Shown here piece by piece: positions 1-64,000 of a stretch of 64,000 nt of DNA (position 1 is the stretch's first letter; every line of letters begins with the position of its first letter). The notes beneath the pieces were generated by a model. That model saw nothing but the letters and a program-made list of their open reading frames with translations. It did not search any database and was not told the origin of the DNA. The translations under genes were made by a program, and so were the position numbers. The stretch covers positions 1-64,000 of the forward strand of contig JALXBF010000016.1 in assembly GCA_026991575.1 (NCBI GenBank), read 5' to 3'. The stretch comes from Planctomycetota bacterium (lineage in GTDB: Bacteria > Planctomycetota > Planctomycetia > JALXBF01).

Positions 1-30
1 GACGACGAGCTGGTGGGCCTTGAACTCTGA
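1..30 (+). CDS. Possible C-terminal end of an upstream gene
   Basis: Frame 1 is open from the window edge to a TGA at 28-30 and reads DDELVGLEL. It may be the tail of a gene lying mostly outside the window. Ten codons cannot establish this. Confidence 0.25.
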   Translation, partial: DDELVGLEL

Positions 31-158
31 CCGCAGGCGTCTGCAGCTAGCGGTCCGAGACTAGCTGGAGCTCTGAGCGGCAGAGACCGCGGACAGCTGG
101 GCGCGGGCTGTGAACTGACAGAGCAACGGACTGGTCATAGCGGAGGTGAGAACGCGTC

Positions 159-3100
159 GTGTGCAACATGCGGCCATTGATCCGTGCGTTCCGTGCCGTG
201 GTGAGCTTGTGGCGTCACACTGCGGCCGTCCATCTTGCAACGGCCGGCTTTCTCGGGGGCATCTTCTGGTGGCTGACGTATCTACCAAATGGTGTGTCCC
301 CGGAGGCCGAGTCTGAGGCTGTCGCTGCCGACCGGCGTGCCGTCCAGAACAAGGCACGCAAGAGAAGTTATCCCGCTCGCGTCGCCGACCAACTGGCGAT
401 CGATTCTCCGCCGTTATCTGCTCGGGAACAGCAGCGACTGTTTCACCTGCCGGACGGCTTCGAGATCGAGCTTGTGCTGTCGGAGGGTCCCGGCGTCGGC
501 AAGTTCGTCACGGTTGCGTTTGACCCGGCAGGCCGGCTGTGGACGATGACGGCGCTGGAGTACCCGGTGGACGCAAATGACGATCCGGAGGCATCGCGTC
601 AGCTATTCGAGCGAGGGGGGCGAGACAAGGTGCTCGTGCTGGACGATCCCTACGGGCCGCAGCCAGCTGAGCCGCGCGTCTTCGCGGACGGCCTGGCCAT
701 TCCCCTTGGGATTCTCCCTTACCGCGACGGTGTCTTCGTGCAGTACGGGGAGGAGATTCGGTTCTACGAGGACCGCAACGGCGACGGGCGAGCGGACGGG
801 TACCGGGTCGTGCTGACTGGCTTTGGTACCCAGGACTCTCACCTTTTCCCCCACCAGTTCACCCGGGTACCCGGGGGCTGGGTGCTGATGGCCCAGGGTT
901 TGTTCAACGTGTCGGTGGTGCGTCGCCCGGACGGTCGGCCCTTTGCCGGGGGGCAACAGCAGGTCGTGTTCCGGCACTGCAAGCTGGCCCGTTTTCGGCT
1001 CGATGGTTCCGACTTCGAACTGCTCACGGCCGGCCCGAACAACATCTGGGGCCTGACGATCTCGCACGAAGGCGAGATCTGGATCCAAGAGGCGAACGAC
1101 CTGGGCTATCCGATTATCCCGTTCATGCCCGGCGGTCGCTATGCCACGCCGTCGCCGGATCGGTTGAAACCGTACCAGCCGCTCATGCCGCCGCCGCTTA
1201 GCCCGCCACAGATGGGCGGCACGGGTCTCAGTGGGCTTGCGCTGGCCGATGACCGGGACGGCTGGCCCGTGCCCTGGGGAGCTCGAGGGCGGCGCCCTGG
1301 AGGGCCGCGCCGCTTCTACGTGGCCAACCCGGTCATCGGCCGGATCCAGGTGATTGAAGCAGTACCTCTGGGCGGTGGTCGCTATCGGTACCGGAAACTG
1401 GACGATTTCCTGCGGTGCGACGACCCACGGTTTCGGCCCGTGGCCCTGCAGTTTGGGCCGGACGGGTGCCTGTACGTCGTCGACTGGTACAACAAGATCA
1501 TTTCCCACAATGAGGTGCCGAGAAACCACCCGGAGCGCGACCGGACGCGTGGGCGCATCTGGCGAATCCGGCATCGGAGCCAGCCACGGCGCAGACCGCC
1601 GGACCTGACGCGGCTGTCACCCCGCGAACTGCTGGCTTACCTGGGGGCGGACAACACGCTGCTGGCTCAGCTTGCCTGGCAGCAAATTGTCGATCGGCGC
1701 GAGGTGACGCTGGTGCCCGATCTGCGGCGCATCGTTGCCGATCAGAGCCAGCCGGATTCTCGCCGACTCGGGGCGCTCTGGGCCTTGGAAGGACTGGTCA
1801 CGGTCTCCGGCGAGCTCCTTGTCCAACTGGCCCGCGATCCGAGTCCGCACCTGCGGCGCGAGGCGGTTCGCATCGCCGGCGCGCAGCGCCGTCCCGAGCA
1901 CGAGTTCGTCACCGTGGCAGAGCTGCTGCTGGACGATCCGGACTGGCGCGTCCGAGCGGCGCTGGGCGATAGCCTGCGCCGCGTCGAGCTAAGCTCCGAG
2001 AAGGGCATGGCCCTGCTGCTCCGCTACGCGAAGCCGCCGCTGGATGGTGGTGACCCGTGGTGCCGGTATGAGCGGGCGTTGGAACGGTTCTTGGTTCGCT
2101 GGGCCATGGAGCGACACGCTCGGCGCCTGGCCCAGTTCTTGCAAAGCCCGGCGGCGGAACGGTTCCCGTTGGAAAGTCGTCTGCTGGCCACACTGGCACT
2201 GCCTGGGCCGGTCGGCGCCGTCGCGCTGGTCAGGATGATCCCCCGGCTGCAGCGGCCGCTTGATGTGGAGGAAATCCGACTGTTGGCGCAGTACATGCAC
2301 GAGCCGGCGGTGGCCGAAGCGCTGCGTCAGGCGCTGGGCGAGGTGGGGCGGACTGCGCGGACGCTGCAGGTGCTGCTCGAATTGCGCAACGAACTGGACC
2401 TGACCGCGCTGCAACCCGAGATTGCTTCGGCCGTGGTGCGTCTGTGGCACGAGGCACCGGTCGAGGAGGCCACACGGCTGCTGCTGGTCGATGCCGCCGG
2501 CGCGTTTCGGGTGAGCGAGATGGAACAGGCGCTACTTCAGTTGGCCGGGGACGAGCAAGCCTCCGAGCGGTTGCGCCGCGCCGCACTCAGGGCGCTGCGC
2601 GGCATCGGGGTCCGTCGGCCACAGCCTCTGCTTGCGCTGATCGAGCAGGAGCCGCCGGGAAGTCGCTTGCGCGAACTTGCGCTGACTGCGCTTGCCGAAT
2701 CGAGTGAGCCTTCCGCTCAGCGCGCCGTCGCAAAACGGCTGAGCGAGTTGACCGCGGCCGAGAAGCGGCTGGTCCTGGGGCGACTCGCCAGCTCTCGGCC
2801 AGGGGCCCGGGCCATACTGGCTGCCATCGAGCGCGGTGACCTGGAAAGCGAGGAGCTCCCGATCCGCGTGCTGGAGCAACTACGTGTGCTGCTGCCTGAG
2901 AGTGAGACCGTGCGCGAGCTGTGGGCCGAGGTGGCGGATCGCGTCCAGTACGTGCTTCGACTGAACGGTGGCCCAAACGACTACGTGGCTGACCCGATCA
3001 CGCTGAAGGGGCCGTTTACGGTGGAAGCTTGGGTGCGCCTGGATCCGGACATCAGCAACGCGGATGGCATCCTTGCCGCACCCGGTCAGTTGGACATGAA

Positions 3101-3992
3101 CTTCTACCAGGCGCGCTTTCGTGTGTGGGTCCAGGGCCATCATGACATTGTCATCGCACGGCGAGAAGTCAAGCCGGGGTCGTGGACGCACGTTGCCGTG
3201 ACTCGGGACGGACAGGGCCGGTTCCGGATCTACATCAATGGGGAGCTGGACGCGGTCAGCAAAGAAAAGGAAACGAGGTCGTTTGTTGGCTTGCAGATCG
3301 GGCGGACCATCCCGTCACGGACCGGCACTAGGGGGGAGATTGCGGAATTCCGTGTCTGGAACCGGGCGCTGTCGGACGCAGAGATTCGCGACCGCTTCGA
3401 TTGGACTTATCGCGGCAGCCAGAGGCCGGCCGGGCTGGTGCTCTATCGTGCCGGGCGCGATTGGGGAAGGTTAAGCGGTTCAGCCGCTGTGGTTCCCGTG
3501 ATGGACGGCCCGGTGCTACAGACGCCGGCTGAGGCGCGGGCGAGAGCGGCGCTGTTTGAACGTTACCGCAGGCTGGCTTCTCAACCGGGCGATCTGAAGC
3601 GTGGCCGGGCGCTGTTCGAACGCCACTGCCTGGTCTGTCACACGGTTGGCGGCAAGGGGGGCCAGATCGGCCCCCCGCTGGACGGGGTCGGGCTAAAGGG
3701 ACTGGAGTCGCTCCTGCGCAACGTGCTGACGCCCAGCGCCGCGGTGGAGGCAGGATACCGGAACTACCGCGTGCTGACCGAGGACGGCCGGCTGATAGAG
3801 GGATTGCTGGTGGCCGAGACGGAGGATGCGGTCGTGATCCGTCAGCCAGATCGACCCGACCAGCGCATTGCGAAGCGCGCGATCGCCCGGGCAGGATACA
3901 CGCGGACCTCGGTGATGCCAGAGGGACTGTTGCAGGGGCTGCGCGATGAGCAAGCTCGCGATTTGCTGCGGTACGTGCTGTCGCTGAAATGA
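159..3992 (+). CDS. PVC-type membrane-bound dehydrogenase with HEAT repeats, LamG domain and C-terminal cytochrome c
   Basis: A 1277-residue exported protein. A hydrophobic segment near residues 26-43 is a signal or anchor. Residues about 90-460 form a beta-propeller of the PVC membrane-bound dehydrogenase family (glucose/sorbosone dehydrogenase-like). Helical HEAT-type repeats follow to about residue 900. Residues about 930-1075 read as a LamG/concanavalin-like jelly roll (FTVEAWVRL, WTHVAVTRDGQGRF). A planctomycete-type cytochrome c lies at the C-terminus, with heme motif CLVCH near residue 1157 and a likely Met ligand in TSVMPEGL. Family knowledge suggests periplasmic oxidation of sugars or alcohols with electrons passed to the heme; the substrate is unknown. 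GGAGG at 142-146 fits the GTG start at 159; ATG 168 is an alternative. Confidence 0.85.
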   Translation: MCNMRPLIRAFRAVVSLWRHTAAVHLATAGFLGGIFWWLTYLPNGVSPEAESEAVAADRRAVQNKARKRSYPARVADQLAIDSPPLSAREQQRLFHLPDGFEIELVLSEGPGVGKFVTVAFDPAGRLWTMTALEYPVDANDDPEASRQLFERGGRDKVLVLDDPYGPQPAEPRVFADGLAIPLGILPYRDGVFVQYGEEIRFYEDRNGDGRADGYRVVLTGFGTQDSHLFPHQFTRVPGGWVLMAQGLFNVSVVRRPDGRPFAGGQQQVVFRHCKLARFRLDGSDFELLTAGPNNIWGLTISHEGEIWIQEANDLGYPIIPFMPGGRYATPSPDRLKPYQPLMPPPLSPPQMGGTGLSGLALADDRDGWPVPWGARGRRPGGPRRFYVANPVIGRIQVIEAVPLGGGRYRYRKLDDFLRCDDPRFRPVALQFGPDGCLYVVDWYNKIISHNEVPRNHPERDRTRGRIWRIRHRSQPRRRPPDLTRLSPRELLAYLGADNTLLAQLAWQQIVDRREVTLVPDLRRIVADQSQPDSRRLGALWALEGLVTVSGELLVQLARDPSPHLRREAVRIAGAQRRPEHEFVTVAELLLDDPDWRVRAALGDSLRRVELSSEKGMALLLRYAKPPLDGGDPWCRYERALERFLVRWAMERHARRLAQFLQSPAAERFPLESRLLATLALPGPVGAVALVRMIPRLQRPLDVEEIRLLAQYMHEPAVAEALRQALGEVGRTARTLQVLLELRNELDLTALQPEIASAVVRLWHEAPVEEATRLLLVDAAGAFRVSEMEQALLQLAGDEQASERLRRAALRALRGIGVRRPQPLLALIEQEPPGSRLRELALTALAESSEPSAQRAVAKRLSELTAAEKRLVLGRLASSRPGARAILAAIERGDLESEELPIRVLEQLRVLLPESETVRELWAEVADRVQYVLRLNGGPNDYVADPITLKGPFTVEAWVRLDPDISNADGILAAPGQLDMNFYQARFRVWVQGHHDIVIARREVKPGSWTHVAVTRDGQGRFRIYINGELDAVSKEKETRSFVGLQIGRTIPSRTGTRGEIAEFRVWNRALSDAEIRDRFDWTYRGSQRPAGLVLYRAGRDWGRLSGSAAVVPVMDGPVLQTPAEARARAALFERYRRLASQPGDLKRGRALFERHCLVCHTVGGKGGQIGPPLDGVGLKGLESLLRNVLTPSAAVEAGYRNYRVLTEDGRLIEGLLVAETEDAVVIRQPDRPDQRIAKRAIARAGYTRTSVMPEGLLQGLRDEQARDLLRYVLSLK

Positions 3993-4250
3993 CCGATGCC
4001 GGTGCACCGGTCAAGCCGCTACCGTTGCCGCAGCCTGTGTTGCACAGCAACACGGCGTCGCTGCAAGCGAGCGGACGCGTCCCCTGCCGCATCGCGCTTC
4101 CGGCCGCACAGCCGGCCTGACCCAGATTCTAAGGTGCGCGAACGGGTTACGGACAGGGGGCCGGCCGTTTGGGCGGTCCCGTCCTACGACGCTCCTGTCC
4201 GTGCCGTCAGGGGGCCGGCTCCTGCGATAGCGTCCTCGGGCCATTGCGGG

Positions 4251-4472
4251 CTAGGGCGACGGTTGCGTGCCGCGAGCGGACTGTCTCAAGGCTGCAGCTT
4301 CGTTGGCCAGCTTGAAATCGGGGCCCGGGGCGAAATACTGGACGTCATCGCGCAGGTAGTAAGGGGAGGGCAAGGTCATGCCGGCGCGGTCGACCTGGCA
4401 TCCGGCCAACCAGCCTAGAGCGGCCAGCACGAGCGAAGCCAAAGCAGCTCGGACCGTCTTGCGACTCTGCAT
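4251..4472 (-). CDS. Small lipoprotein of unknown function
   Basis: 73 residues. The N-terminus has a basic start (MQSRKTVR), a hydrophobic core and the lipobox LAGC, so it should be a signal-peptidase II substrate anchored in the envelope. The mature part is short and has a PGPDFKLANEAAALR stretch. No enzymatic domain is visible. It lies downstream of, and on the same strand as, the Cys-rich secreted protein at 4702-5331, with a hairpin between them. Confidence 0.6.
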   Translation of the reverse strand: MQSRKTVRAALASLVLAALGWLAGCQVDRAGMTLPSPYYLRDDVQYFAPGPDFKLANEAAALRQSARGTQPSP

Positions 4473-4639
4473 CGTCTCCTTCTCCAGCTCGGAGCCACTG
4501 GCGGCGGTCCTTACCGCGTCACGGACGCGCCACCGGACCTCCCTGCCTCATCGGCAAGACCGCTGTCATCGTGGTGAGTCACACTTTCGCTATCGGCGAT
4601 CGATTCGCTGCAACTTGACCCTTTGCCCATCAAAGGCAA

Positions 4640-4666
4640 CGGCCCGGGACCAGTGGTCCCGGGCCG
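4640..4666 (-). terminator. Strong GC hairpin between two minus-strand genes
   Basis: A near-perfect inverted repeat (arms CGGCCCGGGACCA and TGGTCCCGGGCCG) lies just past the stop of the gene at 4702-5331. The minus-strand sequence after it has only short T runs, so it may be an imperfect terminator or a processing hairpin. Confidence 0.5.
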
Positions 4667-4701
4667 ATCGTGCGCTCTAACTGGTGCGGGTGGTGTTGTG
4701 G

Positions 4702-5331
4702 CTAGAGCCCAGCGGCTGGGATCAACTGCAGCTTGCCCCTGGACTGAGTCGAGCCTTCTGGGGCTGCCGGTTGCGGAGTCGGCACCTTCGGCTGCTCGAC
4801 CTCAGGCTCCGCGGCGGGGGCAGGGGCGGGTGCAGGCGGTGCCGGTGCCGTCTCGACAGCGGGCCCACACAGCGAGCAGCCCGGCTGGAAGGTGGGCACC
4901 AGCGGCGGAGCCCACACGGTCGGGACACCGGCGCAGACGGAGCAAGCGGATGCATTCCATGCGTTGTGGATACAGGCCTTGATACGGTGCACCTTGTGGG
5001 CGAGTAAGTTGACGCTTGCGCCGGCCAGGGCTCCGATGCCCTGTACGGTTGCGCGTGCGGCGTGGCCGACGGTGCGCGCAGCGCTGTGGAGCGCAGCACC
5101 GGTGTGATAGAGCGTTTCACGCGCATGGTCGTGCAGGCTCTGGCCGCAGCAACCCGGATAAGGCAACGCCGGCAGTGCCGGCAGAGCCACCTGCGGCCCT
5201 TGACACGTGGTGCAGTTCATCAGGCCGTGTTCATAGCAAGCGAGTCGGATGGGGGCATCTCCTGCCCGTGCCGCCTTGACTGCCAGGGCAAGCACCGCCG
5301 CTGCGACTGCCAACGCTAACGCCTTTCGCAT
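4702..5331 (-). CDS. Secreted Cys- and Pro/Ala-rich protein of unknown function
   Basis: 209 residues with a clear Sec signal peptide (MRKALALAVAAAVLALAVKA, cleavage near ARA-GD). The mature protein has several paired cysteines (NCTTCQGP, GCCGQS, CSVC, GCSLCGP), a central Ala/His-rich helical stretch and a Pro/Ala/Glu-rich tail. This fits an exported, disulfide-stabilised envelope protein. An AGGAGG ribosome site sits 7 bases before the ATG. I do not recognise a family. Confidence 0.65.
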   Translation of the reverse strand: MRKALALAVAAAVLALAVKAARAGDAPIRLACYEHGLMNCTTCQGPQVALPALPALPYPGCCGQSLHDHARETLYHTGAALHSAARTVGHAARATVQGIGALAGASVNLLAHKVHRIKACIHNAWNASACSVCAGVPTVWAPPLVPTFQPGCSLCGPAVETAPAPPAPAPAPAAEPEVEQPKVPTPQPAAPEGSTQSRGKLQLIPAAGL

Positions 5332-5524
5332 CGCTGAACCTCCTAACCGCAGTGTGTTTCGTCCTTCCGGAAACTTGCCGCGCCCTGGTCGGTTCCGGGC
5401 GCAGTCATTCCCTTGCCTAGTGGCTAGTCAACTATGCCCTACGCATGCGCGGATGACAAATCCGCAGCGGCGATTTGGCTGGCAAACTCGGTAAAGCGTA
5501 ACTGGCCTGTGGGATCTGCCGGCG

Positions 5525-6823
5525 TTAGCGCCCCTGATCCACAAGCCAACGCAGCGCCTTGTCACCGATGTCGTGGCGGCACCAGCCTCCGGGCGTCTTG
5601 ATGAGCCGGATTGCTTCGTACGCTTTTCGCTTGGCCTCCGGCAGGCTGTCGCCCAAGGCAGTAACCCCCAGGATGCGGCCACCGTCGACCACGACCTGAC
5701 CGTCACGCAGGGCGGTACCGGCGTGAAAGACCTTGACGTCCGCCATGGCTTCGGCCTGTTCGATTCCCGTGATCGGCTGGCCCTTCGTGTACTTTCCCGG
5801 GTAACCTTCGGCGGCCAGCACAACGCACAGCGCTGCTCGATCGTCCCAGGCGATCGCCGGATGCTGATCGAGCCGGCCGTCGACGGCCGCATCCAGTAGC
5901 TCGTACAGATCCGTCTGAAGCCGCATCATAAGTGGTTGGCATTCGGGATCGCCGAACCGGACGTTGAACTCCAGCACCTTCGGGCCTGATGGCGTGAGCA
6001 TCAGGCCGGCGTACAGCACCCCTTGGAACGGTATTCCCTGCCGCTTCATCTGGTGTACTGCGGGGACAAGGATCCGCTGGTCAATCTCTTCGAGCAACTC
6101 GGGCGTCGCCATCGGGGCCGGGCTGTAGGCGCCCATGCCGCCGGTGTTCGGACCGCGGTCCCCATCGTAGGCCGCTTTATGGTCCTGGGCCGGTTCCAGC
6201 CGGGCAAGGGTTCGGCCGTCGCAGATGGCCAGCACGCTAAGTTCTTCGCCGCGCAGTCGCTCTTCGATGACGATGCGCTCGCCAGCGTCTCCGAACGCCC
6301 GCTGGCGCATGATCAGGTCCACGGCGGCGAATGCCTCCTTGGGGGTGTCGCAAACGATGGAGCCCTTGCCCGCTGCCAGCCCGTCGGCCTTGACGACCAC
6401 GGGCACATCGCCCAGCGAACGCAGATAACGGTCTGCCTCGTCCGGGTCGTCGAACGTTGCAAACTCCGCGGTCGGGATCGCTGCCCGCCGCATCAGCTGT
6501 TTGGCGAAGACCTTGCTGCCCTCCAGCTGAGCCGCTTCGCGGGTGGGCCCGAAGATCCGCAGGCCGGCTTGCCGGAACGCATCGACGATGCCGGCGCACA
6601 AAGGGCCTTCCGGGCCGACGACCGTCAGCGTCACGTTCTGCTCTTGGGCAAAGCGGATGAGCCCCTCAAAATCGGTCGGGTCAATCGGTACGTTCACGAA
6701 CTCGCGGGCCGTGCCCGCGTTGCCGGGAGCCACGTAGACAGCTTGTACGTGGGGGCTCTGTGCGAGCTTCCACGCCAGCGCGTGCTCGCGGCCGCCGCGA
6801 CCGACAACAAGCACGTTCGCCAC
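5525..6823 (-). CDS. purD: Phosphoribosylamine-glycine ligase
   Basis: 432 residues, normal for GARS. It catalyses ATP-dependent ligation of phosphoribosylamine and glycine, step 2 of de novo purine synthesis, in the cytoplasm. The N-terminus has VLVVGRGGREHALAWKL. The ATP-grasp part shows VVKADGLAAGKGSIVCD, GPNTGGMGAYSP and LEFNVRFGDPECQPLMMRL (Glu, Asn and Asp metal/ATP ligands). It is a single gene, divergent from the ECF sigma gene across a 180-bp spacer. Confidence 0.97.
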   Translation of the reverse strand: MANVLVVGRGGREHALAWKLAQSPHVQAVYVAPGNAGTAREFVNVPIDPTDFEGLIRFAQEQNVTLTVVGPEGPLCAGIVDAFRQAGLRIFGPTREAAQLEGSKVFAKQLMRRAAIPTAEFATFDDPDEADRYLRSLGDVPVVVKADGLAAGKGSIVCDTPKEAFAAVDLIMRQRAFGDAGERIVIEERLRGEELSVLAICDGRTLARLEPAQDHKAAYDGDRGPNTGGMGAYSPAPMATPELLEEIDQRILVPAVHQMKRQGIPFQGVLYAGLMLTPSGPKVLEFNVRFGDPECQPLMMRLQTDLYELLDAAVDGRLDQHPAIAWDDRAALCVVLAAEGYPGKYTKGQPITGIEQAEAMADVKVFHAGTALRDGQVVVDGGRILGVTALGDSLPEAKRKAYEAIRLIKTPGGWCRHDIGDKALRWLVDQGR

Positions 6824-6934
6824 GGCTGGTCCTCCAAGAAGCGGATCCCTGTCTCCTGGCCAACGCTCTGCAATCCTACACAGCTCACCCCAATGCGACG
6901 ACCGCTGCGCCGCGGTGCGCCGTCCCGAGTCGGG

Positions 6935-6941
6935 TTATACT
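6935..6941 (+). promoter_or_regulatory. Candidate -10 element upstream of the ECF sigma gene
   Basis: TTATACT sits about 60 bp before the GTG start at 7004, in the divergent purD/ECF spacer. No convincing -35 box lies at the usual distance, so this is weak. Confidence 0.25.
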
Positions 6942-7003
6942 GAATGGGAGCCGCTCGTTGCGTCCGTGGCGGACGCCAACCGCCATTGCGGGAGTAGCAC
7001 GTC

Positions 7004-7657
7004 GTGCCTGCGCAGGAACCGTCCCGACAAGAGCAGGGCCCTGTCGATCCGAGGCAGATTGAAGCGCTTCTGGAGCGACTGTCCGGTGGCGACACGGAAG
7101 CGTTCGCCGAGCTTTTCGACCTGTACCGCAGCATGCTTAAGGACCGGCTGGCCGCTCGCATCGGGCCCGATCTGGCACGCAAGGTGGACGCTTCCGACAT
7201 CGTGCAGGAGACGTTCCTGAGTGCGGCGCGCCACGTGGCGGAGTTTCGGGGGGCTACGTTGGAGTCTTTCCTTCAGTGGCTTTCCGTGATTGCTTCCCGC
7301 CGGATCACGGACGCGTACCGGCACTACCTCGCATACGAAAAGCGGAACGTGCGCCGCGAGGTTGCGTTGCCGCTCGGTGACAGCGCCGACGGGCGAGCGG
7401 GCTATGCGCTGCTGCCCGACGGCACGCTCGGCCCGGCACACCACGCCGTGACCTCCGAACTGCGCCAGCGTGTGCGGCAGGCGATCGAACAGCTGCCGGA
7501 GAACTATCGCGAGGTAATCCGGCTGCGTTTCTTCGAAGGGCTGAAGTTGGAGGAGATCGCCCGGCGGTTGGGCAAGTCCAAAGGGGCAGTTGCCATGCTG
7601 CTGAGCCGTGCCGGTGAGAAGTTGCGGACCCTGCTGCCCGAGGTGAGCGGGTTGTGA
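7004..7657 (+). CDS. ECF-family RNA polymerase sigma factor
   Basis: 217 residues with sigma region 2 (ASDIVQETFLSAARHVAEFR) and region 4 (helix-turn-helix LKLEEIARRLGKSKGAVAML). Region 3 is absent, as usual for ECF sigmas. GTG start with a GCGGGAG ribosome site about 9 bases upstream. The stop overlaps the start of the kinase gene (GTGA), so the two are translationally coupled. By planctomycete precedent, the kinase probably regulates this sigma factor in place of an anti-sigma factor; that is inference here. Confidence 0.92.
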   Translation: MPAQEPSRQEQGPVDPRQIEALLERLSGGDTEAFAELFDLYRSMLKDRLAARIGPDLARKVDASDIVQETFLSAARHVAEFRGATLESFLQWLSVIASRRITDAYRHYLAYEKRNVRREVALPLGDSADGRAGYALLPDGTLGPAHHAVTSELRQRVRQAIEQLPENYREVIRLRFFEGLKLEEIARRLGKSKGAVAMLLSRAGEKLRTLLPEVSGL

Positions 7658-10600
7658 GCGGGCAACAGCATCGTGCGGCCAACCAGCAAGACCCGTCGAC
7701 CCACGAGGAGCAGGTTGGGCTGTTGTTGGCAGCCTTCCTGGAAGCACGCGAACGCGATCCGGAGCTTAGACCAGAACAGTTCCTGGACACGGTGCCCGAG
7801 AAGCTCAGGGAGGCGGTCCGCGCCGCCATCGAGTCGGTGCTGTGGCTGGAGGCTGTGGAACCGCACGGGCGGCAGCGGCCCGAAGAACCCTCCGCTGGCA
7901 AACAGTTCGGCCATTACCGTTTGATCCAACGGCTGGGAGAGGGCACAGGCGGCACGGTGTACCTGGCGGAGCATACGTTGCTGAAGCGGCGGGTGGCGTT
8001 GAAGCTGCTTGCTGAACCGTGGACCGCAGACCCCGGCCGACGTGAGCGATTCGAGCGTGAAGCACGGGCGATAGCGCGGCTACACCACACGAATATTGCT
8101 CCCCTCTTCGAGTACGGCCGATGCCAGGGGCGGCTGTTCTTTGCGATGCAGTACATCGAGGGCTGGACGCTGGCGGAGTTGATTTGCTACGCCAGGGAGG
8201 GGGATCAATGGAAGGAACTGCCGGAGCCGATCAAGCAACTGGTACGGGAGGCTCGGCGCCGCGGCGGGTTCCGGCCGCAACAGGTGGCGGAATGGGGGGC
8301 TCAGGCGGCAGCTGCCCTGGCGCACGCGCACGGGCAGGGGGTAATCCACCGGGACATTAAGCCCTCCAATCTCGTGCTTGACCGCCAGGGCCGGCTCTGG
8401 GTGGTGGACTTCGGGCTTGCGTTGCTGCCGGACGATGCTGGCCTGACCCTGCCGGGCGTGCCCGTCGGCACGCCGCGGTACATGAGTCCGGAGGTGGCTC
8501 GTGGCGGACCGGCAACGGAACGCAGTGACCTATACTCGCTCGCGGCAGTCCTCTATGAGCTGCTGACGCTCAGGCCGGTTCTCCCCGGTGAGGAAGTGGC
8601 GGAGGTGCTGGAGGCGGCGCGGCAGTTCGAGGGGGTTCGCTTCGAGCGCCGGGAACTATCGCGTATCGGGCGTGATCTGGCTGCCGTGGTGCAGGCTGCA
8701 CTGGAGCCGGATCCGCGCCACCGGCTGGCGACGGCGGAGGTCCTGGCAGAGGAGCTGCGGCGGGTGTTAGCGGGGGAGCCGGTGCGGCTGCGCCGCTGGG
8801 CCACCCTGCGCACCGCGGCTCGTTGGGCTCGGCGTCATGCTGCCGTTACCGCCGTTGCCGGTGTGCTCGGGACCATTGCGATTGGCCTGGCGGTGTGGCG
8901 CCACGTGGACGTGGCGGCTGCACGTCGCCAGGCGGAAACCAACGCTCGCCGCGCCGAGAGCGCGCTCCGTCAGGCTCGCGCCGAACTGGTCCGGTCGCAC
9001 ATCGCCGATGCGCGCGCGTGGGTACGGAGCCGCGTCAACGGTCGACGGGCACACGCGCTGCGCAGCCTCCAGGAAGCTCGACGCTACCTTGATGCCGTCG
9101 ACGGCTCGGTCGCGGCCGACTGGTGGGATGCGTGGCTTGCTGCGCAAGGCTGCCCGGACTTGACTTACCAGCCGCTTGCCCACCGTGCCGTGTCCCATCC
9201 GCTTGAATCCCTCTTGGGTGGTAGCACCCGTGGTGCCCAACCCGAGCCGTGGACCTCGCTGGAAGTGGTTGTGCCGCAGCAGCGCGGGCAGCAACTCGTG
9301 GTTGGCACCACCCGCTCAGGATTGCTGTTCCGGCTGCTTGAGGGCCGGCCTGAGGTCATCGTGGAGCTGCCCGGGGAACAGAGCACGCTGTGCGGCTCAG
9401 CCTACCCGTGGGTTGTCGCTGCGGGAGAAGACGGTGCCTGGGCCGTGGACCTGACGAGCGGAGCTGTCCAGCAGATCTGTGACGGACCAACGCTCGCTGC
9501 CGCCGTGGCGTCCGCGGCGAGTCGGATTGCCGTGGCAACGCGGGGAACGGTCGCCATCTACGAGCTGGCCGGCACCGCCTGGGAGGAGGCTGCCCGGTTG
9601 GCGCTACCTAGCGGACCGGCAGTCGCGCTGGCGTGGGACTGGGCGGGCAAGCTGCTGGCAGTGGTGACGGATCGGCCACCGGAGCTGACGGTCTACACGG
9701 TGCCCGCGGGCCGGGCGATCTGGCGGATTGACCTGGCTGAGGGGGAGCGTTCTGCCGTGCTGCGCTCGGCCACGTTGGCGTTTCTGCCCACGGGTCAGGT
9801 GGCGCTGGGCTTGGCAGATGGCAGCGTGCGCGTCGTGTCGCCGCAGACCGGTCTGGGGGATCTGCTGCGAAGTCACCGCTCCGCGGTAACCGCCTGCGTT
9901 GCTGTGGACGATGGTGTGCGGCTGATGACGGCCGATCGAGCCGAAGTGACTCTCTGGAACCTGGTCCGAGGGGAGCCGTTGTGTCCGTCGTTGAGGCTGC
10001 CAACGGCCGTTGAGCGCGTCACTGCGTTGTCGGCCGGTGAGTGGCTGGTCGGCTCGGCCGAAGGGTGGTACCGCGTGCGGTTTCGACCGAGCGGCCGCCT
10101 GTACCGCGCGTTGCCCGTGCTGGCCCGGCGTGTCGTAGCCGGCACGTTTTGTGCTAGTTCGATCGTGCTGGCCGGTGCGGACGGTGAGCTGTTGGTCGTC
10201 GGTCCGCGCGGCGAACAGCGGCGGTACCGGTTACCCGGGTCGCCCCAGCGGCTGCAGCGGCAGTCGGCGGACCTGGTGGTCTGCTATCTTGCCGATGGCC
10301 GGCGTGTGGTATTGGACGTAGCCGGCGGGCGACTGAAGGTGCCGCGTGTCGACACCAGCGCGGTGGGGGGGGCCGCCTCTGGCGGAACCGCCCCGAGTGC
10401 TGCTCAGCAGGCCGTGACGCGGTGGCCTGGCCCGGTGGCCGGCGATGGTGCCGATCGTGACACCGGCGAGCTGTTGTCGGTCGTGCGGTGGCATGGCGAG
10501 AGCGACGTGCTGACGGTTGCTTTGGTGGCTGGGCGTGATGGGGGCCGAGACGTGCTGCTGTGGCGGAGCGATCGGCAGGGCAAGTTGGTTCGGTTGCTTG

Positions 10601-10758
10601 GCCGGCTCAGGCCGGTGTTGGTGGGACGGGTGGAGGCGATAGCGGTGAGCGAGGCAGGGGACCTGTTGGTTATGGGAGGGCCTCGCGAACCGGCGCGGCG
10701 CGGACCTGGGCTGGCCGAGTGCTGGCGGCTTACGGAGCTGTTGCCCGCGGGCCACTAG
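7654..10758 (+). CDS. Transmembrane Ser/Thr protein kinase with a C-terminal beta-propeller-like sensor region
   Basis: 1034 residues. Cytoplasmic kinase domain about 87-385: Gly loop RLGEGTGGTVYLAE, Lys117 in VALKLL, HRDIKPSN at 232-239, DFG at 252-254, GTPRYMSPE at 272-280. All key catalytic residues are present. One transmembrane helix lies near 398-417 (VTAVAGVLGTIAIGLAVW). A coiled stretch follows and then about 500 residues of WD40/PQQ-like repeats without clean consensus, a likely extracytoplasmic sensor. The start overlaps the ECF sigma stop by 4 bases, so the pair should be made together and the sigma factor is the obvious candidate target. Confidence 0.92.
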   Translation: MSGQQHRAANQQDPSTHEEQVGLLLAAFLEARERDPELRPEQFLDTVPEKLREAVRAAIESVLWLEAVEPHGRQRPEEPSAGKQFGHYRLIQRLGEGTGGTVYLAEHTLLKRRVALKLLAEPWTADPGRRERFEREARAIARLHHTNIAPLFEYGRCQGRLFFAMQYIEGWTLAELICYAREGDQWKELPEPIKQLVREARRRGGFRPQQVAEWGAQAAAALAHAHGQGVIHRDIKPSNLVLDRQGRLWVVDFGLALLPDDAGLTLPGVPVGTPRYMSPEVARGGPATERSDLYSLAAVLYELLTLRPVLPGEEVAEVLEAARQFEGVRFERRELSRIGRDLAAVVQAALEPDPRHRLATAEVLAEELRRVLAGEPVRLRRWATLRTAARWARRHAAVTAVAGVLGTIAIGLAVWRHVDVAAARRQAETNARRAESALRQARAELVRSHIADARAWVRSRVNGRRAHALRSLQEARRYLDAVDGSVAADWWDAWLAAQGCPDLTYQPLAHRAVSHPLESLLGGSTRGAQPEPWTSLEVVVPQQRGQQLVVGTTRSGLLFRLLEGRPEVIVELPGEQSTLCGSAYPWVVAAGEDGAWAVDLTSGAVQQICDGPTLAAAVASAASRIAVATRGTVAIYELAGTAWEEAARLALPSGPAVALAWDWAGKLLAVVTDRPPELTVYTVPAGRAIWRIDLAEGERSAVLRSATLAFLPTGQVALGLADGSVRVVSPQTGLGDLLRSHRSAVTACVAVDDGVRLMTADRAEVTLWNLVRGEPLCPSLRLPTAVERVTALSAGEWLVGSAEGWYRVRFRPSGRLYRALPVLARRVVAGTFCASSIVLAGADGELLVVGPRGEQRRYRLPGSPQRLQRQSADLVVCYLADGRRVVLDVAGGRLKVPRVDTSAVGGAASGGTAPSAAQQAVTRWPGPVAGDGADRDTGELLSVVRWHGESDVLTVALVAGRDGGRDVLLWRSDRQGKLVRLLGRLRPVLVGRVEAIAVSEAGDLLVMGGPREPARRGPGLAECWRLTELLPAGH

Positions 10759-10785
10759 CTGGCGCGTGGCATCCGCGCAGCAAAA

Positions 10786-10814
10786 GGGCGGGAAACCGGT
10801 ATGGTTTCCCGCCC
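10786..10814. terminator. Bidirectional terminator between convergent kinase and sigma genes
   Basis: A perfect 12-bp stem (GGGCGGGAAACC/GGTTTCCCGCCC) with a 5-base loop. On the minus strand it is followed by TTTTG, a good intrinsic terminator for the sigma factor gene ending at 10829. It also sits 28 bp past the kinase stop. Confidence 0.8.
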
Positions 10815-10828
10815 GTCGGCTTCGAAGG

Positions 10829-12499
10829 TTACTGGACCGGTTCCAGACCGTGCTCGGCCGCGTACGTCTGCAGCTTCCGAAGCGCCCGGCTCTCCAGTTG
10901 ACGCACACGCTCCTTGGTCACGCCCAGCTCGCGGCCAACCTGCTCCAGCGTCCGTGGCGTGCCTTCCTGGCCGAGCCCGAACCGGGCGATGATCACACGC
11001 TGCTCCCGTTCGTCCAGCCGGTCGAGGATCTCGTACAGCAGCTTCTTGATCTCGCGCATCGAGGTTTCTTCGTGGTACGGATCCGCGCGTCGGTCGGCGG
11101 CCGTCTCGAAGATCTCGTCGTAACCGGTGACGAACCGGTCCTGGCGCACAGCCTCCTCGGGGATGGATCGGGCATAGTTCTTCATGATGGCCCAGGAGGC
11201 ATAGGTGCTGAACTTGAACCCGCGGCTGTAGTCGAACTTCTCCACGGCGCGGATCAGCGACATATTCCCGTCGCTGACCAGCTCGAACAGGTTCGTCTGC
11301 GGGCTCACCCGCCGCTTGGCGATGGAGACCACCAGTCGCAGGTTGGACCGGATGATGCGGTTCTTGACGTCCAGTGCCTCCTGCAGCAGCCGCTCCATCT
11401 CGTCCATATCGCTGACGCGCGGCCGCTGGATGTCGAGCCGCTCCTGGATCTTCTTGGCCTTGTGCTTCAAATAGTTCATCTTGCGGAACAGGTACACCTC
11501 CTGTTCCTTGGTCAGCAGCGGGACCTCGTAGAGGGAGGTCAGGTACGGCGGCAAGCCCTTCGGAGGCCGGGTCCGCTTAGGCTGCTTCTCCGGCACCGGT
11601 TCCGGGCCGAGGATCTTCTTGTCGGCCCCCGGCTTGTCGAACTCCTCGTTGTACATGTACTCGATGGTCATTTCCTTGAGCCGCTTGCACCGCACCTGCT
11701 GGATGGCCCGCTGGATGGTGGACGGGGCCTTCTGGTAGCGGCGCGCCAGAGCGGCGATGGGGGCGCCACGCCGATAGGCCTGGTAGATCTGTTCCTTATC
11801 CTCCCATGTCAGCCGCGCACTTCGCTCGCTGAAGACTGCCCGGTCGGGGTGCTGCTGGTCGTACCGCTCCAGTTCCCGACGGACGGTCTCCACCGCGCGG
11901 CCCATCTTCTCGGCCACGGCCCGCACTACCTCGGTGGGCTTGCTTCCCTTGCGCTGCTTCTTGATCTCCTTGGCCAGTCGAACCATCGCCTCTCTCTCTT
12001 GGTCGCTGAGGTTTGAGAACTCCCGAGCCCGTGCTACGACGTCTGCGTGATTCTTGAGGAACCGTTGGACGGTTCGTTCCGGGAACGCCAGCACCCTGCG
12101 GCCCTCAGCCGTGTAGTACCGCCGTCCCACCAGGCCTCGGGCTCGCCACCGTCTTAGAGTGCGCGTGCTAACACCCAGTTCCCTGGACAGTTCCGAGACC
12201 CGGTACAGCTTCTCGCCGGCATCGGCCAGGCTCAGCTTCAGCGTGCCGCTGAGCTCTTCGATCAATCGGGCCAGGTCATCGGCTAAGGCGATCCCTGGCA
12301 GCGGCACGCCCCGATCCTCACTGGGATAGAGCCCGGTCAGCCGGAAACTGACATACGCATAGGGGTATACGGTGTTCGGATCCAGTTCTGCCTGAAAGCG
12401 CTCCGCACGCTCCATGTACTGCAGGCGCAGCCTGCGAGGAGCAATGCGCAGCTGATCGGCAAGGCGGCGAATCGGGGCAAGCTGGTACTTAAGCGGCAT
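10829..12499 (-). CDS. Large sigma-70 factor with an N-terminal multi-HTH extension
   Basis: 556 residues. The C-terminal half is a sigma-70 core: region 1.2 about 316-345 (YLTSLYEVPLLTKEQEVYLF), region 2 about 377-447 (LRLVVSIAKRR, FDYSRGFKFSTYASWAI), region 4 about 484-546 (LEQVGRELGVTKERVRQLE). Region 3 is nearly absent: only about 37 residues separate regions 2 and 4. The first 300 residues carry up to four helix-turn-helix segments: about 6-28, a MerR-like one at 98-146 (VSELSRELGVSTRTLRRWRA), 185-214, and a resolvase-like one at 232-270. It is not a standard RpoD. It may be a planctomycete group-2 sigma that reads extra DNA sites. It is monocistronic, divergent from a DUF1559 gene. Confidence 0.88.
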   Translation of the reverse strand: MPLKYQLAPIRRLADQLRIAPRRLRLQYMERAERFQAELDPNTVYPYAYVSFRLTGLYPSEDRGVPLPGIALADDLARLIEELSGTLKLSLADAGEKLYRVSELSRELGVSTRTLRRWRARGLVGRRYYTAEGRRVLAFPERTVQRFLKNHADVVARAREFSNLSDQEREAMVRLAKEIKKQRKGSKPTEVVRAVAEKMGRAVETVRRELERYDQQHPDRAVFSERSARLTWEDKEQIYQAYRRGAPIAALARRYQKAPSTIQRAIQQVRCKRLKEMTIEYMYNEEFDKPGADKKILGPEPVPEKQPKRTRPPKGLPPYLTSLYEVPLLTKEQEVYLFRKMNYLKHKAKKIQERLDIQRPRVSDMDEMERLLQEALDVKNRIIRSNLRLVVSIAKRRVSPQTNLFELVSDGNMSLIRAVEKFDYSRGFKFSTYASWAIMKNYARSIPEEAVRQDRFVTGYDEIFETAADRRADPYHEETSMREIKKLLYEILDRLDEREQRVIIARFGLGQEGTPRTLEQVGRELGVTKERVRQLESRALRKLQTYAAEHGLEPVQ

Positions 12500-13331
12500 G
12501 GCAAAGTCCCCAGCGGTTAGCGCCGCGGCAGCAGCCGCGGCTTTTCAACACCCCGGCGCCGCTTCCCCGTTGGCCGGTTCAGGTGCACATCGCGTGCCAC
12601 AATCCTCCCCGGCAACGGATTATGCGGCTCAGTGCAGAGGAAGCGGCAAACCAGGGCCTTTTCGGCCGTTCTCGGCGTCACCGCCGGGTTATGCTTCAGT
12701 AAGACGCCACCGGTCCTGCCGCGTGACACACTGCCAGCTTGGCACGTTCGCACGGCCAAGCGCGCCTCAGTCGCGTCACAACTGTCTCTGTGCGCGACGA
12801 GGACCGTGCAGCGCGGAAGGAACCTGGCCCGACTTCGCTCCCGTGCCCCGACCGCTACCGGGGACTCGCCCCACAGGAACATTCGTTCGGCGGGAAATCC
12901 TCCGTACGCGGATATCCTACCCGATGAACGATCGCTTGCCAAGCAGCTATCGCGCAGCCTGCGGCTATTCCTTCCACAGTACGCACACGTACGTCAGCGG
13001 TTCGCTATTTTTACCACGACCACCAGCGGATGCAACCCCAATTCTTGCCAGCGACCCCTCAAAGCCCGCAGCCGCGGCAAGCGATACCAGGCGAACCCGG
13101 CACCGGCCCCGATCCGAGGCCGATTCCGCATCGCTTGACCCGGTTGACGATACGTTCCAAGCGCTGGTACACTGGTGGCGCAACGGCAGCAGGGTCTAGC
13201 GACCGCGCTGTCCGGGCCTGCCGGGCGAGTGGGCCAGCTGAGCAGGCCGCCAGAATTGAGAACATACGAGAGTGTTATGGGTGGAGGTTATCCACGGTCC
13301 GTATCGGAGCTCGGTTTGGGAGGTGCGTCTC
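12500..13331. other. Intergenic stretch, no convincing gene
   Basis: An 830-bp spacer between the divergent sigma factor and DUF1559 genes. Frames here are open but give Ala/Pro/Ser/Arg-rich translations without recognisable protein character. A GCCGCGGC hairpin (about 12521-12541, loop AGCA) lies just upstream of the sigma gene. A candidate promoter for the DUF1559 gene lies at 13144-13173. Confidence 0.5.
13144..13173 (+). promoter_or_regulatory. Candidate sigma-70 promoter for the DUF1559 gene
   Basis: TTGACG and TACACT separated by 18 bp, about 160 bp upstream of the start at 13332. Assigned from sequence match only. Confidence 0.35.
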
Positions 13332-14414
13332 ATGATGCGCTTTCGTCGTCAGGGATTTACCCTCATTGAGTTACTGGTTGTCATCGCCATCATCGCAGTG
13401 CTGATCGCGTTGTTGCTGCCGGCGGTGCAGATGGCGCGTGAGGCAGCACGGCGTGCCCAGTGCGCCAACAACCTCAAGCAGATTGGCCTGGCAATGCACA
13501 ATTACCACCAAGCCCACGGCTACTTCCCGCCGGAAGGCACGCGTGCCTACCGAGGCTGGAACCGCATCGTGGGGGTGGGCGGCGAGCAGCTCTGGAGCTT
13601 CAAGGTGTTCCTGCTGCCCTACCTCGATCGCGCCGATGTCTACAACGCCGCTAACCTCGACTTGCGCGCCTTCGGCGAGCCGTTAGGCAACTGGGGCAAC
13701 GACCCCAATGCCACGCTGCGACGCACGCGGATTGAGACCTACCTCTGCCCGTCCGATCCGCACTTCGACCACCGCAACCCCTATGCAACCGCTCAGAACT
13801 ACGCGCCCAACAACGGCACGGAACGCTACTTCAACAACTGGCGGACCAACGGTATCGCGTACCGCCCCGGGTGGGACTGGGCGTTCAACAAGCCGATTGG
13901 CATTCGTGACATCGTGGACGGTACCGCCTTCACGGCTGCGTTCTCTGAGTGGATCCGCGGTGGCATGCAGGGCCAGATGACGGCCGACCGGGGTGACGAG
14001 CTGGCCGTCGTCTGGGAGGGCCCGATCTGGTGGGCCGGCGGTTATGGCCGAAACGCCCAGCGTGAGGGCGACAAGTGGATGGAGCGTGAATGCGACCAGT
14101 CGACCCACTACTTCTGGGACTTCAAAGGGGAACTGTGGTGGCTGAGCATGATGGGCCGCGGAACCGGAATCGGCTTCTCCAAGCGACCGAATCACAAGAG
14201 CTGCATCGGTGTTGCCGGTGGTCAGCCGGTTATCCCGTGGGGTATTGCGGAGTTCAACGTCGCGCCGTCTAGCCTGCACCCGGGTGGCGTGAACGTGCTG
14301 TTCTGCGATGGTCGTGTCCGGTTCATCAGCGAGGACATCGACCAGCAGATCTGGTTCGCCATCGGGACACGCGATGGCCGCGAGCCGATCAGCGAAACCG
14401 ACCTCACTTTCTAA
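13332..14414 (+). CDS. DUF1559 protein with type IV pilin-like N-terminus
   Basis: 360 residues. [20 protein letters not shown] is a textbook prepilin signal: basic leader, G-F cleavage site, Glu at +5, long hydrophobic helix. The body carries the DUF1559 signature region ([20 protein letters not shown]) and the C-terminal H-X9-DG segment ([18 protein letters not shown]). These are abundant planctomycete envelope proteins, probably matured by prepilin peptidase and assembled in or near a pseudopilus or surface layer. ATG 13332 has GGGAGGTG at 13318-13325. It is followed by a strong hairpin and a small lipoprotein gene. Confidence 0.93.
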
Positions 14415-14433
14415 CCACTGTGCCAGCACCGAC

Positions 14434-14465
14434 GCTGTCCGCCGGCGAACTCGCCGGCGGACAGC
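14434..14465 (+). terminator. Hairpin after the DUF1559 gene
   Basis: A perfect inverted repeat (arms GCTGTCCGCCGGCGA and TCGCCGGCGGACAGC) 20 bp past the stop, followed by TCTCTGTTG. The U run is weak, so some read-through into the lipoprotein gene at 14509 is likely. Confidence 0.65.
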
Positions 14466-14508
14466 TCTCTGTTGCCCTCGCGGGTATCAACGGTGTGGGA
14501 GTCCATCT

Positions 14509-14751
14509 ATGAAACGCCTAGCCCCATACTCACTGCTCGCCAGCTTCGCCCTGCTCAGCCCCGTTGCGCTGACCGGCTGCGGTCAGAACCTTCCCGAACC
14601 GGCTGGCCCCGAGATGAGCGTAGATGAGGCGATGGAGAAATCGATGCCCCAGTTCAAGCAGTTCATGAGCGGGGACGAGCCACAGGATGCCGCTCAGATG
14701 TTCACCCCGGGCGGTGGCGCCGAACAGTATCCGGGCGCGGGCAAGAAGTAG
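14509..14751 (+). CDS. Small lipoprotein downstream of the DUF1559 gene
   Basis: 80 residues starting MKRLAPYSLLASFALL with the lipobox LTGC. The mature part contains PAGPEMSVDEAMEKSMPQ and ends in a Gly-rich, Lys-terminated tail. Similar short lipoproteins often follow DUF1559 genes in planctomycetes (general knowledge), which suggests a joint envelope role. No domain is recognisable. Confidence 0.7.
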   Translation: MKRLAPYSLLASFALLSPVALTGCGQNLPEPAGPEMSVDEAMEKSMPQFKQFMSGDEPQDAAQMFTPGGGAEQYPGAGKK

Positions 14752-14830
14752 GCCGCCGGCCGCGACCGGTAGCCATCGATCGCTGCCCGGTGCTGCTGGA
14801 TCGGTGCCGTTCGCACGTGTGGTGCACGGC

Positions 14831-15016
14831 TTAGTAGTCGTTCCAACCAGCGGTGCCAGCCATGCTCGCTTGACGCATCGTCGTCGGCTGCAGGGGGGTA
14901 GTCCGCCGGGCAACGGGTACGAACTGCATACGCATCGACGCAAATCGGTCTAGTTCCCCAAGCCAGTCCAATTGCTCGCTAGTGTTACGCGCTGTTGAGC
15001 GGCAAGCGGTCGACAC
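14831..15016 (-). CDS. Doubtful small protein
   Basis: 61 codons from a GTG. The C-terminal half (LDRFASMRMQFVPVARRTTP) looks more protein-like than its surroundings. No motif, and no well-placed ribosome site: AAAAGGAGCA lies about 40 bases too far upstream. Confidence 0.2.
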   Translation of the reverse strand: MSTACRSTARNTSEQLDWLGELDRFASMRMQFVPVARRTTPLQPTTMRQASMAGTAGWNDY

Positions 15017-15079
15017 TGCTGCCTCTATGCCCGGGCACCGTGTGGCGTGGTGTGGACTGCTCCTTTTCAGATCCGGTTG

Positions 15080-15493
15080 TTAAGTGGGGGCTGGCGGAGG
15101 GGGGCTGGTGCCTGCCGAGGTAGCCTCAAAGCAACCGGCTGTGGCACGCGCAGCCGAGGGGGGGCAGACGTTGAGAGGCTCGCTGGGTAACGGGGAGGGG
15201 CTTGTCAGGGCTGCGTCGATGGCGGGGGGCCGCGGCACAGCGCCGAGCTGATCGCTGGTCTGACCTGTTGCGACGGCGACAGGTTTGCGGACTGTGGCCG
15301 CAGACGGCTGGCTAGCGTACCGACGCAGGGTGGCGGCAGGTCCGGAGTGTCCGGATGATGCGTGAGTCTGATCGTTGCGGTTCGGTACTGGTCGGTTGGG
15401 TCGAGCGGCCGGCACGGTACGCGTGTGCGTTATACATGCCCGGTGGTCTTTTCCACCGAATGCGCCGCAGGCGGGATCGCCCCGGGGGGACAC
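15080..15493 (-). CDS. Doubtful Pro/Ala/Ser-rich protein
   Basis: 137 codons. The translation is low-complexity, rich in Pro, Ala, Ser and Thr, ending TSPPPPAPT. It could be an exported linker-like protein or chance in GC-rich DNA. No signal peptide or ribosome site is clear. Confidence 0.2.
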   Translation of the reverse strand: MSPRGDPACGAFGGKDHRACITHTRTVPAARPNRPVPNRNDQTHASSGHSGPAATLRRYASQPSAATVRKPVAVATGQTSDQLGAVPRPPAIDAALTSPSPLPSEPLNVCPPSAARATAGCFEATSAGTSPPPPAPT

Positions 15494-15653
15494 ACGGATT
15501 GCCTGGCCGGCACGACCGCGCAGGCGGTCTGGCGCACGGACTGAGCTGGCCCCCCAAGCCAGCTTCGCTTGACAGAGGCCGGTCGCTGCGGTACCGGTGA
15601 GGGCCGTGGGGTAGGACCGCGCGCAGGAAGGCTAGGAGCGTAAGGAGAGCGAG

Positions 15654-17027
15654 ATGACGCACCGCTGCAGTTGGCGCGGAGTGATACTGGCGGTCGGCTC
15701 CTTGCTTGTGATTCAGGCGGCGGCGGCGGAGCCGCCGGTGACGCTGGCGGAGCGGACGCCACGTGTCGGACAGGTGGTTCTCAACACGCTGACCGCCGTA
15801 CAGCAAGGGCGGCTGGTGTTGCCGGCTGAAGGGGACAAAGACAAGAAGGTTACCATTCGGGCGGAAGCAAGGCTGATTTTTGAGCAGTATCCGATCCAGG
15901 CCGGTCAGCGCGAAGCGCGGTACCTGAAGGATGCTGTGGTGGGCGTGCTGGTAGAGGGGCGGAAGACGCTGCGCACGATGCGCCGCTCCGTTCGCCTTAT
16001 CGCAACGTCGGTGCGTGACAAGCAGCTCTTCTTTTACTCGCCGCGTGGCCCGTTGACCTACGAGGAGCTCCAGACGCTGCACTATCCGTTCGACCCGCTG
16101 GTCCTAAGCCGGCTGGTCGATGCGGCGAAAGGGGGGGTGGTGGTCGGCAAACAGTGGCGGCTATCGGACGAGCTGGTAGGACTGCTGGTGCGGTTCGATG
16201 CGGTAGAGCGTCAGGATATCCGGGTGGTGTGTGATTCGGTGACCGAGGGACTCGTTCGGTTGCGAGTGGCCGGGACGGCGGTGGGGACGTTTGCGATCGC
16301 GCCAGCGCGGGTGACGTTGGATGCTTCACTGGAGTTTGACCGTAAGGAGCAGCTATTCAAGCGGGTGGAGGCTGAGTTGGCGGTGGTGAAGTCGCCGGGC
16401 CCGGTGGAGCCTGGGTTTGAGGGCACGGTTCGGGTAACGCTGCAGCGGCAGTGGGCGGAGGCGGAGATGCTCACGGCCGAACTGATCCGGTCCCTCCCTG
16501 CTGGAGCGGCTCCCGGTCTGGACTACCTTGTGTTCGAGCATCCTGAGGGCAAGTTTCGCGTGTACTATCCGAGGCGGTGGCGGATCCATTTTGCGGATCG
16601 GAAGTCGTTGGTGCTGAAGTGGGTGGACGACCGCGGACTGGTGGCTCAGTGCAACCTGGTTCTTGGGCACAAGGCCAGCCCTGGAACGCATCTAAAGCCT
16701 GAGGAGATCCGTGAGCAGGTGATCAAGGCAGTCGCAAAGCACAAGGCGCAGTTGTTGGAGGAGCGCGAGTTGCCGGGCCAGGAAGCCCTGTGGATCTATC
16801 GCATGGCGCTGGCCGGGGTCGTTGGCAAGGAAGCGGTCGTGTGGCATTACTACACGTTGGCGGACCGTTCGGGCCAGCACCTGCTGGTGGTCTTCTCGGT
16901 GCCGGCCAGTCGCAGCAGTCAGTTTGGCGGGTCGGACCTGGAGATTGTGCAATCGATTCAGATGCCGGCGCGCAAGGAGCCTGGGGCCGGCGGCGGTGGC
17001 GCGCGCGTGTCGCGGCGGGAGCGGTGA
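15654..17027 (+). CDS. Secreted protein of unknown function
   Basis: 457 residues with a Sec signal peptide (GVILAVGSLLVIQAAAAEPP). The mature protein is a mostly beta-rich body of about 290 residues followed by a second part (about 290-440) starting FEHPEGKFRVYYPRRWRIHF, which reads like the DUF/PsbP-like modules that handle exported ligands. The last residues are Gly/Arg-rich. AAGGAGAGCG lies 4-13 bases before the ATG. I do not recognise the family beyond planctomycete exported proteins. Confidence 0.75.
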   Translation: MTHRCSWRGVILAVGSLLVIQAAAAEPPVTLAERTPRVGQVVLNTLTAVQQGRLVLPAEGDKDKKVTIRAEARLIFEQYPIQAGQREARYLKDAVVGVLVEGRKTLRTMRRSVRLIATSVRDKQLFFYSPRGPLTYEELQTLHYPFDPLVLSRLVDAAKGGVVVGKQWRLSDELVGLLVRFDAVERQDIRVVCDSVTEGLVRLRVAGTAVGTFAIAPARVTLDASLEFDRKEQLFKRVEAELAVVKSPGPVEPGFEGTVRVTLQRQWAEAEMLTAELIRSLPAGAAPGLDYLVFEHPEGKFRVYYPRRWRIHFADRKSLVLKWVDDRGLVAQCNLVLGHKASPGTHLKPEEIREQVIKAVAKHKAQLLEERELPGQEALWIYRMALAGVVGKEAVVWHYYTLADRSGQHLLVVFSVPASRSSQFGGSDLEIVQSIQMPARKEPGAGGGGARVSRRER

Positions 17028-17038
17028 GCTGGGCTTGC

Positions 17039-17067
17039 TTGAGATTTCCGCGGTGGGGCGCGATAAT
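17039..17067 (+). promoter_or_regulatory. Promoter for the tRNA-tuf cluster
   Basis: TTGAGA and GATAAT separated by 17 bp, ending about 43 bp before the first tRNA. Good match to the sigma-70 consensus and well placed for the tRNA-Thr/Tyr/Gly/Thr-tuf transcript. Confidence 0.55.
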
Positions 17068-17109
17068 TCCGGGGGATGGATTGCCTGCTGTTGACGGCCG
17101 GCTAGAATT

Positions 17110-17182
17110 GCTAGCGTAGCTCAATCGGTAGAGCGCCGGTTTTGTAAACCGGGGGTTGTGGGTTCGAGTCCCACCGCTAGCT
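17110..17182 (+). tRNA. tRNA-Thr (anticodon TGT)
   Basis: 73-base cloverleaf. Acceptor GCTAGCG/CGCTAGC, anticodon stem CCGGT/ACCGG with loop TTTGTAA, T arm GTGGG-TTCGAGT-CCCAC. CCA is not encoded. First of four tRNAs in the order known from the E. coli tufB operon. Confidence 0.96.
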
Positions 17183-17191
17183 TCGTCGTGC

Positions 17192-17274
17192 GGGCCGGTG
17201 GCCGAGCGGCCAAAGGCGCCAGACTGTAAATCTGGTGGCGGACGCCTACGCAGGTTCGAATCCTGCCCGGCCCA
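17192..17274 (+). tRNA. tRNA-Tyr (anticodon GTA)
   Basis: 83-base tRNA with the long variable arm of a class II tRNA. Acceptor GGGCCGG/CCGGCCC, anticodon stem CCAGA/TCTGG with loop CTGTAAA. CCA is not encoded. Confidence 0.96.
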
Positions 17275-17303
17275 CTTGCCTACTCGGGCATCTGCACCGC
17301 TAG

Positions 17304-17374
17304 GCGGGCGTAGCTCAATGGTAGAGCACCGGCCTTCCAAGCCGGGAATGCGGGTTCGATTCCCGTCGCCCGCT
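17304..17374 (+). tRNA. tRNA-Gly (anticodon TCC)
   Basis: Acceptor GCGGGCG/CGCCCGC, anticodon stem CCGGC/GCCGG with loop CTTCCAA. The genomic sequence continues CCA at 17375-17377, so here the 3' CCA appears to be encoded. Confidence 0.96.
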
Positions 17375-17392
17375 CCATTGCCTCTGGCACGC

Positions 17393-17423
17393 CGCCGTCT
17401 AGAATGACGGCGCCTGGTTTTTT
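17393..17423 (+). terminator. Terminator-like hairpin inside the tRNA cluster
   Basis: CGCCGTC/GACGGCG stem with a 6-base loop, then CCTGG and six T. It lies between tRNA-Gly and the second tRNA-Thr and could attenuate transcription into tuf or serve as a processing site. Confidence 0.4.
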
Positions 17424-17452
17424 GGCTGGCCGGTTCGCTGGTCGGCCAGGGG

Positions 17453-17525
<73 letters not shown>

Positions 17526-17650
17526 CTGCCTGTGCTGCGTAGCTCTGTTGCCGGGCAATTCCGTGTCAGATGTGGGTGTGGTGTGGACGGTAGGCGATGG
17601 TGTTTGCGGTCTTGATAGTTTTGTGACGTTACGACGGGAGAGGAGCGGAG

Positions 17651-18868
<1,218 letters not shown>

Positions 18869-18889
18869 TCGCGACCCGGCGGAGGAGCG

Positions 18890-19057
18890 ATGCGCAAGTG
18901 GGTCTGGCTCGAGTGCACGGAGTGTAAAGAGCTGAACTACCGCACGTCGGTCCCGGTCAAACCGGGTGGCGGCGGCCAGCAGTCTCGGCTCGAACTGCGC
19001 AAGTACTGTCCCAGGCAGCGCAAGCACACCGTGCATCGGGAGTCTCGCAAGAAGTAG
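18890..19057 (+). CDS. rpmG: 50S ribosomal protein bL33
   Basis: 55 residues (MRKWVWLECTECKELNY ... KYCPRQRKHT). The first Cys pair of the zinc ribbon (CTEC) is intact, but the second has only one Cys (CPRQ), so zinc binding may be lost or altered. GGCGGAGGAG lies just before the ATG. Position between tuf and tRNA-Trp/secE is conserved in bacteria. Confidence 0.95.
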   Translation: MRKWVWLECTECKELNYRTSVPVKPGGGGQQSRLELRKYCPRQRKHTVHRESRKK

Positions 19058-19171
19058 CCGTCGGGCTTGTTCCGAAAGCGTTCGACCGATACGATGAGCG
19101 GGGACCGGCGCGGTCCCTGCTCGTCGGCTGTCGGAACCGCCGCATGCCGGTTCGCGCAACGGCGGTTGTGC

Positions 19172-19244
19172 AGGGGCGTAGCTCAATTGGAAGAGCACCG
19201 GTTTCCAAAACCGGCGGTTGGGGGTTCGACTCCCTCCGCCCCTG
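19172..19244 (+). tRNA. tRNA-Trp (anticodon CCA)
   Basis: Acceptor AGGGGCG/CGCCCCT, anticodon stem CCGGT/ACCGG with loop TTCCAAA, discriminator G. CCA is not encoded. The rpmG-tRNA-Trp-secE order is common. Confidence 0.96.
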
Positions 19245-19385
19245 CCTTCTTGCACCGTGCGACGCACTCGCCTCTTGCCGCCGCCTGCCTCTTACGCAAG
19301 GGTGCCGCTTGGATGGGTGGCCTCGGCGCCGGCGTGCCGGCAAGTGTATCGAGCGGCAAGTCTTTCTGACGCTGCGGGGATTGAC

Positions 19386-19907
19386 ATGGCCACGAAAGCT
19401 GCGGCAGGCGCCTGGCGGAAAGGATCGCTGCTGGAGGCGCTGCTTTCGGTCGAGATCTACAAGCGGACCCAGGGGCTGACGATCCGGGTGCTGACGTTCC
19501 TGGGCATCATGATCTTTGTGGTCTGGGGTGCTCAGGAACTGTACGCCCGGCTCATCACCGCGCCGTATGCCGTCCGCGTTGGTGTGCCCATGGCGCTGGT
19601 GGTGGCCAGTGGCTGGATCGCGTTCCGGCTCGTGAACTACCCGCCCTTTGCCGACTTCCTGATCGACACCGAATGGGAGATGCGCAAGGTCACCTGGCCG
19701 ACCTGGTCGCAGCTGAAGCGGGCCACGGCCGTGGTCATTACCGTCACGCTGTTGATGGCCGGCTTCCTGTACCTGGTTGACCTGGTCTGGATGGGCATCC
19801 TGCGCTTGATCGGGGTGCTGTGGGTTCCCACGCCCGAGGAAGCTGAGCAGGCCGCGGTGCGGCTGCTCGATTGGCTCTATTCCGTCGCCCAGCTCTGGCT
19901 GGGCTGA
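19386..19907 (+). CDS. secE: Preprotein translocase subunit SecE, extended form
   Basis: 173 residues from the ATG at 19386. The C-terminal half is the conserved SecE core: amphipathic helix with EMRKVTWPTWSQLKRAT, then a transmembrane helix (VVITVTLLMAGFLYLVDLVW). Two more hydrophobic segments lie upstream (VLTFLGIMIFVVWGAQELYA and VGVPMALVVASGWIAFRLV), so it has three membrane segments like the E. coli protein rather than the one of most bacteria. It clamps SecY in the inner membrane. Confidence 0.93.
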   Translation: MATKAAAGAWRKGSLLEALLSVEIYKRTQGLTIRVLTFLGIMIFVVWGAQELYARLITAPYAVRVGVPMALVVASGWIAFRLVNYPPFADFLIDTEWEMRKVTWPTWSQLKRATAVVITVTLLMAGFLYLVDLVWMGILRLIGVLWVPTPEEAEQAAVRLLDWLYSVAQLWLG

Positions 19908-19937
19908 ACGGCGTAACCTGTTGTGCCGGAGCGTGTG

Positions 19938-20579
19938 ATGACTGAGCGGCAGGCTGACGAGCAGAAGCAGGCCGAACGGAGCGAGGCCGTGGCCGCAGGC
20001 ACTGAACAGCAGGGGGGCGGTTCCGGCCAGAAGCCCGAGATGGGCTGGTATGTGGTGAAGGTGGCCGCGTCCAAGCGTGAGGAGCAGGTGCGCGAAAGCA
20101 TCCTGCGTCGGGCGCGGGTCAAGGGACTTGCCGACAAGTTCGGCGAGATTATTATTCCGACGGAAAAGGTGGCCGAGGTCAAGGGGGGGAAGCGACGCGT
20201 CACCGAGCAGAAACTCTACTCCGGCTACATGATCGTCCAGATGGTCCTGGACGACGATACCTGGTACCTCGTGCGCGAAACGCCGGGGGTCAGTGATTTC
20301 GTGGGGGCTCAGCCCGGCAAAAAACCTCTGCCGATGACCGACGCCGAGGTCGAGAAGATGCTGGGGCAGGTGCATGAGGTCACGGCCGAGGAACCCCGTC
20401 TGAAGGTCGACTTCTGCAAGGGCGACCTGGTCAAGATTAAGTCCGGGCCATTCGAGAACGTCCAGGGCGTGGTCGACGAGGTGCTGCCGGACAAGGGGCT
20501 GGTGCGTGTGATGGTGGAAATCTTCGGGCGGCAAACACCAGTGGAAGTGGAGCACTGGTTGCTGGAACGCGTCACCTAG
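19938..20579 (+). CDS. nusG: Transcription termination/antitermination factor NusG
   Basis: 213 residues from ATG 19938 (CCGGAGCG just upstream); an in-frame GTG at 19923 is the alternative. A charged, Gln-rich N-terminal tail of about 35 residues precedes the NGN domain (GWYVVKVAASKREEQVRESI, KLYSGYMIVQM). The C-terminal KOW domain reads FCKGDLVKIKSGPFENVQGV. It binds RNA polymerase and couples it to Rho or the ribosome. Confidence 0.96.
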   Translation: MTERQADEQKQAERSEAVAAGTEQQGGGSGQKPEMGWYVVKVAASKREEQVRESILRRARVKGLADKFGEIIIPTEKVAEVKGGKRRVTEQKLYSGYMIVQMVLDDDTWYLVRETPGVSDFVGAQPGKKPLPMTDAEVEKMLGQVHEVTAEEPRLKVDFCKGDLVKIKSGPFENVQGVVDEVLPDKGLVRVMVEIFGRQTPVEVEHWLLERVT

Positions 20580-20673
20580 GCGGTGTGCCCCTTTTCGCCA
20601 GTCCCCGGCCGCGCAGAAACCTGCCTGAGCGCGACGAATCCCCATTGCTCGACTGCGGAGATCCAGGAACACG

Positions 20674-21102
20674 ATGGCTCGTAAACAGGTTGTCGCAAAA
20701 GTTAAGCTGCAGTGTCCCGGCGGTCAGGCAACGGCCGCACCGCCCATCGGGCCCGCGCTCGGCCAGCACGGCGTGAACATCGGACAATTTGTCCAGCAGT
20801 TCAACGCTCGCACCAAGGACCTCAACGGGATGATCGTCCCCGTTGAGATCACGATCTACTCGGACCGTAGCTTCGAGTTCATCATCAAGAGTCCGCCGGC
20901 GTCGGTCTTGCTGAAGATGGCTGCGGGCTTGGCAAAGGGGTCCGGGACGCCGGGACGGGAGACCGTCGGTAAGGTCACGCGCGAGGACGTGCGCAAGATT
21001 GCTCAAGAGAAACAGAAAGACCTGAACGCCCGTGACCTCGAGCACGCGGTGCGAATGATCGAAGGCACTGCGCGGAGCATGGGCATTGAGGTGGTGGACT
21101 GA
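20674..21102 (+). CDS. rplK: 50S ribosomal protein uL11
   Basis: 142 residues, standard length. N-terminal domain [20 protein letters not shown] with the usual Pro-rich GTPase-centre loop; C-terminal RNA-binding domain [13 protein letters not shown] and ARSMGIEV. Part of the GTPase-associated centre with bL12 and uL10. Standard place after nusG. Confidence 0.98.
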
Positions 21103-21165
21103 GACAGCAGCCATTCCCCGCTAGACCGCGGCTACAGCCAGCTGCGGGAGGGAGGTCAGAACGCG

Positions 21166-21849
21166 ATGCCGCGACACTCGAGGCGCTATCTGGAGCTGAA
21201 GAAAAAAGTCGAAGGGCTACCGCCCTTGCCGGTCGGCGAGGCGGTGCGTAAGCTGAAGGAGTTCGCCAACACCCGGTTCGATCAGACCGTGGAGCTTGCG
21301 GTACGGCTAGGCATCGACCCACGCCAGGCGGACCAGCGTGTGCGCGGCTCGGTCGTCTTGCCGCACGGTACCGGGCGCGCGGTCCGGGTGGCGGTGTTTG
21401 CTCAGGGTGAAAAGGCGCGTGAGGCGAAGGAGGCCGGCGCGGACATCGTCGGCGCCGAGGACCTGGTGGCACAGGTCCAAAAAGGCCAGATCGACTTCGA
21501 TATCTGCATTGCCACACCCGATATGATGAAGTTGGTTCGCCCTCTTGGGCGAATCCTCGGCCCCCGCGGCCTGATGCCCTCACCACGCAACGGTACCGTC
21601 ACCAACGACGTCGCCGACACGGTACGGCAATTCAAGCTGGGCCGGGTGGAGTTCCGTGCCGATCAGGGCGGCAACGTCCACCTGCCGGTAGGCAAACTCA
21701 GCATGCCGGAAGAGGCGCTGGTCGAGAACATCGAGGCTGCGCTGCATGCCATCCGAGCGCTGCGGCCTGCTGCCGTCCGTGGCCAGTACATCCGCAACGT
21801 GGCGGTGTCTGCGACGATGAGTCCCAGCGTCAAGCTGGCGGTGGCATGA
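21166..21849 (+). CDS. rplA: 50S ribosomal protein uL1
   Basis: 227 residues. L1 stalk protein, with [19 protein letters not shown] and the N-terminal repeat [30 protein letters not shown] lies upstream of the ATG. In many bacteria uL1 represses its own rplK-rplA message; no leader was modelled here. Confidence 0.98.
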
Positions 21850-21894
21850 GCGTTCTCCCCGGGGCTTGCCGGCGTAGCTGGAGGCTGACCAACG

Positions 21895-22410
21895 ATGAGC
21901 CGTTACGTGAAGCGATTGATGATGGACGAACTCCGACGCACGTTGGAGGGCGTCGACGATTTCCTGTTCGTGGATCTGGAGCGGCTGAATGCCAATGAGG
22001 CCACCGAGCTGCGGCTGGCGCTGCGGGAACGGGCGATTCGAGTCCGCGTCGTTAAGAACACGCTCGCACGCATCGTGCTCCGGGAGCTGGGCATCGAGGG
22101 GGCCGACCCGATCTTGCAAGGCCCTACAGCCATCGCCTGGGGCGGCGACTCCATCGTGGAGCTGGCCCGCGAGATCACCGAATGGACCAAGAAGATCGAC
22201 CGCTTCCGGATCAAGGGAGGCGTACTGGCCAAGAAGGCCATCTCCGAAGCGGATGTGGTTGCGTTGAGCCGGATGCCGACCCGCGAAGAGCTCATCGGGC
22301 GGATCGTCTCCCTTCTGGTCGGTTCCGGCACGCGGGTCGTTGCGCTCCTGCAAGGGGCTGCCGGCCGGGTGGTCGGCCAGATCAAGAGCAAAGCGGAACA
22401 AGAATCGTAG
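21895..22410 (+). CDS. rplJ: 50S ribosomal protein uL10
   Basis: 171 residues. N-terminal 23S-binding domain contains VVKNTLARIVLRE; the C-terminal helix that recruits bL12 dimers ends QIKSKAEQES. It forms the stalk base. The 45-bp gap from rplA is too short for a long uL10-type leader. Confidence 0.97.
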   Translation: MSRYVKRLMMDELRRTLEGVDDFLFVDLERLNANEATELRLALRERAIRVRVVKNTLARIVLRELGIEGADPILQGPTAIAWGGDSIVELAREITEWTKKIDRFRIKGGVLAKKAISEADVVALSRMPTREELIGRIVSLLVGSGTRVVALLQGAAGRVVGQIKSKAEQES

Positions 22411-22482
22411 TGTCCTGTGTGGGCGATCGTATTGCGGTGCTTTCCGGCGGATCGGGCTGCGTAAGAGAGGAGAGGTACACTC

Positions 22483-22896
22483 ATGGCCAATGGCGAATCG
22501 CGACAGTGGAGCGATAAGATCAAGAGCCTGGGCGACGAGCTGGTCAAGCTAACGGTGCTTGAGGCTAAGGAACTGGGCGATTATCTTGAGGAAGAGTACG
22601 GGCTGAAGGCTGCTGCCGGTGCGGTCGCTGTGGCAGCCGTGCCCGGCGCTGCGGCACCCGGTGCTGAGGCTGCGGAAGAGGAGAAGACCGAGTTCGACGT
22701 CATTCTGGAGAGCTTCGGCGACAGCAAGATCAACGTCATCAAGGTGGTCCGCGCCATCACCGGCCTGGGGCTGAAAGAGGCCAAGGCCCTGGTCGAGAGT
22801 GCCCCGAAACCGGTCAAAGAGGGCGTCAGCAAGGAAGAGGCCGAAGAGATCAAGAAGAAGCTCGAAGAGGCCGGTGCCACTGTTTCGCTCAAGTAA
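22483..22896 (+). CDS. rplL: 50S ribosomal protein bL12 (L7/L12)
   Basis: 137 residues: N-terminal dimerisation domain, Ala/Gly/Pro hinge ([18 protein letters not shown]) and a factor-binding C-terminal domain ([19 protein letters not shown]). It recruits EF-Tu and EF-G. AAGAGAGGAGAGG lies upstream. Confidence 0.98.
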
Positions 22897-22934
22897 CCCG
22901 ACCCACGCCACTCGATCAGGACCGCAATCCCGCA

Positions 22935-22963
22935 GCCGAGCGCGCAACCATTGCCCGCTCGGC
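22935..22963 (+). terminator. Hairpin in the rplL-rpoB gap, candidate attenuator
   Basis: 8-bp perfect stem GCCGAGCG/CGCTCGGC with a 13-base loop and no T run. It sits where many bacteria attenuate between stalk proteins and RNA polymerase. Confidence 0.4.
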
Positions 22964-23078
22964 TACGGGTCTTGCTGCGCGCAGCCGTATCCACGACCGG
23001 GCCGCTTGCTGAACCGGCTGGTCGTCTGAGCCGATGGTGCCCGGACGACAAGAGGACTGTAGCGAGGTAGGACGAAAC

Positions 23079-26000
23079 ATGTCAACAGTCTCCGAGGAAC
23101 GCGCGATCATCTTCCGCGAACGGCGGAACCTGGGGCGTTCCAAGCTCGACCTGGAAATCCCCAACCTGACCGAGATCCAGACCCGCGCGTACGAGGCGTT
23201 TCTGCAACCGAACACCCCGCCCAAGGAACGCAAGAACCAGGGGCTCGAGGCCGTCCTGCGCGAAACCTTCCCGATCGAAAGCTACGATGGCCAGATGCGC
23301 CTGGAATACCTGTACTACGAACTGGATGAGCCCCGCTTCGACCCGGACGAATGCCGCCAGCTCGGCCTCACCTACGGCCGCCCCTTGCGCGTCTGGCTCC
23401 GGTTGGTCAAAGGCAACGAGTCGATCGAGGAGGTGGTCTTCTTCGGCGACGTGCCCATCATGCTGGGCGGCGGCGAGTTCATCATCAACGGCGCCGAACG
23501 GGTCGTGGTCAGCCAGCTGCACCGTAGCCCCGGGGTGGACTTCGTCGAGGAGACCGAATCCGGCGGGCGCAAGACGTTTGTGTGCCGGATCCTGCCGGAA
23601 CGCGGCAGCTGGGTCGAGATCCATATCAGTCGCAACGAAACGCTGCATGTGCGCATCGACCAGGTCAGCCGGATCCCGGCAACCATGCTCGTGCGCGCGA
23701 TGAGCGAGCAGTATGCCACGGACGAACAGTTGTTGAGAGCCTTCTACAAGACCAAGAAGGTACGCCTCAGCAGCCGCACGCTGCCGCAGATCATCCACGC
23801 ATTCGCCTGCGGGCCGATCGTCGATCCGGACACGGGAGAGATCCTGGTCGAATCGTGCCAGATGATCACCGAGGAGATGGCCGAAGAGATTCTCGACCGC
23901 GGCCTGCGCGAGGTTGAGGTCGTCCTGCCCGGACAGGACCCGCTGGTGCTGAACTCCATCCAGGAGGATCAGGCCAAGGGGCATGAGGATGCTCTGGTGA
24001 TGATCTATCAGAAACTCCGTCCCGGCAACCCGGCCGACCTGGGCCGCGCACGCGAACTGTTCCGGGAGAAGTTCTTCGATCCGACTCGCTACCGACTTGG
24101 CCGCGTGGGCCGTTTCCGCATGAACCGTAAGTTCGGCGTCGACGTCGACGAATCGATCCAGACGCTCCGCGCCGAAGACCTCATCGAGGCGATCCGCTAC
24201 CTGATGCGGCTACGCCAGCCCAACAGCGGCGCCACCACCGACGATATCGACAACCTCGGCAACCGCCGCGTCCGTACGGTCGATGAGCTTGCCTGCGAGG
24301 AGCTTCGTAAAGGGTTCCACAAGCTGAAGCGGACCGTGCAGGAGCGCATGAGCCTGCATGGTGAGCGCGAGGACCTGGGCGTCCGCAGTCTGGTCAACAC
24401 CAAGGCCGTCACGGCGGCGATGGAGTATTTCTTTGGCCGTAGCGAACTGTCCCAGGTCGTTGACCAGACGAACCCGCTGTCGCAGCTCACCCACGAGCGC
24501 CGCCTCTCGGCCCTCGGACCCGGTGGCCTGAACCGCAAGCGCGCCGGATTCGAGGTGCGCGACGTGCACTACTCGCACTACGGCCGGATCTGCCCGATCG
24601 AGACACCCGAAGGAACCAATATCGGCCTGATCTCCAGCCTGGCAGTCTACGCCGGTATCGACGAGTATGGCTTCCTGATCACTCCGTACCGTGAGGTCCG
24701 TAAGGGCAAAATCACCAACAATCTGGTCTGGCTCCGCGCCGATCAGGAATTCGACAAGCGGATTGCCCCGGCCGATATCCCCATCGAAGACAATCGGATC
24801 GCTGCTGAGAAGGTCGTCGTACGCTACCGCGGCGACTACGAAACCGTGCCGGCCGACCAGGTGGACCTGATCGACGTATCCACCAAACAAATGGTGGGCG
24901 TCTCGGCAAGTCTGATCCCGTTCCTGGAGCACGACGACGCAAACCGCGCCCTGATGGGCTCGAACATGCAACGCCAGGCCGTGCCTCTGTTGATCACCGA
25001 GCCCCCCCTGGTGGCCACTGGCATGGAAGAGGCGGTCGCCAAGAACAGCAGCCTGGTCGTGCGTGCCGTCGAGGACGGTACCGTCACGTACGTCGATGCC
25101 CAGCGGATTGTCATCGACGATCGACAGTACTACCTGAAGAAGTTCACCGGCTTGTCCGACCGCACCTGCCTGAACCAGAAGCCAATCGTGAAGGTGGGCG
25201 ACAAGGTGAAGGCTGGTCAGATCATCGCCGATGGCGCGGCGACCTGCCAGGGACAGCTTGCCCTGGGACGTAACGTGCTGGCGGCGTTCATGTCCTGGGA
25301 AGGGTACAACTTCGAGGACGCGATCGTGATCTCCGAACGTCTCGTGCGCGACGACGTGTACACGTCGATTCACATCCAGGGCTTCGAGGCGGAGATCCGC
25401 GAGACGAAGCAGGGACGCGAGGAGTTTACCCGGGACATCCCGAACGTCGCTGAAAAGATCCTGCGAAACCTGGACGAAAACGGTATCGTCCGAATCGGCA
25501 CCTACGTCCGTCCCGGCGACATCCTCGTGGGCAAAATCGCCCCCAAGCCACGCCAGGAGATGACGCCCGAGGAGAAACTGTTGCACGCCATCTTCGGCCG
25601 TGCCGGTGAGGACGTCAAGAACGTCAGCCTCGAGGTCCCCAGCGGCGTGGAAGGTGTCGTGATCGCGACCCAGCGGTTCGCGCGGAAGCAGAGCCTGAGC
25701 GAAGAGGAGCGCAAGCGACGCGACGAGCAGTTGAAGGCGATCGAGAAGGAGTACAACGAGCGAATCGCCCAGACCTTCAAGGAGATGATTGCCGCCCTGG
25801 AAGAGCTGCTCGGCAGAGAGCTGACCGATGAGAGCGGCAAGCGGCTCCGCAAGCTGGACCAGCGACGCATCCGCGAGCTGATGGACAAATTCGACTTGAA
25901 GAAGTTCCGCATTAGCCCGCAGAAGAAGGGCGAGGCCCAGCAGCTCTACCGCCGCTACTGGCAACGCATCGACACGCTGCGCATGGAACAGCGGCGCAAG

Positions 26001-26777
26001 GTGAATGAGCTGCGGATTGGCGATGAGCTACCCATCGGCGTGCTCCAGCAGGTGAAGGTGTACCTGGCGATCAAACGGAAGATCTCGGTGGGCGACAAGA
26101 TGGCGGGCCGTCACGGCAACAAGGGCGTCATCGCCAAGATCCTGCCCATCGAGGACATGCCCTATCTGGAAGACGGTACCCCTGTGGACATCATCCTGAA
26201 TCCGCTCGGCGTCCCCAGCCGTATGAACGTGGGCCAGATTCTGGAGACCCACCTCGGCTGGGCGGCCAAGGTGCTCGGCTTCCAGGCCATCTGTCCGGTC
26301 TTCGACGGACCGGACGAGGAGACGATCCGCAGCCTGATGGTGCAGGCAGGTTTGCCGGAGGACGGCAAGGCCGTGCTCTACGACGGTCGCACGGGCGAGC
26401 GGTTTGAGCAGCCGGTCACGGTCGGTTACCTGTACATGATGAAACTCCATCACCTGGTCGACGACAAGATCCACGCGCGTGCCACCGGGCCGTACTCGCT
26501 GATCACCCAGCAGCCGCTCGGCGGCAAGGCTCGCTTCGGAGGCCAGCGGTTCGGCGAGATGGAGGTCTGGGCGCTGGAAGCTTACGGTGCTGCCTACACA
26601 CTGCAGGAACTGCTGACCGTGAAGTCCGACGATGTCGAAGGCCGGACGAAGATCTACGAGTCGATTGTCAAGGGCCAGAACACGCTGGAAGCCGGCATGC
26701 CCGCCAGCTTCGAGGTGCTGATGAACGAGATACGCGGTCTGGCACTGAATATCCGGCTGGAGAAGCGGCGACTGTGA
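23079..26777 (+). CDS. rpoB: RNA polymerase subunit beta
   Basis: 1232 residues from ATG 23079 (GCGAGGTAGGAC upstream); ATG 23034 would add 15 non-conserved residues. Rifampicin-region sequence [20 protein letters not shown] is wild-type-like. Also [10 protein letters not shown]-type motif ([15 protein letters not shown]), the active-site [12 protein letters not shown], and the C-terminal clamp region [18 protein letters not shown]. No unusual truncation. Confidence 0.99.
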
Positions 26778-26782
26778 ACACG

Positions 26783-26812
26783 CACCCCAACGGTCGGTCT
26801 GCTCTTGGGGTG
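26783..26812 (+). terminator. Hairpin between rpoB and rpoC
   Basis: 8-bp stem CACCCCAA/TTGGGGTG with a 14-base loop, no U tract. Likely an RNA-processing or pausing element, since rpoC follows in the same transcript. Confidence 0.35.
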
Positions 26813-26893
26813 AGCTTTCGCCGCTAGGGCCATCGATCCCGGAACCGTAGCCGGTATGGTCGGAACCGGGGTATCAGGAGCGACAACCAGTCA

Positions 26894-29800
26894 GTGGGAG
26901 AACTGGCCGTGAGTATTTCACCGGAAACCAGCTACGAACGGGTCAACGAATATACGGCCGTTCAGATTCGGCTTGCCAGCCCGCAAGACATCCGGTCCTG
27001 GTCATTCGGCGAGGTGAAGAAGCCGGAGACGATCAACTACCGGACGTACCGTCCGGAGAAGGACGGGCTGTTCTGCGAACGGATCTTCGGGCCGGAGCGC
27101 GACTGGGAGTGCAGCTGTGGCAAGTACAAGGGAATGAAGTACAAGGGGATTATTTGCGACCGCTGCGGCGTGAAGGTCACGACCTCGAAGGTGCGCCGCA
27201 AGCGGATGGGCCACATCGAGCTGGCTGCACCGGTCGTGCACATCTGGTTCTTCAAAGTAACCCCCAGCCGCATTGCGCTGTTGCTCGACCTGCGCGCCTC
27301 ACAGCTTGAAGGCGTCATCTACTACCAGGACTACATCGTTATCGATCCGAAACAAACCGACCTGAAGAAGTGCCAGGTCCTCAGCGAGGAGGAATACCGC
27401 GAGGCCATTCGGCAGTGGGGCGTCGGTGCGTTTGAGGCCGACATGGGGGCTGAGGCGATCAAGAAGCTGCTGGCACAGCTTGACCTGGTTGCCCTCTCCA
27501 AGCAACTACGCCAGCAGTTGCAGCAGACCGATTCAAAGCAGCAGCGCAGCGAACTGATCCGGCGGCTCCGCGTGGTCGAAGCGCTGCGCGACAGCGAGAA
27601 TCGGCCCGAGTGGATGGTGTTGGAGTGCATCCCGGTCATCCCGCCCGAGCTCCGTCCTCTGGTGCCGCTCGAAACCGGGAATTTCGCCACCAGCGATCTG
27701 AACGACCTCTACCGCCGCATCATCAACCGCAACAACCGGCTCAAGAAACTGGTCGACCTGAACGCCCCGGAGGTGATCATCCGCAACGAGAAGCGGATGT
27801 TGCAGCAGTCGCTCGATGCGCTCTTCGACAACAACCGCTGCAAGCGGCCCGTAATGGGCTCCTCGAACCGTCCGCTCAAGAGCCTGAGCGACATGATCAA
27901 GGGCAAGCAGGGGCGGTTCCGCGAGAACCTCCTGGGCAAGCGGGTCGATTACTCGGCACGTTCGGTCATCGTCGTTGGCCCAGAGCTGAAACTGCACCAG
28001 TGCGGTCTGCCCAAACGGATCGCCCTAGAGCTGTACTCGCCGTTCATCATCCGGCGGCTCAAAGAGCTCGGGCATGCCGACACGATCAAGGCGGCCAAGC
28101 GAATGGTGGAGCAGAAGCGGGATCCGGTCTGGGACATCCTTGATGAGGTCATCCAGAACCACCCGGTCCTGCTTAACCGCGCCCCCACGCTGCACCGGAT
28201 GGGCATCCAGGCGTTCGAGCCGATCCTGGTGGAAGGCAACGCCATTCAGATCCACCCGCTGGTGTGCAAAGGGTTCAACGCGGACTTCGACGGTGATCAG
28301 ATGGCCGTACACCTGCCGCTATCGGTGGAGGCGGTGGTGGAGGCGGCTACGCTGATGCTGTCGACCCACAACATTTTCTCCCCCGCCCATGGCGGGCCGA
28401 TCATCAGCCCAAGCCAGGACATCGTCATGGGCTGCTACTACGCCTCATGCATGCTGGACGGCCAACCGGGTGAAGGGCGGGTGTTTGCTGACCCAGTCGA
28501 GGCGATCTACGCCTACAACCATGGTCAGATCGGCATGCATGCCAAGATCCAGGTCCGGCTTCCGGCCAACAAGAAGCGGGTTGTGCTGGACGATGGCTCG
28601 GATGACCCGAACTACAAGCCAGGCGGTCGCATCACGACGTGCGTGGGCCGGATCCTGTTTAACGACATCCTGCATCCGGACATGCCGTTCTACAACCAGT
28701 TGCTCAGCTCCAAGCGGTTGAGCCGGATCATCGCCGACTGCTATGAGCTACTGGGCCGGTCCGAGACGATCGATCTGCTCGACCGGATGAAGGACTTCGG
28801 GTTCCGGATGGCCACGCGCAGCGGGCTGAGCTTCGCGACCAGCGACCTGAAGCGTCCGGCTAACAAGGAAAAGGTCATTCGGGACACGGAGAAGCGGGTT
28901 GCCGAGATCAACCGCCAGTATCAGAAAGGACTGATCACGCCGGGCGAGCGGTACAACCAGGTGGTTGACGAATGGATGAAGGCGGTCAACGAGATCAAGG
29001 AACAGCTCATGCGCGACCTGCGCGAGGACCGCCGCGACGGCAAACCGTACATCAACCCGATCTACCTTATGGCTCAGTCCGGCGCACGTGGGAATGAGGA
29101 CCAGGTGCGGCAGCTGGCCGGTATCCGTGGTCTGATGGCCAAGCCGTCCGGGCGGATCATCGAGACCCCGATCAAAGCCAGCTTCCGCGAAGGGCTGAGC
29201 GTGCTGGAGTACTTCAGCTCCACGCACGGGGCCCGCAAAGGGCTGGCCGACACGGCGCTGAAGACGGCTGACTCCGGCTACCTGACACGCAAGCTGGCCG
29301 ACGTCGCCCAGAACGTGGTCGTCACCATGTATGACTGCGGTACGACCAACGGCATCACCAAGTCGGCGGTGCGTCAAGGGAACAAGGAGGTCGTGAGCCT
29401 TGCGCAGGCAATCTACGGCCGCGTGGCCCGGAACACGATCGTGCATCACGTATACGACGAGGTGGTGGTGCGTGAGAATGAGTTGATCACGCGCGAGATT
29501 GCCAAGAAGATCGAGGAGATGGGGATTTCGAAGATCCGCGTGCGCAGCCCCATGACCTGCGAAGCGGAACTCGGTGTCTGTGCCCTCTGCTACGGCATGG
29601 ACCTGGCCACCGGCGAGCTGGTCGAAGAGGGGATGGCTGTTGGCATCATCGCGGCTCAGTCGATCGGCGAGCCCGGGACGCAGCTGACCATGCGGACGTT
29701 CCACATCGGTGGTGTCGCGCAGCGGCGGGTTGAGGAGAGCCTGGTTCGCGCGCAGCGCAAAGGAATCGTCCACTTCGTTGACTGCGACGTCGTCATCAAC

Positions 29801-31189
29801 GAGAAAGGCCGCCGGGTTATCGTCGGACGGAACGCCAAGGTGCAGATCCTTGACGATAAGGGACGCGATCTGGAAACCCACGCCGTGCCCAACGGTGCCG
29901 AGGCCCAGGTGGAGGAGGGGCAGAAAGTCAACCCTGGCACGGTGCTGTGCGTCTGGGAGCCCCACGTGTCACGTGTGGTCTCCGACGTTGAAGGCGTCGT
30001 CCGCTTCGAGGACCTGGTCGAAGGCGAGACGCTGATCATCGAGCGCGATCCCACCACCGGTGGCAAGCGGCTGATCGTCGCCGAACATCGCGGCGATAAG
30101 CAGCCGGCGATCGTCATTGTCGACCCCGAGACCGGACGGGTCGCCGAGGTGTACCACCTGCGTGAGAAGGCCACCGTCGAGGTTGAGGAAGGTCAGAAGG
30201 TGGTCAAAGGGACGGTCCTGGCGAAAATCCCCGAAGAGATCACCGGTACTCAGGACATCACCGGTGGTCTGCCGCGTGTGAGTGAGTTGTTCGATGCACG
30301 GCGTCCCAAGGAGCCTGCGGTGCTGGCCGAAATCGACGGAGTTGTGGAGGTGGAAGGTCGCAAGGTGCGCAACAAGCGGCTGATCCGGATTCGCAACGAA
30401 AAGACCGGCATCGAGAAGGAACACTACGTGCCGCCCAAACAGCAGTTGCGGGTCAAGACCGGCGATCGAGTCCGTGCCGGCGACCAGCTCTGTGAGGGAC
30501 CGCTTGATCCGAACGACATCTTGAGGATCTCTGGCGAGGAGCGGCTGCAGCAGTACCTTTTGGAGGAGATCCAGAAGGTCTACCGCAACCAGGGTGTGGA
30601 CATCAACGATAAGCACGTGGAGATCATCATCGCGCAGATGTTGCGTAAGGTCGAGGTGACCGACCCGGGCGATACGGATCTGTTGCCCGAGACGGAGATC
30701 GACCGGTTCCGCTTCCAGCAAATCAATCGGCAGTTGGCCAAGTCGGCCAAGATCACCGATCCGGGCGACACCCAGTTCAAAGAAGGGGAGATTGTTCCGA
30801 TGGAGGTGCTGGAGGCGGAGAACGAGCGGGTGGAGAAGGCTGGCGGTAACCCGGCACGCTGGGTGAAGCCTCGGCCTGCCACGGCACGCACGCTTCTGCT
30901 GGGCATCACCAAGGCGGCCGTGCGTTCGGAAAGCTTCATCTCGGCGGCCAGCTTCCAGGAAACCACCCGCGTGCTGACCGAAGCGGCGATTTCCGGCAAG
31001 CGCGACACGTTGGTCGGGCTCAAGGAGAACGTCATCCTGGGCCGCCTGATCCCGGCAGGCACGGGCTTCAAGCGGTATGTGGAATCGGAGGTGCGTATCA
31101 ACCCGAAGATTCTCGAACAGATGGATGCTCAGCGCATGGCCAGCCTGACGACCCTGACCGGCCAGGAACAGGGCGAAGCGCAGCAGTAA
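26894..31189 (+). CDS. rpoC: RNA polymerase subunit beta-prime
   Basis: 1431 residues. N-terminal zinc finger ([20 protein letters not shown]), catalytic [12 protein letters not shown] with the three Mg-binding Asp, bridge helix/trigger loop region ([20 protein letters not shown]), second zinc site ([13 protein letters not shown]). GTG at 26894 has CAGGAG 12 bases upstream; the in-frame GTG at 26909 (preceded by GGGAGAA) may be the true start. Confidence 0.98.
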
Positions 31190-31326
31190 CGGTTGGCCGC
31201 GGGGACCGCCGGCGGCGTCACCCTGGCACGCCGCGGCTGGTTCCCGTTGTCGCCTGCCGCCCCGCTGCATAAACTTGTTTGGCGTTCGTGCCTCGCACGA
31301 GTGATGACAGGAGTGTTGACACGACG

Positions 31327-31698
31327 ATGCCCACCATCAACCAGCTAGTCCGCAAAGGACGAAAGAAGAAGCCTTCCAAATCCAAGGCGCCGGCCTTGGA
31401 GGGCAACCCCTTCAAGCGCGGGGTCTGTCTTCAGGTGAAGACAATGACCCCGAAGAAGCCGAACTCGGCGCTGCGCAAGATCGCACGCGTGCGGCTGTCC
31501 AACGGACGCGAGGTGACCGCGTACATTCCTGGCGAGGGGCACAACCTTCAGGAACACAGCATCGTGCTGGTACGCGGTGGCCGTGTACGCGACTTGCCCG
31601 GCGTGCGTTACCACATCGTGCGCGGCGCGCTGGACTGTGCCGGCGTGGAAGGCCGAAAGCGCTCTCGGTCCAAGTACGGCACGAAGCGCGAATCCTGA
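31327..31698 (+). CDS. rpsL: 30S ribosomal protein uS12
   Basis: 123 residues from ATG 31327 ([12 protein letters not shown]). Decoding-centre loops [17 protein letters not shown] and [11 protein letters not shown] are conserved, with the Lys positions linked to streptomycin response unchanged. First gene of the str-type group, 137 bp after rpoC. Confidence 0.98.
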
Positions 31699-31738
31699 TG
31701 AAGTTGGGCACTGCTGAGGTGCTGAGGTAGTTGGATCG

Positions 31739-32221
31739 ATGCGCAAGAAGCCTACCGCAAGCAAGAAGCAGCTCAAACCGGATCCCCGCTACGGGTCGCT
31801 GCTGGCGTCGAAGTTCATCAATTGCCTGATGTGGGACGGCAAGAAGACCGTTGCCCAGCGGGTGTTTTACCGTGCGCTGGATGAGATCAAGCGGCGGATG
31901 AAGGATGTCGATGAGCTGGAGGTGTTCACTCAGGCAGTCGAGAACGTCAAGCCGCAGCTCGAAGTGCGTTCGCGCCGCGTGGGCGGTGCGACCTACCAGG
32001 TGCCTATGCAGGTGAAACCTCAACGACAGCAATCGCTTGCGATCCGTTGGATCATCCAGGCCGCCCGGCAGGCGCGGCGCAAGCAAGGACGGCCGATGCA
32101 CCTGTGCCTGGCCGACGAGCTGATGGCCGCCTACCGCCGCGAAGGTGCGGCGATGCACACGCGTGAGCAGGTGCATCGGATGGCCGAAGCGAACAAAGCG
32201 TTCGCTCACTTTGCCTGGTAA
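31739..32221 (+). CDS. rpsG: 30S ribosomal protein uS7
   Basis: 160 residues. [20 protein letters not shown] start, [20 protein letters not shown] and [14 protein letters not shown] are typical. It nucleates assembly of the 30S head. Followed by a strong terminator, so fusA is probably transcribed at least partly on its own. Confidence 0.98.
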
Positions 32222-32245
32222 CCCGCCAACACCGACAGCCAGCAG

Positions 32246-32290
32246 CACCGCCTCTTCGGACCGACCCGAACAGGCGGTGTTTGCGTTTTT
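32246..32290 (+). terminator. Intrinsic terminator after rpsG
   Basis: 8-bp stem CACCGCCT/AGGCGGTG with an 18-base loop, followed by TTTGCGTTTTT. Best-formed terminator in the str region. Confidence 0.75.
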
Positions 32291-32369
32291 GGGCCGCAGC
32301 AGCCGGGAATGCGGCCCGTGGTCAGCTCGGGCCGCTCCGTGGCTCGGCGGCCCGTAGGGACGAGCAACG

Positions 32370-34457
32370 ATGAGCACTGCGCTGACGACAACACCGCCAA
32401 TCGAGCGGATCCGCAACATCGGTATCGTCGCCCATATCGATGCCGGCAAGACGACGTTGACCGAGCGCATCCTCTACTACACCCACTTCACCCATCGCAT
32501 GGGCGACGTTGACGAGGGGACCACGGTCACGGATTACCTCAAGGAAGAACAGGAGCGGGGCATAACCATCGTTTCCGCCGCCGTGACCACACGCTGGCGT
32601 GACTGCTGGCTGAACCTGATCGACACTCCCGGGCACGTCGACTTCACGGCTGAAGTGGAACGCTGTCTGCGCGTCCTCGACGGAGCCATCGTTGTTTTCA
32701 GTGCCGTCGAAGGCGTCGAGGCGCAGTCGGAAACCGTGTGGCGGCAGGCGGACAAGTACCGCGTCCCTCGGCTGGCCTTCATCAACAAGATGGATCGCAT
32801 CGGGGCCGACTTCGACGCGGTCGTCAACGAGATCCGCACGCGCCTGGGCGCGACCCCGGTCGTGCTCACCGCCCCGATCGGCAGCAGCCAGTCGTTTGAA
32901 GGCGTCCTGGACCTGGTCCGGGGCAAGGCGCTGTACTTCGATCCCGACACCCTGGGTGAGAAGGTCGAAGAGCGCGATGTGCCCGAGTACGCACGAGAGA
33001 CCTTCGAGACCTGGCGCAACCGAATGTTCGACACGCTGGCCGAATACGACGACGAAGACCTCATCACGAGCGCTTACCTCGAAGGACTCGACGTCAGCGA
33101 AGAGGCAATTCGCAAGGTTGTTCGCCAGGCTACGCTGAACCGGGCACTGGTGCCCGTCTTTGCCGGCTCGGCGCTGAAGCGGATCGGAGTTCAGCCGGTT
33201 CTGGATGCGGTGTGCCACTACCTGCCCAGTCCCAAGGATCTGCCACCGGTCGAAGGCTGGCACCCGAAGAAAAGGGACCGGGTCGAACGGCGGAAACCGG
33301 ATCCGAAGGAGCCGCTCTGCGCGTTGGTGTTCAAGATTCAAAGCGACCTGCACGGCCAGCTCGCCTACGTGCGGATCTACTCGGGCGTGCTCACCTGCGG
33401 TGTCCGCGTGCACAACCCGCGCACTGACTCGCGTGAAATCGTGCAGCACATGTGGCGGATTCGGGCGGATCGGCGCGAACGGATGGAACGAGCGTCTGCA
33501 GGGGATATCGTGGGGGTCGTCGGCCTGAAGAAAACCGTCACCGGCGACACGCTCTGCGATCCCCGCCACCCGATCGTGCTGGAGCGGATCGAGTTCCCTG
33601 AAACGGTGGTGAGCGTGTCGGTCGAGCCGATGTCATCGGCGGATCGCAAGCGGTTGTTGCAGGTGCTCGATCTGCTCTCGGTCGATGACCCGACGTTCGG
33701 GTGGCGTGAGGATGAGGAAACCGGACAGATCATCATGAGCGGCATGGGCGAGCTGCATCTTGAGGTGCTCCGCAACCGGATGCAGGACGAATTCGGGCTG
33801 AAGGTCCGCACGGGCAAGCCACGGGTCAGTTATCGTGAGACGATTGAGCATCCGGTTGAGGTAACCGGCGTATGCAATCAGCTTGTGGCCGGGGCGGCGC
33901 AACACGCGGAGGTTCGGGTCCGGGTCGAGCCACAGCCCGGTACGAGCAAGGTGGTGGTCTGCAGCGAGCTGAAACCCGGTCGCGTACCGCCTCAGATCGA
34001 GAGCGAGGTGTTGACCGCCCTGGAGGAAGAGGCCCGCGGCGGCGGCGAGCTTGGCTATCCGCTAACCGACGTTCGGATCACGCTGCTGGATGCCCGTGCC
34101 GTGACGGAGGGAACCACGTCGGTGGCGTTCCGGATCGCAGCGGCCAACGCCCTGCGCCAGGCGCTGCGCGAGGGCGGCATGGTGTTGCTGGAGCCGATCA
34201 TGCGGCTGGAAGTGATGGTTCCCGAGGAATATCTGGGCGACGTGTTGGGCGACCTGAATGCCCGCCGGGCTGAGATTCTGAGCACGAATTCACGCGGTTC
34301 GCTGCGCGTCATCGAAGCGCGGGTGCCGTTGGAGCGGGTTTTCGGTTACGCCACCGCGGTCCGAAGCCTCACTCAAGGCCGCGCCAGCTACACGCTGGAG
34401 CCGGACTCGTTCGCTCCGGTACCTCCCGAACGGGCCAAGCAGATGCTCGGTCTATAG
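32370..34457 (+). CDS. fusA: Elongation factor G, divergent (spdEFG-like)
   Basis: 695 residues. GTPase motifs AHIDAGKT (21-28), DTPGHVDF and NKMDRIG are intact; domains II-V are all present. Domain IV is divergent: the tip where canonical EF-G has GSYHDVDSSEMAF reads DARAVTEGTTSVAF, so the His-Asp-Val-Asp-Ser motif is missing, and the YEFVNKIVGG-type loop reads VVVCSELKPGR. Planctomycetes and spirochetes are known to carry split EF-G types (spdEFG1/2), one for translocation and one for recycling. Which this is cannot be told from the sequence alone. Position after rpsL-rpsG is the canonical fusA place. Confidence 0.92.
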   Translation: MSTALTTTPPIERIRNIGIVAHIDAGKTTLTERILYYTHFTHRMGDVDEGTTVTDYLKEEQERGITIVSAAVTTRWRDCWLNLIDTPGHVDFTAEVERCLRVLDGAIVVFSAVEGVEAQSETVWRQADKYRVPRLAFINKMDRIGADFDAVVNEIRTRLGATPVVLTAPIGSSQSFEGVLDLVRGKALYFDPDTLGEKVEERDVPEYARETFETWRNRMFDTLAEYDDEDLITSAYLEGLDVSEEAIRKVVRQATLNRALVPVFAGSALKRIGVQPVLDAVCHYLPSPKDLPPVEGWHPKKRDRVERRKPDPKEPLCALVFKIQSDLHGQLAYVRIYSGVLTCGVRVHNPRTDSREIVQHMWRIRADRRERMERASAGDIVGVVGLKKTVTGDTLCDPRHPIVLERIEFPETVVSVSVEPMSSADRKRLLQVLDLLSVDDPTFGWREDEETGQIIMSGMGELHLEVLRNRMQDEFGLKVRTGKPRVSYRETIEHPVEVTGVCNQLVAGAAQHAEVRVRVEPQPGTSKVVVCSELKPGRVPPQIESEVLTALEEEARGGGELGYPLTDVRITLLDARAVTEGTTSVAFRIAAANALRQALREGGMVLLEPIMRLEVMVPEEYLGDVLGDLNARRAEILSTNSRGSLRVIEARVPLERVFGYATAVRSLTQGRASYTLEPDSFAPVPPERAKQMLGL

Positions 34458-34533
34458 GCTGCACCAGTAGGCCCCCGTCGTCTGCCCGATCCAGCTATCC
34501 CTATCAGTTTGTGGGATCTTCTCGACCGTTGTT

Positions 34534-34555
34534 GATCCGGTGAGCGAACCGGATC
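34534..34555 (+). terminator. Weak terminator-like hairpin after fusA
   Basis: Perfect 8-bp stem with loop GAGCGA about 77 bp after the fusA stop, no T run. Confidence 0.35.
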
Positions 34556-34810
34556 GGCTCTGCTCGCCGTGCTCGGCGCTGTGCGGGTCTGGCCATAGGG
34601 GCGGCAGAACACGGAATCTGGCTGATTGCATCGGGACCTGGAGCGCGTGCGTTTCAGCTTTGCAGGACGCCGGAGGGAAAGCCGGGGCGGGGGTTAGCCG
34701 TCGCGTGGTCCCATGGGTTCAGTTCGTGCCCCGGCGCGGTCTTGGTGCCGGGCGCGTTTCCGCGAAGTGCCACAGTGTCCCGCGACAGGGTCGCGAAGAC
34801 TTCCACTCTT

Positions 34811-34904
34811 CTCGGTTCATCGTTCGCCTCCGGGCTCTCGGTTTCGTTTTCCTAAGCCTTTTGGCACGGAGCCGTTTTTCCAAATCTGTTCAGCGACAAG
34901 CTCC
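34811..34904 (+). repeat. About 95-bp repeat, left copy
   Basis: Contains CTCTCGGTTTCGTTTTC and GGCACGGAG in the same order and orientation as the copy at 44841-44936. The hairpin arms (GCCTCCGGGC and GGCACGGAGCC) have drifted in this copy. Confidence 0.7.
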
Positions 34905-35037
34905 AGGAAGGCGCAGGCCGACGGGCCGTCGTAGACGGGGAGGACTTGGCGCACGGCTTGGCCCAACACTGTGTGGCGGTGGGCCTCCGGAGCCCCGGTG
35001 CGCTCCGTTGACCTCGTGGTAAAACCAACGCGCGGAA

Positions 35038-35219
35038 TCAGGGTAGCGAGCCTCGATGCCTCGGTCGCTGCCACAGCACGCGTTGAGCTCGCTTGGCTAC
35101 CCCTTCCTCTCGCCGTGCCAGGAGCCGCTCGACCTCCCGTTCGTCGATCGCCCTCTTGGGGGCGCGCCGTCCAAATTTTTGGACTCGTCCAAAAATGTTT
35201 CGGTTCCGTCCATTTTCAT
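35038..35219 (-). pseudogene. Frameshifted small gene coupled to the AlbA-type gene
   Basis: An ATG at 35219 overlaps the stop of the upstream gene as ATGA, and reads MKMDGTETFLDESKNLDGAP before leaving frame at a run of five C. In the neighbouring frame the same stretch continues as PKRAIDEREVERLLARREEG and stops at 35038. One extra C would join them into about 60 residues. Either an error in a homopolymer or a decayed gene; function unknown. Confidence 0.3.
35176..35195. repeat. AT-rich perfect inverted repeat
   Basis: TTTTTGGAC-TC-GTCCAAAAA, with two further GTCCA half-sites at about 35169 and 35208. It lies directly after the AlbA-type stop. It could be a terminator or an operator for that protein. 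Confidence 0.45.
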
Positions 35220-36907
35220 GGCACAAGCTCGTAAAAGACCCCTCGTTTCTGGCCGCGCCGAACAAGCTTGCCCTGGTCCACCAGTTTAGCGAGCAGCCGC
35301 TTGGCCTGCGGACTGTTGATCCGGCACAGCTCCGCCGCTTCTCGCCGCGTGATCCGTCCATGAGCGCGCACGTAATCCAGAACCATTTGCTCCATCTGCT
35401 GGCCCTCGAAGCCCTTGACCCGGACGTAGGCCGCCTCCTCTCCCAGTCTGCGATACGTGGAAGCGGAGAGGTGGTACGCCCGACTTCGGCCCGTGCCTCG
35501 CGCCTCAATCAGGCCCGTCTCCACCAGCTGCTCCAGCACGGCCCGGGCTTCGCTTTCGGGCTTCTGAATGACCCTTGCCGTCTCTTGTGTCGTGATCCGG
35601 CGTTCCTGCCAGATGCTGTTGAGCGCCAGCAGTTCATCGAGACTCAAGGGCCGGCCCGCTTGCCCTTCTTCGGCGACGAGGCGGACGAACTTCAGGTTGG
35701 CTTTCCCCCCGTGAAGTACGAGCACGACGTTCTCCGGGCTGCTCCGTTCATAAGAGGGCGCGGGCCGGCCGTTGCGCAATTGCTCCTCGAAGATGATGTC
35801 GATGCCACGGCCCGTGCGCTCGACGACTCCGGCCCGCTTGAAGGCATCGGCCAATTGCGGATTGCGCGGCCGCGGCGGGGCCACCAACAGGTTGTCCAGG
35901 CGGATGCCTTCGGGGAAGCCACCGGGGTTCGAGATCTCGATGCGGTCCTTGTGCCACTGGACGTGCACCGCGCCCAAACGCGTGTAGTCCCGGTGAATCA
36001 AGGCGTTGGCCACCCCTTCCCGGAACGCCCGCTCGGGATAGTCCGGCACTCCAATCCGGATGAGCCCAACGGTGACTTCCTCCTCACGGTTCCGCGCACG
36101 AAATCGGGTGAGCATTTCCTCCATGATCCGCAGGAGCGGCCAGCGGAAGAACTCGTTGGCCCCCACACGCGTCCCCTCCAGCACTTGAAACGCCACCTCG
36201 TGCGTCGGTATGAGCCGCCGCAGAGCCTCTTCTTTGCCAAAGAGCAAGAGGCCCAACACGCGGACCGTCTTTACCTCATGATTGGCCTCTACGGCTCCGA
36301 GCGCTTTGGCCAGCTCCACATCGGGAAGGTCCAGAAGGCTCTGATCGCCCTGGCCGCGGCTCTCGCGAATGAAGCGCCGGAAGCGTTCAAACTCCAGAGG
36401 ATCCAGATCGCTCCAGGAAGCTTCCGGCACCGGGAGCATGGAATAGTCCAACGCGCCGCGATGGGCCAACGCTGCCTGCATCTCGTGGAAGTGGTAGGGC
36501 AAGCATTCGGGTTTTCCCGTGCCCCCAATCGCCCGCCGCTTGTACACGCCGTCGGCTGTCCCTACGGGCACCGTTGCTGGGGGAACTTCAATCACAAGAA
36601 CGGGCTTGCCCTCAAGCATGACCACTTCAGCGCGACAGCTTAGAGACGGGCGTGTCCGATTTGCGATCAAAGCTTGAATCCGTAAACGGTCTATGGTCCG
36701 GCCATGGCGAGGACGGGCGCCTGTCACGCGACCGTCATCCTCAACACCGACGAAGACGTACCCGATTTCGTTCGTCGGGCGGTTGGCCATGCATACGACC
36801 GCTTCGACGAGGTCGTTATCCGACAGTTGCCCCTTCTCCTCCCCTTTGAACTCCCGGGTGAGGCCCTCACCCTGCTCGATCAGCTCACGGAGTCTTTCCG
36901 GCGTCAT
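35216..36907 (-). CDS. AlbA/Schlafen-type ATP-binding regulator
   Basis: 563 residues. Residues about 1-125 are an AlbA_2 (Schlafen-like) nucleic-acid binding domain (EGLTREFKGE, EAVVCMANRPTNEIGYVFVG). The middle has a HATPase_c_4-like part (FREGVANALIHRDYT, ISNPGGFPEGI, VERTGRGIDIIFEE). At least two winged-helix regions follow (TTQETARVIQKPESEARAVL; ITRREAAELCRINSPQAKRL). The family is annotated as transcriptional regulators or ATP-dependent helicase-like proteins, is often mobile, and has links to phage defence. GGGGGAG precedes the ATG by about 8 bases. First gene of the accessory island, transcribed against its neighbours. Confidence 0.88.
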   Translation of the reverse strand: MTPERLRELIEQGEGLTREFKGEEKGQLSDNDLVEAVVCMANRPTNEIGYVFVGVEDDGRVTGARPRHGRTIDRLRIQALIANRTRPSLSCRAEVVMLEGKPVLVIEVPPATVPVGTADGVYKRRAIGGTGKPECLPYHFHEMQAALAHRGALDYSMLPVPEASWSDLDPLEFERFRRFIRESRGQGDQSLLDLPDVELAKALGAVEANHEVKTVRVLGLLLFGKEEALRRLIPTHEVAFQVLEGTRVGANEFFRWPLLRIMEEMLTRFRARNREEEVTVGLIRIGVPDYPERAFREGVANALIHRDYTRLGAVHVQWHKDRIEISNPGGFPEGIRLDNLLVAPPRPRNPQLADAFKRAGVVERTGRGIDIIFEEQLRNGRPAPSYERSSPENVVLVLHGGKANLKFVRLVAEEGQAGRPLSLDELLALNSIWQERRITTQETARVIQKPESEARAVLEQLVETGLIEARGTGRSRAYHLSASTYRRLGEEAAYVRVKGFEGQQMEQMVLDYVRAHGRITRREAAELCRINSPQAKRLLAKLVDQGKLVRRGQKRGVFYELVP

Positions 36908-37324
36908 GACGTGCTACTCCCCCACGCTCATCCCGGCCGTCTCCCTCCAGCCCTTCACCGTGTAGCGCCGCCTCGACTGAGTGAGTGTCCCCGCGTGACG
37001 GACTGGCTGGCAGCTGCGGCTGCGGGACAACGGGTTGTGACGCAAAAAGGGCCTGCACAGTCCTCTTCTAACGAAACGTGGAGGCTTTAACACGGACAGA
37101 GTTCGGGTTCATCCCATAGGCGCGCCTGAGCGAAGGCGGTTCTGTTGAATCGAACGCGGCAAAGGGAACGCTGTCAAGGCCAAGACGGCCCTCGGGTGCG
37201 TTTCAGCTTCAGCGCGATGTGGTAGGTCCAATCGTCCCGATCTGCCCCGATTCCATTCGACCGGTCGTCTCGATCGGGCCCGCCGCTCGTTGCGCAGGAG
37301 CCCGGCTGGGGACGAGCCGGGCCG

Positions 37325-37430
37325 GCAGCCTCTTCGGACGCACGCGATGCAAGGGGCTGGGCGGAGGTCGAGGCGGGGGCGGAGCCGCGAGCCAGGAGCC
37401 TGTTCGGGCGTATGCGATGCAAGAGCTCGG
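37325..37430 (+). repeat. Pair of 36-bp repeats 70 bp apart
   Basis: Copies at 37325-37360 and 37395-37430 share TTCGG.CG.A.GCGATGCAAG in exact register. They lie upstream of the 22-bp array. Confidence 0.55.
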
Positions 37431-37568
37431 TCGTACCGCGGCTGAGCGATGCGCTTGAGTTTGGCACGACGCCAAGGTCCCGCGGGCTGTGGTTGGGCCT
37501 GGCGTGGTGCCATCGGCCGCGTTCCAACGGATCGGTGTTGGCGCAGTCGAAGCGGGAGCCGAACCGAT

Positions 37569-37656
37569 CGGGCACCCTGCTTCAAACGGTCGGGCAGCCC
37601 CCTTCAAACACACGGGCAACCTGTTTCAAACGGACAAGCAGCCTGCTTCAGACGAG
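37569..37656 (+). repeat. Array of four 22-bp units
   Basis: Four contiguous units of exactly 22 bp starting at 37569, 37591, 37613 and 37635. Consensus starts CGGGCANCCTGCTTCAAACG. It matches the 9-unit array at 43207 in both sequence and the preceding ACCGAT. Confidence 0.85.
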
Positions 37657-37960
37657 CCAGGGGGGGCGCTGCGCCCCCTGGCCGGAGATTGATTGGGTAG
37701 CGCGCGCGGTATCGCCGCATTTTTTCTTTTGGCCTGCCGCCGCGGTCGCAGACCGCGGCGGCAGGGCAGCGCCCTGGCGCCGTGCCGCAGGCACCATCCG
37801 CCCGCGGCACGGCCCAGAAAGGGTCCTCTCGAGCCGCCGCGCTAGCTGATCAACCGTGCCGATCGGAGGCACAAGTCTCCCCGCCTGCTGCAGCAAGCCA
37901 CCCGATCGATCGGCGGCCGAGTCCGTGAGATGCTCCGTCGTGCCGTGCGCGTCATTCGCT
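37657..37960 (+). repeat. Palindrome-rich intergenic element, copy 1
   Basis: In order: a GC hairpin (37657-37681, CCAGGGGG arms), the box TTGATTGGGTAGCGC (37689-37703), a T-rich run, a 13-bp-arm perfect palindrome (37735-37763, TGCCGCCGCGGTC arm), a second palindrome (37779-37813, GCCGTGCCGC arm), and a GATCGATCGGC-containing tail to about 37960. Colinear with 44366-44670. Likely a dispersed non-coding element. Confidence 0.75.
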
Positions 37961-38063
37961 TACGGCCTGGATTCTTGGGCGTCGAGCGGGCTTGGGGCTT
38001 GACGCCGGGCGTGGGCCACGTGACAATAAGCTGGGTGACTAGCGAGGGCAGGGAGTAGGTCCG

Positions 38064-38112
38064 ATGCCACCCAGGACAACGCCAGAGCGTTTACCGCAAG
38101 TTGCCCTCTTAG
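38064..38112 (+). promoter_or_regulatory. Ribosome site and start codon feeding the GTCT-repeat lipoprotein
   Basis: GGGAG at 38051-38055 and ATG at 38064 begin the reading frame MPPRTTPERLPQVALLVARL. It runs into the GTCT repeat at 38119, after which the present repeat number shifts it to a frame that stops at 38172. Confidence 0.6.
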
Positions 38113-38118
38113 TCGCAC

Positions 38119-38138
38119 GTCTGTCTGTCTGTCTGTCT
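38119..38138 (+). repeat. Tetranucleotide GTCT x5 in a signal-peptide coding region
   Basis: Five perfect GTCT units. With four (or seven) units the ATG at 38064 reads straight into the hydrophobic stretch LFLVLVCCAGC and the body ending at 39261. With the present five units it does not. Typical structure of a slipped-strand switch. Confidence 0.8.
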
Positions 38139-38238
38139 TTTCCTAGTCCTAGTCTGTTGCGCGGGGTGTAGTTCCGCAGCTAGTCCAGCCGACGAGGAGC
38201 GCCGCGCCACGGCCCGGGCGAGTGCGAATGAGGTCCGT

Positions 38239-39261
38239 GTGCGTCTGTTAGACTCGGTGGTGAACGAGGCAGCGCTAACTACGGAGTCGGCGGTTACTCT
38301 TCACTTTGTTTTCGTCAACGACGGGCCTGAGCCGGTCGCGGTCCGTTTGGCCGGCGTCAGCTCCGGGTGCTGCATTTCTGCTATAGAGACCAGTCCGGTC
38401 AAGCTGGCCCCGGAACAGGCGCGGCCCTACGCAGTCCGCGTGCGCGTTCCCGCCACGGCCGGAGAAGTGACTGGCTGGTGTCGCTTTGTAGCATCGACTC
38501 TGGCGGAACGGTCCCGCCGTGCCGCTGTTGCGTTGTTAGGCCGCTTCGAGGTTGCTGTTGTCGAACCGGTGGAATTGGTGGCGCTTGGGGCGCAGGGCGG
38601 GTCCAGAATGCTGGCATCCGGGCTCTGCGGTGATGTTGTCGCGTTGGCCGGCGAGCTACGAGTTCGAGGCGTTGTGACGGACGACCTGCCGGAGGAAGCC
38701 TCTGCCTACGATCTCAGAGTTGCTATTCCCGAAACAAAGTTGAAAGTGACGCGTTTCTTGGGACGACGGCGTATCGGGTCGCGCATCATCGAGTACCGCT
38801 GGGAAGTGCATGGCGAGGCCACCCTGCCTCCTGTGCCCGGTCCAACAGAGCCCATGGAAGTGGTGGTGGAGGCCAACGGACGCGACTTGGGGCGCACCTG
38901 GTTTGTCATGAGAGCCAAGTCGTGGTACCGGGTTGATCCTCGGTCGGTGCTCATCAAGTGCGACGGATCCGGGCGGGTACACCGTTTTGCGGTGGAGGTC
39001 CGCGGCGACGGCATTGCGTCGGAGAAACCGCCCGGCATCAGGACGACGGGTAGCGTGCGTGCGTCTGTTGCCGATGCTGAGCGTGGCAGGTGTGTGGTGC
39101 AGGGGACATTCGAGTGCGGGCAGGAGTCTACGGGCTACGCAGAGATTATCTTGCGAGTCGACTGGAGCAAGCAGCGATGTGTTAGAATACCGGTGTTGCA
39201 TCTACGCGTTCAGGGTCATGCGCGACCAGGTGGGGAGGGTGGACCGTCACTGGTCCGGTGA
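38239..39261 (+). CDS. Putative phase-variable lipoprotein, DUF1573-like
   Basis: 340 residues from the GTG at 38239, the first usual start in this frame. The frame is open upstream to 38113 and there encodes a lipoprotein signal (LFLVLVCCAGCSSAAS), so the natural start is probably ATG 38064 through the GTCT repeat. The N-terminal domain (LTTESAVTLHFVFVNDGPEP, SSGCCISAIETSPVKLAPEQ) resembles DUF1573 Ig-like modules. A second beta-rich half follows. It would be anchored in the envelope. First gene of a cluster of five exported proteins, 21 bp upstream of the DUF1559 gene. Confidence 0.65.
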   Translation: MRLLDSVVNEAALTTESAVTLHFVFVNDGPEPVAVRLAGVSSGCCISAIETSPVKLAPEQARPYAVRVRVPATAGEVTGWCRFVASTLAERSRRAAVALLGRFEVAVVEPVELVALGAQGGSRMLASGLCGDVVALAGELRVRGVVTDDLPEEASAYDLRVAIPETKLKVTRFLGRRRIGSRIIEYRWEVHGEATLPPVPGPTEPMEVVVEANGRDLGRTWFVMRAKSWYRVDPRSVLIKCDGSGRVHRFAVEVRGDGIASEKPPGIRTTGSVRASVADAERGRCVVQGTFECGQESTGYAEIILRVDWSKQRCVRIPVLHLRVQGHARPGGEGGPSLVR

Positions 39262-39282
39262 AGCTGTGCCTGAGGAAAGGAG

Positions 39283-40347
39283 ATGGCCATGGTCCCGCGG
39301 GTACCTGCACAGCGCGATTTGAGGGGATGCTCGAGGGGGGTAGCCCTGGTCGAGCTGATGGTGGTCATTGGTGTGTTGCTCGTTTTGGCCTCCCTTCTGT
39401 TTCCGGCAGTGCAGCGGGCACGCGCCACGGTTCGGAGGATGCAGTGTGCTGCCAACCTGCGCGAGCTTGCGCTTGCGACGATACAGTATCACGATGCTAT
39501 GGGGTGCATGCCTCCGGAGACGCTGAGTTGGTGGGTGCAGCTGCGACCAGGTCTTTCTGGTCCCGCACGGGCCAGGCAATACAGTCCCCATACCCATTTG
39601 CTTCCCTGGCTGGGGCTATCTGCACTGTACAATGCGATCAACTTCACGTTGGACGGTTTTTCGGCGTCCCCGTTTCTGCTTGACACGTATGCGTTTCGTG
39701 CGAACCGGACTGTGCTGGAGACTCGTGTTTCTGTGTTTGTGTGTCCGGCTGACGGTGAAGCTGCGGTGGGGCCGTGCTTGTCGTACCGTGGGAACATGGG
39801 TTTACTGGATCCTGCGCCGACACGCCGTGGCTGGCCAGATAGTGGCCACGGGATGTTCCGGCGGCCGCCGGTCAGATTTGGGGAGGTGAGTGACGGGGTG
39901 GCGGTGACTGCCATGTATGCGGAGCGGCTGGTTGGCAGGCCTGCGGGTGTGGTCCGCGAGACTGGGTTACGGCGGGCGATGTTACGAGTGTGGACCGGGT
40001 CGAATGTACCGCGCCGGGCGGACCGTTGGGCGGCTGTCTGTGCCGCGGCGAGTCGTGTGCGGGGGCGGATGGAGAGAGCGGACTGGGGAGCGGGGCGGTA
40101 CTGGCTGCCGTCCACGGGCCGATTTGCGCTGTACAACCACGTACTGCGTCCGAATGCGGCGGTGTACGACTGCTATTTGCAAGACAATTTCGGTGCTTTC
40201 ACGGCACGGAGTGTGCATCCTGGTTCCGTGGTGAACGTTGCTTTTGGGGATGGTCATGTGAGAGCGATTTCGAGCTCGCTGGATCTTAGCATTTGGCGTG
40301 CTCTGGGGACACGAGATGGTGGCGAGCTGGTGGGGGAGGATTTCTGA
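39283..40347 (+). CDS. DUF1559-type pseudopilin in the accessory island
   Basis: 354 residues. Prepilin-like N-terminus (CSRGVALVELMVVIGVLLVL) with Glu at +5 after the likely cleavage site and a long hydrophobic helix. DUF1559 hallmarks: RRMQCAANLRELALATIQY and the H-X9-DG end (VHPGSVVNVAFGDGHVRAI). It differs from the copy at 13332 in carrying a longer Arg-rich leader and V instead of F/L near the cleavage site. AAAGGAGATGG lies before the ATG. Codons end in T or G more often than in the ribosomal genes, as in the rest of the cluster. Confidence 0.88.
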   Translation: MAMVPRVPAQRDLRGCSRGVALVELMVVIGVLLVLASLLFPAVQRARATVRRMQCAANLRELALATIQYHDAMGCMPPETLSWWVQLRPGLSGPARARQYSPHTHLLPWLGLSALYNAINFTLDGFSASPFLLDTYAFRANRTVLETRVSVFVCPADGEAAVGPCLSYRGNMGLLDPAPTRRGWPDSGHGMFRRPPVRFGEVSDGVAVTAMYAERLVGRPAGVVRETGLRRAMLRVWTGSNVPRRADRWAAVCAAASRVRGRMERADWGAGRYWLPSTGRFALYNHVLRPNAAVYDCYLQDNFGAFTARSVHPGSVVNVAFGDGHVRAISSSLDLSIWRALGTRDGGELVGEDF

Positions 40348-40513
40348 CGGGGCGCAGTGTGGCCAGGTCGTTTGCGTTGTAGGTGGCGTTCTATGGGGTG
40401 CGTTGAGCAGGGTAGAAGGGGTTGCTCGGTTGTGGGATTGACGACGAGAGGAGGGGTTGCCATGTTGTACGCACGGGTACGTTCTTGGCTTCCGGCGATG
40501 CTGTGCTGGTCTG

Positions 40514-40882
40514 ATGCTGACGGTTGTGGCCGTGTGGCCGTCGTGTGGGCTTGGGGAACCCATCGATGAGTCGGCGTTGCGTGCGCTGCGTGGAGGGGAT
40601 ACGTTCATTGGCCAGGCCGTCGAGACGTGCGATTCAAAGAACGGCTTTGGAGGTGGCTGTGACGTTCCAGGGGCACCGTGCAGCAAGTGCAGTGTCAGCT
40701 CAGGCGGGAAGCTCGTATTCGATGCGGCGGGACAGGGATGGCGGGTCATCGCGCAGTTTGACTGCGGATGGGTGAAAACAGGAACATGCCAGAATAACGT
40801 CTGTATCGCCACAGTTGTGACTCCCACCCCGTGCAAGGATTTGTTGCTGGTAGACCAGCAGCCTATCGATCCCGATCCATAG
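40514..40882 (+). CDS. Exported Cys-rich protein with a double-glycine-type motif
   Basis: 122 residues from ATG 40514. A hydrophobic stretch is followed by EPIDESALRALRGG, ending in Gly27-Gly28 with Ile at -12, Leu at -7 and Leu at -4, the pattern of double-glycine leaders. The part after it has eight Cys (39, 49, 56, 59, 84, 92, 97, 107). The ATG at 40514 has no ribosome site. A well-placed GAGGAGGGG/ATG at 40462 opens MLYARVRSWLPAMLCW in another frame, and one base less would fuse it to the body as a clean signal peptide, so a frameshift is possible. Probable substrate of the C39 peptidase encoded at 42203. Confidence 0.6.
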   Translation: MLTVVAVWPSCGLGEPIDESALRALRGGDTFIGQAVETCDSKNGFGGGCDVPGAPCSKCSVSSGGKLVFDAAGQGWRVIAQFDCGWVKTGTCQNNVCIATVVTPTPCKDLLLVDQQPIDPDP

Positions 40883-40934
40883 GCGTGCGTTGTTGGTAGA
40901 CAGTTGCGGTGTTGGGACGGGGAGGTGTGGGGCC

Positions 40935-42119
40935 ATGGGCGCCCGAGTAGTTTGTGATACGCGCTGGCGTGTGTTGCGCCGGGCTGCGGCGTTGCTTACA
41001 ACGTGCATCGGGTTCGTTACGTGTGCTGGAGCGCAGGAGTCCAGTGTAGCATGGGCCGTTCTGGATCGCGTGGTGGAGGCGTACCGAGACGTTTACGACC
41101 TGCGCTTTGAGTACGATGCGTGGGTCGACTTTGGTCAGGACGGCAGTGTCGAGCAGACGACGACGGGAAGTTTTCTGTTCCGCCTGCGCGAACGGACATA
41201 CCGTTGGGAGCAAAGGCACCAGCGGGAAGACGGTGGTCCAGGGATACATGCTATTCACAGTCTCTTGCGCGGGAGCTACAACCTTTACACCAAGCACGCG
41301 GATGCTGTGCAGGGAACGCTACACCGTGGTTCGCAGAAGAACATCTGGACGTGGGGTGCTGGCGTGATCAGTCCGCTCTTTGACCCTCTGCTAATTGATC
41401 GGAGTCGCTGCGTGGCGTTTCTGCTCGGAGAGGAGCGCGTTGGCTTGCGTAAGTGCGCGCACGTGGTGGTGATCCCAAGGGGCTACGTTACCGAGCAGCG
41501 GTACCACGAGTTAAAGGCGATGGCGGCGCGCGGCGAGGTGCCTGACGATAGGCTCGGGCACAACTACTGGGTCGATACGGCGAGAGGTACAGTGCTCCGG
41601 TACGAGACGGTCGCTCTCGGGTTGGGCCCGGACGGTTCACGCCGTCCGATCACGACGTTTATAACGCGGGCAACGGAAGTGCGACCGTTTCGGCAGGATG
41701 GTGTGGAGATATGGCTTGCTGTGGAGGCTGAGAATGTGTGCATGCCGATGAGGCGAGGGAACGCGGTGGTGGTACCGGGCTACATCGAGCGGATCGTGAT
41801 TGTACCAGACAGTGTGCAGATCAATCCGCGAGCGCCGGACGAGGCGTATGTGATTGAGCCTCCTCCGGGCACACGGTTACAAGAGGAGGGGGATGATACG
41901 CTGGTACGGCCGGATGCGGACGCGCCACCGGCCGAGAGTATAGCGGATCTTGTGCGTGTGACGGATCGGATGATCGAAGAGGCGGATCGGCAGTTGCGGG
42001 AGGAGGGCCTGGCCGTGGTGGCCCCGGGACATGGCGGTGTGTGGCGCTGGGCGGTGCTGGTTGCAGGAGTGGTCCTGATTGTCGTGGGGCTGTGGTTGCG
42101 CAAGGCCAGCGTGGGCTAA
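40935..42119 (+). CDS. LolA-like exported protein with C-terminal membrane anchor
   Basis: 394 residues from ATG 40935 (GGGAGGTGTGG upstream). Sec signal peptide (AAALLTTCIGFVTCAGAQ). The body starts VLDRVVEAYRDVYDLRFEYD and ends with a IVPDSVQINPRAPDEAYVIE-like strand, matching the layout of outer-membrane lipoprotein-sorting/LolA-type folds. A Glu/Asp-rich linker leads to a transmembrane helix (WRWAVLVAGVVLIVVGLWLR) and a short basic tail. It may be a periplasmic binding or chaperone component for the neighbouring exported proteins. The assignment is by fold impression only. Confidence 0.7.
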   Translation: MGARVVCDTRWRVLRRAAALLTTCIGFVTCAGAQESSVAWAVLDRVVEAYRDVYDLRFEYDAWVDFGQDGSVEQTTTGSFLFRLRERTYRWEQRHQREDGGPGIHAIHSLLRGSYNLYTKHADAVQGTLHRGSQKNIWTWGAGVISPLFDPLLIDRSRCVAFLLGEERVGLRKCAHVVVIPRGYVTEQRYHELKAMAARGEVPDDRLGHNYWVDTARGTVLRYETVALGLGPDGSRRPITTFITRATEVRPFRQDGVEIWLAVEAENVCMPMRRGNAVVVPGYIERIVIVPDSVQINPRAPDEAYVIEPPPGTRLQEEGDDTLVRPDADAPPAESIADLVRVTDRMIEEADRQLREEGLAVVAPGHGGVWRWAVLVAGVVLIVVGLWLRKASVG

Positions 42120-42202
42120 AGTGCTTTGCCAGGTTCTCGTGTGGCAAGGAAGGGGTGGTCGTACGCCGTCGCAACGTCGTGGCGTCGGTCGGAGTCCTGG
42201 GT

Positions 42203-42853
42203 ATGGCTCGACAGCCACGCATAGGCTTGCAGGTTGTGCTGGCTTTGGCGGTAGCAGTCTGTGCGAGGGCCACATGGTGCGAAGGTGCTTTACAGGAGCC
42301 AACACCACGTGAGCAGGTCGCACACTCTACCCAGCCAAGCCGGGTCAATTGCGCGGTGCGTTGTCTGTACATCTTGGGCGCGTGGCTGGGAGAGCACTGG
42401 ACGTTCGAGCAGGTGCTTGCTGCCTTTGACACAGGCCCTGCGGCGGGCGAGGTGTCCGTCGAAGAACTCGTCGAAGCTGCTGGCCGGCTCGGTGTCACAC
42501 TTAGGCCAGCGCGCATGACGGCACGCGAGGCCGCCAGGGTACGCAGCCCGCTTGTGTTGCTCATCCCGCCCCGCGTAGAAGGCAGGCCTGGCCACTTTGT
42601 GGTGGCTCGCCCCGTTGGGGGTAGGCATGACGCATGGCAGGTGCTCGATCCAGACGCTACCCCGATGCTCACCACCCCGCACAGCATTTTCGGCCGAGGC
42701 CAACTGGTCGTGCTGGTGCCGACGCGCCGGGCGGGGGCAGAGCTCGTTGTCGGCACAGTGATTGTCGCGGCAGTTCTTGCGGTTGTGGTCGGTTTCGCGT
42801 ACCGGCGTCAGCGTCGTCGCACGACGGCGACGACTGGACGCTGTGCGGTATAG
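42203..42853 (+). CDS. Exported C39-family cysteine peptidase with membrane anchor
   Basis: 216 residues. N-terminal signal (LQVVLALAVAVCARATWCEG). The peptidase domain has Gln44 six residues before Cys50 (QPSRVNCAVRCLY), His131 (GHFVV) and Asp149 (VLDP): the Gln/Cys/His/Asp set of C39 bacteriocin-leader peptidases. A transmembrane helix (VVGTVIVAAVLAVVVGFAY) and a basic tail end the protein. Unlike typical C39 domains it is not fused to an ABC transporter and should act outside the cytoplasm. Alternative start: GTG 42155, which has a better ribosome site (AAGGAAGGGG). Last gene of the cluster. Confidence 0.82.
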   Translation: MARQPRIGLQVVLALAVAVCARATWCEGALQEPTPREQVAHSTQPSRVNCAVRCLYILGAWLGEHWTFEQVLAAFDTGPAAGEVSVEELVEAAGRLGVTLRPARMTAREAARVRSPLVLLIPPRVEGRPGHFVVARPVGGRHDAWQVLDPDATPMLTTPHSIFGRGQLVVLVPTRRAGAELVVGTVIVAAVLAVVVGFAYRRQRRRTTATTGRCAV

Positions 42854-43206
42854 TCGGCGCTTGCCCGGCGTGCCGAACGGCAGGACCCGGGGCCGGACGC
42901 AAGGTGGCCTGGGGTTGGCATCAGTGCAACCGTGGCTGGGCCGCTGTCTTGTTCCTCGTCGCTGCCCTACGGCGCGCTTATGGCGGGCAGTTTTCCCTGG
43001 GACCAACGGGAGTCCATCCCACGCTGTGGCGGGTCAAGAACCGGGTAACTGCAATGGCTGAATCGCTTCCGGTTGGGCCGGAGCGTTTCATCCTTTTGCG
43101 CCGGGACCGGCGGGCCGGGCCGGCCGTTTGGCGTCGCGTTGAGCGAGCGGGTGAGTAGGTTTCCGGCGTGGTGTTGGGGAGCAGGCGAACCGGGAACCGG
43201 ACCGAT

Positions 43207-43404
43207 CGGGCAGCCTACTTCAAACGCATGGGCAGGCTGGTTCGAACGCACGGGCGGGCCGCTTGAGCCGGACAGGTGGCTTGGCCCAGGCCGACGGGCA
43301 GTTTTCTTCCAACGCACGGGCGGCTTGCTTCAAATGGACGGGTGCCTTGGCTCGAACGGGCGGGCAGTGTCCTTGAAACCGGTGGGCGGGTTGCTTCAAA
43401 CGGG
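43207..43404 (+). repeat. Array of nine 22-bp units
   Basis: Nine contiguous units of exactly 22 bp (starts 43207, 43229, ... 43383). Consensus CGGGCRGSYTGCTTCAAACG plus two variable bases. Units have diverged from each other but keep strict spacing; 22 is not a multiple of three, so this is not a coding repeat. Confidence 0.88.
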
Positions 43405-43581
43405 CCGTGGGGCTGTACACGCGCCCGGCCTGCGCGTCGGAGTGCGCCTGTCCAGCGAGCTGGAAGTTCTCACCGAGATTTGTTCTGGCCCCTGTAGCCG
43501 GAGGTAAGTGAGCGTATGCGCGGGGGGAGAGCAACAACCCCGCCGACGGGATGGGCGAGTCAACTTGGGAGCTTACGTGAA

Positions 43582-43820
43582 GGGTGGGAGGGAGGCTTCA
43601 TGCCCCCCTCCCGCCCTGTTGATGGGTAGCGCTAGCGGTACGAGCTCTGTTTTTCTCCATGAAGAATCCCCCGGCGCTGCGGACGGCGGTCCGCGGCGTC
43701 GGCGAGTTGACATCGCGCTGCCGCCGTGACGACAGCGCAGTCCGTTCGTCTACCCCGCCCGCCCAAGGAAACTCGACCACCCGAGCCGCGGGCGGATCGA
43801 TCCGGCCCGCGGCTCGGGTG
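43582..43820 (+). repeat. Palindrome-rich intergenic element, copy 2 (diverged)
   Basis: A GC hairpin at 43582-43616 (GGGTGGGAGGGAGGC arm), the box TTGATGGGTAGCGC at 43619-43632, a T run, an imperfect palindrome at 43672-43704, and a 16-bp-arm palindrome at 43778-43820 (CACCCGAGCCGCGGGC arm). Same order as copies 1 and 3 but different palindrome sequences. Confidence 0.6.
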
Positions 43821-44303
43821 CTGCGATTCGCCTGGGCCGGCGGCGAGTGCAAGCGGAAGTGCAGGCAGACTTCGCGGTGATTCCGGCGCGACCCTGAATT
43901 TACCACGCCAGCGGGCCGCACGGCGGCTCGCTTGGTGCTCGACGGACTGGAGCGAACCAGAGCATCCAGGCGACAACAGAAGCGGCCCATCAGGAGTCAG
44001 GGGGGCGCAAGCAAGCGAGGAAGCGGGGTAATGCCCGTGGAGCAAGGGCACTCAGGTTGACGCAGACGACCAAAAGGTGGGGCGGTAGGCGAGCGCCACG
44101 GTAAGTGCCCGCAGAGGGCCAAGGAAGGTGCCCGGGTTGGAGCGAGGCTCTGGCGGAGGCCGCGAAGGTAGAGGTTGTCTGCCGGTGGCCCTGGTGACGG
44201 GGTGTGGATGGGCGAGGTCTCGGCCTGGTGTGGATTGGCGGCTGGAGGCAGCTTGCACACAGGAGGTCAGTCGGTCCTCGTTGAGGTACGGCCGCCGACC
44301 GGA

Positions 44304-44376
44304 GAGCCCGATGCAGGAGAGCCGCACGTCCGGTTCGGCGGGGGCGGGCCCCGGGCAACCGGGGCTTAATTTCCTG
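44304..44376 (+). mobile_element. Group II intron 3' remnant (domain V and domain VI-like hairpin)
   Basis: 44304-44336 matches the 33-34 base domain V: GAGCC start with the AGC triad, GAGA loop, CGCACGTCCGGTTC end with the two-base bulge. One stem position is mismatched (C against C). A hairpin GCCCCGG-GCAA-CCGGGGC (44348-44365) follows where domain VI belongs. No reverse transcriptase gene is near, so this is an ORF-less or truncated copy. The 5' end could not be placed; it may lie between 43985 and 44300. Confidence 0.7.
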
Positions 44377-44670
44377 GCCGGGGGTTGACTGGGTGGCGCC
44401 GGCGGTATCTTGTCGCTCTTCTGGCCCTGCCCCTGCCGCCGTGGTCGCAGACCGCGGCGGCAGAGCAGCGTCGCGGTGCCGTCCGCACGCAGCACCCGCC
44501 CGCGACACGGCCCAGGAAGAAGCTTTCTTCATCTACTGCGCCATTCAGTCAACCTTGTGGGCGGGGGGCGTGGAGCTCCTCGTGCTGCCCGTCGTTGAAG
44601 CAAGCGGCCGATCTATCGGCCTCCAAGTGCGCGAAATGCTCGGCTGTCGTGACAAGCGTCCCAATGGCCG
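44366..44670 (+). repeat. Palindrome-rich intergenic element, copy 3
   Basis: Follows the intron remnant. Box TTGACTGGGTGGCGC (44385-44399), palindrome 44433-44463 (CTGCCGCCGTGGTC arm, GCA loop), then CCGCCCGCG.CACGGCCCAG and a tail with CCGATCTATCGGCC to about 44670. Aligns colinearly with 37675-37960; the main palindrome and the tail are about 155 bp apart in both. Confidence 0.75.
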
Positions 44671-44840
44671 TCTCGCCGGCACACGCGGCGAGCGACCGAC
44701 CGGTGGTAGAGTGGGCGCAAGAGCTGGAACGCACCCGTGCTGCAACAGGGGAAGCGCACCTTTCGTCGAATTCGGCTTGTCGGGTCCACCGCGGACTGCC
44801 AGAATACTTGCGGAGACGCCTGCGAAAGCCTCCGATGTCC

Positions 44841-44936
44841 TTGGTTCATTGGTTGCCTCCGTGCTCTCGGTTTCGTTTTCTGAAGCCATGGCACGGAGGC
44901 TTTTTTTGGGGGAATCCCACCGGCGATAAACTCCAG
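44841..44936 (+). repeat. About 95-bp repeat, right copy, with terminator-like hairpin
   Basis: Same orientation as 34811-34904. Perfect 10-bp arms GCCTCCGTGC (44855-44864) and GCACGGAGGC (44891-44900), then seven T. It is a good intrinsic terminator that would shield the S10 operon from island transcription. Confidence 0.7.
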
Positions 44937-44947
44937 ATCAGGACGGC

Positions 44948-44977
44948 TTGACGGCGGTTGGCTATTGCCCCTAAACT
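44948..44977 (+). promoter_or_regulatory. Candidate S10 operon promoter
   Basis: TTGACG and TAAACT separated by 18 bp, about 185 bp before rpsJ. Confidence 0.4.
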
Positions 44978-44978
44978 T

Positions 44979-45010
44979 CGACACCGCTGGCAAGTACGCG
45001 AACGGTGTCG
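44979..45010 (+). promoter_or_regulatory. Leader hairpin of the S10 operon
   Basis: CGACACCG/CGGTGTCG stem at the very start of the predicted 5' leader. A leader of this length could be a target for feedback by a ribosomal protein such as uL4, as in E. coli; no uL4-site similarity was established. Confidence 0.3.
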
Positions 45011-45161
45011 CTGAGCCCGTCGGACGGAGCAGGCCTACCCGACTGAACTCGCGCATTTTCCGCAGGTTACGCCAGGGCGCGATCCGGCGGCGACGTCTCG
45101 TGACGCTTCAGCGGCTGGTGCGTGCGGACGGGCACAATCTTGCGAAGACCTGAGAGCAGCC

Positions 45162-45482
45162 ATGACGGGTGGAAGAATTCGTATCCGGATGGAGGCTTAC
45201 GACCATAAGGTGCTCGATGACGCGGCAAAGAGCATCGTGGACACGGCGCTGGGAACCGGGGCCGACGTCCACGGCCCGATTCCGTTGCCGACGCGCATCG
45301 AGCGGTACACGGTGCTGCGCAGCCCGCACATCGACAAGAAGTCGCGCGAGCAGTTTGAGATCCGCACGCACAAGCGGCTGATCGACATTCTGCATCCGAC
45401 GCAACGCACCATCGATGCCCTGAACCGCTTGAGTCTGCCGGCTGGCGTGGACATCAAGATCAAGGCGTATCCGGTCCGCTGA
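45162..45482 (+). CDS. rpsJ: 30S ribosomal protein uS10
   Basis: 106 residues. [40 protein letters not shown] and [14 protein letters not shown] are canonical. First gene of the S10 operon. Confidence 0.98.
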
Positions 45483-45550
45483 CGTCGCGCTGCGGCGCCG
45501 GCTGAACGTCCGGGTGCCGCGGCCGGTCATGACCGTCAGGGAGAGTGGCG

Positions 45551-46201
45551 ATGATCGTCGGTTTGTTGGGCAAGAAGATTGGTATGACCCAGATCTTTGA
45601 GGAGGACGGCACGGCTGTGCCCGTGACCGTGTTGCGGGTGGGGCCGTGTGTCGTCTTGAACGTGCGCACGCAGGAGCGCGACGGCTACTGGGCGATCCAG
45701 CTTGGCTTTGAGGACAAGCCACGCACGAAGGCAACCCGACCGGAGCGTGGTGTGGCCAGCAAGGCGAATACCGAGCCCAAGCGGTTCATCCGTGAGATTC
45801 GCCAGCGCGGACCAGTGGATGTGCAGCAGGGTGACGTGTTAACGGTTGAGCTGTTCAAGGACATCCCGGCCGTGGACGTGATCGGTACGTCCAAAGGGCG
45901 CGGTACGGCTGGCGTGATGCGTCGCTGGGGATTCGGTGGCCTGCCCGCCAGTCACGGTGTCAAACGGAAGCACCGTTCGCCCGGTTCTATCGGGGCAACG
46001 ACCGACCCCGGTCGGGTGTTGAAGGGCAAGAAGATGGCCGGGCGGATGGGCAACCAGCGGGTAACCATCCGCAACCTGAAGGTTGTCCGCGTGATGCCTG
46101 AGCAGGACCTGTTGCTGGTCAAGGGGGGCGTGCCCGGCCCGAACGGTGGCTACGTGATCGTGCGTCAGTCGAACAAGCTCAGAGAGCCCGTGTCGGCGTG
46201 A
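45551..46201 (+). CDS. rplC: 50S ribosomal protein uL3
   Basis: 216 residues from ATG 45551 (GGGAG 7 bases upstream; GTG 45545 would add two residues). MIVGLLGKKIGMTQIF start, KGRGTAGVMRRWGFGGLPAS and the long peptidyl-transferase-side loop (KKMAGRMGNQRVT) are present. Confidence 0.98.
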   Translation: MIVGLLGKKIGMTQIFEEDGTAVPVTVLRVGPCVVLNVRTQERDGYWAIQLGFEDKPRTKATRPERGVASKANTEPKRFIREIRQRGPVDVQQGDVLTVELFKDIPAVDVIGTSKGRGTAGVMRRWGFGGLPASHGVKRKHRSPGSIGATTDPGRVLKGKKMAGRMGNQRVTIRNLKVVRVMPEQDLLLVKGGVPGPNGGYVIVRQSNKLREPVSA

Positions 46202-46250
46202 GCTTGGCGTTGTTTTCGGGTGCCAGAGCGGCCCGTTAGGGATGTAAGCG

Positions 46251-46916
46251 ATGGAACTTCCGGTATACGATCGCTCGGGGAACCAGGTCGGCACGTTGAC
46301 GGTGGATCCGGCCGACTTTGGTGGCCGCATCAACAAGCAGCTGTTACACGACGTGGTGGTCATGTACCACGCCAACCGGCGGCAGGGCACGGTGAAGACG
46401 AAGAACCGTGCTGAGGTCGCCGGTTCGGGCCGGAAGCTGTATCGGCAGAAAGGAACCGGGTTGGCCCGTGTGGGCGATCGGCGCACGGGCAAGCGGGTCG
46501 GTGGCGGCATGACGCATGCGAAGCGGCCGCGCGACTTCTACTACCGGCTGCCAAAAAAAGCGGTGCGGGCGGCCACCCGGATGGCGTTCTTGAGCAAGAT
46601 CCTGGACGACGAGATTGTCATCATCGACTCGTTGGTCTTCGAGGAGCCGAAGACACGTGAGATGGTGGCGATCCTCCAGGCGCTTGGGCTGGCGGAGCAG
46701 AGCGTGCTGATTGCGCCGCGTGCTTATGATGAGCTGCTCTGGAAGTCGGCGCGCAACATCGAGCGGGTCGGTGTCCTGCCGGCTACGGATCTGAATGCCT
46801 GGGCGCTGTTGCGGTACAAGCGGCTGTTAATCACGCAGGAGGCGTTTGAGTTTTTCCGTGACCGCTCGCGGCAGCAGTTAGGGTTGGTGGCCGCCGGTGA
46901 GGCTTCGTCCGCGTAG
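46251..46916 (+). CDS. rplD: 50S ribosomal protein uL4
   Basis: 221 residues. The exit-tunnel loop GSGRKLYRQKGTGLARVGDR and the C-terminal RNA-binding fold are typical. In E. coli uL4 also represses the S10 operon. Confidence 0.97.
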   Translation: MELPVYDRSGNQVGTLTVDPADFGGRINKQLLHDVVVMYHANRRQGTVKTKNRAEVAGSGRKLYRQKGTGLARVGDRRTGKRVGGGMTHAKRPRDFYYRLPKKAVRAATRMAFLSKILDDEIVIIDSLVFEEPKTREMVAILQALGLAEQSVLIAPRAYDELLWKSARNIERVGVLPATDLNAWALLRYKRLLITQEAFEFFRDRSRQQLGLVAAGEASSA

Positions 46917-46969
46917 CCCAATTGGCGCGTCAACGGGCGGCGTGGAGCGCTTTAGGGAGCTGCTCACAG

Positions 46970-47305
46970 ATGGCTAGAAGACAGACCGTGTACCACCAGC
47001 GGCAGCAGCAACAGAGAGGGCCGGAGCTTGACCTGCATCAGGTGATCCTGCGGCCGATTGTGTCGGAGAAATCGCTGCAGCTGGCTGAGCAGTTGAATCA
47101 ATACACCTTCGAGGTCAATCGCTGGGCTACCAAGCAGCAGGTACGTCGCGCCGTGGAGCAGCTGTTCGATGTCCGAGTTGTGGCGGTGCGGATCGTGAAT
47201 CTGAAAGGCAAGCGGCGAAGGATGCGGTTCACGGAAGGGCGGACTGCAGCGAAGAAAAAGGCCATTGTGCGGTTGCACCCCGACGACCGGTTGAACTTTG
47301 TGTAG
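46970..47305 (+). CDS. rplW: 50S ribosomal protein uL23
   Basis: 111 residues from ATG 46970 (AGGGAGC upstream). A Gln/Arg-rich N-terminal tail of about 20 residues precedes LHQVILRPIVSEKSLQLAEQ. It sits at the tunnel exit and docks SRP and trigger factor. Confidence 0.96.
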   Translation: MARRQTVYHQRQQQQRGPELDLHQVILRPIVSEKSLQLAEQLNQYTFEVNRWATKQQVRRAVEQLFDVRVVAVRIVNLKGKRRRMRFTEGRTAAKKKAIVRLHPDDRLNFV

Positions 47306-47333
47306 TACGACACGAGCAGGAGTGGCGTAAGCG

Positions 47334-48188
47334 ATGGGCATCCGCTACTACAAGCCGACGAGCCCCGGTCGGCGGTTCGCGAGCGTGAGTGATTTCTCCG
47401 AGATCACCGACCGGAAGAAGAAGCCGGAGAAGTCGCTGTTGCGACCGTTGAAGAAGACCGCGGGCCGCAACAATCAGGGGGTGATTACCGCGCGGCACCG
47501 GGGCGGTGGCCACAAGCGGCGCTATCGCGTGATCGATTTCCGTCGGGACAAGGACGGGATTCCTGGGAAGGTGGTTTCCATCGAGTACGATCCGAACCGT
47601 TCGGCCCGCATTGCGCTGATTGCGTATCGTGATGGCGAGAAGCGGTACATCATTGCCCCGGAGGGGCTGAAGGCTGGCGACATCATCATGAACGGGCCGG
47701 ATGCCGAGCCGCGCGTAGGCAACTGCCTGCCGCTGAAGCGGATCCCCACCGGGATGTCGATCCACAACATCGAGCTGCAACCGGGCAAGGGCGGTCAGCT
47801 TTGTCGTGCCGCCGGCACCAGTGCGGTACTGAATGCTTGCGAAGGCAAGTGGGCGATCATCACGTTGCCCAGTGGTGAGATGCGGAAGGTGCGGGCGGAG
47901 TGCCGGGCGACGATCGGCGTGGTCAGCAATGCGGACCACATGAACATCCGGCTGGGCAAGGCGGGGCGGAAACGGTGGCTGGGTCGTCGGCCGCATGTGC
48001 GGGGTACAGCGATGAATCCGGTGGATCACCCGATGGGTGGTGGTGAAGGCCGGAGCAAAGGGCATGAGCCGCAGAGCCCGACGGGTGTGCCGGCCAAGGG
48101 TGGCCGCACCCGGAATCCGCGCAAGCCTAGTCGGAAGCTGATCCTGCGTCGCCGTACCTCGAAGCGCTACGGCCAGTTGCCGATCTAG
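47334..48188 (+). CDS. rplB: 50S ribosomal protein uL2
   Basis: 284 residues. Contains [20 protein letters not shown] and the conserved peptidyl-transferase-proximal [20 protein letters not shown]. Slightly longer than E. coli uL2 (273). Confidence 0.98.
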
Positions 48189-48265
48189 GCGGCAGTGGGA
48201 ACCAGGCGTCGCGCGGAGGTGTCTTTCGGTAGGGGCTAAGGTGAGCTGCTGTGAGGTAGCGAGCG

Positions 48266-48547
48266 ATGGGCCGATCGCTGAAGAAAGGGCCGTTTGTGGA
48301 CGAGAAGCTCCTGCGTAAGGTGGAGCGGATGCAGGAGCAGGGCATTAAGGAGCCGATTCGCACCTGGTCGCGACGCTCGACGATTGTGCCCGAGTTTGTC
48401 GGGCACACGTTCCTGGTGCACAATGGCAAGACCTTTGTGCGGGTGTATGTGACCGAGGAGATGGTCGGTCACAAGTTGGGCGAGTTTGCCCCGACGCGTA
48501 CGTTCCGCGGCCATGGTGGTCGCGGTGCGCGAGGCGGCAAGCGCTGA
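48266..48547 (+). CDS. rpsS: 30S ribosomal protein uS19
   Basis: 93 residues. [20 protein letters not shown] start, [20 protein letters not shown] and [12 protein letters not shown] end. A tRNA gene, not rplV, follows directly. Confidence 0.98.
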
Positions 48548-48621
48548 GCGACGTGGGTGTGGAACTTGTCGAGTTGGCCTCAAAGCGGTATTAATTGCTT
48601 TGGACCAGCTCAACGTCGTGA

Positions 48622-48693
48622 CGCGGGGTGGAGCAGTGGTAGCTCGCCAGGCTCATAACCTGGAGGTCGCGGGTTCGAATCCCGCCCCCGCAA
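48622..48693 (+). tRNA. Initiator tRNA-fMet (anticodon CAT)
   Basis: Anticodon stem CCAGG/CCTGG with loop CTCATAA. The acceptor CGCGGGG faces CCCCGCA, leaving the unpaired C1-A72 typical of initiators, and the D arm GGAGCAG has A11. The anticodon stem has two G-C pairs plus A-T in place of the usual three G-C pairs. CCA is not encoded. It lies between rpsS and rplV. Confidence 0.93.
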
Positions 48694-48836
48694 CTTAACC
48701 AACCCGATCAGCGCCTGTCGCAGCGAGCTTCGCAGGTTTCTCCCGACGCAGCCATGCGGTTGACGCGTTGGGAGTTTCTTTATCGGCGGGAACTGGCGCC
48801 GCAGGCCCACCACGGGTCGGACGGAGGAAGACGACG

Positions 48837-49196
48837 ATGTCGGACGTATGGGTCGGCCGAGAGTACCGGGCGATACACCGATTTGCGCGCATCTCGCCGC
48901 GCAAGGTTCGTCCGATTGCCCGGCTGGTCAAAGGCCTCTCAGCGGACGAAGCGCTCGAGGTGTTGGACCTGATGCCGCAGCGCGGCGCCAAGCTCTTGCA
49001 GCGCGTGATCCACTCGGCTCGGGCCAACGCGGACGACCTCGGCGAACGCGACCTCTCGAAGCTCTATGTCAAAGAGGTCCGCGTCGATGACGGCCCTCGG
49101 CTGAAGCGGATCCAACCGCGGGCTCGTGGCATGGCGTTCCTGATTCGCAAGCGGATGTGCCACATTCGCGTGGTATTGCAACGGATGGCCGAGTAG
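48837..49196 (+). CDS. rplV: 50S ribosomal protein uL22
   Basis: 119 residues from ATG 48837 (ACGGAGGAAG upstream). Core RISPRKVRPIARLVKGLSAD and the tunnel hairpin (LKRIQPRARGMAFLIRKRM). Two extra N-terminal strands are short. It follows the tRNA by 143 bp, so it may have its own leader. Confidence 0.97.
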   Translation: MSDVWVGREYRAIHRFARISPRKVRPIARLVKGLSADEALEVLDLMPQRGAKLLQRVIHSARANADDLGERDLSKLYVKEVRVDDGPRLKRIQPRARGMAFLIRKRMCHIRVVLQRMAE

Positions 49197-49256
49197 CTTC
49201 TCTTCCGCAGAGACCGCCGGAGCAGGCAGTAGTCGATCGCTGCTGAGGACAGCCGC

Positions 49257-49925
49257 ATGGGTCAGAAAGTTAGACCGACGGCGTTCCGCGTGGGCGTCAT
49301 GGAAGAGTGGCGCTCCCGCTGGTACGCGACCAAACGGGAGTTCGCGAACCTGCTCGTGGAAGATGCCAAGATCCGCGAGCACGTCAAGAAGAACTACGGC
49401 CAGGCCGGAATCGCGCGCATCGACATCGAGCGAACGCGCGAGGAGGTCACGGTCCGGCTGCATGTTGCCCGGCCCGGCATCATCATCGGCCGCAAGGGCC
49501 AGGAGGTGGACCGGCTCCGGGAGGAGCTGCAGGAGTTGACGCAACGGCAGGTCCGGATTGACATCCAGGAGGTGGCCAAGCCTCAGTTGGACGCGCAGCT
49601 CGTGGCCGAAGAGATTCGCGCTCAGTTGCTGCGACGGGCGAACTTCCGCCGGGTCATGAAGCGGGCGATTGACCAGGCGATGGAAGCCGGGGCCCGCGGC
49701 GTGCGGGTTGAACTGGCCGGCCGCTTGGGTGGCGCGGAGATGGCCCGTCGGGAGAAGATGATTCGCGGCTCGGTGCCGCTGCAGACCCTGCGGGCGAAGA
49801 TCAGCTATGGCTTCGCCCTGGCGGTCACGCCCCAGGGGGCCATCGGCATCAAAGTCTGGATTAACCAGGGCGATTACCTGTTAGAAGAGGAGGAACGCGG
49901 CCATGCTGATGCCAAGGCGCGTTAA
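49257..49925 (+). CDS. rpsC: 30S ribosomal protein uS3
   Basis: 222 residues. KH domain IIGRKGQEVDRLREEL, head-side VRVELAGRLGGAEMARREKM and QGAIGIKVWI. It overlaps rplP by 23 bases, so the two are translationally coupled. Confidence 0.98.
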   Translation: MGQKVRPTAFRVGVMEEWRSRWYATKREFANLLVEDAKIREHVKKNYGQAGIARIDIERTREEVTVRLHVARPGIIIGRKGQEVDRLREELQELTQRQVRIDIQEVAKPQLDAQLVAEEIRAQLLRRANFRRVMKRAIDQAMEAGARGVRVELAGRLGGAEMARREKMIRGSVPLQTLRAKISYGFALAVTPQGAIGIKVWINQGDYLLEEEERGHADAKAR

Positions 49926-50313
49926 GTACCGCAAGCAGCAGCGGCGCCGGGTTCGGGGCTGGGCAACGCGTGGCAACCGCGTGGCCTTCGGGGACTATGG
50001 CTTACAGGCCCTGGAGCCGGGCTGGATCAAAGCCCAGAGTCTGGAGGCGAGCCGTATTGCGGTGAGCCATCTAATCAAGGGCCAAGGCCGGCTGTACATG
50101 CGCGTCTTCCCGCACAAGCCGATCTCCGCTCGCCCCCCCGAGACTCGAATGGGCAAGGGCAAAGGTGATCCGGAGTACTGGGTTGCCGTCGTGCGGCCGG
50201 GCCAGATCATCTGCGAAATCTCAGGCGTGACCGAAGAGGTCGCTCGGGAAGCGTTCGCACGCGTAGCGCATAAGCTGCCTGTGCGTGTCTGCTTCGTGAA
50301 GCGGGAAACGTAG
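49903..50313 (+). CDS. rplP: 50S ribosomal protein uL16
   Basis: 136 residues. MLMPRRVKYRKQQRRRVRG start and the A-site loop PHKPISARPPETRMGKGKGD are conserved. The ribosome site GAGGAGGAA lies within rpsC. Confidence 0.98.
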   Translation: MLMPRRVKYRKQQRRRVRGWATRGNRVAFGDYGLQALEPGWIKAQSLEASRIAVSHLIKGQGRLYMRVFPHKPISARPPETRMGKGKGDPEYWVAVVRPGQIICEISGVTEEVAREAFARVAHKLPVRVCFVKRET

Positions 50314-50343
50314 CGGAGCCAGCCCTAGGGCCGGAGGTGGGCG

Positions 50344-50568
50344 ATGCCCAAGTCGGTGCGAGCAAGCGAGCTGAGGGAAATGAGCGACGAGCAGCTCAGG
50401 GAGCTGCTACGCGAGAACCGCGAAACGCTCTTCCGGCTGCGGGTCCAGGCCGAGTCGGAACGCCTGGATACGCCTAGCGAGCTGAAGCGGCTCCGCCGCG
50501 AGATCGCACGCATCCTCACCGTGCTCCGCGAACGGGAGCTGGCGGCTCAACGCCGCAGCCAAACGTAG
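50344..50568 (+). CDS. rpmC: 50S ribosomal protein uL29
   Basis: 74 residues, two-helix protein ([20 protein letters not shown] and [18 protein letters not shown]). Confidence 0.95.
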
Positions 50569-50587
50569 CGCAGGGCAGTGGAGAATC

Positions 50588-50971
50588 ATGGCCGGTAAAC
50601 GGAAACGCTTAATTGGCGTGGTCGTCAGTGACCGCATGAACAAGACGCGGCGGGTGGATGTGGAACGCCTGGTCAAGCATCCACGCTACGGCAAGTACAT
50701 CCGTCGCCGCACGAAGTGTTACGCCCACGACGAGTTCAACCAGACCCGCGTGGGCGATCGCGTGGAGATCATCGAGTCGCGTCCGCTGTCGAAGCTGAAG
50801 CGCTGGGTGATTCTGCGTATCATCAGCCGGGCGCCGCGTGCTGAAGAGGATGACACGGCGCTGGCCGACCAGCCGGTCGAGACGGCTGCTGCAGACCCGG
50901 CTGCGGCGGCTCCGGCCTCAGAGTCGGCCGCTCAACACACGGCCGCCGAGACCCATCCACAGCAGACTTGA
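50588..50971 (+). CDS. rpsQ: 30S ribosomal protein uS17 with Ala/Glu-rich tail
   Basis: 127 residues. The first 85 are standard uS17 ([40 protein letters not shown]). The last 40 residues are Ala, Glu, Pro, Gln-rich and unlike other uS17 tails, probably disordered. A similar tail ends uL17 here. Confidence 0.96.
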
Positions 50972-51013
50972 CCGTCACGGGTTTTGCCAACGGGTGCGGA
51001 AGGGTGAGAAGCC

Positions 51014-51382
51014 ATGATTCAGCCACAGACCAGACTGGATGTCGCCGACAACACGGGTGCTAAGGAAATCATGTGCTTCAAGGTTCTGGGCGGGACCCGA
51101 CGCCGCTACGCCGGCCTGGGTGATGTGATCGTTGCTAGCGTCAAGCGGGCCATCCCGGGTGGCGAGGTGAGCGAGGGGGATGTGGTTCGCGCGGTCGTCG
51201 TCCGGTGCCGCCATAAGACCCGGCGGCCCGATGGGACCTACGTGCGGTTCGACCGCAACGCCGCCGTGATCATCGACAAAGATGGCAATCCGCGTGGCAC
51301 ACGCATCTTTGGCGCCGTAGCCCGCGAACTACGGGAACGCAACTTCATGAAAATCGTCTCGCTTGCTGCCGAGGTGGTCTGA
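51014..51382 (+). CDS. rplN: 50S ribosomal protein uL14
   Basis: 122 residues, standard: [34 protein letters not shown] and [20 protein letters not shown]. Confidence 0.98.
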
Positions 51383-51420
51383 ATCAAGCACCCGGAACGC
51401 TGTACTGCGAGGCCCCGGCC

Positions 51421-51801
51421 ATGGCCTTGAAGATCCGCAAAGGCGATCTGGTGGAAGTGATCACCGGTGATGACCGCTCCGCTGCCGGTGAGCGTGTGAT
51501 TCGCCGCGTGCTGGCGGTCTACCCCAAGAAGCGCAAAGTCCTCGTCGAAGGCGTGAACCGCGTGTACAAGCACGTCCGCTCAAGCGGACCGGGGCGACCC
51601 GGCGGTCGGCTCTCCAAGGAAATGCCCATCGATATCAGCAATGTGATGCTCTATTGCGAGGCGTGCAATCGGGGCGTGCGGGTCGGTTTCCGCTACACCG
51701 AAACCGGCGCCAAGCAGCGCTACTGCAAGCGGTGTGGGGCGACGCTGGGGCAGGTCGGTCCAGAGAAACCGAGGCGCGCTGCACAGGCGACGTCATCGTG
51801 A
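51421..51801 (+). CDS. rplX: 50S ribosomal protein uL24
   Basis: 126 residues. KOW motif [20 protein letters not shown] and [15 protein letters not shown]. The C-terminal extension has a zinc-ribbon-like four-Cys set (CEAC and CKRC). Confidence 0.96.
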
Positions 51802-51837
51802 GGTCGCGTCGGCGCGGAGTGAGGAGCGAACAGGCCG

Positions 51838-52407
51838 ATGGCTCGACTGCTTGAGAAGTACCGCAACGAGGTTGTTCCCGAGCTACAGAAGCGGCTCGGT
51901 ATCAAGAACCCTTTGGCCGTGCCTCGCCTGGTCAAGATCGTCGTCAACATGGGGGTGGGCCGAGCCGCTCAGCCTAAGGAGCGGCACATTCTGGAGGAAG
52001 TGGCCCGGCACCTGGCCCTCATCACCGGGCAGAAGCCGCTGGTGACCAAGGCGCGCAAGAGCGTCTCTGGCTTTCGCATCCGACGCGGCTTCCCGGTCGG
52101 CTTGAAGGTCACGCTCCGTGGCAGACGGATGTATGAGTTTCTGGACCGGTTGATCACACTGGCTATCCCTCGGGTCCGCGACTTCCGCGGCCTCGATCCG
52201 GAGGCCTTCGACGGCCACGGCAATTACACGTTCGGAGTGACCGAGCAGTTGATCTTTCCGGAGATTGACCCGGATGACGTGCACCACACCCAGGGCATGC
52301 ACATCACGCTCGTGACCACGGCGAAGACGGACGATCAGGCCCGGGAGCTTCTTGCGTTGTTGGGGCTACCGTTCCGGCGCCCGCAGCGGATGAGCCGGGC
52401 GGGCTAA
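51838..52407 (+). CDS. rplE: 50S ribosomal protein uL5
   Basis: 189 residues. VPRLVKIVVNMGVGRAAQPK, GLKVTLRGRRMYEFLDRLIT and the 5S-binding region are intact. Confidence 0.98.
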   Translation: MARLLEKYRNEVVPELQKRLGIKNPLAVPRLVKIVVNMGVGRAAQPKERHILEEVARHLALITGQKPLVTKARKSVSGFRIRRGFPVGLKVTLRGRRMYEFLDRLITLAIPRVRDFRGLDPEAFDGHGNYTFGVTEQLIFPEIDPDDVHHTQGMHITLVTTAKTDDQARELLALLGLPFRRPQRMSRAG

Positions 52408-52422
52408 GCAGGAGAGTGCCTG

Positions 52423-52608
52423 ATGGCGAGCAAGGCGAAGATCCTCAAGGCGCTGCGTGAACCGAAGTTCAAAGTCCGGAAGCGAAACCGCTGCCGACTC
52501 TGCGGCCGGCCGCGCGCCTTTTACCGCAAGTTCGGCATCTGCCGCATCTGCTTCCGAAATCTGGCCAGCGACGGGCTGATCCCGGGAGTGAAGAAGGCGA
52601 GCTGGTAG
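52423..52608 (+). CDS. rpsN: 30S ribosomal protein uS14, zinc-binding type
   Basis: 61 residues with the zinc-binding form [20 protein letters not shown]. Only 15 bp after rplE. Confidence 0.97.
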
Positions 52609-52653
52609 CGGAGGACGAGCCGAACCAGGGGGCACAGCTGGAGTGCGATTGCC

Positions 52654-53079
52654 ATGATGACCGACCAGATCGCGGACATGCTAACACGGATCCGCAACGG
52701 CTTGCTGGTGAAGCGCGGCATGGTCGAGATGCCTTCCTCGAAGATGAAAGTCGAAATCGCCCGCGTGTTGAAAGAGGAAGGCTTTATCCTGGACTATGAA
52801 GTCGTGCCGCCCGAGCAAGCCCAGGCGGAGGGGCGCCGCGTCTCGGCCCAGCCTGTGCTCCGGATCTACCTGAAGTACGGACCGCGCGGCGAACGGGTGA
52901 TCACTGAGCTGAAACGCATCAGCAAGCCCGGCCGGCGTGTGTACATGAAGGTTGAAGACCTCAAACCCGTGGTCGACGGCATGGGAATCCGGATCCTAAG
53001 CACCAACCGCGGCGTACTCAGCGACCGACAGGCTCGCAAGTTACGCGTTGGTGGCGAGGTCCTCTGCGAAGTCTACTAG
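52654..53079 (+). CDS. rpsH: 30S ribosomal protein uS8
   Basis: 141 residues. MTDQIADMLTRIRNGLLVKR start and GIRILSTNRGVLSDRQARKL end. The second of two adjacent ATG codons may be the true start. Confidence 0.97.
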   Translation: MMTDQIADMLTRIRNGLLVKRGMVEMPSSKMKVEIARVLKEEGFILDYEVVPPEQAQAEGRRVSAQPVLRIYLKYGPRGERVITELKRISKPGRRVYMKVEDLKPVVDGMGIRILSTNRGVLSDRQARKLRVGGEVLCEVY

Positions 53080-53124
53080 CGGGCGTTGCCGCCTGGCAGG
53101 CTAGTCCGAAAGCGGGAGCAAACG

Positions 53125-53679
53125 ATGTCGCGTATCGGGAAGATGCCGGTGCCCGTGCCAAGAGAAGTGACGGTGCGCCTGGACGGCAATCACCTCGTCG
53201 TCCAGGGGCCTAAGGGCAAGCTGGAGCTGGACTGTCACCCGTTGATCGAGGTCCAGGTCGACGACTCGGCCGGTCAGATTCGCGTGCTGCGCCGCAATGA
53301 CTCGCGGCTCGCTCGCTCGGTGCACGGGCTGACCCGCACGCTGATCAACAACATGGTCGAAGGCGTGACGAAGGGCTTCGAAAAGCGGCTGGAGATCCAC
53401 GGAATCGGCTACTCGGCCCAGCTGAAGGGCAAGCAGCTGCAGTTGCAAGTCGGCTTCGCCCACCCGGTTATCCTCACCCCTCCGGAAGGGGTCACGGTCG
53501 AAGTGCCCGATGCCACGCACATTGTGGTCAAGGGGCCGGATAAGCAGAAGGTGGGCGAGTTTGCGGCCCAGATCCGCCGGGTGCGACCGCCCGAACCGTA
53601 CAAGGGCAAGGGCATCCGCTACCAGGGCGAGCAGATCCGCCGCAAGGCCGGGAAGGCTCAGGGCGCTGGTGCCCGCTAG
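53125..53679 (+). CDS. rplF: 50S ribosomal protein uL6
   Basis: 184 residues from ATG 53125. [20 protein letters not shown] and [20 protein letters not shown]. Standard length. Confidence 0.98.
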
Positions 53680-53762
53680 CATGTGCGTCGCGGCCTTGCT
53701 GGGCCGCCGCGTTGGCAACCGAGACGGTCCCGGGAGAGCCGGGGCGAGAAACGGAGGATACG

Positions 53763-54170
53763 GTGTCCTATTCTGCTAGAGTGGCTGGAGGCGACGCGGT
53801 GCAGCGTGAGCAGCGAATTAAGCTGATTCGCCGCAAACGCCGGATCAAGCGGGTGCGCAAGAAGATCTTCGGCACGCCGGAGCGGCCGCGGCTGGCTGTG
53901 TTCCGGAGCCAGAAGCATATTTACGCCCAGATCATCGACGATACAGCCGGACACACGCTGGTCGCCTGCAGCACGCTTGACCCGGAGATCCGCGGCCAGA
54001 TTCGCACCGGAGCCAACAAAGAAGCTGCCCGACTCGTCGGCGTGAAACTCGGCGAGCGGGCACGGGCCAAAGGCATCGAAAAGGTCTGTTTCGACCGCCG
54101 ACACTACCGCTACCACGGTCGCGTGGCCGCTTTGGCCGACGGTGCCCGAGAGGCAGGCCTAAAATTCTGA
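53763..54170 (+). CDS. rplR: 50S ribosomal protein uL18
   Basis: 135 residues from GTG 53763 (GGAGG 5 bases upstream); upstream in-frame sequence is not conserved. 5S-binding core [20 protein letters not shown] and [20 protein letters not shown]. Confidence 0.95.
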
Positions 54171-54208
54171 CCCGATTGCCAACGGTATCTTGCGAGGAGG
54201 AACATGCC

Positions 54209-54700
54209 GTGTCCACTGGCACGGAACCTCAGGCACAAGCCGGCCTGTATGAGCAGGTAATCAAGATCCGCCGCTGTGCGAAGGTAGTCAAAGGTGGCCG
54301 CCGGTTCAGCTTCAATGCCCTGGTGGTCGTTGGCGACCGACAGGGACGCGTCGGCTACGGTTACGGCAAAGCGAACGAGGTGCCGGCGGCCGTGGAGAAG
54401 GCGATGAAGGACGGCCAGCGGCGCATGAAACGCGTGGCTCTGAAGGGCCGCACGATTCCGCACCGGGTGATCGGGCGCTACGGTGCGGCGAAGGTCATCA
54501 TGATTCCGGCTCGCCCCGGTACGGGCGTCATTGCTGGCGGGTCGGTGCGTGCTGTGTGCGAGGCGGCCGGCATCCACGACATCCTCACCAAGGCCTACGG
54601 CTCAACCAATCCGATCAACCTGGTTAAGGCCGCGATTAACGGCCTCGAGCAATTGCGCACCAAGGAAGAAGTCGAGACCTTGCGCGGGGTGAAGCTGTAA
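54209..54700 (+). CDS. rpsE: 30S ribosomal protein uS5
   Basis: 163 residues from GTG 54209 (GAGGAGG 8 bases upstream). [20 protein letters not shown] and [19 protein letters not shown] are typical, as is [20 protein letters not shown]. Its stop overlaps the rplO start, so rpmD (uL30), usually between them, is missing. Confidence 0.97.
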
Positions 54701-55152
54701 TGGACCTGAAAGAAGTTCACCTGGGTGTCCATCGCCGCAAGCGGCGCAAGCGCGTGGGCCGTGGCCCAGGCAGCGGGCATGGCAAGACGGCTACCCGTGG
54801 CCACAAAGGGCAGAAGAGTCGGGCCGGTACCGAGAAGCCGCACATTCTCTTCGAAGGTGGCCAGATGCCGCTGGCTCGCCGCATCCCCAAGCGCGGCTTC
54901 AACAACCGCTTTGCAAAGGTGGGCGTCCACGTCAACGTGCGCGACCTGGAGAAGTACTTCCAGGATGGCGATCGCGTGGACGAGCAGGCCTTGCGAGCCC
55001 GCCGCTTGGTCCGGGGCCGATTCGACTACATCAAAATCCTGGGCGATGGTACACTCACGAAGCGCCTAACCGTGGTGGCTCACCGGTTCAGTAAGTCCGC
55101 CCAAGAGAAGATCCTGGCGGCCGGCGGTCAGGTCGAACGGCTGGCCGAGTAG
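54700..55152 (+). CDS. rplO: 50S ribosomal protein uL15
   Basis: 150 residues. [20 protein letters not shown] and the Gly-rich N-terminal region are typical. The start overlaps the rpsE stop (TAATG). Confidence 0.97.
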
Positions 55153-55280
55153 GCCAGGCCGACTCACGCGCTGGAAGGGGTCCACCATGGCGGCAGCACG
55201 GGGGTCATCCGAGACTGCCGTCGTTTTTGTTTTTCTGCGGCGCAGGTGGCTCCGGATGCACGGACCGAGGTGCGCAGCGA

Positions 55281-56630
55281 ATGATCCGTAAGATCATCGA
55301 AATCTTCAAGATCCCTGAGCTGCGGCAGAAGATCTTCATCACCTGCCTGCTGCTGGCAATCTACCGCATGGGGGCTGCCATCCCGCTGCCGATCATCGAC
55401 CAACAGGCAGTCTACGAGCACATGCGCGGACTTGCCCAGGGCGTGGCCGGCCGTGTCTTCGGCTACGTTGCCATGCTCAGCGGCATCAATGACCTGACCA
55501 ACATCACGATCTTCGGCATGGGCATCATGCCGTACATCTCCGCTTCGATCATCTTCCAGCTGTTGGCCAGTGTTGTGCCGTCCCTGGAGCAGCTCATGAA
55601 GGAGGGCGAGAGTGGGCGGCGCAAGATCAACGAGTACACGCGCTACGCCACCGTCGCGCTTACCTTCGGCCAGAGCATCTTCTGGGTTAACTACATGATG
55701 AACCGCGATCTGGTGCCGGAGCAGTTCCAGTCCTTCGGCTACGGCGCCATGGCCGTGCTGATCATGACCGCCGGCACCGTGTTCTTGATGTGGATCGGTG
55801 AGCAGATCGATGAGTTCGGCATTGGCAACGGCATCAGCCTGATCATCATGGCGGGCATCGTGGCCCGTATGCCGCGGGCCATTGCCACCATCATCTACGA
55901 AACCGAACTGACGCTGGCACCCCCCGCAGGCAAGTACGGCGTCGACACGATCGTGGTGATGGTGTTGTTGTTCGTGGGCGTCGTGCTTGGGGTCATTGCG
56001 ATGAACGAAGCGCAGCGGCGGATCCCGATCGAATCGGCCAAGCACGTGCGCGGCCGGCGCCTCTACGGCGGGACCCGCCACTATCTGCCGTTCCGCGTCA
56101 ACCAGGCCGGCGTCATGCCGATCATCTTCGCGTCCAGCCTGCTGATGTTCCCCTACTTCATCTTCGCCTGGCTGGACAGCATCTGGCCGCCGCAGTGGTA
56201 TGGCAGCCGCCTGATCGCCGAGCTGCGGGAAGCGTTTACCGGCCAGGGCTTCGTGTACACGGTCACCTACGTAGCGCTGATCTACTTCTTCTGCTACTTC
56301 TGGACGGCCATCACGTTTAACCCAAAGGACATCGCCGAGAACTTGCAGAACTACGGCAGCTTCATCCGCGGGTACCGGCCCGGGCAGCGGACCGCGGACT
56401 ACCTGGAAAAGGTGATGACCCGGATTACGTACGTCGGTGCCGCCTTCTTGGCGCTGGTGGCCGTACTGCCGATGCTGGTTTCCCGCTGGGTGGGGATCGA
56501 GCCGTTCATTGCCAGCTTCTTTGGCGGAACGGCGCTGCTGATTGTGGTCAGCGTCGCGCTGGACCTGGTGCAGAAGATCGATACCCACCTGGTGCTGCGA
56601 GACTACGAGGGCTTGCTGGAGAAGGCCTAA
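55281..56630 (+). CDS. secY: Preprotein translocase subunit SecY
   Basis: 449 residues from ATG 55281 (GAGGTG upstream). Ten hydrophobic segments. MGAAIPLPIIDQQAVYEH plug region, GIGNGISLIIMAGIV and LPFRVNQAGVMPIIFASSLL. It forms the Sec channel with SecE (19386). Confidence 0.97.
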   Translation: MIRKIIEIFKIPELRQKIFITCLLLAIYRMGAAIPLPIIDQQAVYEHMRGLAQGVAGRVFGYVAMLSGINDLTNITIFGMGIMPYISASIIFQLLASVVPSLEQLMKEGESGRRKINEYTRYATVALTFGQSIFWVNYMMNRDLVPEQFQSFGYGAMAVLIMTAGTVFLMWIGEQIDEFGIGNGISLIIMAGIVARMPRAIATIIYETELTLAPPAGKYGVDTIVVMVLLFVGVVLGVIAMNEAQRRIPIESAKHVRGRRLYGGTRHYLPFRVNQAGVMPIIFASSLLMFPYFIFAWLDSIWPPQWYGSRLIAELREAFTGQGFVYTVTYVALIYFFCYFWTAITFNPKDIAENLQNYGSFIRGYRPGQRTADYLEKVMTRITYVGAAFLALVAVLPMLVSRWVGIEPFIASFFGGTALLIVVSVALDLVQKIDTHLVLRDYEGLLEKA

Positions 56631-56697
56631 GGGGCAGGCCGTGACCGGTGCCGGCGCACCGCTCCGCCGCCGCATGCAGCCAGCGAGGTGACTGCCC

Positions 56698-57375
56698 ATG
56701 CGGGTCGTGTTTCTTGGACCACCAGGGGCCGGCAAAGGAACGCAGGCCCGCCGCTTGAGTCAGTTGCTCGGTGTGCCGCACATCAGCACCGGCGAAATGC
56801 TGCGTGCGGCCATTACGCAGGGCACGGCGCTGGGGCAGACGGTCCGGCAGTACGTGGAAGCGGGAAAGCTAGTGCCGGACGTGCTCATGCAGGAGCTCGT
56901 CCGCCAGCGGCTGAGCGAGCCGGACGCCGCCAACGGTTTTGTACTCGACGGCTATCCACGCAACGTGCAGCAGGCGCAGACGCTGGACGAGATCCTCGGA
57001 GAGCTTGGCACCCGCCTGGACCGGGCTGTGTTGCTTGACCTGGACCCGGACCTGCTGGTCGAGCGTCTAAGTGGCAGGCTGGTCTGTCCGGTCTGTGGTG
57101 CCAACTACCACCGCAGGTTCAACCCGCCCAAGCACGACTCGGTCTGCGACCGTGACGGTGCGACGCTGGTCCAACGCGCCGACGACCGCCCCGGTACGGT
57201 GCGTGCCCGGCTGGAGGAGTACACCAAGCAGATGGCACCGGTTACCGACTACTACCGCCAGCGCGGTCTGCTGGCCGTCGTCGATGCCTCCGGGACGATC
57301 GACCAGGTCTGGCGAGGCCTGCTCAGGGTGCTCGGGCTGGCGGAGCAGGCCGAGAATGTGATCGAAGAGGGCTGA
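56698..57375 (+). CDS. adk: Adenylate kinase
   Basis: 225 residues. P-loop FLGPPGAGKGTQARRL, FVLDGYPRN, and a long LID with a Cys-rich zinc site (CPVCGANYHRRFNPPK, VCDRDG). It interconverts ATP+AMP and 2 ADP. The secY-adk-map order is typical. Confidence 0.97.
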   Translation: MRVVFLGPPGAGKGTQARRLSQLLGVPHISTGEMLRAAITQGTALGQTVRQYVEAGKLVPDVLMQELVRQRLSEPDAANGFVLDGYPRNVQQAQTLDEILGELGTRLDRAVLLDLDPDLLVERLSGRLVCPVCGANYHRRFNPPKHDSVCDRDGATLVQRADDRPGTVRARLEEYTKQMAPVTDYYRQRGLLAVVDASGTIDQVWRGLLRVLGLAEQAENVIEEG

Positions 57376-57586
57376 GGCCCCGGGTAAGGGCTCCGATCCT
57401 GCCTGTCGGCGGCGTAACGGCTGCCATCTGTCGACGCGCTCGGGGGCATGTGCCGGTGCGCCGGGCTACTTGGCCGGTGGGGGCCGGGCCGCTGCGTGGT
57501 CACCGCATGCTTTCCGGAAAGAACGGGTGTCGGCGGCTCGAGTTGTGTCGGAAGGCAGCGCCGGCGTTGCCAGGGTGAACAGGATC

Positions 57587-58384
57587 ATGATCCGTCTGAA
57601 GTCGCCCAAAGAGATTGAGCGCATGCGTGAGGCCGGGATCGTCGTGGCCCGGGCCTTGCGATTGGTGCGCGAGCTGGCGGCGCCGGGCGTGACGACCGCC
57701 GAGCTGAACGCCGCCGTTGAGGAACTGTTCGCACGGGCCGGGGCCGAGCCGCTGTTCAAGGGGGTCGTCTCCGGACCGGGTAAGCCGCCGTTCCCAGCAG
57801 TGATCTGCGCATCCGTCAATGAGCAGGTCGTCCATGGGGTGCCAGGCGACTACGTGCTCCGCTCCGGCGACATCCTCAGCGTCGATACCGGCTGTCGATT
57901 GCGTGGCTGGTGTGCCGATGCGGCGATCACGATTCCGATCGGCGAGATCTCGCCCGAGGATGAGAAGCTCTTGCGGGTGACGCGCGAGACGCTGGCGTTA
58001 GCCATCCGCGAAATGGGGCGGGCGAAGCGCTGGTCGCAGGTGGCGCGAAAGATGGAAGAGTACGTTCGGGACCACGGCTTCTCGATGGTGGACCAGTTTG
58101 TCGGGCACGGCATCGGCCGAGAGATGCACGAGGAGCCGCAGGTACCCAACGTGGTGACCAAGGCGCTGTTGCGGTCTGATTTCCCGTTGCGGCCCGGGCT
58201 GGTGCTGGCCATTGAGCCGATGGTCAACGCCGGCAGCCATCGGGTGCGGGTTACCGAGGACCAGTGGACCGTCGTCACAGTGGACCGGTCGCGCAGTGCT
58301 CACTTCGAGCACACGGTGGCGCTGACCCCTGCTGGTCCGCTCGTGCTGACGGCTGACCCGGAGGCGGACGACGTGGCGGCTTGA
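57587..58384 (+). CDS. map: Methionine aminopeptidase, type I
   Basis: 265 residues from ATG 57587; GTG 57575 is an alternative. Metal ligands Asp (VDTGCRLRGWCADAA), His (VGHGIGREMHEEPQVPN) and Glu (LAIEPMVNAGS). It removes N-terminal Met from new proteins. Followed by rpmJ; the infA gene often found here is absent. Confidence 0.96.
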   Translation: MIRLKSPKEIERMREAGIVVARALRLVRELAAPGVTTAELNAAVEELFARAGAEPLFKGVVSGPGKPPFPAVICASVNEQVVHGVPGDYVLRSGDILSVDTGCRLRGWCADAAITIPIGEISPEDEKLLRVTRETLALAIREMGRAKRWSQVARKMEEYVRDHGFSMVDQFVGHGIGREMHEEPQVPNVVTKALLRSDFPLRPGLVLAIEPMVNAGSHRVRVTEDQWTVVTVDRSRSAHFEHTVALTPAGPLVLTADPEADDVAA

Positions 58385-58538
58385 GTTTACGCGGGCGGCG
58401 CGTACAATGTAGCGTCCCCGGGTGGCGTCTCTCCTGTGCGCCGGCAGAGCATCCCTGTTCTGGCAGCTTCCCTGCTTGATTGCCACGCTCCAGCTATCGG
58501 CTCGGGGGAGGCGTACCGGGTTGTAAGCGAGGTGCATG

Positions 58539-58655
58539 ATGAAGGTTCGAGCCAGCGTGAAGAGAATTTGCGAGCACTGCAAGATCGTGCGGCGGCGCGG
58601 TCGGATCTATGTGATCTGCAAGCGGAACCCACGGCACAAGCAACGCCAGGGCTAG
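58539..58655 (+). CDS. rpmJ: 50S ribosomal protein bL36
   Basis: 38 residues, [20 protein letters not shown] then [13 protein letters not shown]. The zinc ribbon Cys-X2-Cys...Cys...His is complete. AGCGAGGTG precedes the start; an extra in-frame ATG lies 3 bases upstream. Confidence 0.95.
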
Positions 58656-58738
58656 ACCAGTCCGCAAACGGACCGTAGAGCCAGGCAGTCTGGTCGGCTC
58701 GGGTCCGTTGCCGCGCTGGCGGCAAGGAGAGATGCTCT

Positions 58739-59122
58739 ATGCCACGAATCCTTGGTGTCGACATCCCCAACAATAAGAAGATCCATATTTCCCTCCGCTA
58801 TATCTACGGTATCGGACCGACGACGGCGATCGAGGTCTGCTGGAAGGCGGGGGTGGACCCGCTGAAGAAGGCGGCAGACTTGACTGAGGAGGAACTGAGC
58901 CGGCTGGCGTCTGTGATTGACCGGGACTATGTGATCGAAGGCCAGCTGAGGCGGCAAATCCAGCAGAACATCGCGCGCTTGCGCGACATCAAGTGCTATC
59001 GAGGGCTACGCCATGCCCGCGGCTTGCCCGTGCGCGGCCAGCGCACCCGAACCAATGCGCGAACACGCAAAGGGCCGCGCAAGACGGTGGCTGGTAAGAA
59101 GAGCATCAAGGCGATGCGTTAG
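58739..59122 (+). CDS. rpsM: 30S ribosomal protein uS13
   Basis: 127 residues. [40 protein letters not shown]. First gene of the alpha group. Confidence 0.98.
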
Positions 59123-59173
59123 ATTGCAAGCACACCCCTAGCCGTTTAGCCAGATAGCGGGGCAGAGACGACG

Positions 59174-59584
59174 ATGGCCAAAGGCAAAGGCAAAAAGGGC
59201 GCAAAAGGCTCGGCGAAACGGCGCCGCGTGCGGCGCACGGTGAGCCGTGGCATTGCTTACATCAAGGCCACGTTCAACAACACCATCGTGACCATTACCG
59301 ACCCCAACGGGGATACGCTTTGCTGGGCCTCCGGCGGGACTGTGGGCTTCAAGGGGAGCCGCAAGAGCACGCCGTTCGCCGCCCAGCGTGCTGCCGAAAT
59401 GGCCGCCAACCAGGCGCTGAAGATGGGCGTGCGTGAGGTGGATGTGCGCGTGCAGGGACCCGGCGCCGGCCGCGAATCCGCCATCACGGCGCTGCAGGCA
59501 GCCGGCTTGCAGGTGCGTGCCATCGAGGACGTTACCCCGCTGCCTCACAACGGCTGCCGGCCGCCGAAGCGCCGGCGCGTGTAA
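59174..59584 (+). CDS. rpsK: 30S ribosomal protein uS11
   Basis: 136 residues. A Lys-rich N-terminus, then [20 protein letters not shown] and [13 protein letters not shown]. Confidence 0.98.
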
Positions 59585-59676
59585 GCCCGCGCTGGCAGGC
59601 GGTGTCGCCGCACACGGGCAGCTTCCACGAAGAACGAACCTTCGTACAGTACGAGGATATACGGAATCAACCAGCT

Positions 59677-60300
59677 ATGGGACGTTATACCGGTCCAGTT
59701 TGCCGGCTGTGCCGGCGAGAAGGTGTCAAGCTTTATCTGAAAGGCGAACGGTGCGACTCGCCCAAGTGCGCGCTTGAGCGCCGGCCGTACCCGCCGGGCA
59801 TGCGCCGCGTGCGGCGCGCGAAGTTGAGCGACTATGGCGTCCGTCTGCGTGAGAAGCAGAAGGTGAAGCGGTACTATGGTGTCTTCGAACGCCAGTTCCG
59901 CCGCTTCTTCGACATGGCCCGCCGCACGAAAGGCGCCACCGGCGATGCCTTGTTGTCGATCCTGGAACGACGACTGGACAATGTCGTGCATCGACTCGGC
60001 TTCGCAGTCAACCGCAGACAGGCGCGCCAGATGGTTGCCCACGGCCATATCCTGGTCAACGGCAAGCGGGTTACGATTCCCAGCTATCTGGTCCGCCCAA
60101 ACGACGTGATCACCGTTAAGAAGGCAAAGATGCGCGAACAGGTCAAGGAGCGACTGCAGAACCGCAAGACCGAAATCCCGGCCTTCTTGCAGATCACGAA
60201 CACCGATCCCCCTGAAGGAATCGTCACCCGATTGCCCGAACGGGATGATGTGTCCATCCAGGTAGACGTGGACAAGATCGTTGAGTTGCTGGCTCGCTAA
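59677..60300 (+). CDS. rpsD: 30S ribosomal protein uS4
   Basis: 207 residues from ATG 59677. N-terminal zinc-type Cys set (CRLCRREGVKLYLKGERCDS plus PKC) and the S4 RNA-binding motif RLDNVVHRLGFAVNRRQARQ. The ribosome site is weak. Confidence 0.97.
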   Translation: MGRYTGPVCRLCRREGVKLYLKGERCDSPKCALERRPYPPGMRRVRRAKLSDYGVRLREKQKVKRYYGVFERQFRRFFDMARRTKGATGDALLSILERRLDNVVHRLGFAVNRRQARQMVAHGHILVNGKRVTIPSYLVRPNDVITVKKAKMREQVKERLQNRKTEIPAFLQITNTDPPEGIVTRLPERDDVSIQVDVDKIVELLAR

Positions 60301-60352
60301 GTCCGGCGTCAACACGGGACTATCCCGGCCGGCCTGAAGGAGGCGTGGCACG

Positions 60353-61363
60353 ATGAGAATCCGCTGGCGTGGTTTTGAGCTGCCCTACCGCGTAACGGTC
60401 GATCCGGAAACCCGCACGCCGACCTACGCCCGGTTCACGGCTGAACCGTTCGAGCGAGGCTTCGGTCACACCATCGGCAACAGCCTGCGCCGGATCCTGC
60501 TGTCCAGCATCGAGGGCAGCGCCGTGACGACGGTCAAGATTCAGGGGGTCTACCATGAGTTCTCCTCGATCCCCGGAATCGTCGAAGACGTCACGGACAT
60601 CATCCTCAACATCAAGAGCCTTGTGGTACGCTGCAACAGCGACAAGCCCTGCACGATCCGGATCGACCGGCACGAACGTGGTGTCGTGACCGGCGCAGAC
60701 ATCATCACGGACCAGGCCGTCGAGATCATCAACCCTGAACACCACATCGCAACGCTAACGGATGACGTGCCGTTTGTGGTCGAGATGACCGTGGAACGTG
60801 GCCGCGGCTACCGACCTGCAACAGAGCGCATGCAGGCGGAGCAGGGCCCGGGCGTCATCCCCATTGATGCGATTTTCTCCCCCGTGCGCCGCGTAGAGTA
60901 CCACGTGGAGGATACGCGCGTGGGCCAGCGCGTCAACTACGACCGCCTCTCGATGCAGATCTGGACCAACGGCGTCGTAACCCCCGAAATGGCTCTGGTC
61001 GAAGCAGCCAAGATCCTGCGAAAGCACTTGAACCCATTCGTTCAGCTCTCCGAGCCCGGTCCGGAGATGCCCATCGACGAGCGGCCTGAAGTCGCCGTGC
61101 CCGGTACGACAACCGTGGCCGACGAGGAATTGGAACGCAAGCTGAACATGAGCCTCGCGGAACTGGAGCTCACCGTCCGCGCAACCAACTGTCTCGAAGA
61201 GGCCGGGATCACCACAGTGCGTGATCTGGTCACCCGCACCCCCGAAGAGTTGCTGAAGGTGAGGAACTTCGGCGAAACCACGCTGCGCGAGGTTCGCGAG
61301 AAGCTCAAGCAATTGAACCTCGACGTCGGCATGTTCGCTGCTACCAAGGAACAACAAAGTTAA
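60353..61363 (+). CDS. rpoA: RNA polymerase subunit alpha
   Basis: 336 residues. Assembly domain ([39 protein letters not shown]) and C-terminal UP-element domain ([38 protein letters not shown]). GGAGG precedes the start. Confidence 0.99.
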
Positions 61364-61384
61364 CCGGATCCTGGGGGCAGGACC

Positions 61385-62047
61385 ATGAGACACCGTAAAC
61401 GCGGCCGGAAGCTGGGGCGGAACCCTGCCCATCGCCGCGCCATGCTGCGCAACATGGCCAACTCGCTCTTCTTGCACGGACGGATCGTGACCACAGTCGC
61501 CAAGGCGAAAGAGTTGCGGCCGTTTGCAGAACGGTTGATCACGATCGCACGCCGCGGCACCGTGCATGCCCGACGGCTGGTCGTTGCCCGACTGGGCAAG
61601 CAGCCCATCCCAGAAGGACACCCTGATCACGGCCGTTACCATGACATCACGCACAAACTGTTCGCCGAAGTCGCCCCCCGATACGTCGATCGCCCCGGCG
61701 GCTACACACGGATCATCCGACTGAACAAGCGGCGGCTGGGGGATGCCGGTGAGTTGGCCGTCATCGAGCTGGTGACCGAGTCGATTGCCGAAAGTCGCGA
61801 GCGAAACGCTCGACGACGCCGCCTGCGCACGACCGCCGGAGAGTCCGAATCGACTGCCGCACCCGCCGCCCCTACCGCTGAGCCGGACACAGCTGCTGCG
61901 CAGGCTACCGAAGAGCAGGGCGGTGAGGCAGAGCATGGCGTTCCGCAGGAGGCATCCCAGCAGGAAGCGGCCGACGCGAAACCGCTACAGCCTGAAAGCG
62001 GCCAGCAAGCTGCCGGACAGACCGGTGATGAGAAGCCTGCCGAATGA
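61385..62047 (+). CDS. rplQ: 50S ribosomal protein bL17 with long acidic tail
   Basis: 220 residues. The first 140 are bL17 (MRHRKRGRKLGRNPAHRRAM). The last 80 are Ala/Glu/Gln/Pro-rich and probably disordered, so the protein is much longer than E. coli bL17 (127). Compare the tail of uS17. Confidence 0.97.
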   Translation: MRHRKRGRKLGRNPAHRRAMLRNMANSLFLHGRIVTTVAKAKELRPFAERLITIARRGTVHARRLVVARLGKQPIPEGHPDHGRYHDITHKLFAEVAPRYVDRPGGYTRIIRLNKRRLGDAGELAVIELVTESIAESRERNARRRRLRTTAGESESTAAPAAPTAEPDTAAAQATEEQGGEAEHGVPQEASQQEAADAKPLQPESGQQAAGQTGDEKPAE

Positions 62048-62158
62048 GCGGCAGCTGTACGGTAGCTGGCCGCCAGCCGCACCGCCCAGGCTGCTCTGCT
62101 GCGGCCGGCTGCTGAAGATGAGCACCGCAGGTTGTCGACGCCAGGGCGGGATGAGGCC

Positions 62159-62587
62159 ATGACCGACGACAGTTGCGTTTTCTGCAAGATCGTTGCCGGT
62201 GAAATCCCCGCAGCCGTGGTCTGGGACTCGCCATGGGCTGTGGCGTTTCTGGACATCAACCCGGCCGCTCCTGGCCACGTACTCTTGGTGCTCCGGGAAC
62301 ACTACGAGCAGCTGACCGCGGTACCCGGTAGCCTGCTGTCGGCGGCCCTCGGGGAGTTGCCCAAACTGGCGCAGGCCGTGATTTCGGCTACTGGCGCTCA
62401 GGGGCTCAACCTGTTGCAGAACAACGGCCGTGTTGCCGGCCAGGTGATTCCTCATGTGCACTTCCACCTGATTCCCCGTAACGAGGGCGATCGTGTGACG
62501 GTGGGCTGGCGGCAAGGAACTTATGAGACGCCCGAAGAGATGAACCGCATGGCAGAGCGAATCCGTGCGGCGCTGGCCGGCGCCTGA
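62159..62587 (+). CDS. HIT family nucleotide-binding protein
   Basis: 142 residues from ATG 62159. CVFCKIVAGEIPAAVVW start and the histidine triad HVHFHLIP. Family members hydrolyse dinucleoside polyphosphates or nucleotidyl adducts; the physiological substrate is unknown. Confidence 0.93.
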   Translation: MTDDSCVFCKIVAGEIPAAVVWDSPWAVAFLDINPAAPGHVLLVLREHYEQLTAVPGSLLSAALGELPKLAQAVISATGAQGLNLLQNNGRVAGQVIPHVHFHLIPRNEGDRVTVGWRQGTYETPEEMNRMAERIRAALAGA

Positions 62588-62685
62588 GACACGCGAACCG
62601 CCGCGCACTGGTGCTTGGCGGTTCGGGCCTAACGGTTGCCCTTAGCCGCTCGCGTCTTCGCTGTTGGATCGTACGGGAGAACCCG

Positions 62686-63855
62686 ATGGCGGAATGGTTT
62701 CAGAAGGCGCGGCGTTTGCAACAGCTGCCGCCCTACCTGTTCACCGAAATTGATCGTAAGAAGCTCGAGGCGATCCGCGCTGGTCGCGACGTGATCAACC
62801 TGGGCGTGGGGGATCCGGACCTGCCGACACCTGAACCAATCGTTGCCAGTCTTCAGAAGCATGTTACCAATCCGGCCTTTCATCGGTATGCTCTGGACCA
62901 AGGAGCGCCGGAATTTCGCGCTGCGGTTGCACGCTGGTTTGAACGCCGCTACGGCGTGAAGCTCGATCCGGAGCGTGAGGTCCTGGCACTGATCGGCTCC
63001 AAAGACGGCATCGCGCACCTGCCGCTCGGTGTCGTCGACCCGGGCGACGTCGTACTGATTCCCGATCCGGCTTATCCGGGCTACCTGCCATTCAGCCGGT
63101 TTGCCGGAGCCGAGGTGCATCGACTCGAACTGCACGAGCAGAACGGGTTCTTGCCGGATCTTGACGCGGTGCACGAACGGCTCTGGGAGCGGTGCAAGCT
63201 CGTTTACCTCAACTTCCCGAACAATCCCACGGCGGCCATTGCCCCGATCGACTTTTACGCCAGGCTGGTCGAGCTTGCCCACCGCTATCGGTTCATCATC
63301 GCTCAGGATGCCGCCTACGCGGAAATCTACTTCGCGGACCGACCGGCAAGCATCCTCGAAGTGGACGGTGCCAGGGACGTAGCCATCGAGTTCCACTCGT
63401 TTTCCAAGACGTTCAACATGGCCGGCTGGCGACTGGGCTTCGCCGTCGGTGCGCCTGATGTGCTGGCGGCACTGGCTCAAGTGAAGTCCAACTGCGACAG
63501 CGGCGTATTCACGGCGATCCAGTTTGCCGGTATCGACGCGCTTGAGCAGTACGAGGCGCTGACCGAGCCACTGCGAGCAACCTATCGACGACGCCGTGAC
63601 ACGCTGGTCGACGGCCTGGCCCGGCTTGGCTGGCAGCTGCACGTTCCTCAAGCGACGTTCTACGTCTGGGCCCGCGTGCCCGGGGGAATCTCTTCGACCG
63701 ATCTGGCCAGCCGACTCTTGGACGAGGCCGACATTGTGGTGACGCCCGGCGTCGGTTTCGGCCGCTGTGGTGAGGGCTACGTGCGCATGGCGCTGACCGT
63801 GCCGGACCACCGGCTCAGCGAAGCCGTAGAGCGGATTGCCCGACTGAAACTCTAA
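62686..63855 (+). CDS. dapL: LL-diaminopimelate aminotransferase
   Basis: 389 residues from ATG 62686 (ACGGGAGAA upstream). Class I PLP fold: NLGVGDPDLPTP, ALIGSKDGIAHLPLGVVDPG, PNNPTAAIA, the PLP lysine in HSFSKTFNMAGWRLGFAVGA, and the arginine near GEGYVRMALTVPD. It converts tetrahydrodipicolinate to LL-DAP in one step for lysine and peptidoglycan, a route used by planctomycetes and chlamydiae. Other aminotransferases of this subfamily are the alternative. Confidence 0.85.
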   Translation: MAEWFQKARRLQQLPPYLFTEIDRKKLEAIRAGRDVINLGVGDPDLPTPEPIVASLQKHVTNPAFHRYALDQGAPEFRAAVARWFERRYGVKLDPEREVLALIGSKDGIAHLPLGVVDPGDVVLIPDPAYPGYLPFSRFAGAEVHRLELHEQNGFLPDLDAVHERLWERCKLVYLNFPNNPTAAIAPIDFYARLVELAHRYRFIIAQDAAYAEIYFADRPASILEVDGARDVAIEFHSFSKTFNMAGWRLGFAVGAPDVLAALAQVKSNCDSGVFTAIQFAGIDALEQYEALTEPLRATYRRRRDTLVDGLARLGWQLHVPQATFYVWARVPGGISSTDLASRLLDEADIVVTPGVGFGRCGEGYVRMALTVPDHRLSEAVERIARLKL

Positions 63856-63868
63856 GACGACTCGGCCC

Positions 63869-64000
63869 GTGGCTGAACACGAGGTTTTCCTCGGACTAGG
63901 ATCGAACCTGGGCAACCGCGCTGTCAATCTCCGCGCGGCGATCAACCGCTTGGCTGCCGAAGCCGGCCAACTGCTTGCTGCCAGCGCGTTCCACCAGACA
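63869..64000 (+). CDS. folK: 6-hydroxymethyl-7,8-dihydropterin pyrophosphokinase (partial)
   Basis: The first 44 codons from GTG 63869, running off the window. FLGLGSNLGNR is the HPPK signature. Folate synthesis. Starts 13 bp after the dapL stop. Confidence 0.85.
   Translation, partial: MAEHEVFLGLGSNLGNRAVNLRAAINRLAAEAGQLLAASAFHQT

Follow-up and report, generated by a model that had tools for sequence, protein, structure and literature searches.

The protein described here, HTH-sigma, probably belongs to a planctomycete subfamily of alternative sigma factors in which a single polypeptide would serve as both transcription factor and sigma factor. It is encoded in a 64,000-nucleotide stretch of DNA from a Planctomycetota bacterium (hereafter, the window), on exactly the strand and coordinates first assigned to it, and has three predicted N-terminal helix-turn-helix (HTH) units fused to a sigma-70 core. 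Our search of the literature on sigma factors with an N-terminal HTH array returned no description of such an architecture.

10829..12499, minus strand: HTH-sigma gene, 556 amino acids (aa); open reading frame from ATG to stop, with 80 homologous loci and presence in 146 of 148 genomes of the class

A scan of contigs identified 147 that encode relatives of HTH-sigma, nearly all from Planctomycetota according to their titles, and the best 80 of the 147 were analyzed as loci. These comprise 63 long forms, which are like the window protein, and 17 short forms, which are devoid of most of the N-terminal domain (N-domain, see below); identity between the window protein and the homologues at the 80 loci is 42–51%. 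An alignment profile (E <= 1e-40) matched 146 of the 148 genomes of the same class and 135 of the 136 good ones. In approximately 140 of the 148, as read by eye from the table, the match begins no later than profile position 25; the others are contig-edge pieces, shorter forms, or genomes outside the matches listed. The gene was found in 19 of 19 relatives and is the sole member of its subfamily in the window genome. In a sample of the phylum, the profile matched 52 of 294 genomes, of which 21 belong to this class and 31 to others. The 80 loci and the presence in 146 of 148 class genomes indicate that HTH-sigma is encoded by a real gene that is old and almost universal in the class, and both the array and the core are conserved across the 81 sequences (window included).

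The core comprises the following parts, with residue numbers in brackets:

11465..11563, minus strand: sigma region 1.2 (313–345); PDB matches to SigA/HrdB from residues 310–319 on, conservation
11150..11365, minus strand: sigma region 2 (379–450); Pfam, PDB matches, conservation, structural alignment
11168..11194, minus strand: region 2.4 signature WAIMKNYAR (436–444); all nine positions invariant in 81 sequences
11075..11149, minus strand: 3.2-like linker (451–475), which replaces domain sigma-3; alignment to the RpoD of the same genome, model confidence low at 447–472
10859..11044, minus strand: sigma region 4 (486–547) with an RpoD-like recognition helix; Pfam, alignment to the same RpoD

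That the sigma-70 core is clear, as the preliminary description had it, is borne out by Pfam matches well above the cut-offs: Sigma70_r2 at residues 383–438 (53.0 bits, cut-off 24) and Sigma70_r4 at 492–544 (60.3 bits, cut-off 24.1). Among the 81 family members (E <= 0.001), Sigma70_r2 was detected in 81, Sigma70_r4 in 80 (the exception, L071, ends at a contig edge), and HTH_23 in 80. Sigma70_r3 was absent among the 25 most frequent of the 33 Pfam families in these members, and none was listed for the window protein. The core matched SigA/RpoD/HrdB structures in the PDB with a best E of 1.8e-35, and conservation is high over residues 386–436. Superposing the predicted model on RpoD/SigA structures gave a Z of about 14–15 (VIA), with an rmsd of about 18–19 A overall, because the domains are placed freely in the model, and of 2.6–3.1 A for residues 314–450 alone. 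Alignment with the genome's own RpoD showed that regions 3.0–3.1, about 60 aa, are cleanly gone. The earlier impression of almost no region 3 therefore holds for these regions but not for the 3.2-like stretch, which is retained and joins regions 2 and 4. Region 4.2 is RpoD-like and nearly identical to that of the same RpoD (VTKERVRQLE versus VTRERVRQIE). Region 2.4 reads WAIMKNYAR in HTH-sigma versus WWIRQAITR in RpoD, a change that we take to be the loss of W434, Q437, and T440 in E. coli numbering. In E. coli these residues recognize the -10 element at its upstream edge, and the -10 specificity of HTH-sigma is therefore probably different from that of RpoD.

The window genome contains Sigma70_r2 at 19 places. 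One of them is the standard RpoD that the preliminary description had asked about (L001, canonical by eye, a 566-aa frame with WWIRQAITR and domain sigma-3), and two further long sigma factors, L002 and L003, also have domain sigma-3. HTH-sigma belongs to the sigma-70 superfamily, since Sigma70_r2 and Sigma70_r4 both exceed their cut-offs, but it forms a separate subfamily, and on the features tested it falls outside both the RpoD and the ECF groups. Its score against the RpoD equivalog PRK05658.1 (NCBIfam) is 147.7 bits for a cut-off of 555, it has no domain sigma-3, and the genome encodes a canonical RpoD besides it. As in group 1/2 sigma-70 factors (RpoD/SigA/HrdB), regions 1.2, 2, and 4 align; unlike these factors, HTH-sigma has no region 1.1, no sigma-3, a changed region 2.4, and an N-terminal HTH array. 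ECF (group 4) sigma factors are defined by having regions 2 and 4 only, without region 1.2. HTH-sigma shares with them a core without domain sigma-3, but its residues 313–345 align with SigA/HrdB and are conserved; it differs from them also in its 3.2-like linker, its RpoD-type regions 2 and 4, and an extra part that consists of HTH units at the N-terminus. Passages of two papers (PMC8999054, PMC3426412) describe some ECF factors with fused regulatory domains. In the excerpted text of an essential-gene paper, only “the housekeeping sigma factor” is named (PMC10632474).

The N-terminal part was divided as follows:

12221..12499, minus strand: N-domain (1–93), helices and a small sheet, separate from the HTH units; predicted model, conservation
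12044..12211, minus strand: HTH1 (97–152), winged HTH of the MerR/BldC/excisionase type; MerR_1 and HTH_23 (Pfam), VIA
11849..12013, minus strand: HTH2 (163–217), HTH of the transposase/CRP type; VIA, invariant R201, E204, and R207
11672..11815, minus strand: HTH3 (229–276), three-helix HTH resembling resolvases and sigma-4; HTH_38, VIA

HTH1 is thus followed in the chain by HTH2, HTH3, and then the sigma core. An AlphaFold2 model of residues 1–290, built from 64 long-form sequences (window included), shows three HTH-type units and the N-domain with a mean pLDDT of 90.1. The N-terminus is therefore predicted to form separate HTH units rather than one non-DNA-binding domain, the outcome that would have contradicted the preliminary description. 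Also as described there, region 1.1 is absent and its place is taken by N-terminal HTH stretches, within 290 residues that carry the HTH units, and MerR-like and resolvase-like stretches are among them: MerR_1 matches residues 99–136 (30.4 bits, cut-off 21.6), in keeping with a MerR-type winged HTH, and HTH_38 matches 229–266 (41.4 bits, cut-off 27), with fold matches that agree; HTH_23 scores 44.5 bits in the window protein (cut-off 24.6). In VIA comparisons, HTH1 matched 7lwr (Z 7.1, rmsd 2.7 over 53 residues), the MerR-family structure 5d90 (Z 5.9, rmsd 2.6 over 57), and BldC 6ama (Z 5.8, rmsd 2.9 over 55), its relatives in the fold search being of the MerR, BldC, terminase, and excisionase types. 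HTH2 matched TnpE 2rn7 (Z 7.9, rmsd 2.0 over 55), with the CRP type among its matches. HTH3 matched sigma-28 1sc5 (Z 6.6, rmsd 1.9 over 48) and Tn3 resolvase 5cy1 (Z 5.9, rmsd 2.5 over 45), with sigma-28 region 4, DeoR, and resolvase types among its matches. All these matches have Z < 8, yet HTH1 and HTH3 also exceed Pfam cut-offs. Foldseek with the model of the N-terminus returned no match at E <= 0.001. Of the up to four N-terminal HTHs originally proposed, the array itself stands, with three units predicted and residues 1–93 forming a separate small domain. A fourth unit there was rejected, since sequence and fold searches gave no HTH match in this stretch (an absence that is no proof) and none of the 25 Pfam matches listed falls within residues 1–89. 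MerR proteins carry a dimerization helix and an effector domain after the HTH. MerR/BldC/excisionase winged-HTH proteins resemble HTH1 in profile and fold; unlike them, HTH-sigma has only one such unit, no recognized effector part, and a fused sigma core. The N-terminus is strongly basic (pI 10.1) and conserved across the class, and the predicted recognition helices of the array carry invariant basic residues.

Homologues outside the class bear on the function of the array. By match range, the 31 genomes of other classes comprise 15 with full-length matches, 3 at contig edges, 7 with the array but no good core, 4 with the core only, and 2 with the core plus, as read in L177, the N-domain. Counted at positions that are invariant in the class, the 7 homologues without a good core keep 10–14 of 14 array residues and 1–4 of 17 core residues, compared with 11–13 of 14 and 12–13 of 17 in three intact out-of-class members; the homologues were added at fixed alignment length, and single positions are possibly misplaced. 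In these 7 proteins, Pfam detected no Sigma70_r2, and a C-terminal region 4 in L183 only. A core-only sigma paralogue is also present in 6 of the 7 genomes. Five of the homologues (L181, L182, L184, L186, and L187) are array-only proteins with decayed cores from other classes, and 4 of these 5 genomes have the core-only paralogue. Since the array is kept while the sigma core has decayed, it seems to serve a function independent of the core. The simplest such function for a persisting array would be DNA binding, and judging from these sequences the array likely reads DNA. The preliminary description had proposed a sigma factor that reads extra DNA sites of its own: the HTH units, the high pI, the conservation, and the persistence of the array alone speak for it, and from them we infer, rather than observe, that the array binds DNA.

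The same homologues weigh on two other explanations of the array. The HTH units could act within the protein or on RNA polymerase, as an autoinhibitory or regulatory N-terminus that masks the core until a signal arrives. The N-terminus does occupy the place of region 1.1, the N-domain has no fold match, and the pTM of the HTH-sigma model is 0.50, which leaves the arrangement of the domains open; however, decayed cores leave little to inhibit, yet the array is kept, and the invariant basic residues of the predicted recognition helices also argue against such a role, which we therefore regard as unlikely. Alternatively, HTH-sigma could be an ordinary alternative sigma whose N-terminal HTHs are a relic or a generic decoration. 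Paralogues within the class that have lost HTH1 and HTH2 and kept the core (L173, L174, and L188–L190) indicate that a core can dispense with these units, but the array is retained in nearly all genomes of the class and in those with a decayed core, and we give this explanation very little credence.

Upstream of the gene lies a candidate for its own promoter:

12980..13005, minus strand: weak candidate ECF-type promoter GCGAACC-N15-CGTA; homologous element in relatives

The candidate is weak because the window genome has 24 such loose matches. In relatives, GAAC-N16/17-CGTATA is found upstream of 17 of 17 short forms. For the long forms, 62 of 63 were counted (L057, with a short upstream stretch, was excluded): GAACTTT-N10-14-[CT]GTC[CT] occurs upstream of 22 of the 62. 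The reverse strand gave no match, 0.2% of sequence windows elsewhere contain the pattern, and 40 of the 62 lack this two-part pattern as written. GAACTTT alone is present in 31 of the 62 upstream stretches, yet also in 4.7% of windows elsewhere, and the two-part patterns therefore serve as the evidence. Among 20 further loci, the element was present in all 16 that were read; L105, L108, L112, and L113 were excluded, the reading being keyed to frames that contain WAIMKNYAR verbatim. A strict pattern gave 10 sites in 15 genomes, 6 of them directly upstream of an HTH-sigma gene. Of the other four, by our reading, one precedes a prepilin-like frame, one a pilM-like frame, and one either precedes an RpoD-like frame or lies inside it; the last has no frame longer than 90 aa starting within 500 bases. 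We take the GAACTTT...CGTCTA form to be an ECF-type promoter. Because the RpoD-like region 4.2 of HTH-sigma misfits a GAAC -35 element, an ECF sigma is the more likely reader of this promoter. Two side observations concern the same stretches. In most short forms (L063–L088) a conserved ACGTCC-like stretch follows a few bases past GAAC-N16/17-CGTATA, and in L025, L038, L047, and L065 a third conserved block, approximately CGTAGTA/CGTACTA, lies just past CGTCTA, near the likely start site.

In one family of relatives (f3), the -35 element forms part of a palindrome, GTTCGCATGCGAAC. The sequence GWTYGYATGCGAACTT has 7 sites in 18 f3 genomes, 7 of 7 upstream of the HTH-sigma gene. Class-wide, 16 of the 148 genomes contain the 14-base form GTTYGCATGCGAAC, at 19 distinct sites in total; the HTH-sigma gene accounts for 6 of these, and for 6 of the 7 within f3. 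The 13 sites away from it are about as many as expected by chance, according to a rough estimate. The palindrome is thus a candidate site that stands, in this family, almost only upstream of the HTH-sigma gene.

In the window, the gene is located about 4.6 kb from a translation cluster and points away from it (protein gene names were assigned by eye from the sequence and are presumptive):

17110..31189, plus strand: tRNA-Thr-Tyr-Gly-Thr, tuf, tRNA-Trp, secE, nusG, rplK, rplA, rplJ, rplL, rpoB, rpoC

Downstream sequence of 2900 bases or more was present at 47 long-form loci; at 15 of these, HTH-sigma stands directly ahead of this tRNA-tuf-rpoBC cluster in the same direction, followed by tRNA-Thr-Tyr-Gly-Thr-tuf, and infC lies upstream on the other strand in 16 of the 17 short forms (the seventeenth has only 862 bases there). 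A TTGC-N18-TATANT element is conserved before the tRNA-Thr-tuf cluster in most of 16 loci among L010–L049 (for example L016, L035, and L045), and this pattern has 17 matches in the 773,610 bases of the 80 loci versus 0–3 at other spacers. The -35 of this tRNA-Thr promoter is TTGC, not TTGAC. Such an arrangement would suit a growth-related sigma dedicated to translation genes and serving the adjoining tRNA-tuf-secE-nusG-rpl-rpoBC promoters. Also in favor of this role is RB12251 of R. baltica, a possible orthologue of HTH-sigma with 567 aa; one paper terms it a “specialized sigma factor” and lists it among genes repressed under heat, cold, and salt (PMC2754498). Several points make this role improbable. 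Gene order may be merely inherited rather than functional, and the short forms may all belong to a single clade, in which case their infC adjacencies are not independent. Over 10 genomes, TTGC-N17-CTATANT gave 35 sites versus 28 at the wrong spacing. Of the 35, 30 precede what we take to be tRNA genes and trigger-factor-, mqnA-, sdh-, and nuo-like frames, among others, as expected of a housekeeping promoter, and the remaining five have no frame. A dedicated translation promoter served by HTH-sigma was rejected on these site counts and mixed genes, and the element was read as a housekeeping promoter. Clustering of all flanking frames revealed, besides the tuf and infC clusters, no partner gene in most loci, nor was an anti-sigma gene noticed among these frames; the HTH-sigma gene stands alone. 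On the other side of the gene, an ECF-type sigma frame (7004–7657, plus strand) shares four bases with a serine/threonine kinase frame of 1034 aa (7654–10758, plus strand), and this pair (7004–10758) is convergent with the HTH-sigma gene. There are also two prepilin-like frames on the plus strand, 13272–14414, which adjoins the HTH-sigma gene, and 39283–40347, both with N-terminal segments that we assume to be of the DUF1559 kind.

Altogether, the reading of HTH-sigma as a transcription factor and a sigma factor combined in a single polypeptide suggests the following model. The chain runs from the N-domain through three HTH units, sigma 1.2, sigma 2, and the 3.2-like linker to sigma 4, with sigma-3 deleted. 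In the putative holoenzyme, region 2 and the linker would most likely bind core RNA polymerase, the RpoD-like region 4 would contact the -35 element, and the altered region 2.4 would read a -10 element other than TATAAT. The HTH array, tethered by a linker (residues 276–312), would add sequence-specific contacts to nearby DNA, in lieu of the contacts provided to RpoD by sigma-3 at extended -10 promoters. The f3 palindrome over the -35 may be an operator bound by HTH-sigma itself, which would then regulate its own gene. More tentatively, it is conceivable that HTH-sigma represents a fusion of several HTH units and a sigma factor as deep as the phylum, which would join operator and promoter selection in one chain with self-control through the -35 palindrome. 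In sister lineages decay would have split it into an array-only regulator beside a core-only paralogue, and the two halves may work there as separate proteins.

The palindrome GTTCGCATGCGAAC provides a concrete first candidate site, and the homologues with decayed cores are a natural test of which half of the protein matters. Upstream operators are normally read by separate activators rather than by sigma factors. With a DNA-binding array of its own, a near-universal sigma factor of the class would solve the problem of promoter choice differently, in a phylum where little is known of gene regulation.

Follow-up and report, generated by a model that had tools for sequence, protein, structure and literature searches.

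On the forward strand of the window (the whole 64,000-nucleotide stretch of planctomycete DNA analysed here), a cassette of genes encodes a small Cys-rich protein and a C39 peptidase. Its first gene (38239–39261) encodes a protein with a weak resemblance to DUF1573 (Pfam E 0.015, below the cut-off), and related genes hold the same position in paralogous cassettes on contigs C139 and C33 of the same genome. It is followed by a gene for a DUF1559 pseudopilin-like protein (39283–40347; PF07596, E 6.3e-31; TIGR04294 HX9DG, E 2.6e-4), a type of gene recurrent in relatives of the locus, and then by the frame of the Cys-rich double-glycine protein (40457–40882), whose true start is uncertain. An exported protein with a single, C-terminal membrane helix, LolA-like by eye and without a Pfam match, is encoded between the Cys-rich gene and the peptidase gene (40935–42119); it has relatives at 11 other places in its own genome, and a related family occupies the same intermediate position in 21 loci. 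The peptidase gene itself (42203–42853; PF03412, E 1.6e-6, above the Pfam cut-off) codes for a signal peptide, a C39 domain, a C-terminal membrane helix and a basic tail. Among the open reading frames of the window that we read, and in a scan of the surroundings of the locus for Walker A and LSGGQ motifs, we saw no ABC-ATPase-like gene, in line with a preliminary description of this DNA that had reported a cluster without an ABC transporter.

The cassette lies close upstream of a ribosomal protein operon (45162–48188; S10, L3, L4, L23 and L2, from their translations). It is bracketed by dispersed repeats (37534–37821, 43170–43403 and 44373–44519) that are about 68–79% alike and partly palindromic. 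The same repeat family also brackets the paralogous cassette on C139 (905–1210 and 6102–6499 of locus L005), which would fit cassettes that moved or recombined by way of these repeats.

The Cys-rich protein

The frame 40514–40882 contains the string IDESALRALR-GG, with Ile at -12, Leu at -7 and Leu at -4 before Gly27-Gly28 (counted from the Met at 40514), and exactly eight cysteines after it, just as the preliminary description had read them. The leader motif IDESALRALRGG (40562–40597, predicted cut after 40597) matches the family motif described below and stands directly before the predicted mature eight-Cys domain (40598–40879). The Cys columns of this domain are conserved among 16 relatives: seven are invariant in one alignment and eight in another. 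When scored by a leader model built without it, the window leader reaches 12.1, against a control maximum of 9.6.

The start of the gene is harder to place. In frame, translation could begin at Met 40514, which leaves the protein with no charged n-region, or else only at TTG 40457. Just one ATG is preceded by a good ribosome-binding site (GAGGAGGGGTTGCC-ATG, at 40462), and it opens another frame that stops at 40569. The export signal of the window copy is thus not readable in one frame. Because these start frames conflict, the copy probably carries a frameshift between 40462 and 40514, real or due to the assembly, or else uses an unusual start. Most of its relatives have a normal signal-like N-terminus.

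Neither Pfam nor NCBIfam gave a credible match to a named family when the window protein and ten relatives were compared with each library, and the AlphaFold model of the protein is poor (pLDDT 58). Used as a query against 392 genomes, the protein matched only three copies in its own genome, owing to the rapid divergence of the mature domains; the better search anchor is the peptidase. We also considered that these proteins might be lipoproteins and rejected the idea, since a lipobox-like string was present in only 2 of 48.

The exported C39 peptidase

The window C39 peptidase, read from Met 42203, has Gln44, Cys50, His131 and Asp149 at the positions claimed for them in the preliminary description, and its N-terminal hydrophobic segment and C-terminal membrane helix correspond to the signal peptide and membrane anchor proposed there. 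The catalytic codons lie on the forward strand at 42350–42352 (Cys50), 42593–42595 (His131) and 42647–42649 (Asp149). All three residues are invariant across 24 relatives, and in a set of 72 C39 domains the Cys is kept in 89%, the His in 93% and the Asp in 90%. A Gln before the catalytic Cys is the usual oxyanion residue of C39 peptidases. Gln44 is present in the window protein but is not conserved among its relatives, in which Trp is the commonest residue at -6 from the Cys. The AlphaFold model of the window peptidase (pLDDT 82.9) matches the fold of PCAT1 and ComA with probability 1.00. Compared with solved structures, the exported-C39 profile ranks leader-cleaving domains first: ComA (1e-18), PCAT1, LahT with bound leader (6mpz) and HlyB.

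The C39 proteins of most fetched loci share the plan of the window protein, i.e., signal peptide, C39 domain, C-terminal helix and basic tail, and 55 of 65 loci encode a membrane-anchored peptidase. Net charge averages +3.2 after the membrane helix and +0.6 before it. The positive tail therefore places the C39 domain, by prediction, outside the cytoplasm.

As a rule, double-glycine processing is linked to ABC transporters and the cytoplasm. One could propose that these peptidases belong to ordinary peptidase-containing ABC exporters, with the transporter encoded elsewhere in the genome and the C39 domain cutting in the cytoplasm. The leader is indeed of the type used by such transporters, and ABC-sized C39 proteins occur elsewhere in the phylum: in a phylum-wide search, most matches outside the class were open frames of the size of an ABC transporter, so that our proposal of an exported, helix-anchored family is limited to the class. 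Yet the precursors start with segments of the signal type; the C39 proteins combine a signal peptide with a C-terminal helix and a basic tail; and an ABC-ATPase-like open reading frame is near only 2 of 65 loci. We consider this explanation very improbable.

Some C39 proteins depart from the common plan. The catalytic Cys is lost in copies at L017 (6863–8785, reverse strand), L061, L068, L098, L074 and L075, several of which are tandem second copies adjoining an intact C39; they are possibly pseudopeptidase partners. No leader protein is found upstream of the copy at L075. In L016 (6883–8292), L019 (6345–8021), L066 and L104, the exported C39 domain and its helix are fused to a DUF1573-type domain, and translations indicate apparent fusions to LolA-like (L071, L217) or rhodanese-like (L109) parts.

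Recurrence of leader and peptidase in Planctomycetia

The exported-C39 profile matched 75 of 298 Planctomycetia genomes, and we fetched sixty loci. Upstream of the exported C39 we found small proteins (about 90–185 residues) whose N-terminus is of the signal type and which carry a double-glycine leader and, typically, 6–16 cysteines. Open reading frames combining a signal, the motif and a Cys-rich sequence under one strict rule numbered 26 in the 142 kb upstream of exported C39 genes, and the same rule gave none in 144 kb downstream, two in 390 kb of distal sequence and none in 734 kb of antisense sequence. Of the 63 loci for which 2.5 kb or more of upstream sequence is available, 36 have leave-one-out leader scores above those of all antisense controls, although these controls are non-coding and the sequences related, so that the p-values are optimistic and the figures somewhat inflated. 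Among the remaining loci, others have weaker yet recognisable leaders. In roughly one in four of the loci that have sufficient flank, no leader protein could be recognised, and at the position of the cut site some loci show GQ, GL, GR or GT. Six of 15 loci left out of the motif model score above the control maximum, and a seventh (L160) has a leader according to the family profile. A closer C39 alignment gathers 13 loci, and each of them belongs to an uncultured member of Planctomycetales or Isosphaeraceae. The preliminary description had made its proposal depend on whether the two genes occur together in other genomes: the pair does recur across Planctomycetia.

The leader could also be recovered de novo. 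Gibbs sampling without anchors, applied to 45 post-signal segments, recovered the motif in 42 of them, with a total score of 524; ten shuffled sets averaged 339 and reached at most 353. The motif had a held-out p<0.05 in 36 of the 45. Among 40 leaders, V, L or I occupies -12 in 38 and -4 in 37, E occupies -8 in 22, A or L occupies -7 in 31, and G, A or S occupies -1 in 34. In sequence, the family leader is the canonical LSxxELxxIxGG leader, with agreement at -12, -8, -7, -4, -2 and -1, and the window motif is of this type. It is not located at the extreme N-terminus: it follows a hydrophobic signal-type segment by 15–31 residues, and its cleavage is predicted to occur outside the cytoplasm.

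We then reversed the search and used a profile of 16 leaders alone, blind to C39, on the 298 genomes. The new matches included five full-length Cys-rich proteins (L097, L063, L216, L217 and L219), all of which adjoin a C39 domain; those of L216 and L217 had been missed by the earlier C39 search. A sixth full-length match (L218) lacks a Cys-rich mature part and resembles a lipoprotein matched by chance. The window protein is a member of the eight-Cys family, and a profile of this family gave 25 matches, of which 20 are beside a C39 gene, two at contig ends and two are the own-genome copies lacking the motif. In the member at L155, the site reads Gly-Arg and the neighbouring C39 is, by eye, a remnant without the part that carries the catalytic Cys.

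The genome of the window (191 contigs, 4.96 Mb) contains cassettes both with and without the peptidase. The two paralogous cassettes on C139 and C33 encode a related Cys-rich protein and have no C39. At the position of the double glycine, these paralogues read ALA-DTFIG and ARA-DTLIG, against RGG-DTFIG in the window. Further C39-less cassettes, on C129 and C28, encode exported Cys-rich proteins without the leader motif. Six C39 domains are found in this genome, on C16 (the window contig), C118, C74 (two), C64 and C92. The Cys-rich proteins adjoining them have GG on C16, GS on C118 (in ARAELERVTGS) and GA in the two copies on C74 (in LPDATAATLQGA); the N-terminus is missing from the protein on C92, and beside the C39 gene on C64 we saw no such protein. 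Within this genome, the leader motif is therefore absent where C39 is absent.

Patterns of Ile, Leu and Gly are common, and for the window locus taken alone an exported Cys-rich protein with a fortuitous Gly-Gly could have come to neighbour a C39 gene by chance. This is contradicted by the recurrence of the pair, the de novo recovery of the motif and the outcome of the reverse search, which leave coincidence scarcely credible.

Proposed leader processing outside the cytoplasm

We propose that Sec exports both partners and that the C39 peptidase cuts after Gly-Gly, Gly-Ala or Gly-Ser outside the cytoplasm, thereby freeing the Cys-rich domain. Given the sequence patterns described above, this is probably how the pair works. 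It would be a two-component, Sec-coupled form of double-glycine leader processing. The N-terminal signal of the Cys-rich precursor would guide it across the inner membrane. The peptidase, predicted to be held by its C-terminal helix with the C39 domain outside the cytoplasm, would recognise the leader about 15–31 residues past the hydrophobic stretch, through V/L/I at -12, E at -8, A/L at -7, V/L/I at -4, G at -2 and G/A/S at -1. The cut after the double glycine would take place on the outer surface of the inner membrane and would detach the disulfide-rich domain from its leader or from its membrane anchor. To the preliminary description, both partners looked Sec-exported. Signal-like N-termini on both proteins and the basic tail of the C39 agree with it, and for the window copy of the Cys-rich protein it is weakened by the signal that cannot be read in one frame.

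Tentatively, the membrane-tethered C39 could replace signal peptidase for these disulfide-rich proteins, freeing them from their signal anchor for assembly with a surface system of the pseudopilus type that the same cassette would encode; the same reading, held just as tentatively, would make the system a second branch of double-glycine/C39 processing in Planctomycetia, operating beyond the inner membrane. An equally tentative variant, which does not exclude the main claim, has signal peptidase I cutting first and C39 later removing a short double-glycine propeptide from a soluble periplasmic precursor, so that C39 would activate its substrate rather than release it. The gap of 15–31 residues between the hydrophobic stretch and the double glycine would suit this order, as would the (-3,-1)-compatible site that follows the hydrophobic stretch in 48 of 48 proteins under a relaxed, nearly uninformative rule. 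However, only 9 of the 48 have a strict A-x-A site close to the hydrophobic stretch, and the membrane anchoring of most of the peptidases suits a membrane-bound substrate.

As for the fate of the product, the pseudopilin, LolA-like and glycosyltransferase neighbours hint at a role at the surface or in the matrix, and the freed domain may go there, conceivably together with the DUF1559 pseudopilin of the same cassette. The glycosyltransferase, a PMT-type (dolichyl-phosphate-mannose-like) enzyme, is encoded downstream of the cassette in about 12 loci (e.g., L016 at 9450, L017 at 3028, L019 at 8022, and L054), which suggests glycosylation of a cassette product.

The closest precedent is FapD of the Pseudomonas Fap functional amyloid, a periplasmic C39 protein needed for Fap secretion, whose target was reported as unclear and whose catalytic Cys is required (PMC5557850); a 2025 review states that it is thought to process FapE and FapF (PMC12822426). 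The claim of the preliminary description that known double-glycine systems cleave in the cytoplasm is consequently incomplete, FapD being a precedent for a C39 in the periplasm (PMC5557850). Like FapD, the planctomycete peptidases are C39-family proteins with a Sec signal, periplasmic (in their case by prediction) and without an ABC transporter. Unlike FapD, they have a C-terminal membrane helix. The Fap proteins lack canonical C39 sequences, whereas the leader of the planctomycete partner is canonical. The neighbours read beside the planctomycete C39 are DUF1573-like, DUF1559, Cys-rich and LolA-like proteins, and none of them looked like a Fap-type repeat protein.

With FapD in mind, C39 might instead act on another member of the cassette, such as the pseudopilin or the LolA-like protein, or serve as a non-catalytic chaperone for which the double glycine is a docking site. 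The copies without a catalytic Cys, some of them tandem second copies, fit this explanation, and what has been proven for FapD is a role in secreting another protein, its own target being uncertain (PMC5557850). We nevertheless find it rather unlikely, because the motif matches a canonical cleavage leader position by position, including the small residue at -1 in most leaders, and disappears from the own-genome cassettes that have no C39.

The proposed cleavage of the Cys-rich precursor by the exported C39 has much in common with that of peptidase-containing ABC transporters (ComA, PCAT1 and the LahT domain). These share with the planctomycete C39 the peptidase fold of PF03412 and the Cys/His/Asp triad, and their leaders follow the same logic: hydrophobic residues at -12, -7 and -4, Gly at -2, and Gly, Ala or Ser at -1. 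The differences from these transporters are in the architecture. The planctomycete C39 has no attached transporter (in the window it is signal peptide, C39 and membrane helix); peptidase and substrate are both predicted outside the cytoplasm, the substrate entering by a Sec-type signal; and the mature part is a Cys-rich domain of 60–130 residues. In Xanthomonas, the secreted protein Ax21 had been proposed to be linked to the C39 transporter RaxB, and Ax21 turned out to be processed by the general Sec system (PMC3897388). That link rested on one protein, whereas the planctomycete motif and peptidase recur together across many genomes. Our search, confined to the open-access literature, found no description of the planctomycete pair. 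C39/double-glycine processing outside the cytoplasm, by a pair widespread in Planctomycetia, would most likely be a new form of a known type of processing.

Across a large class of bacteria, the same leader and the same peptidase fold would be used as a stand-alone pair facing outward, and dozens of independent substrate sequences define the motif. The pair may provide a concrete substrate model for exported C39 proteases, FapD included, and its leader motif a way to locate the mature ends of many uncharacterised exported proteins of planctomycetes.
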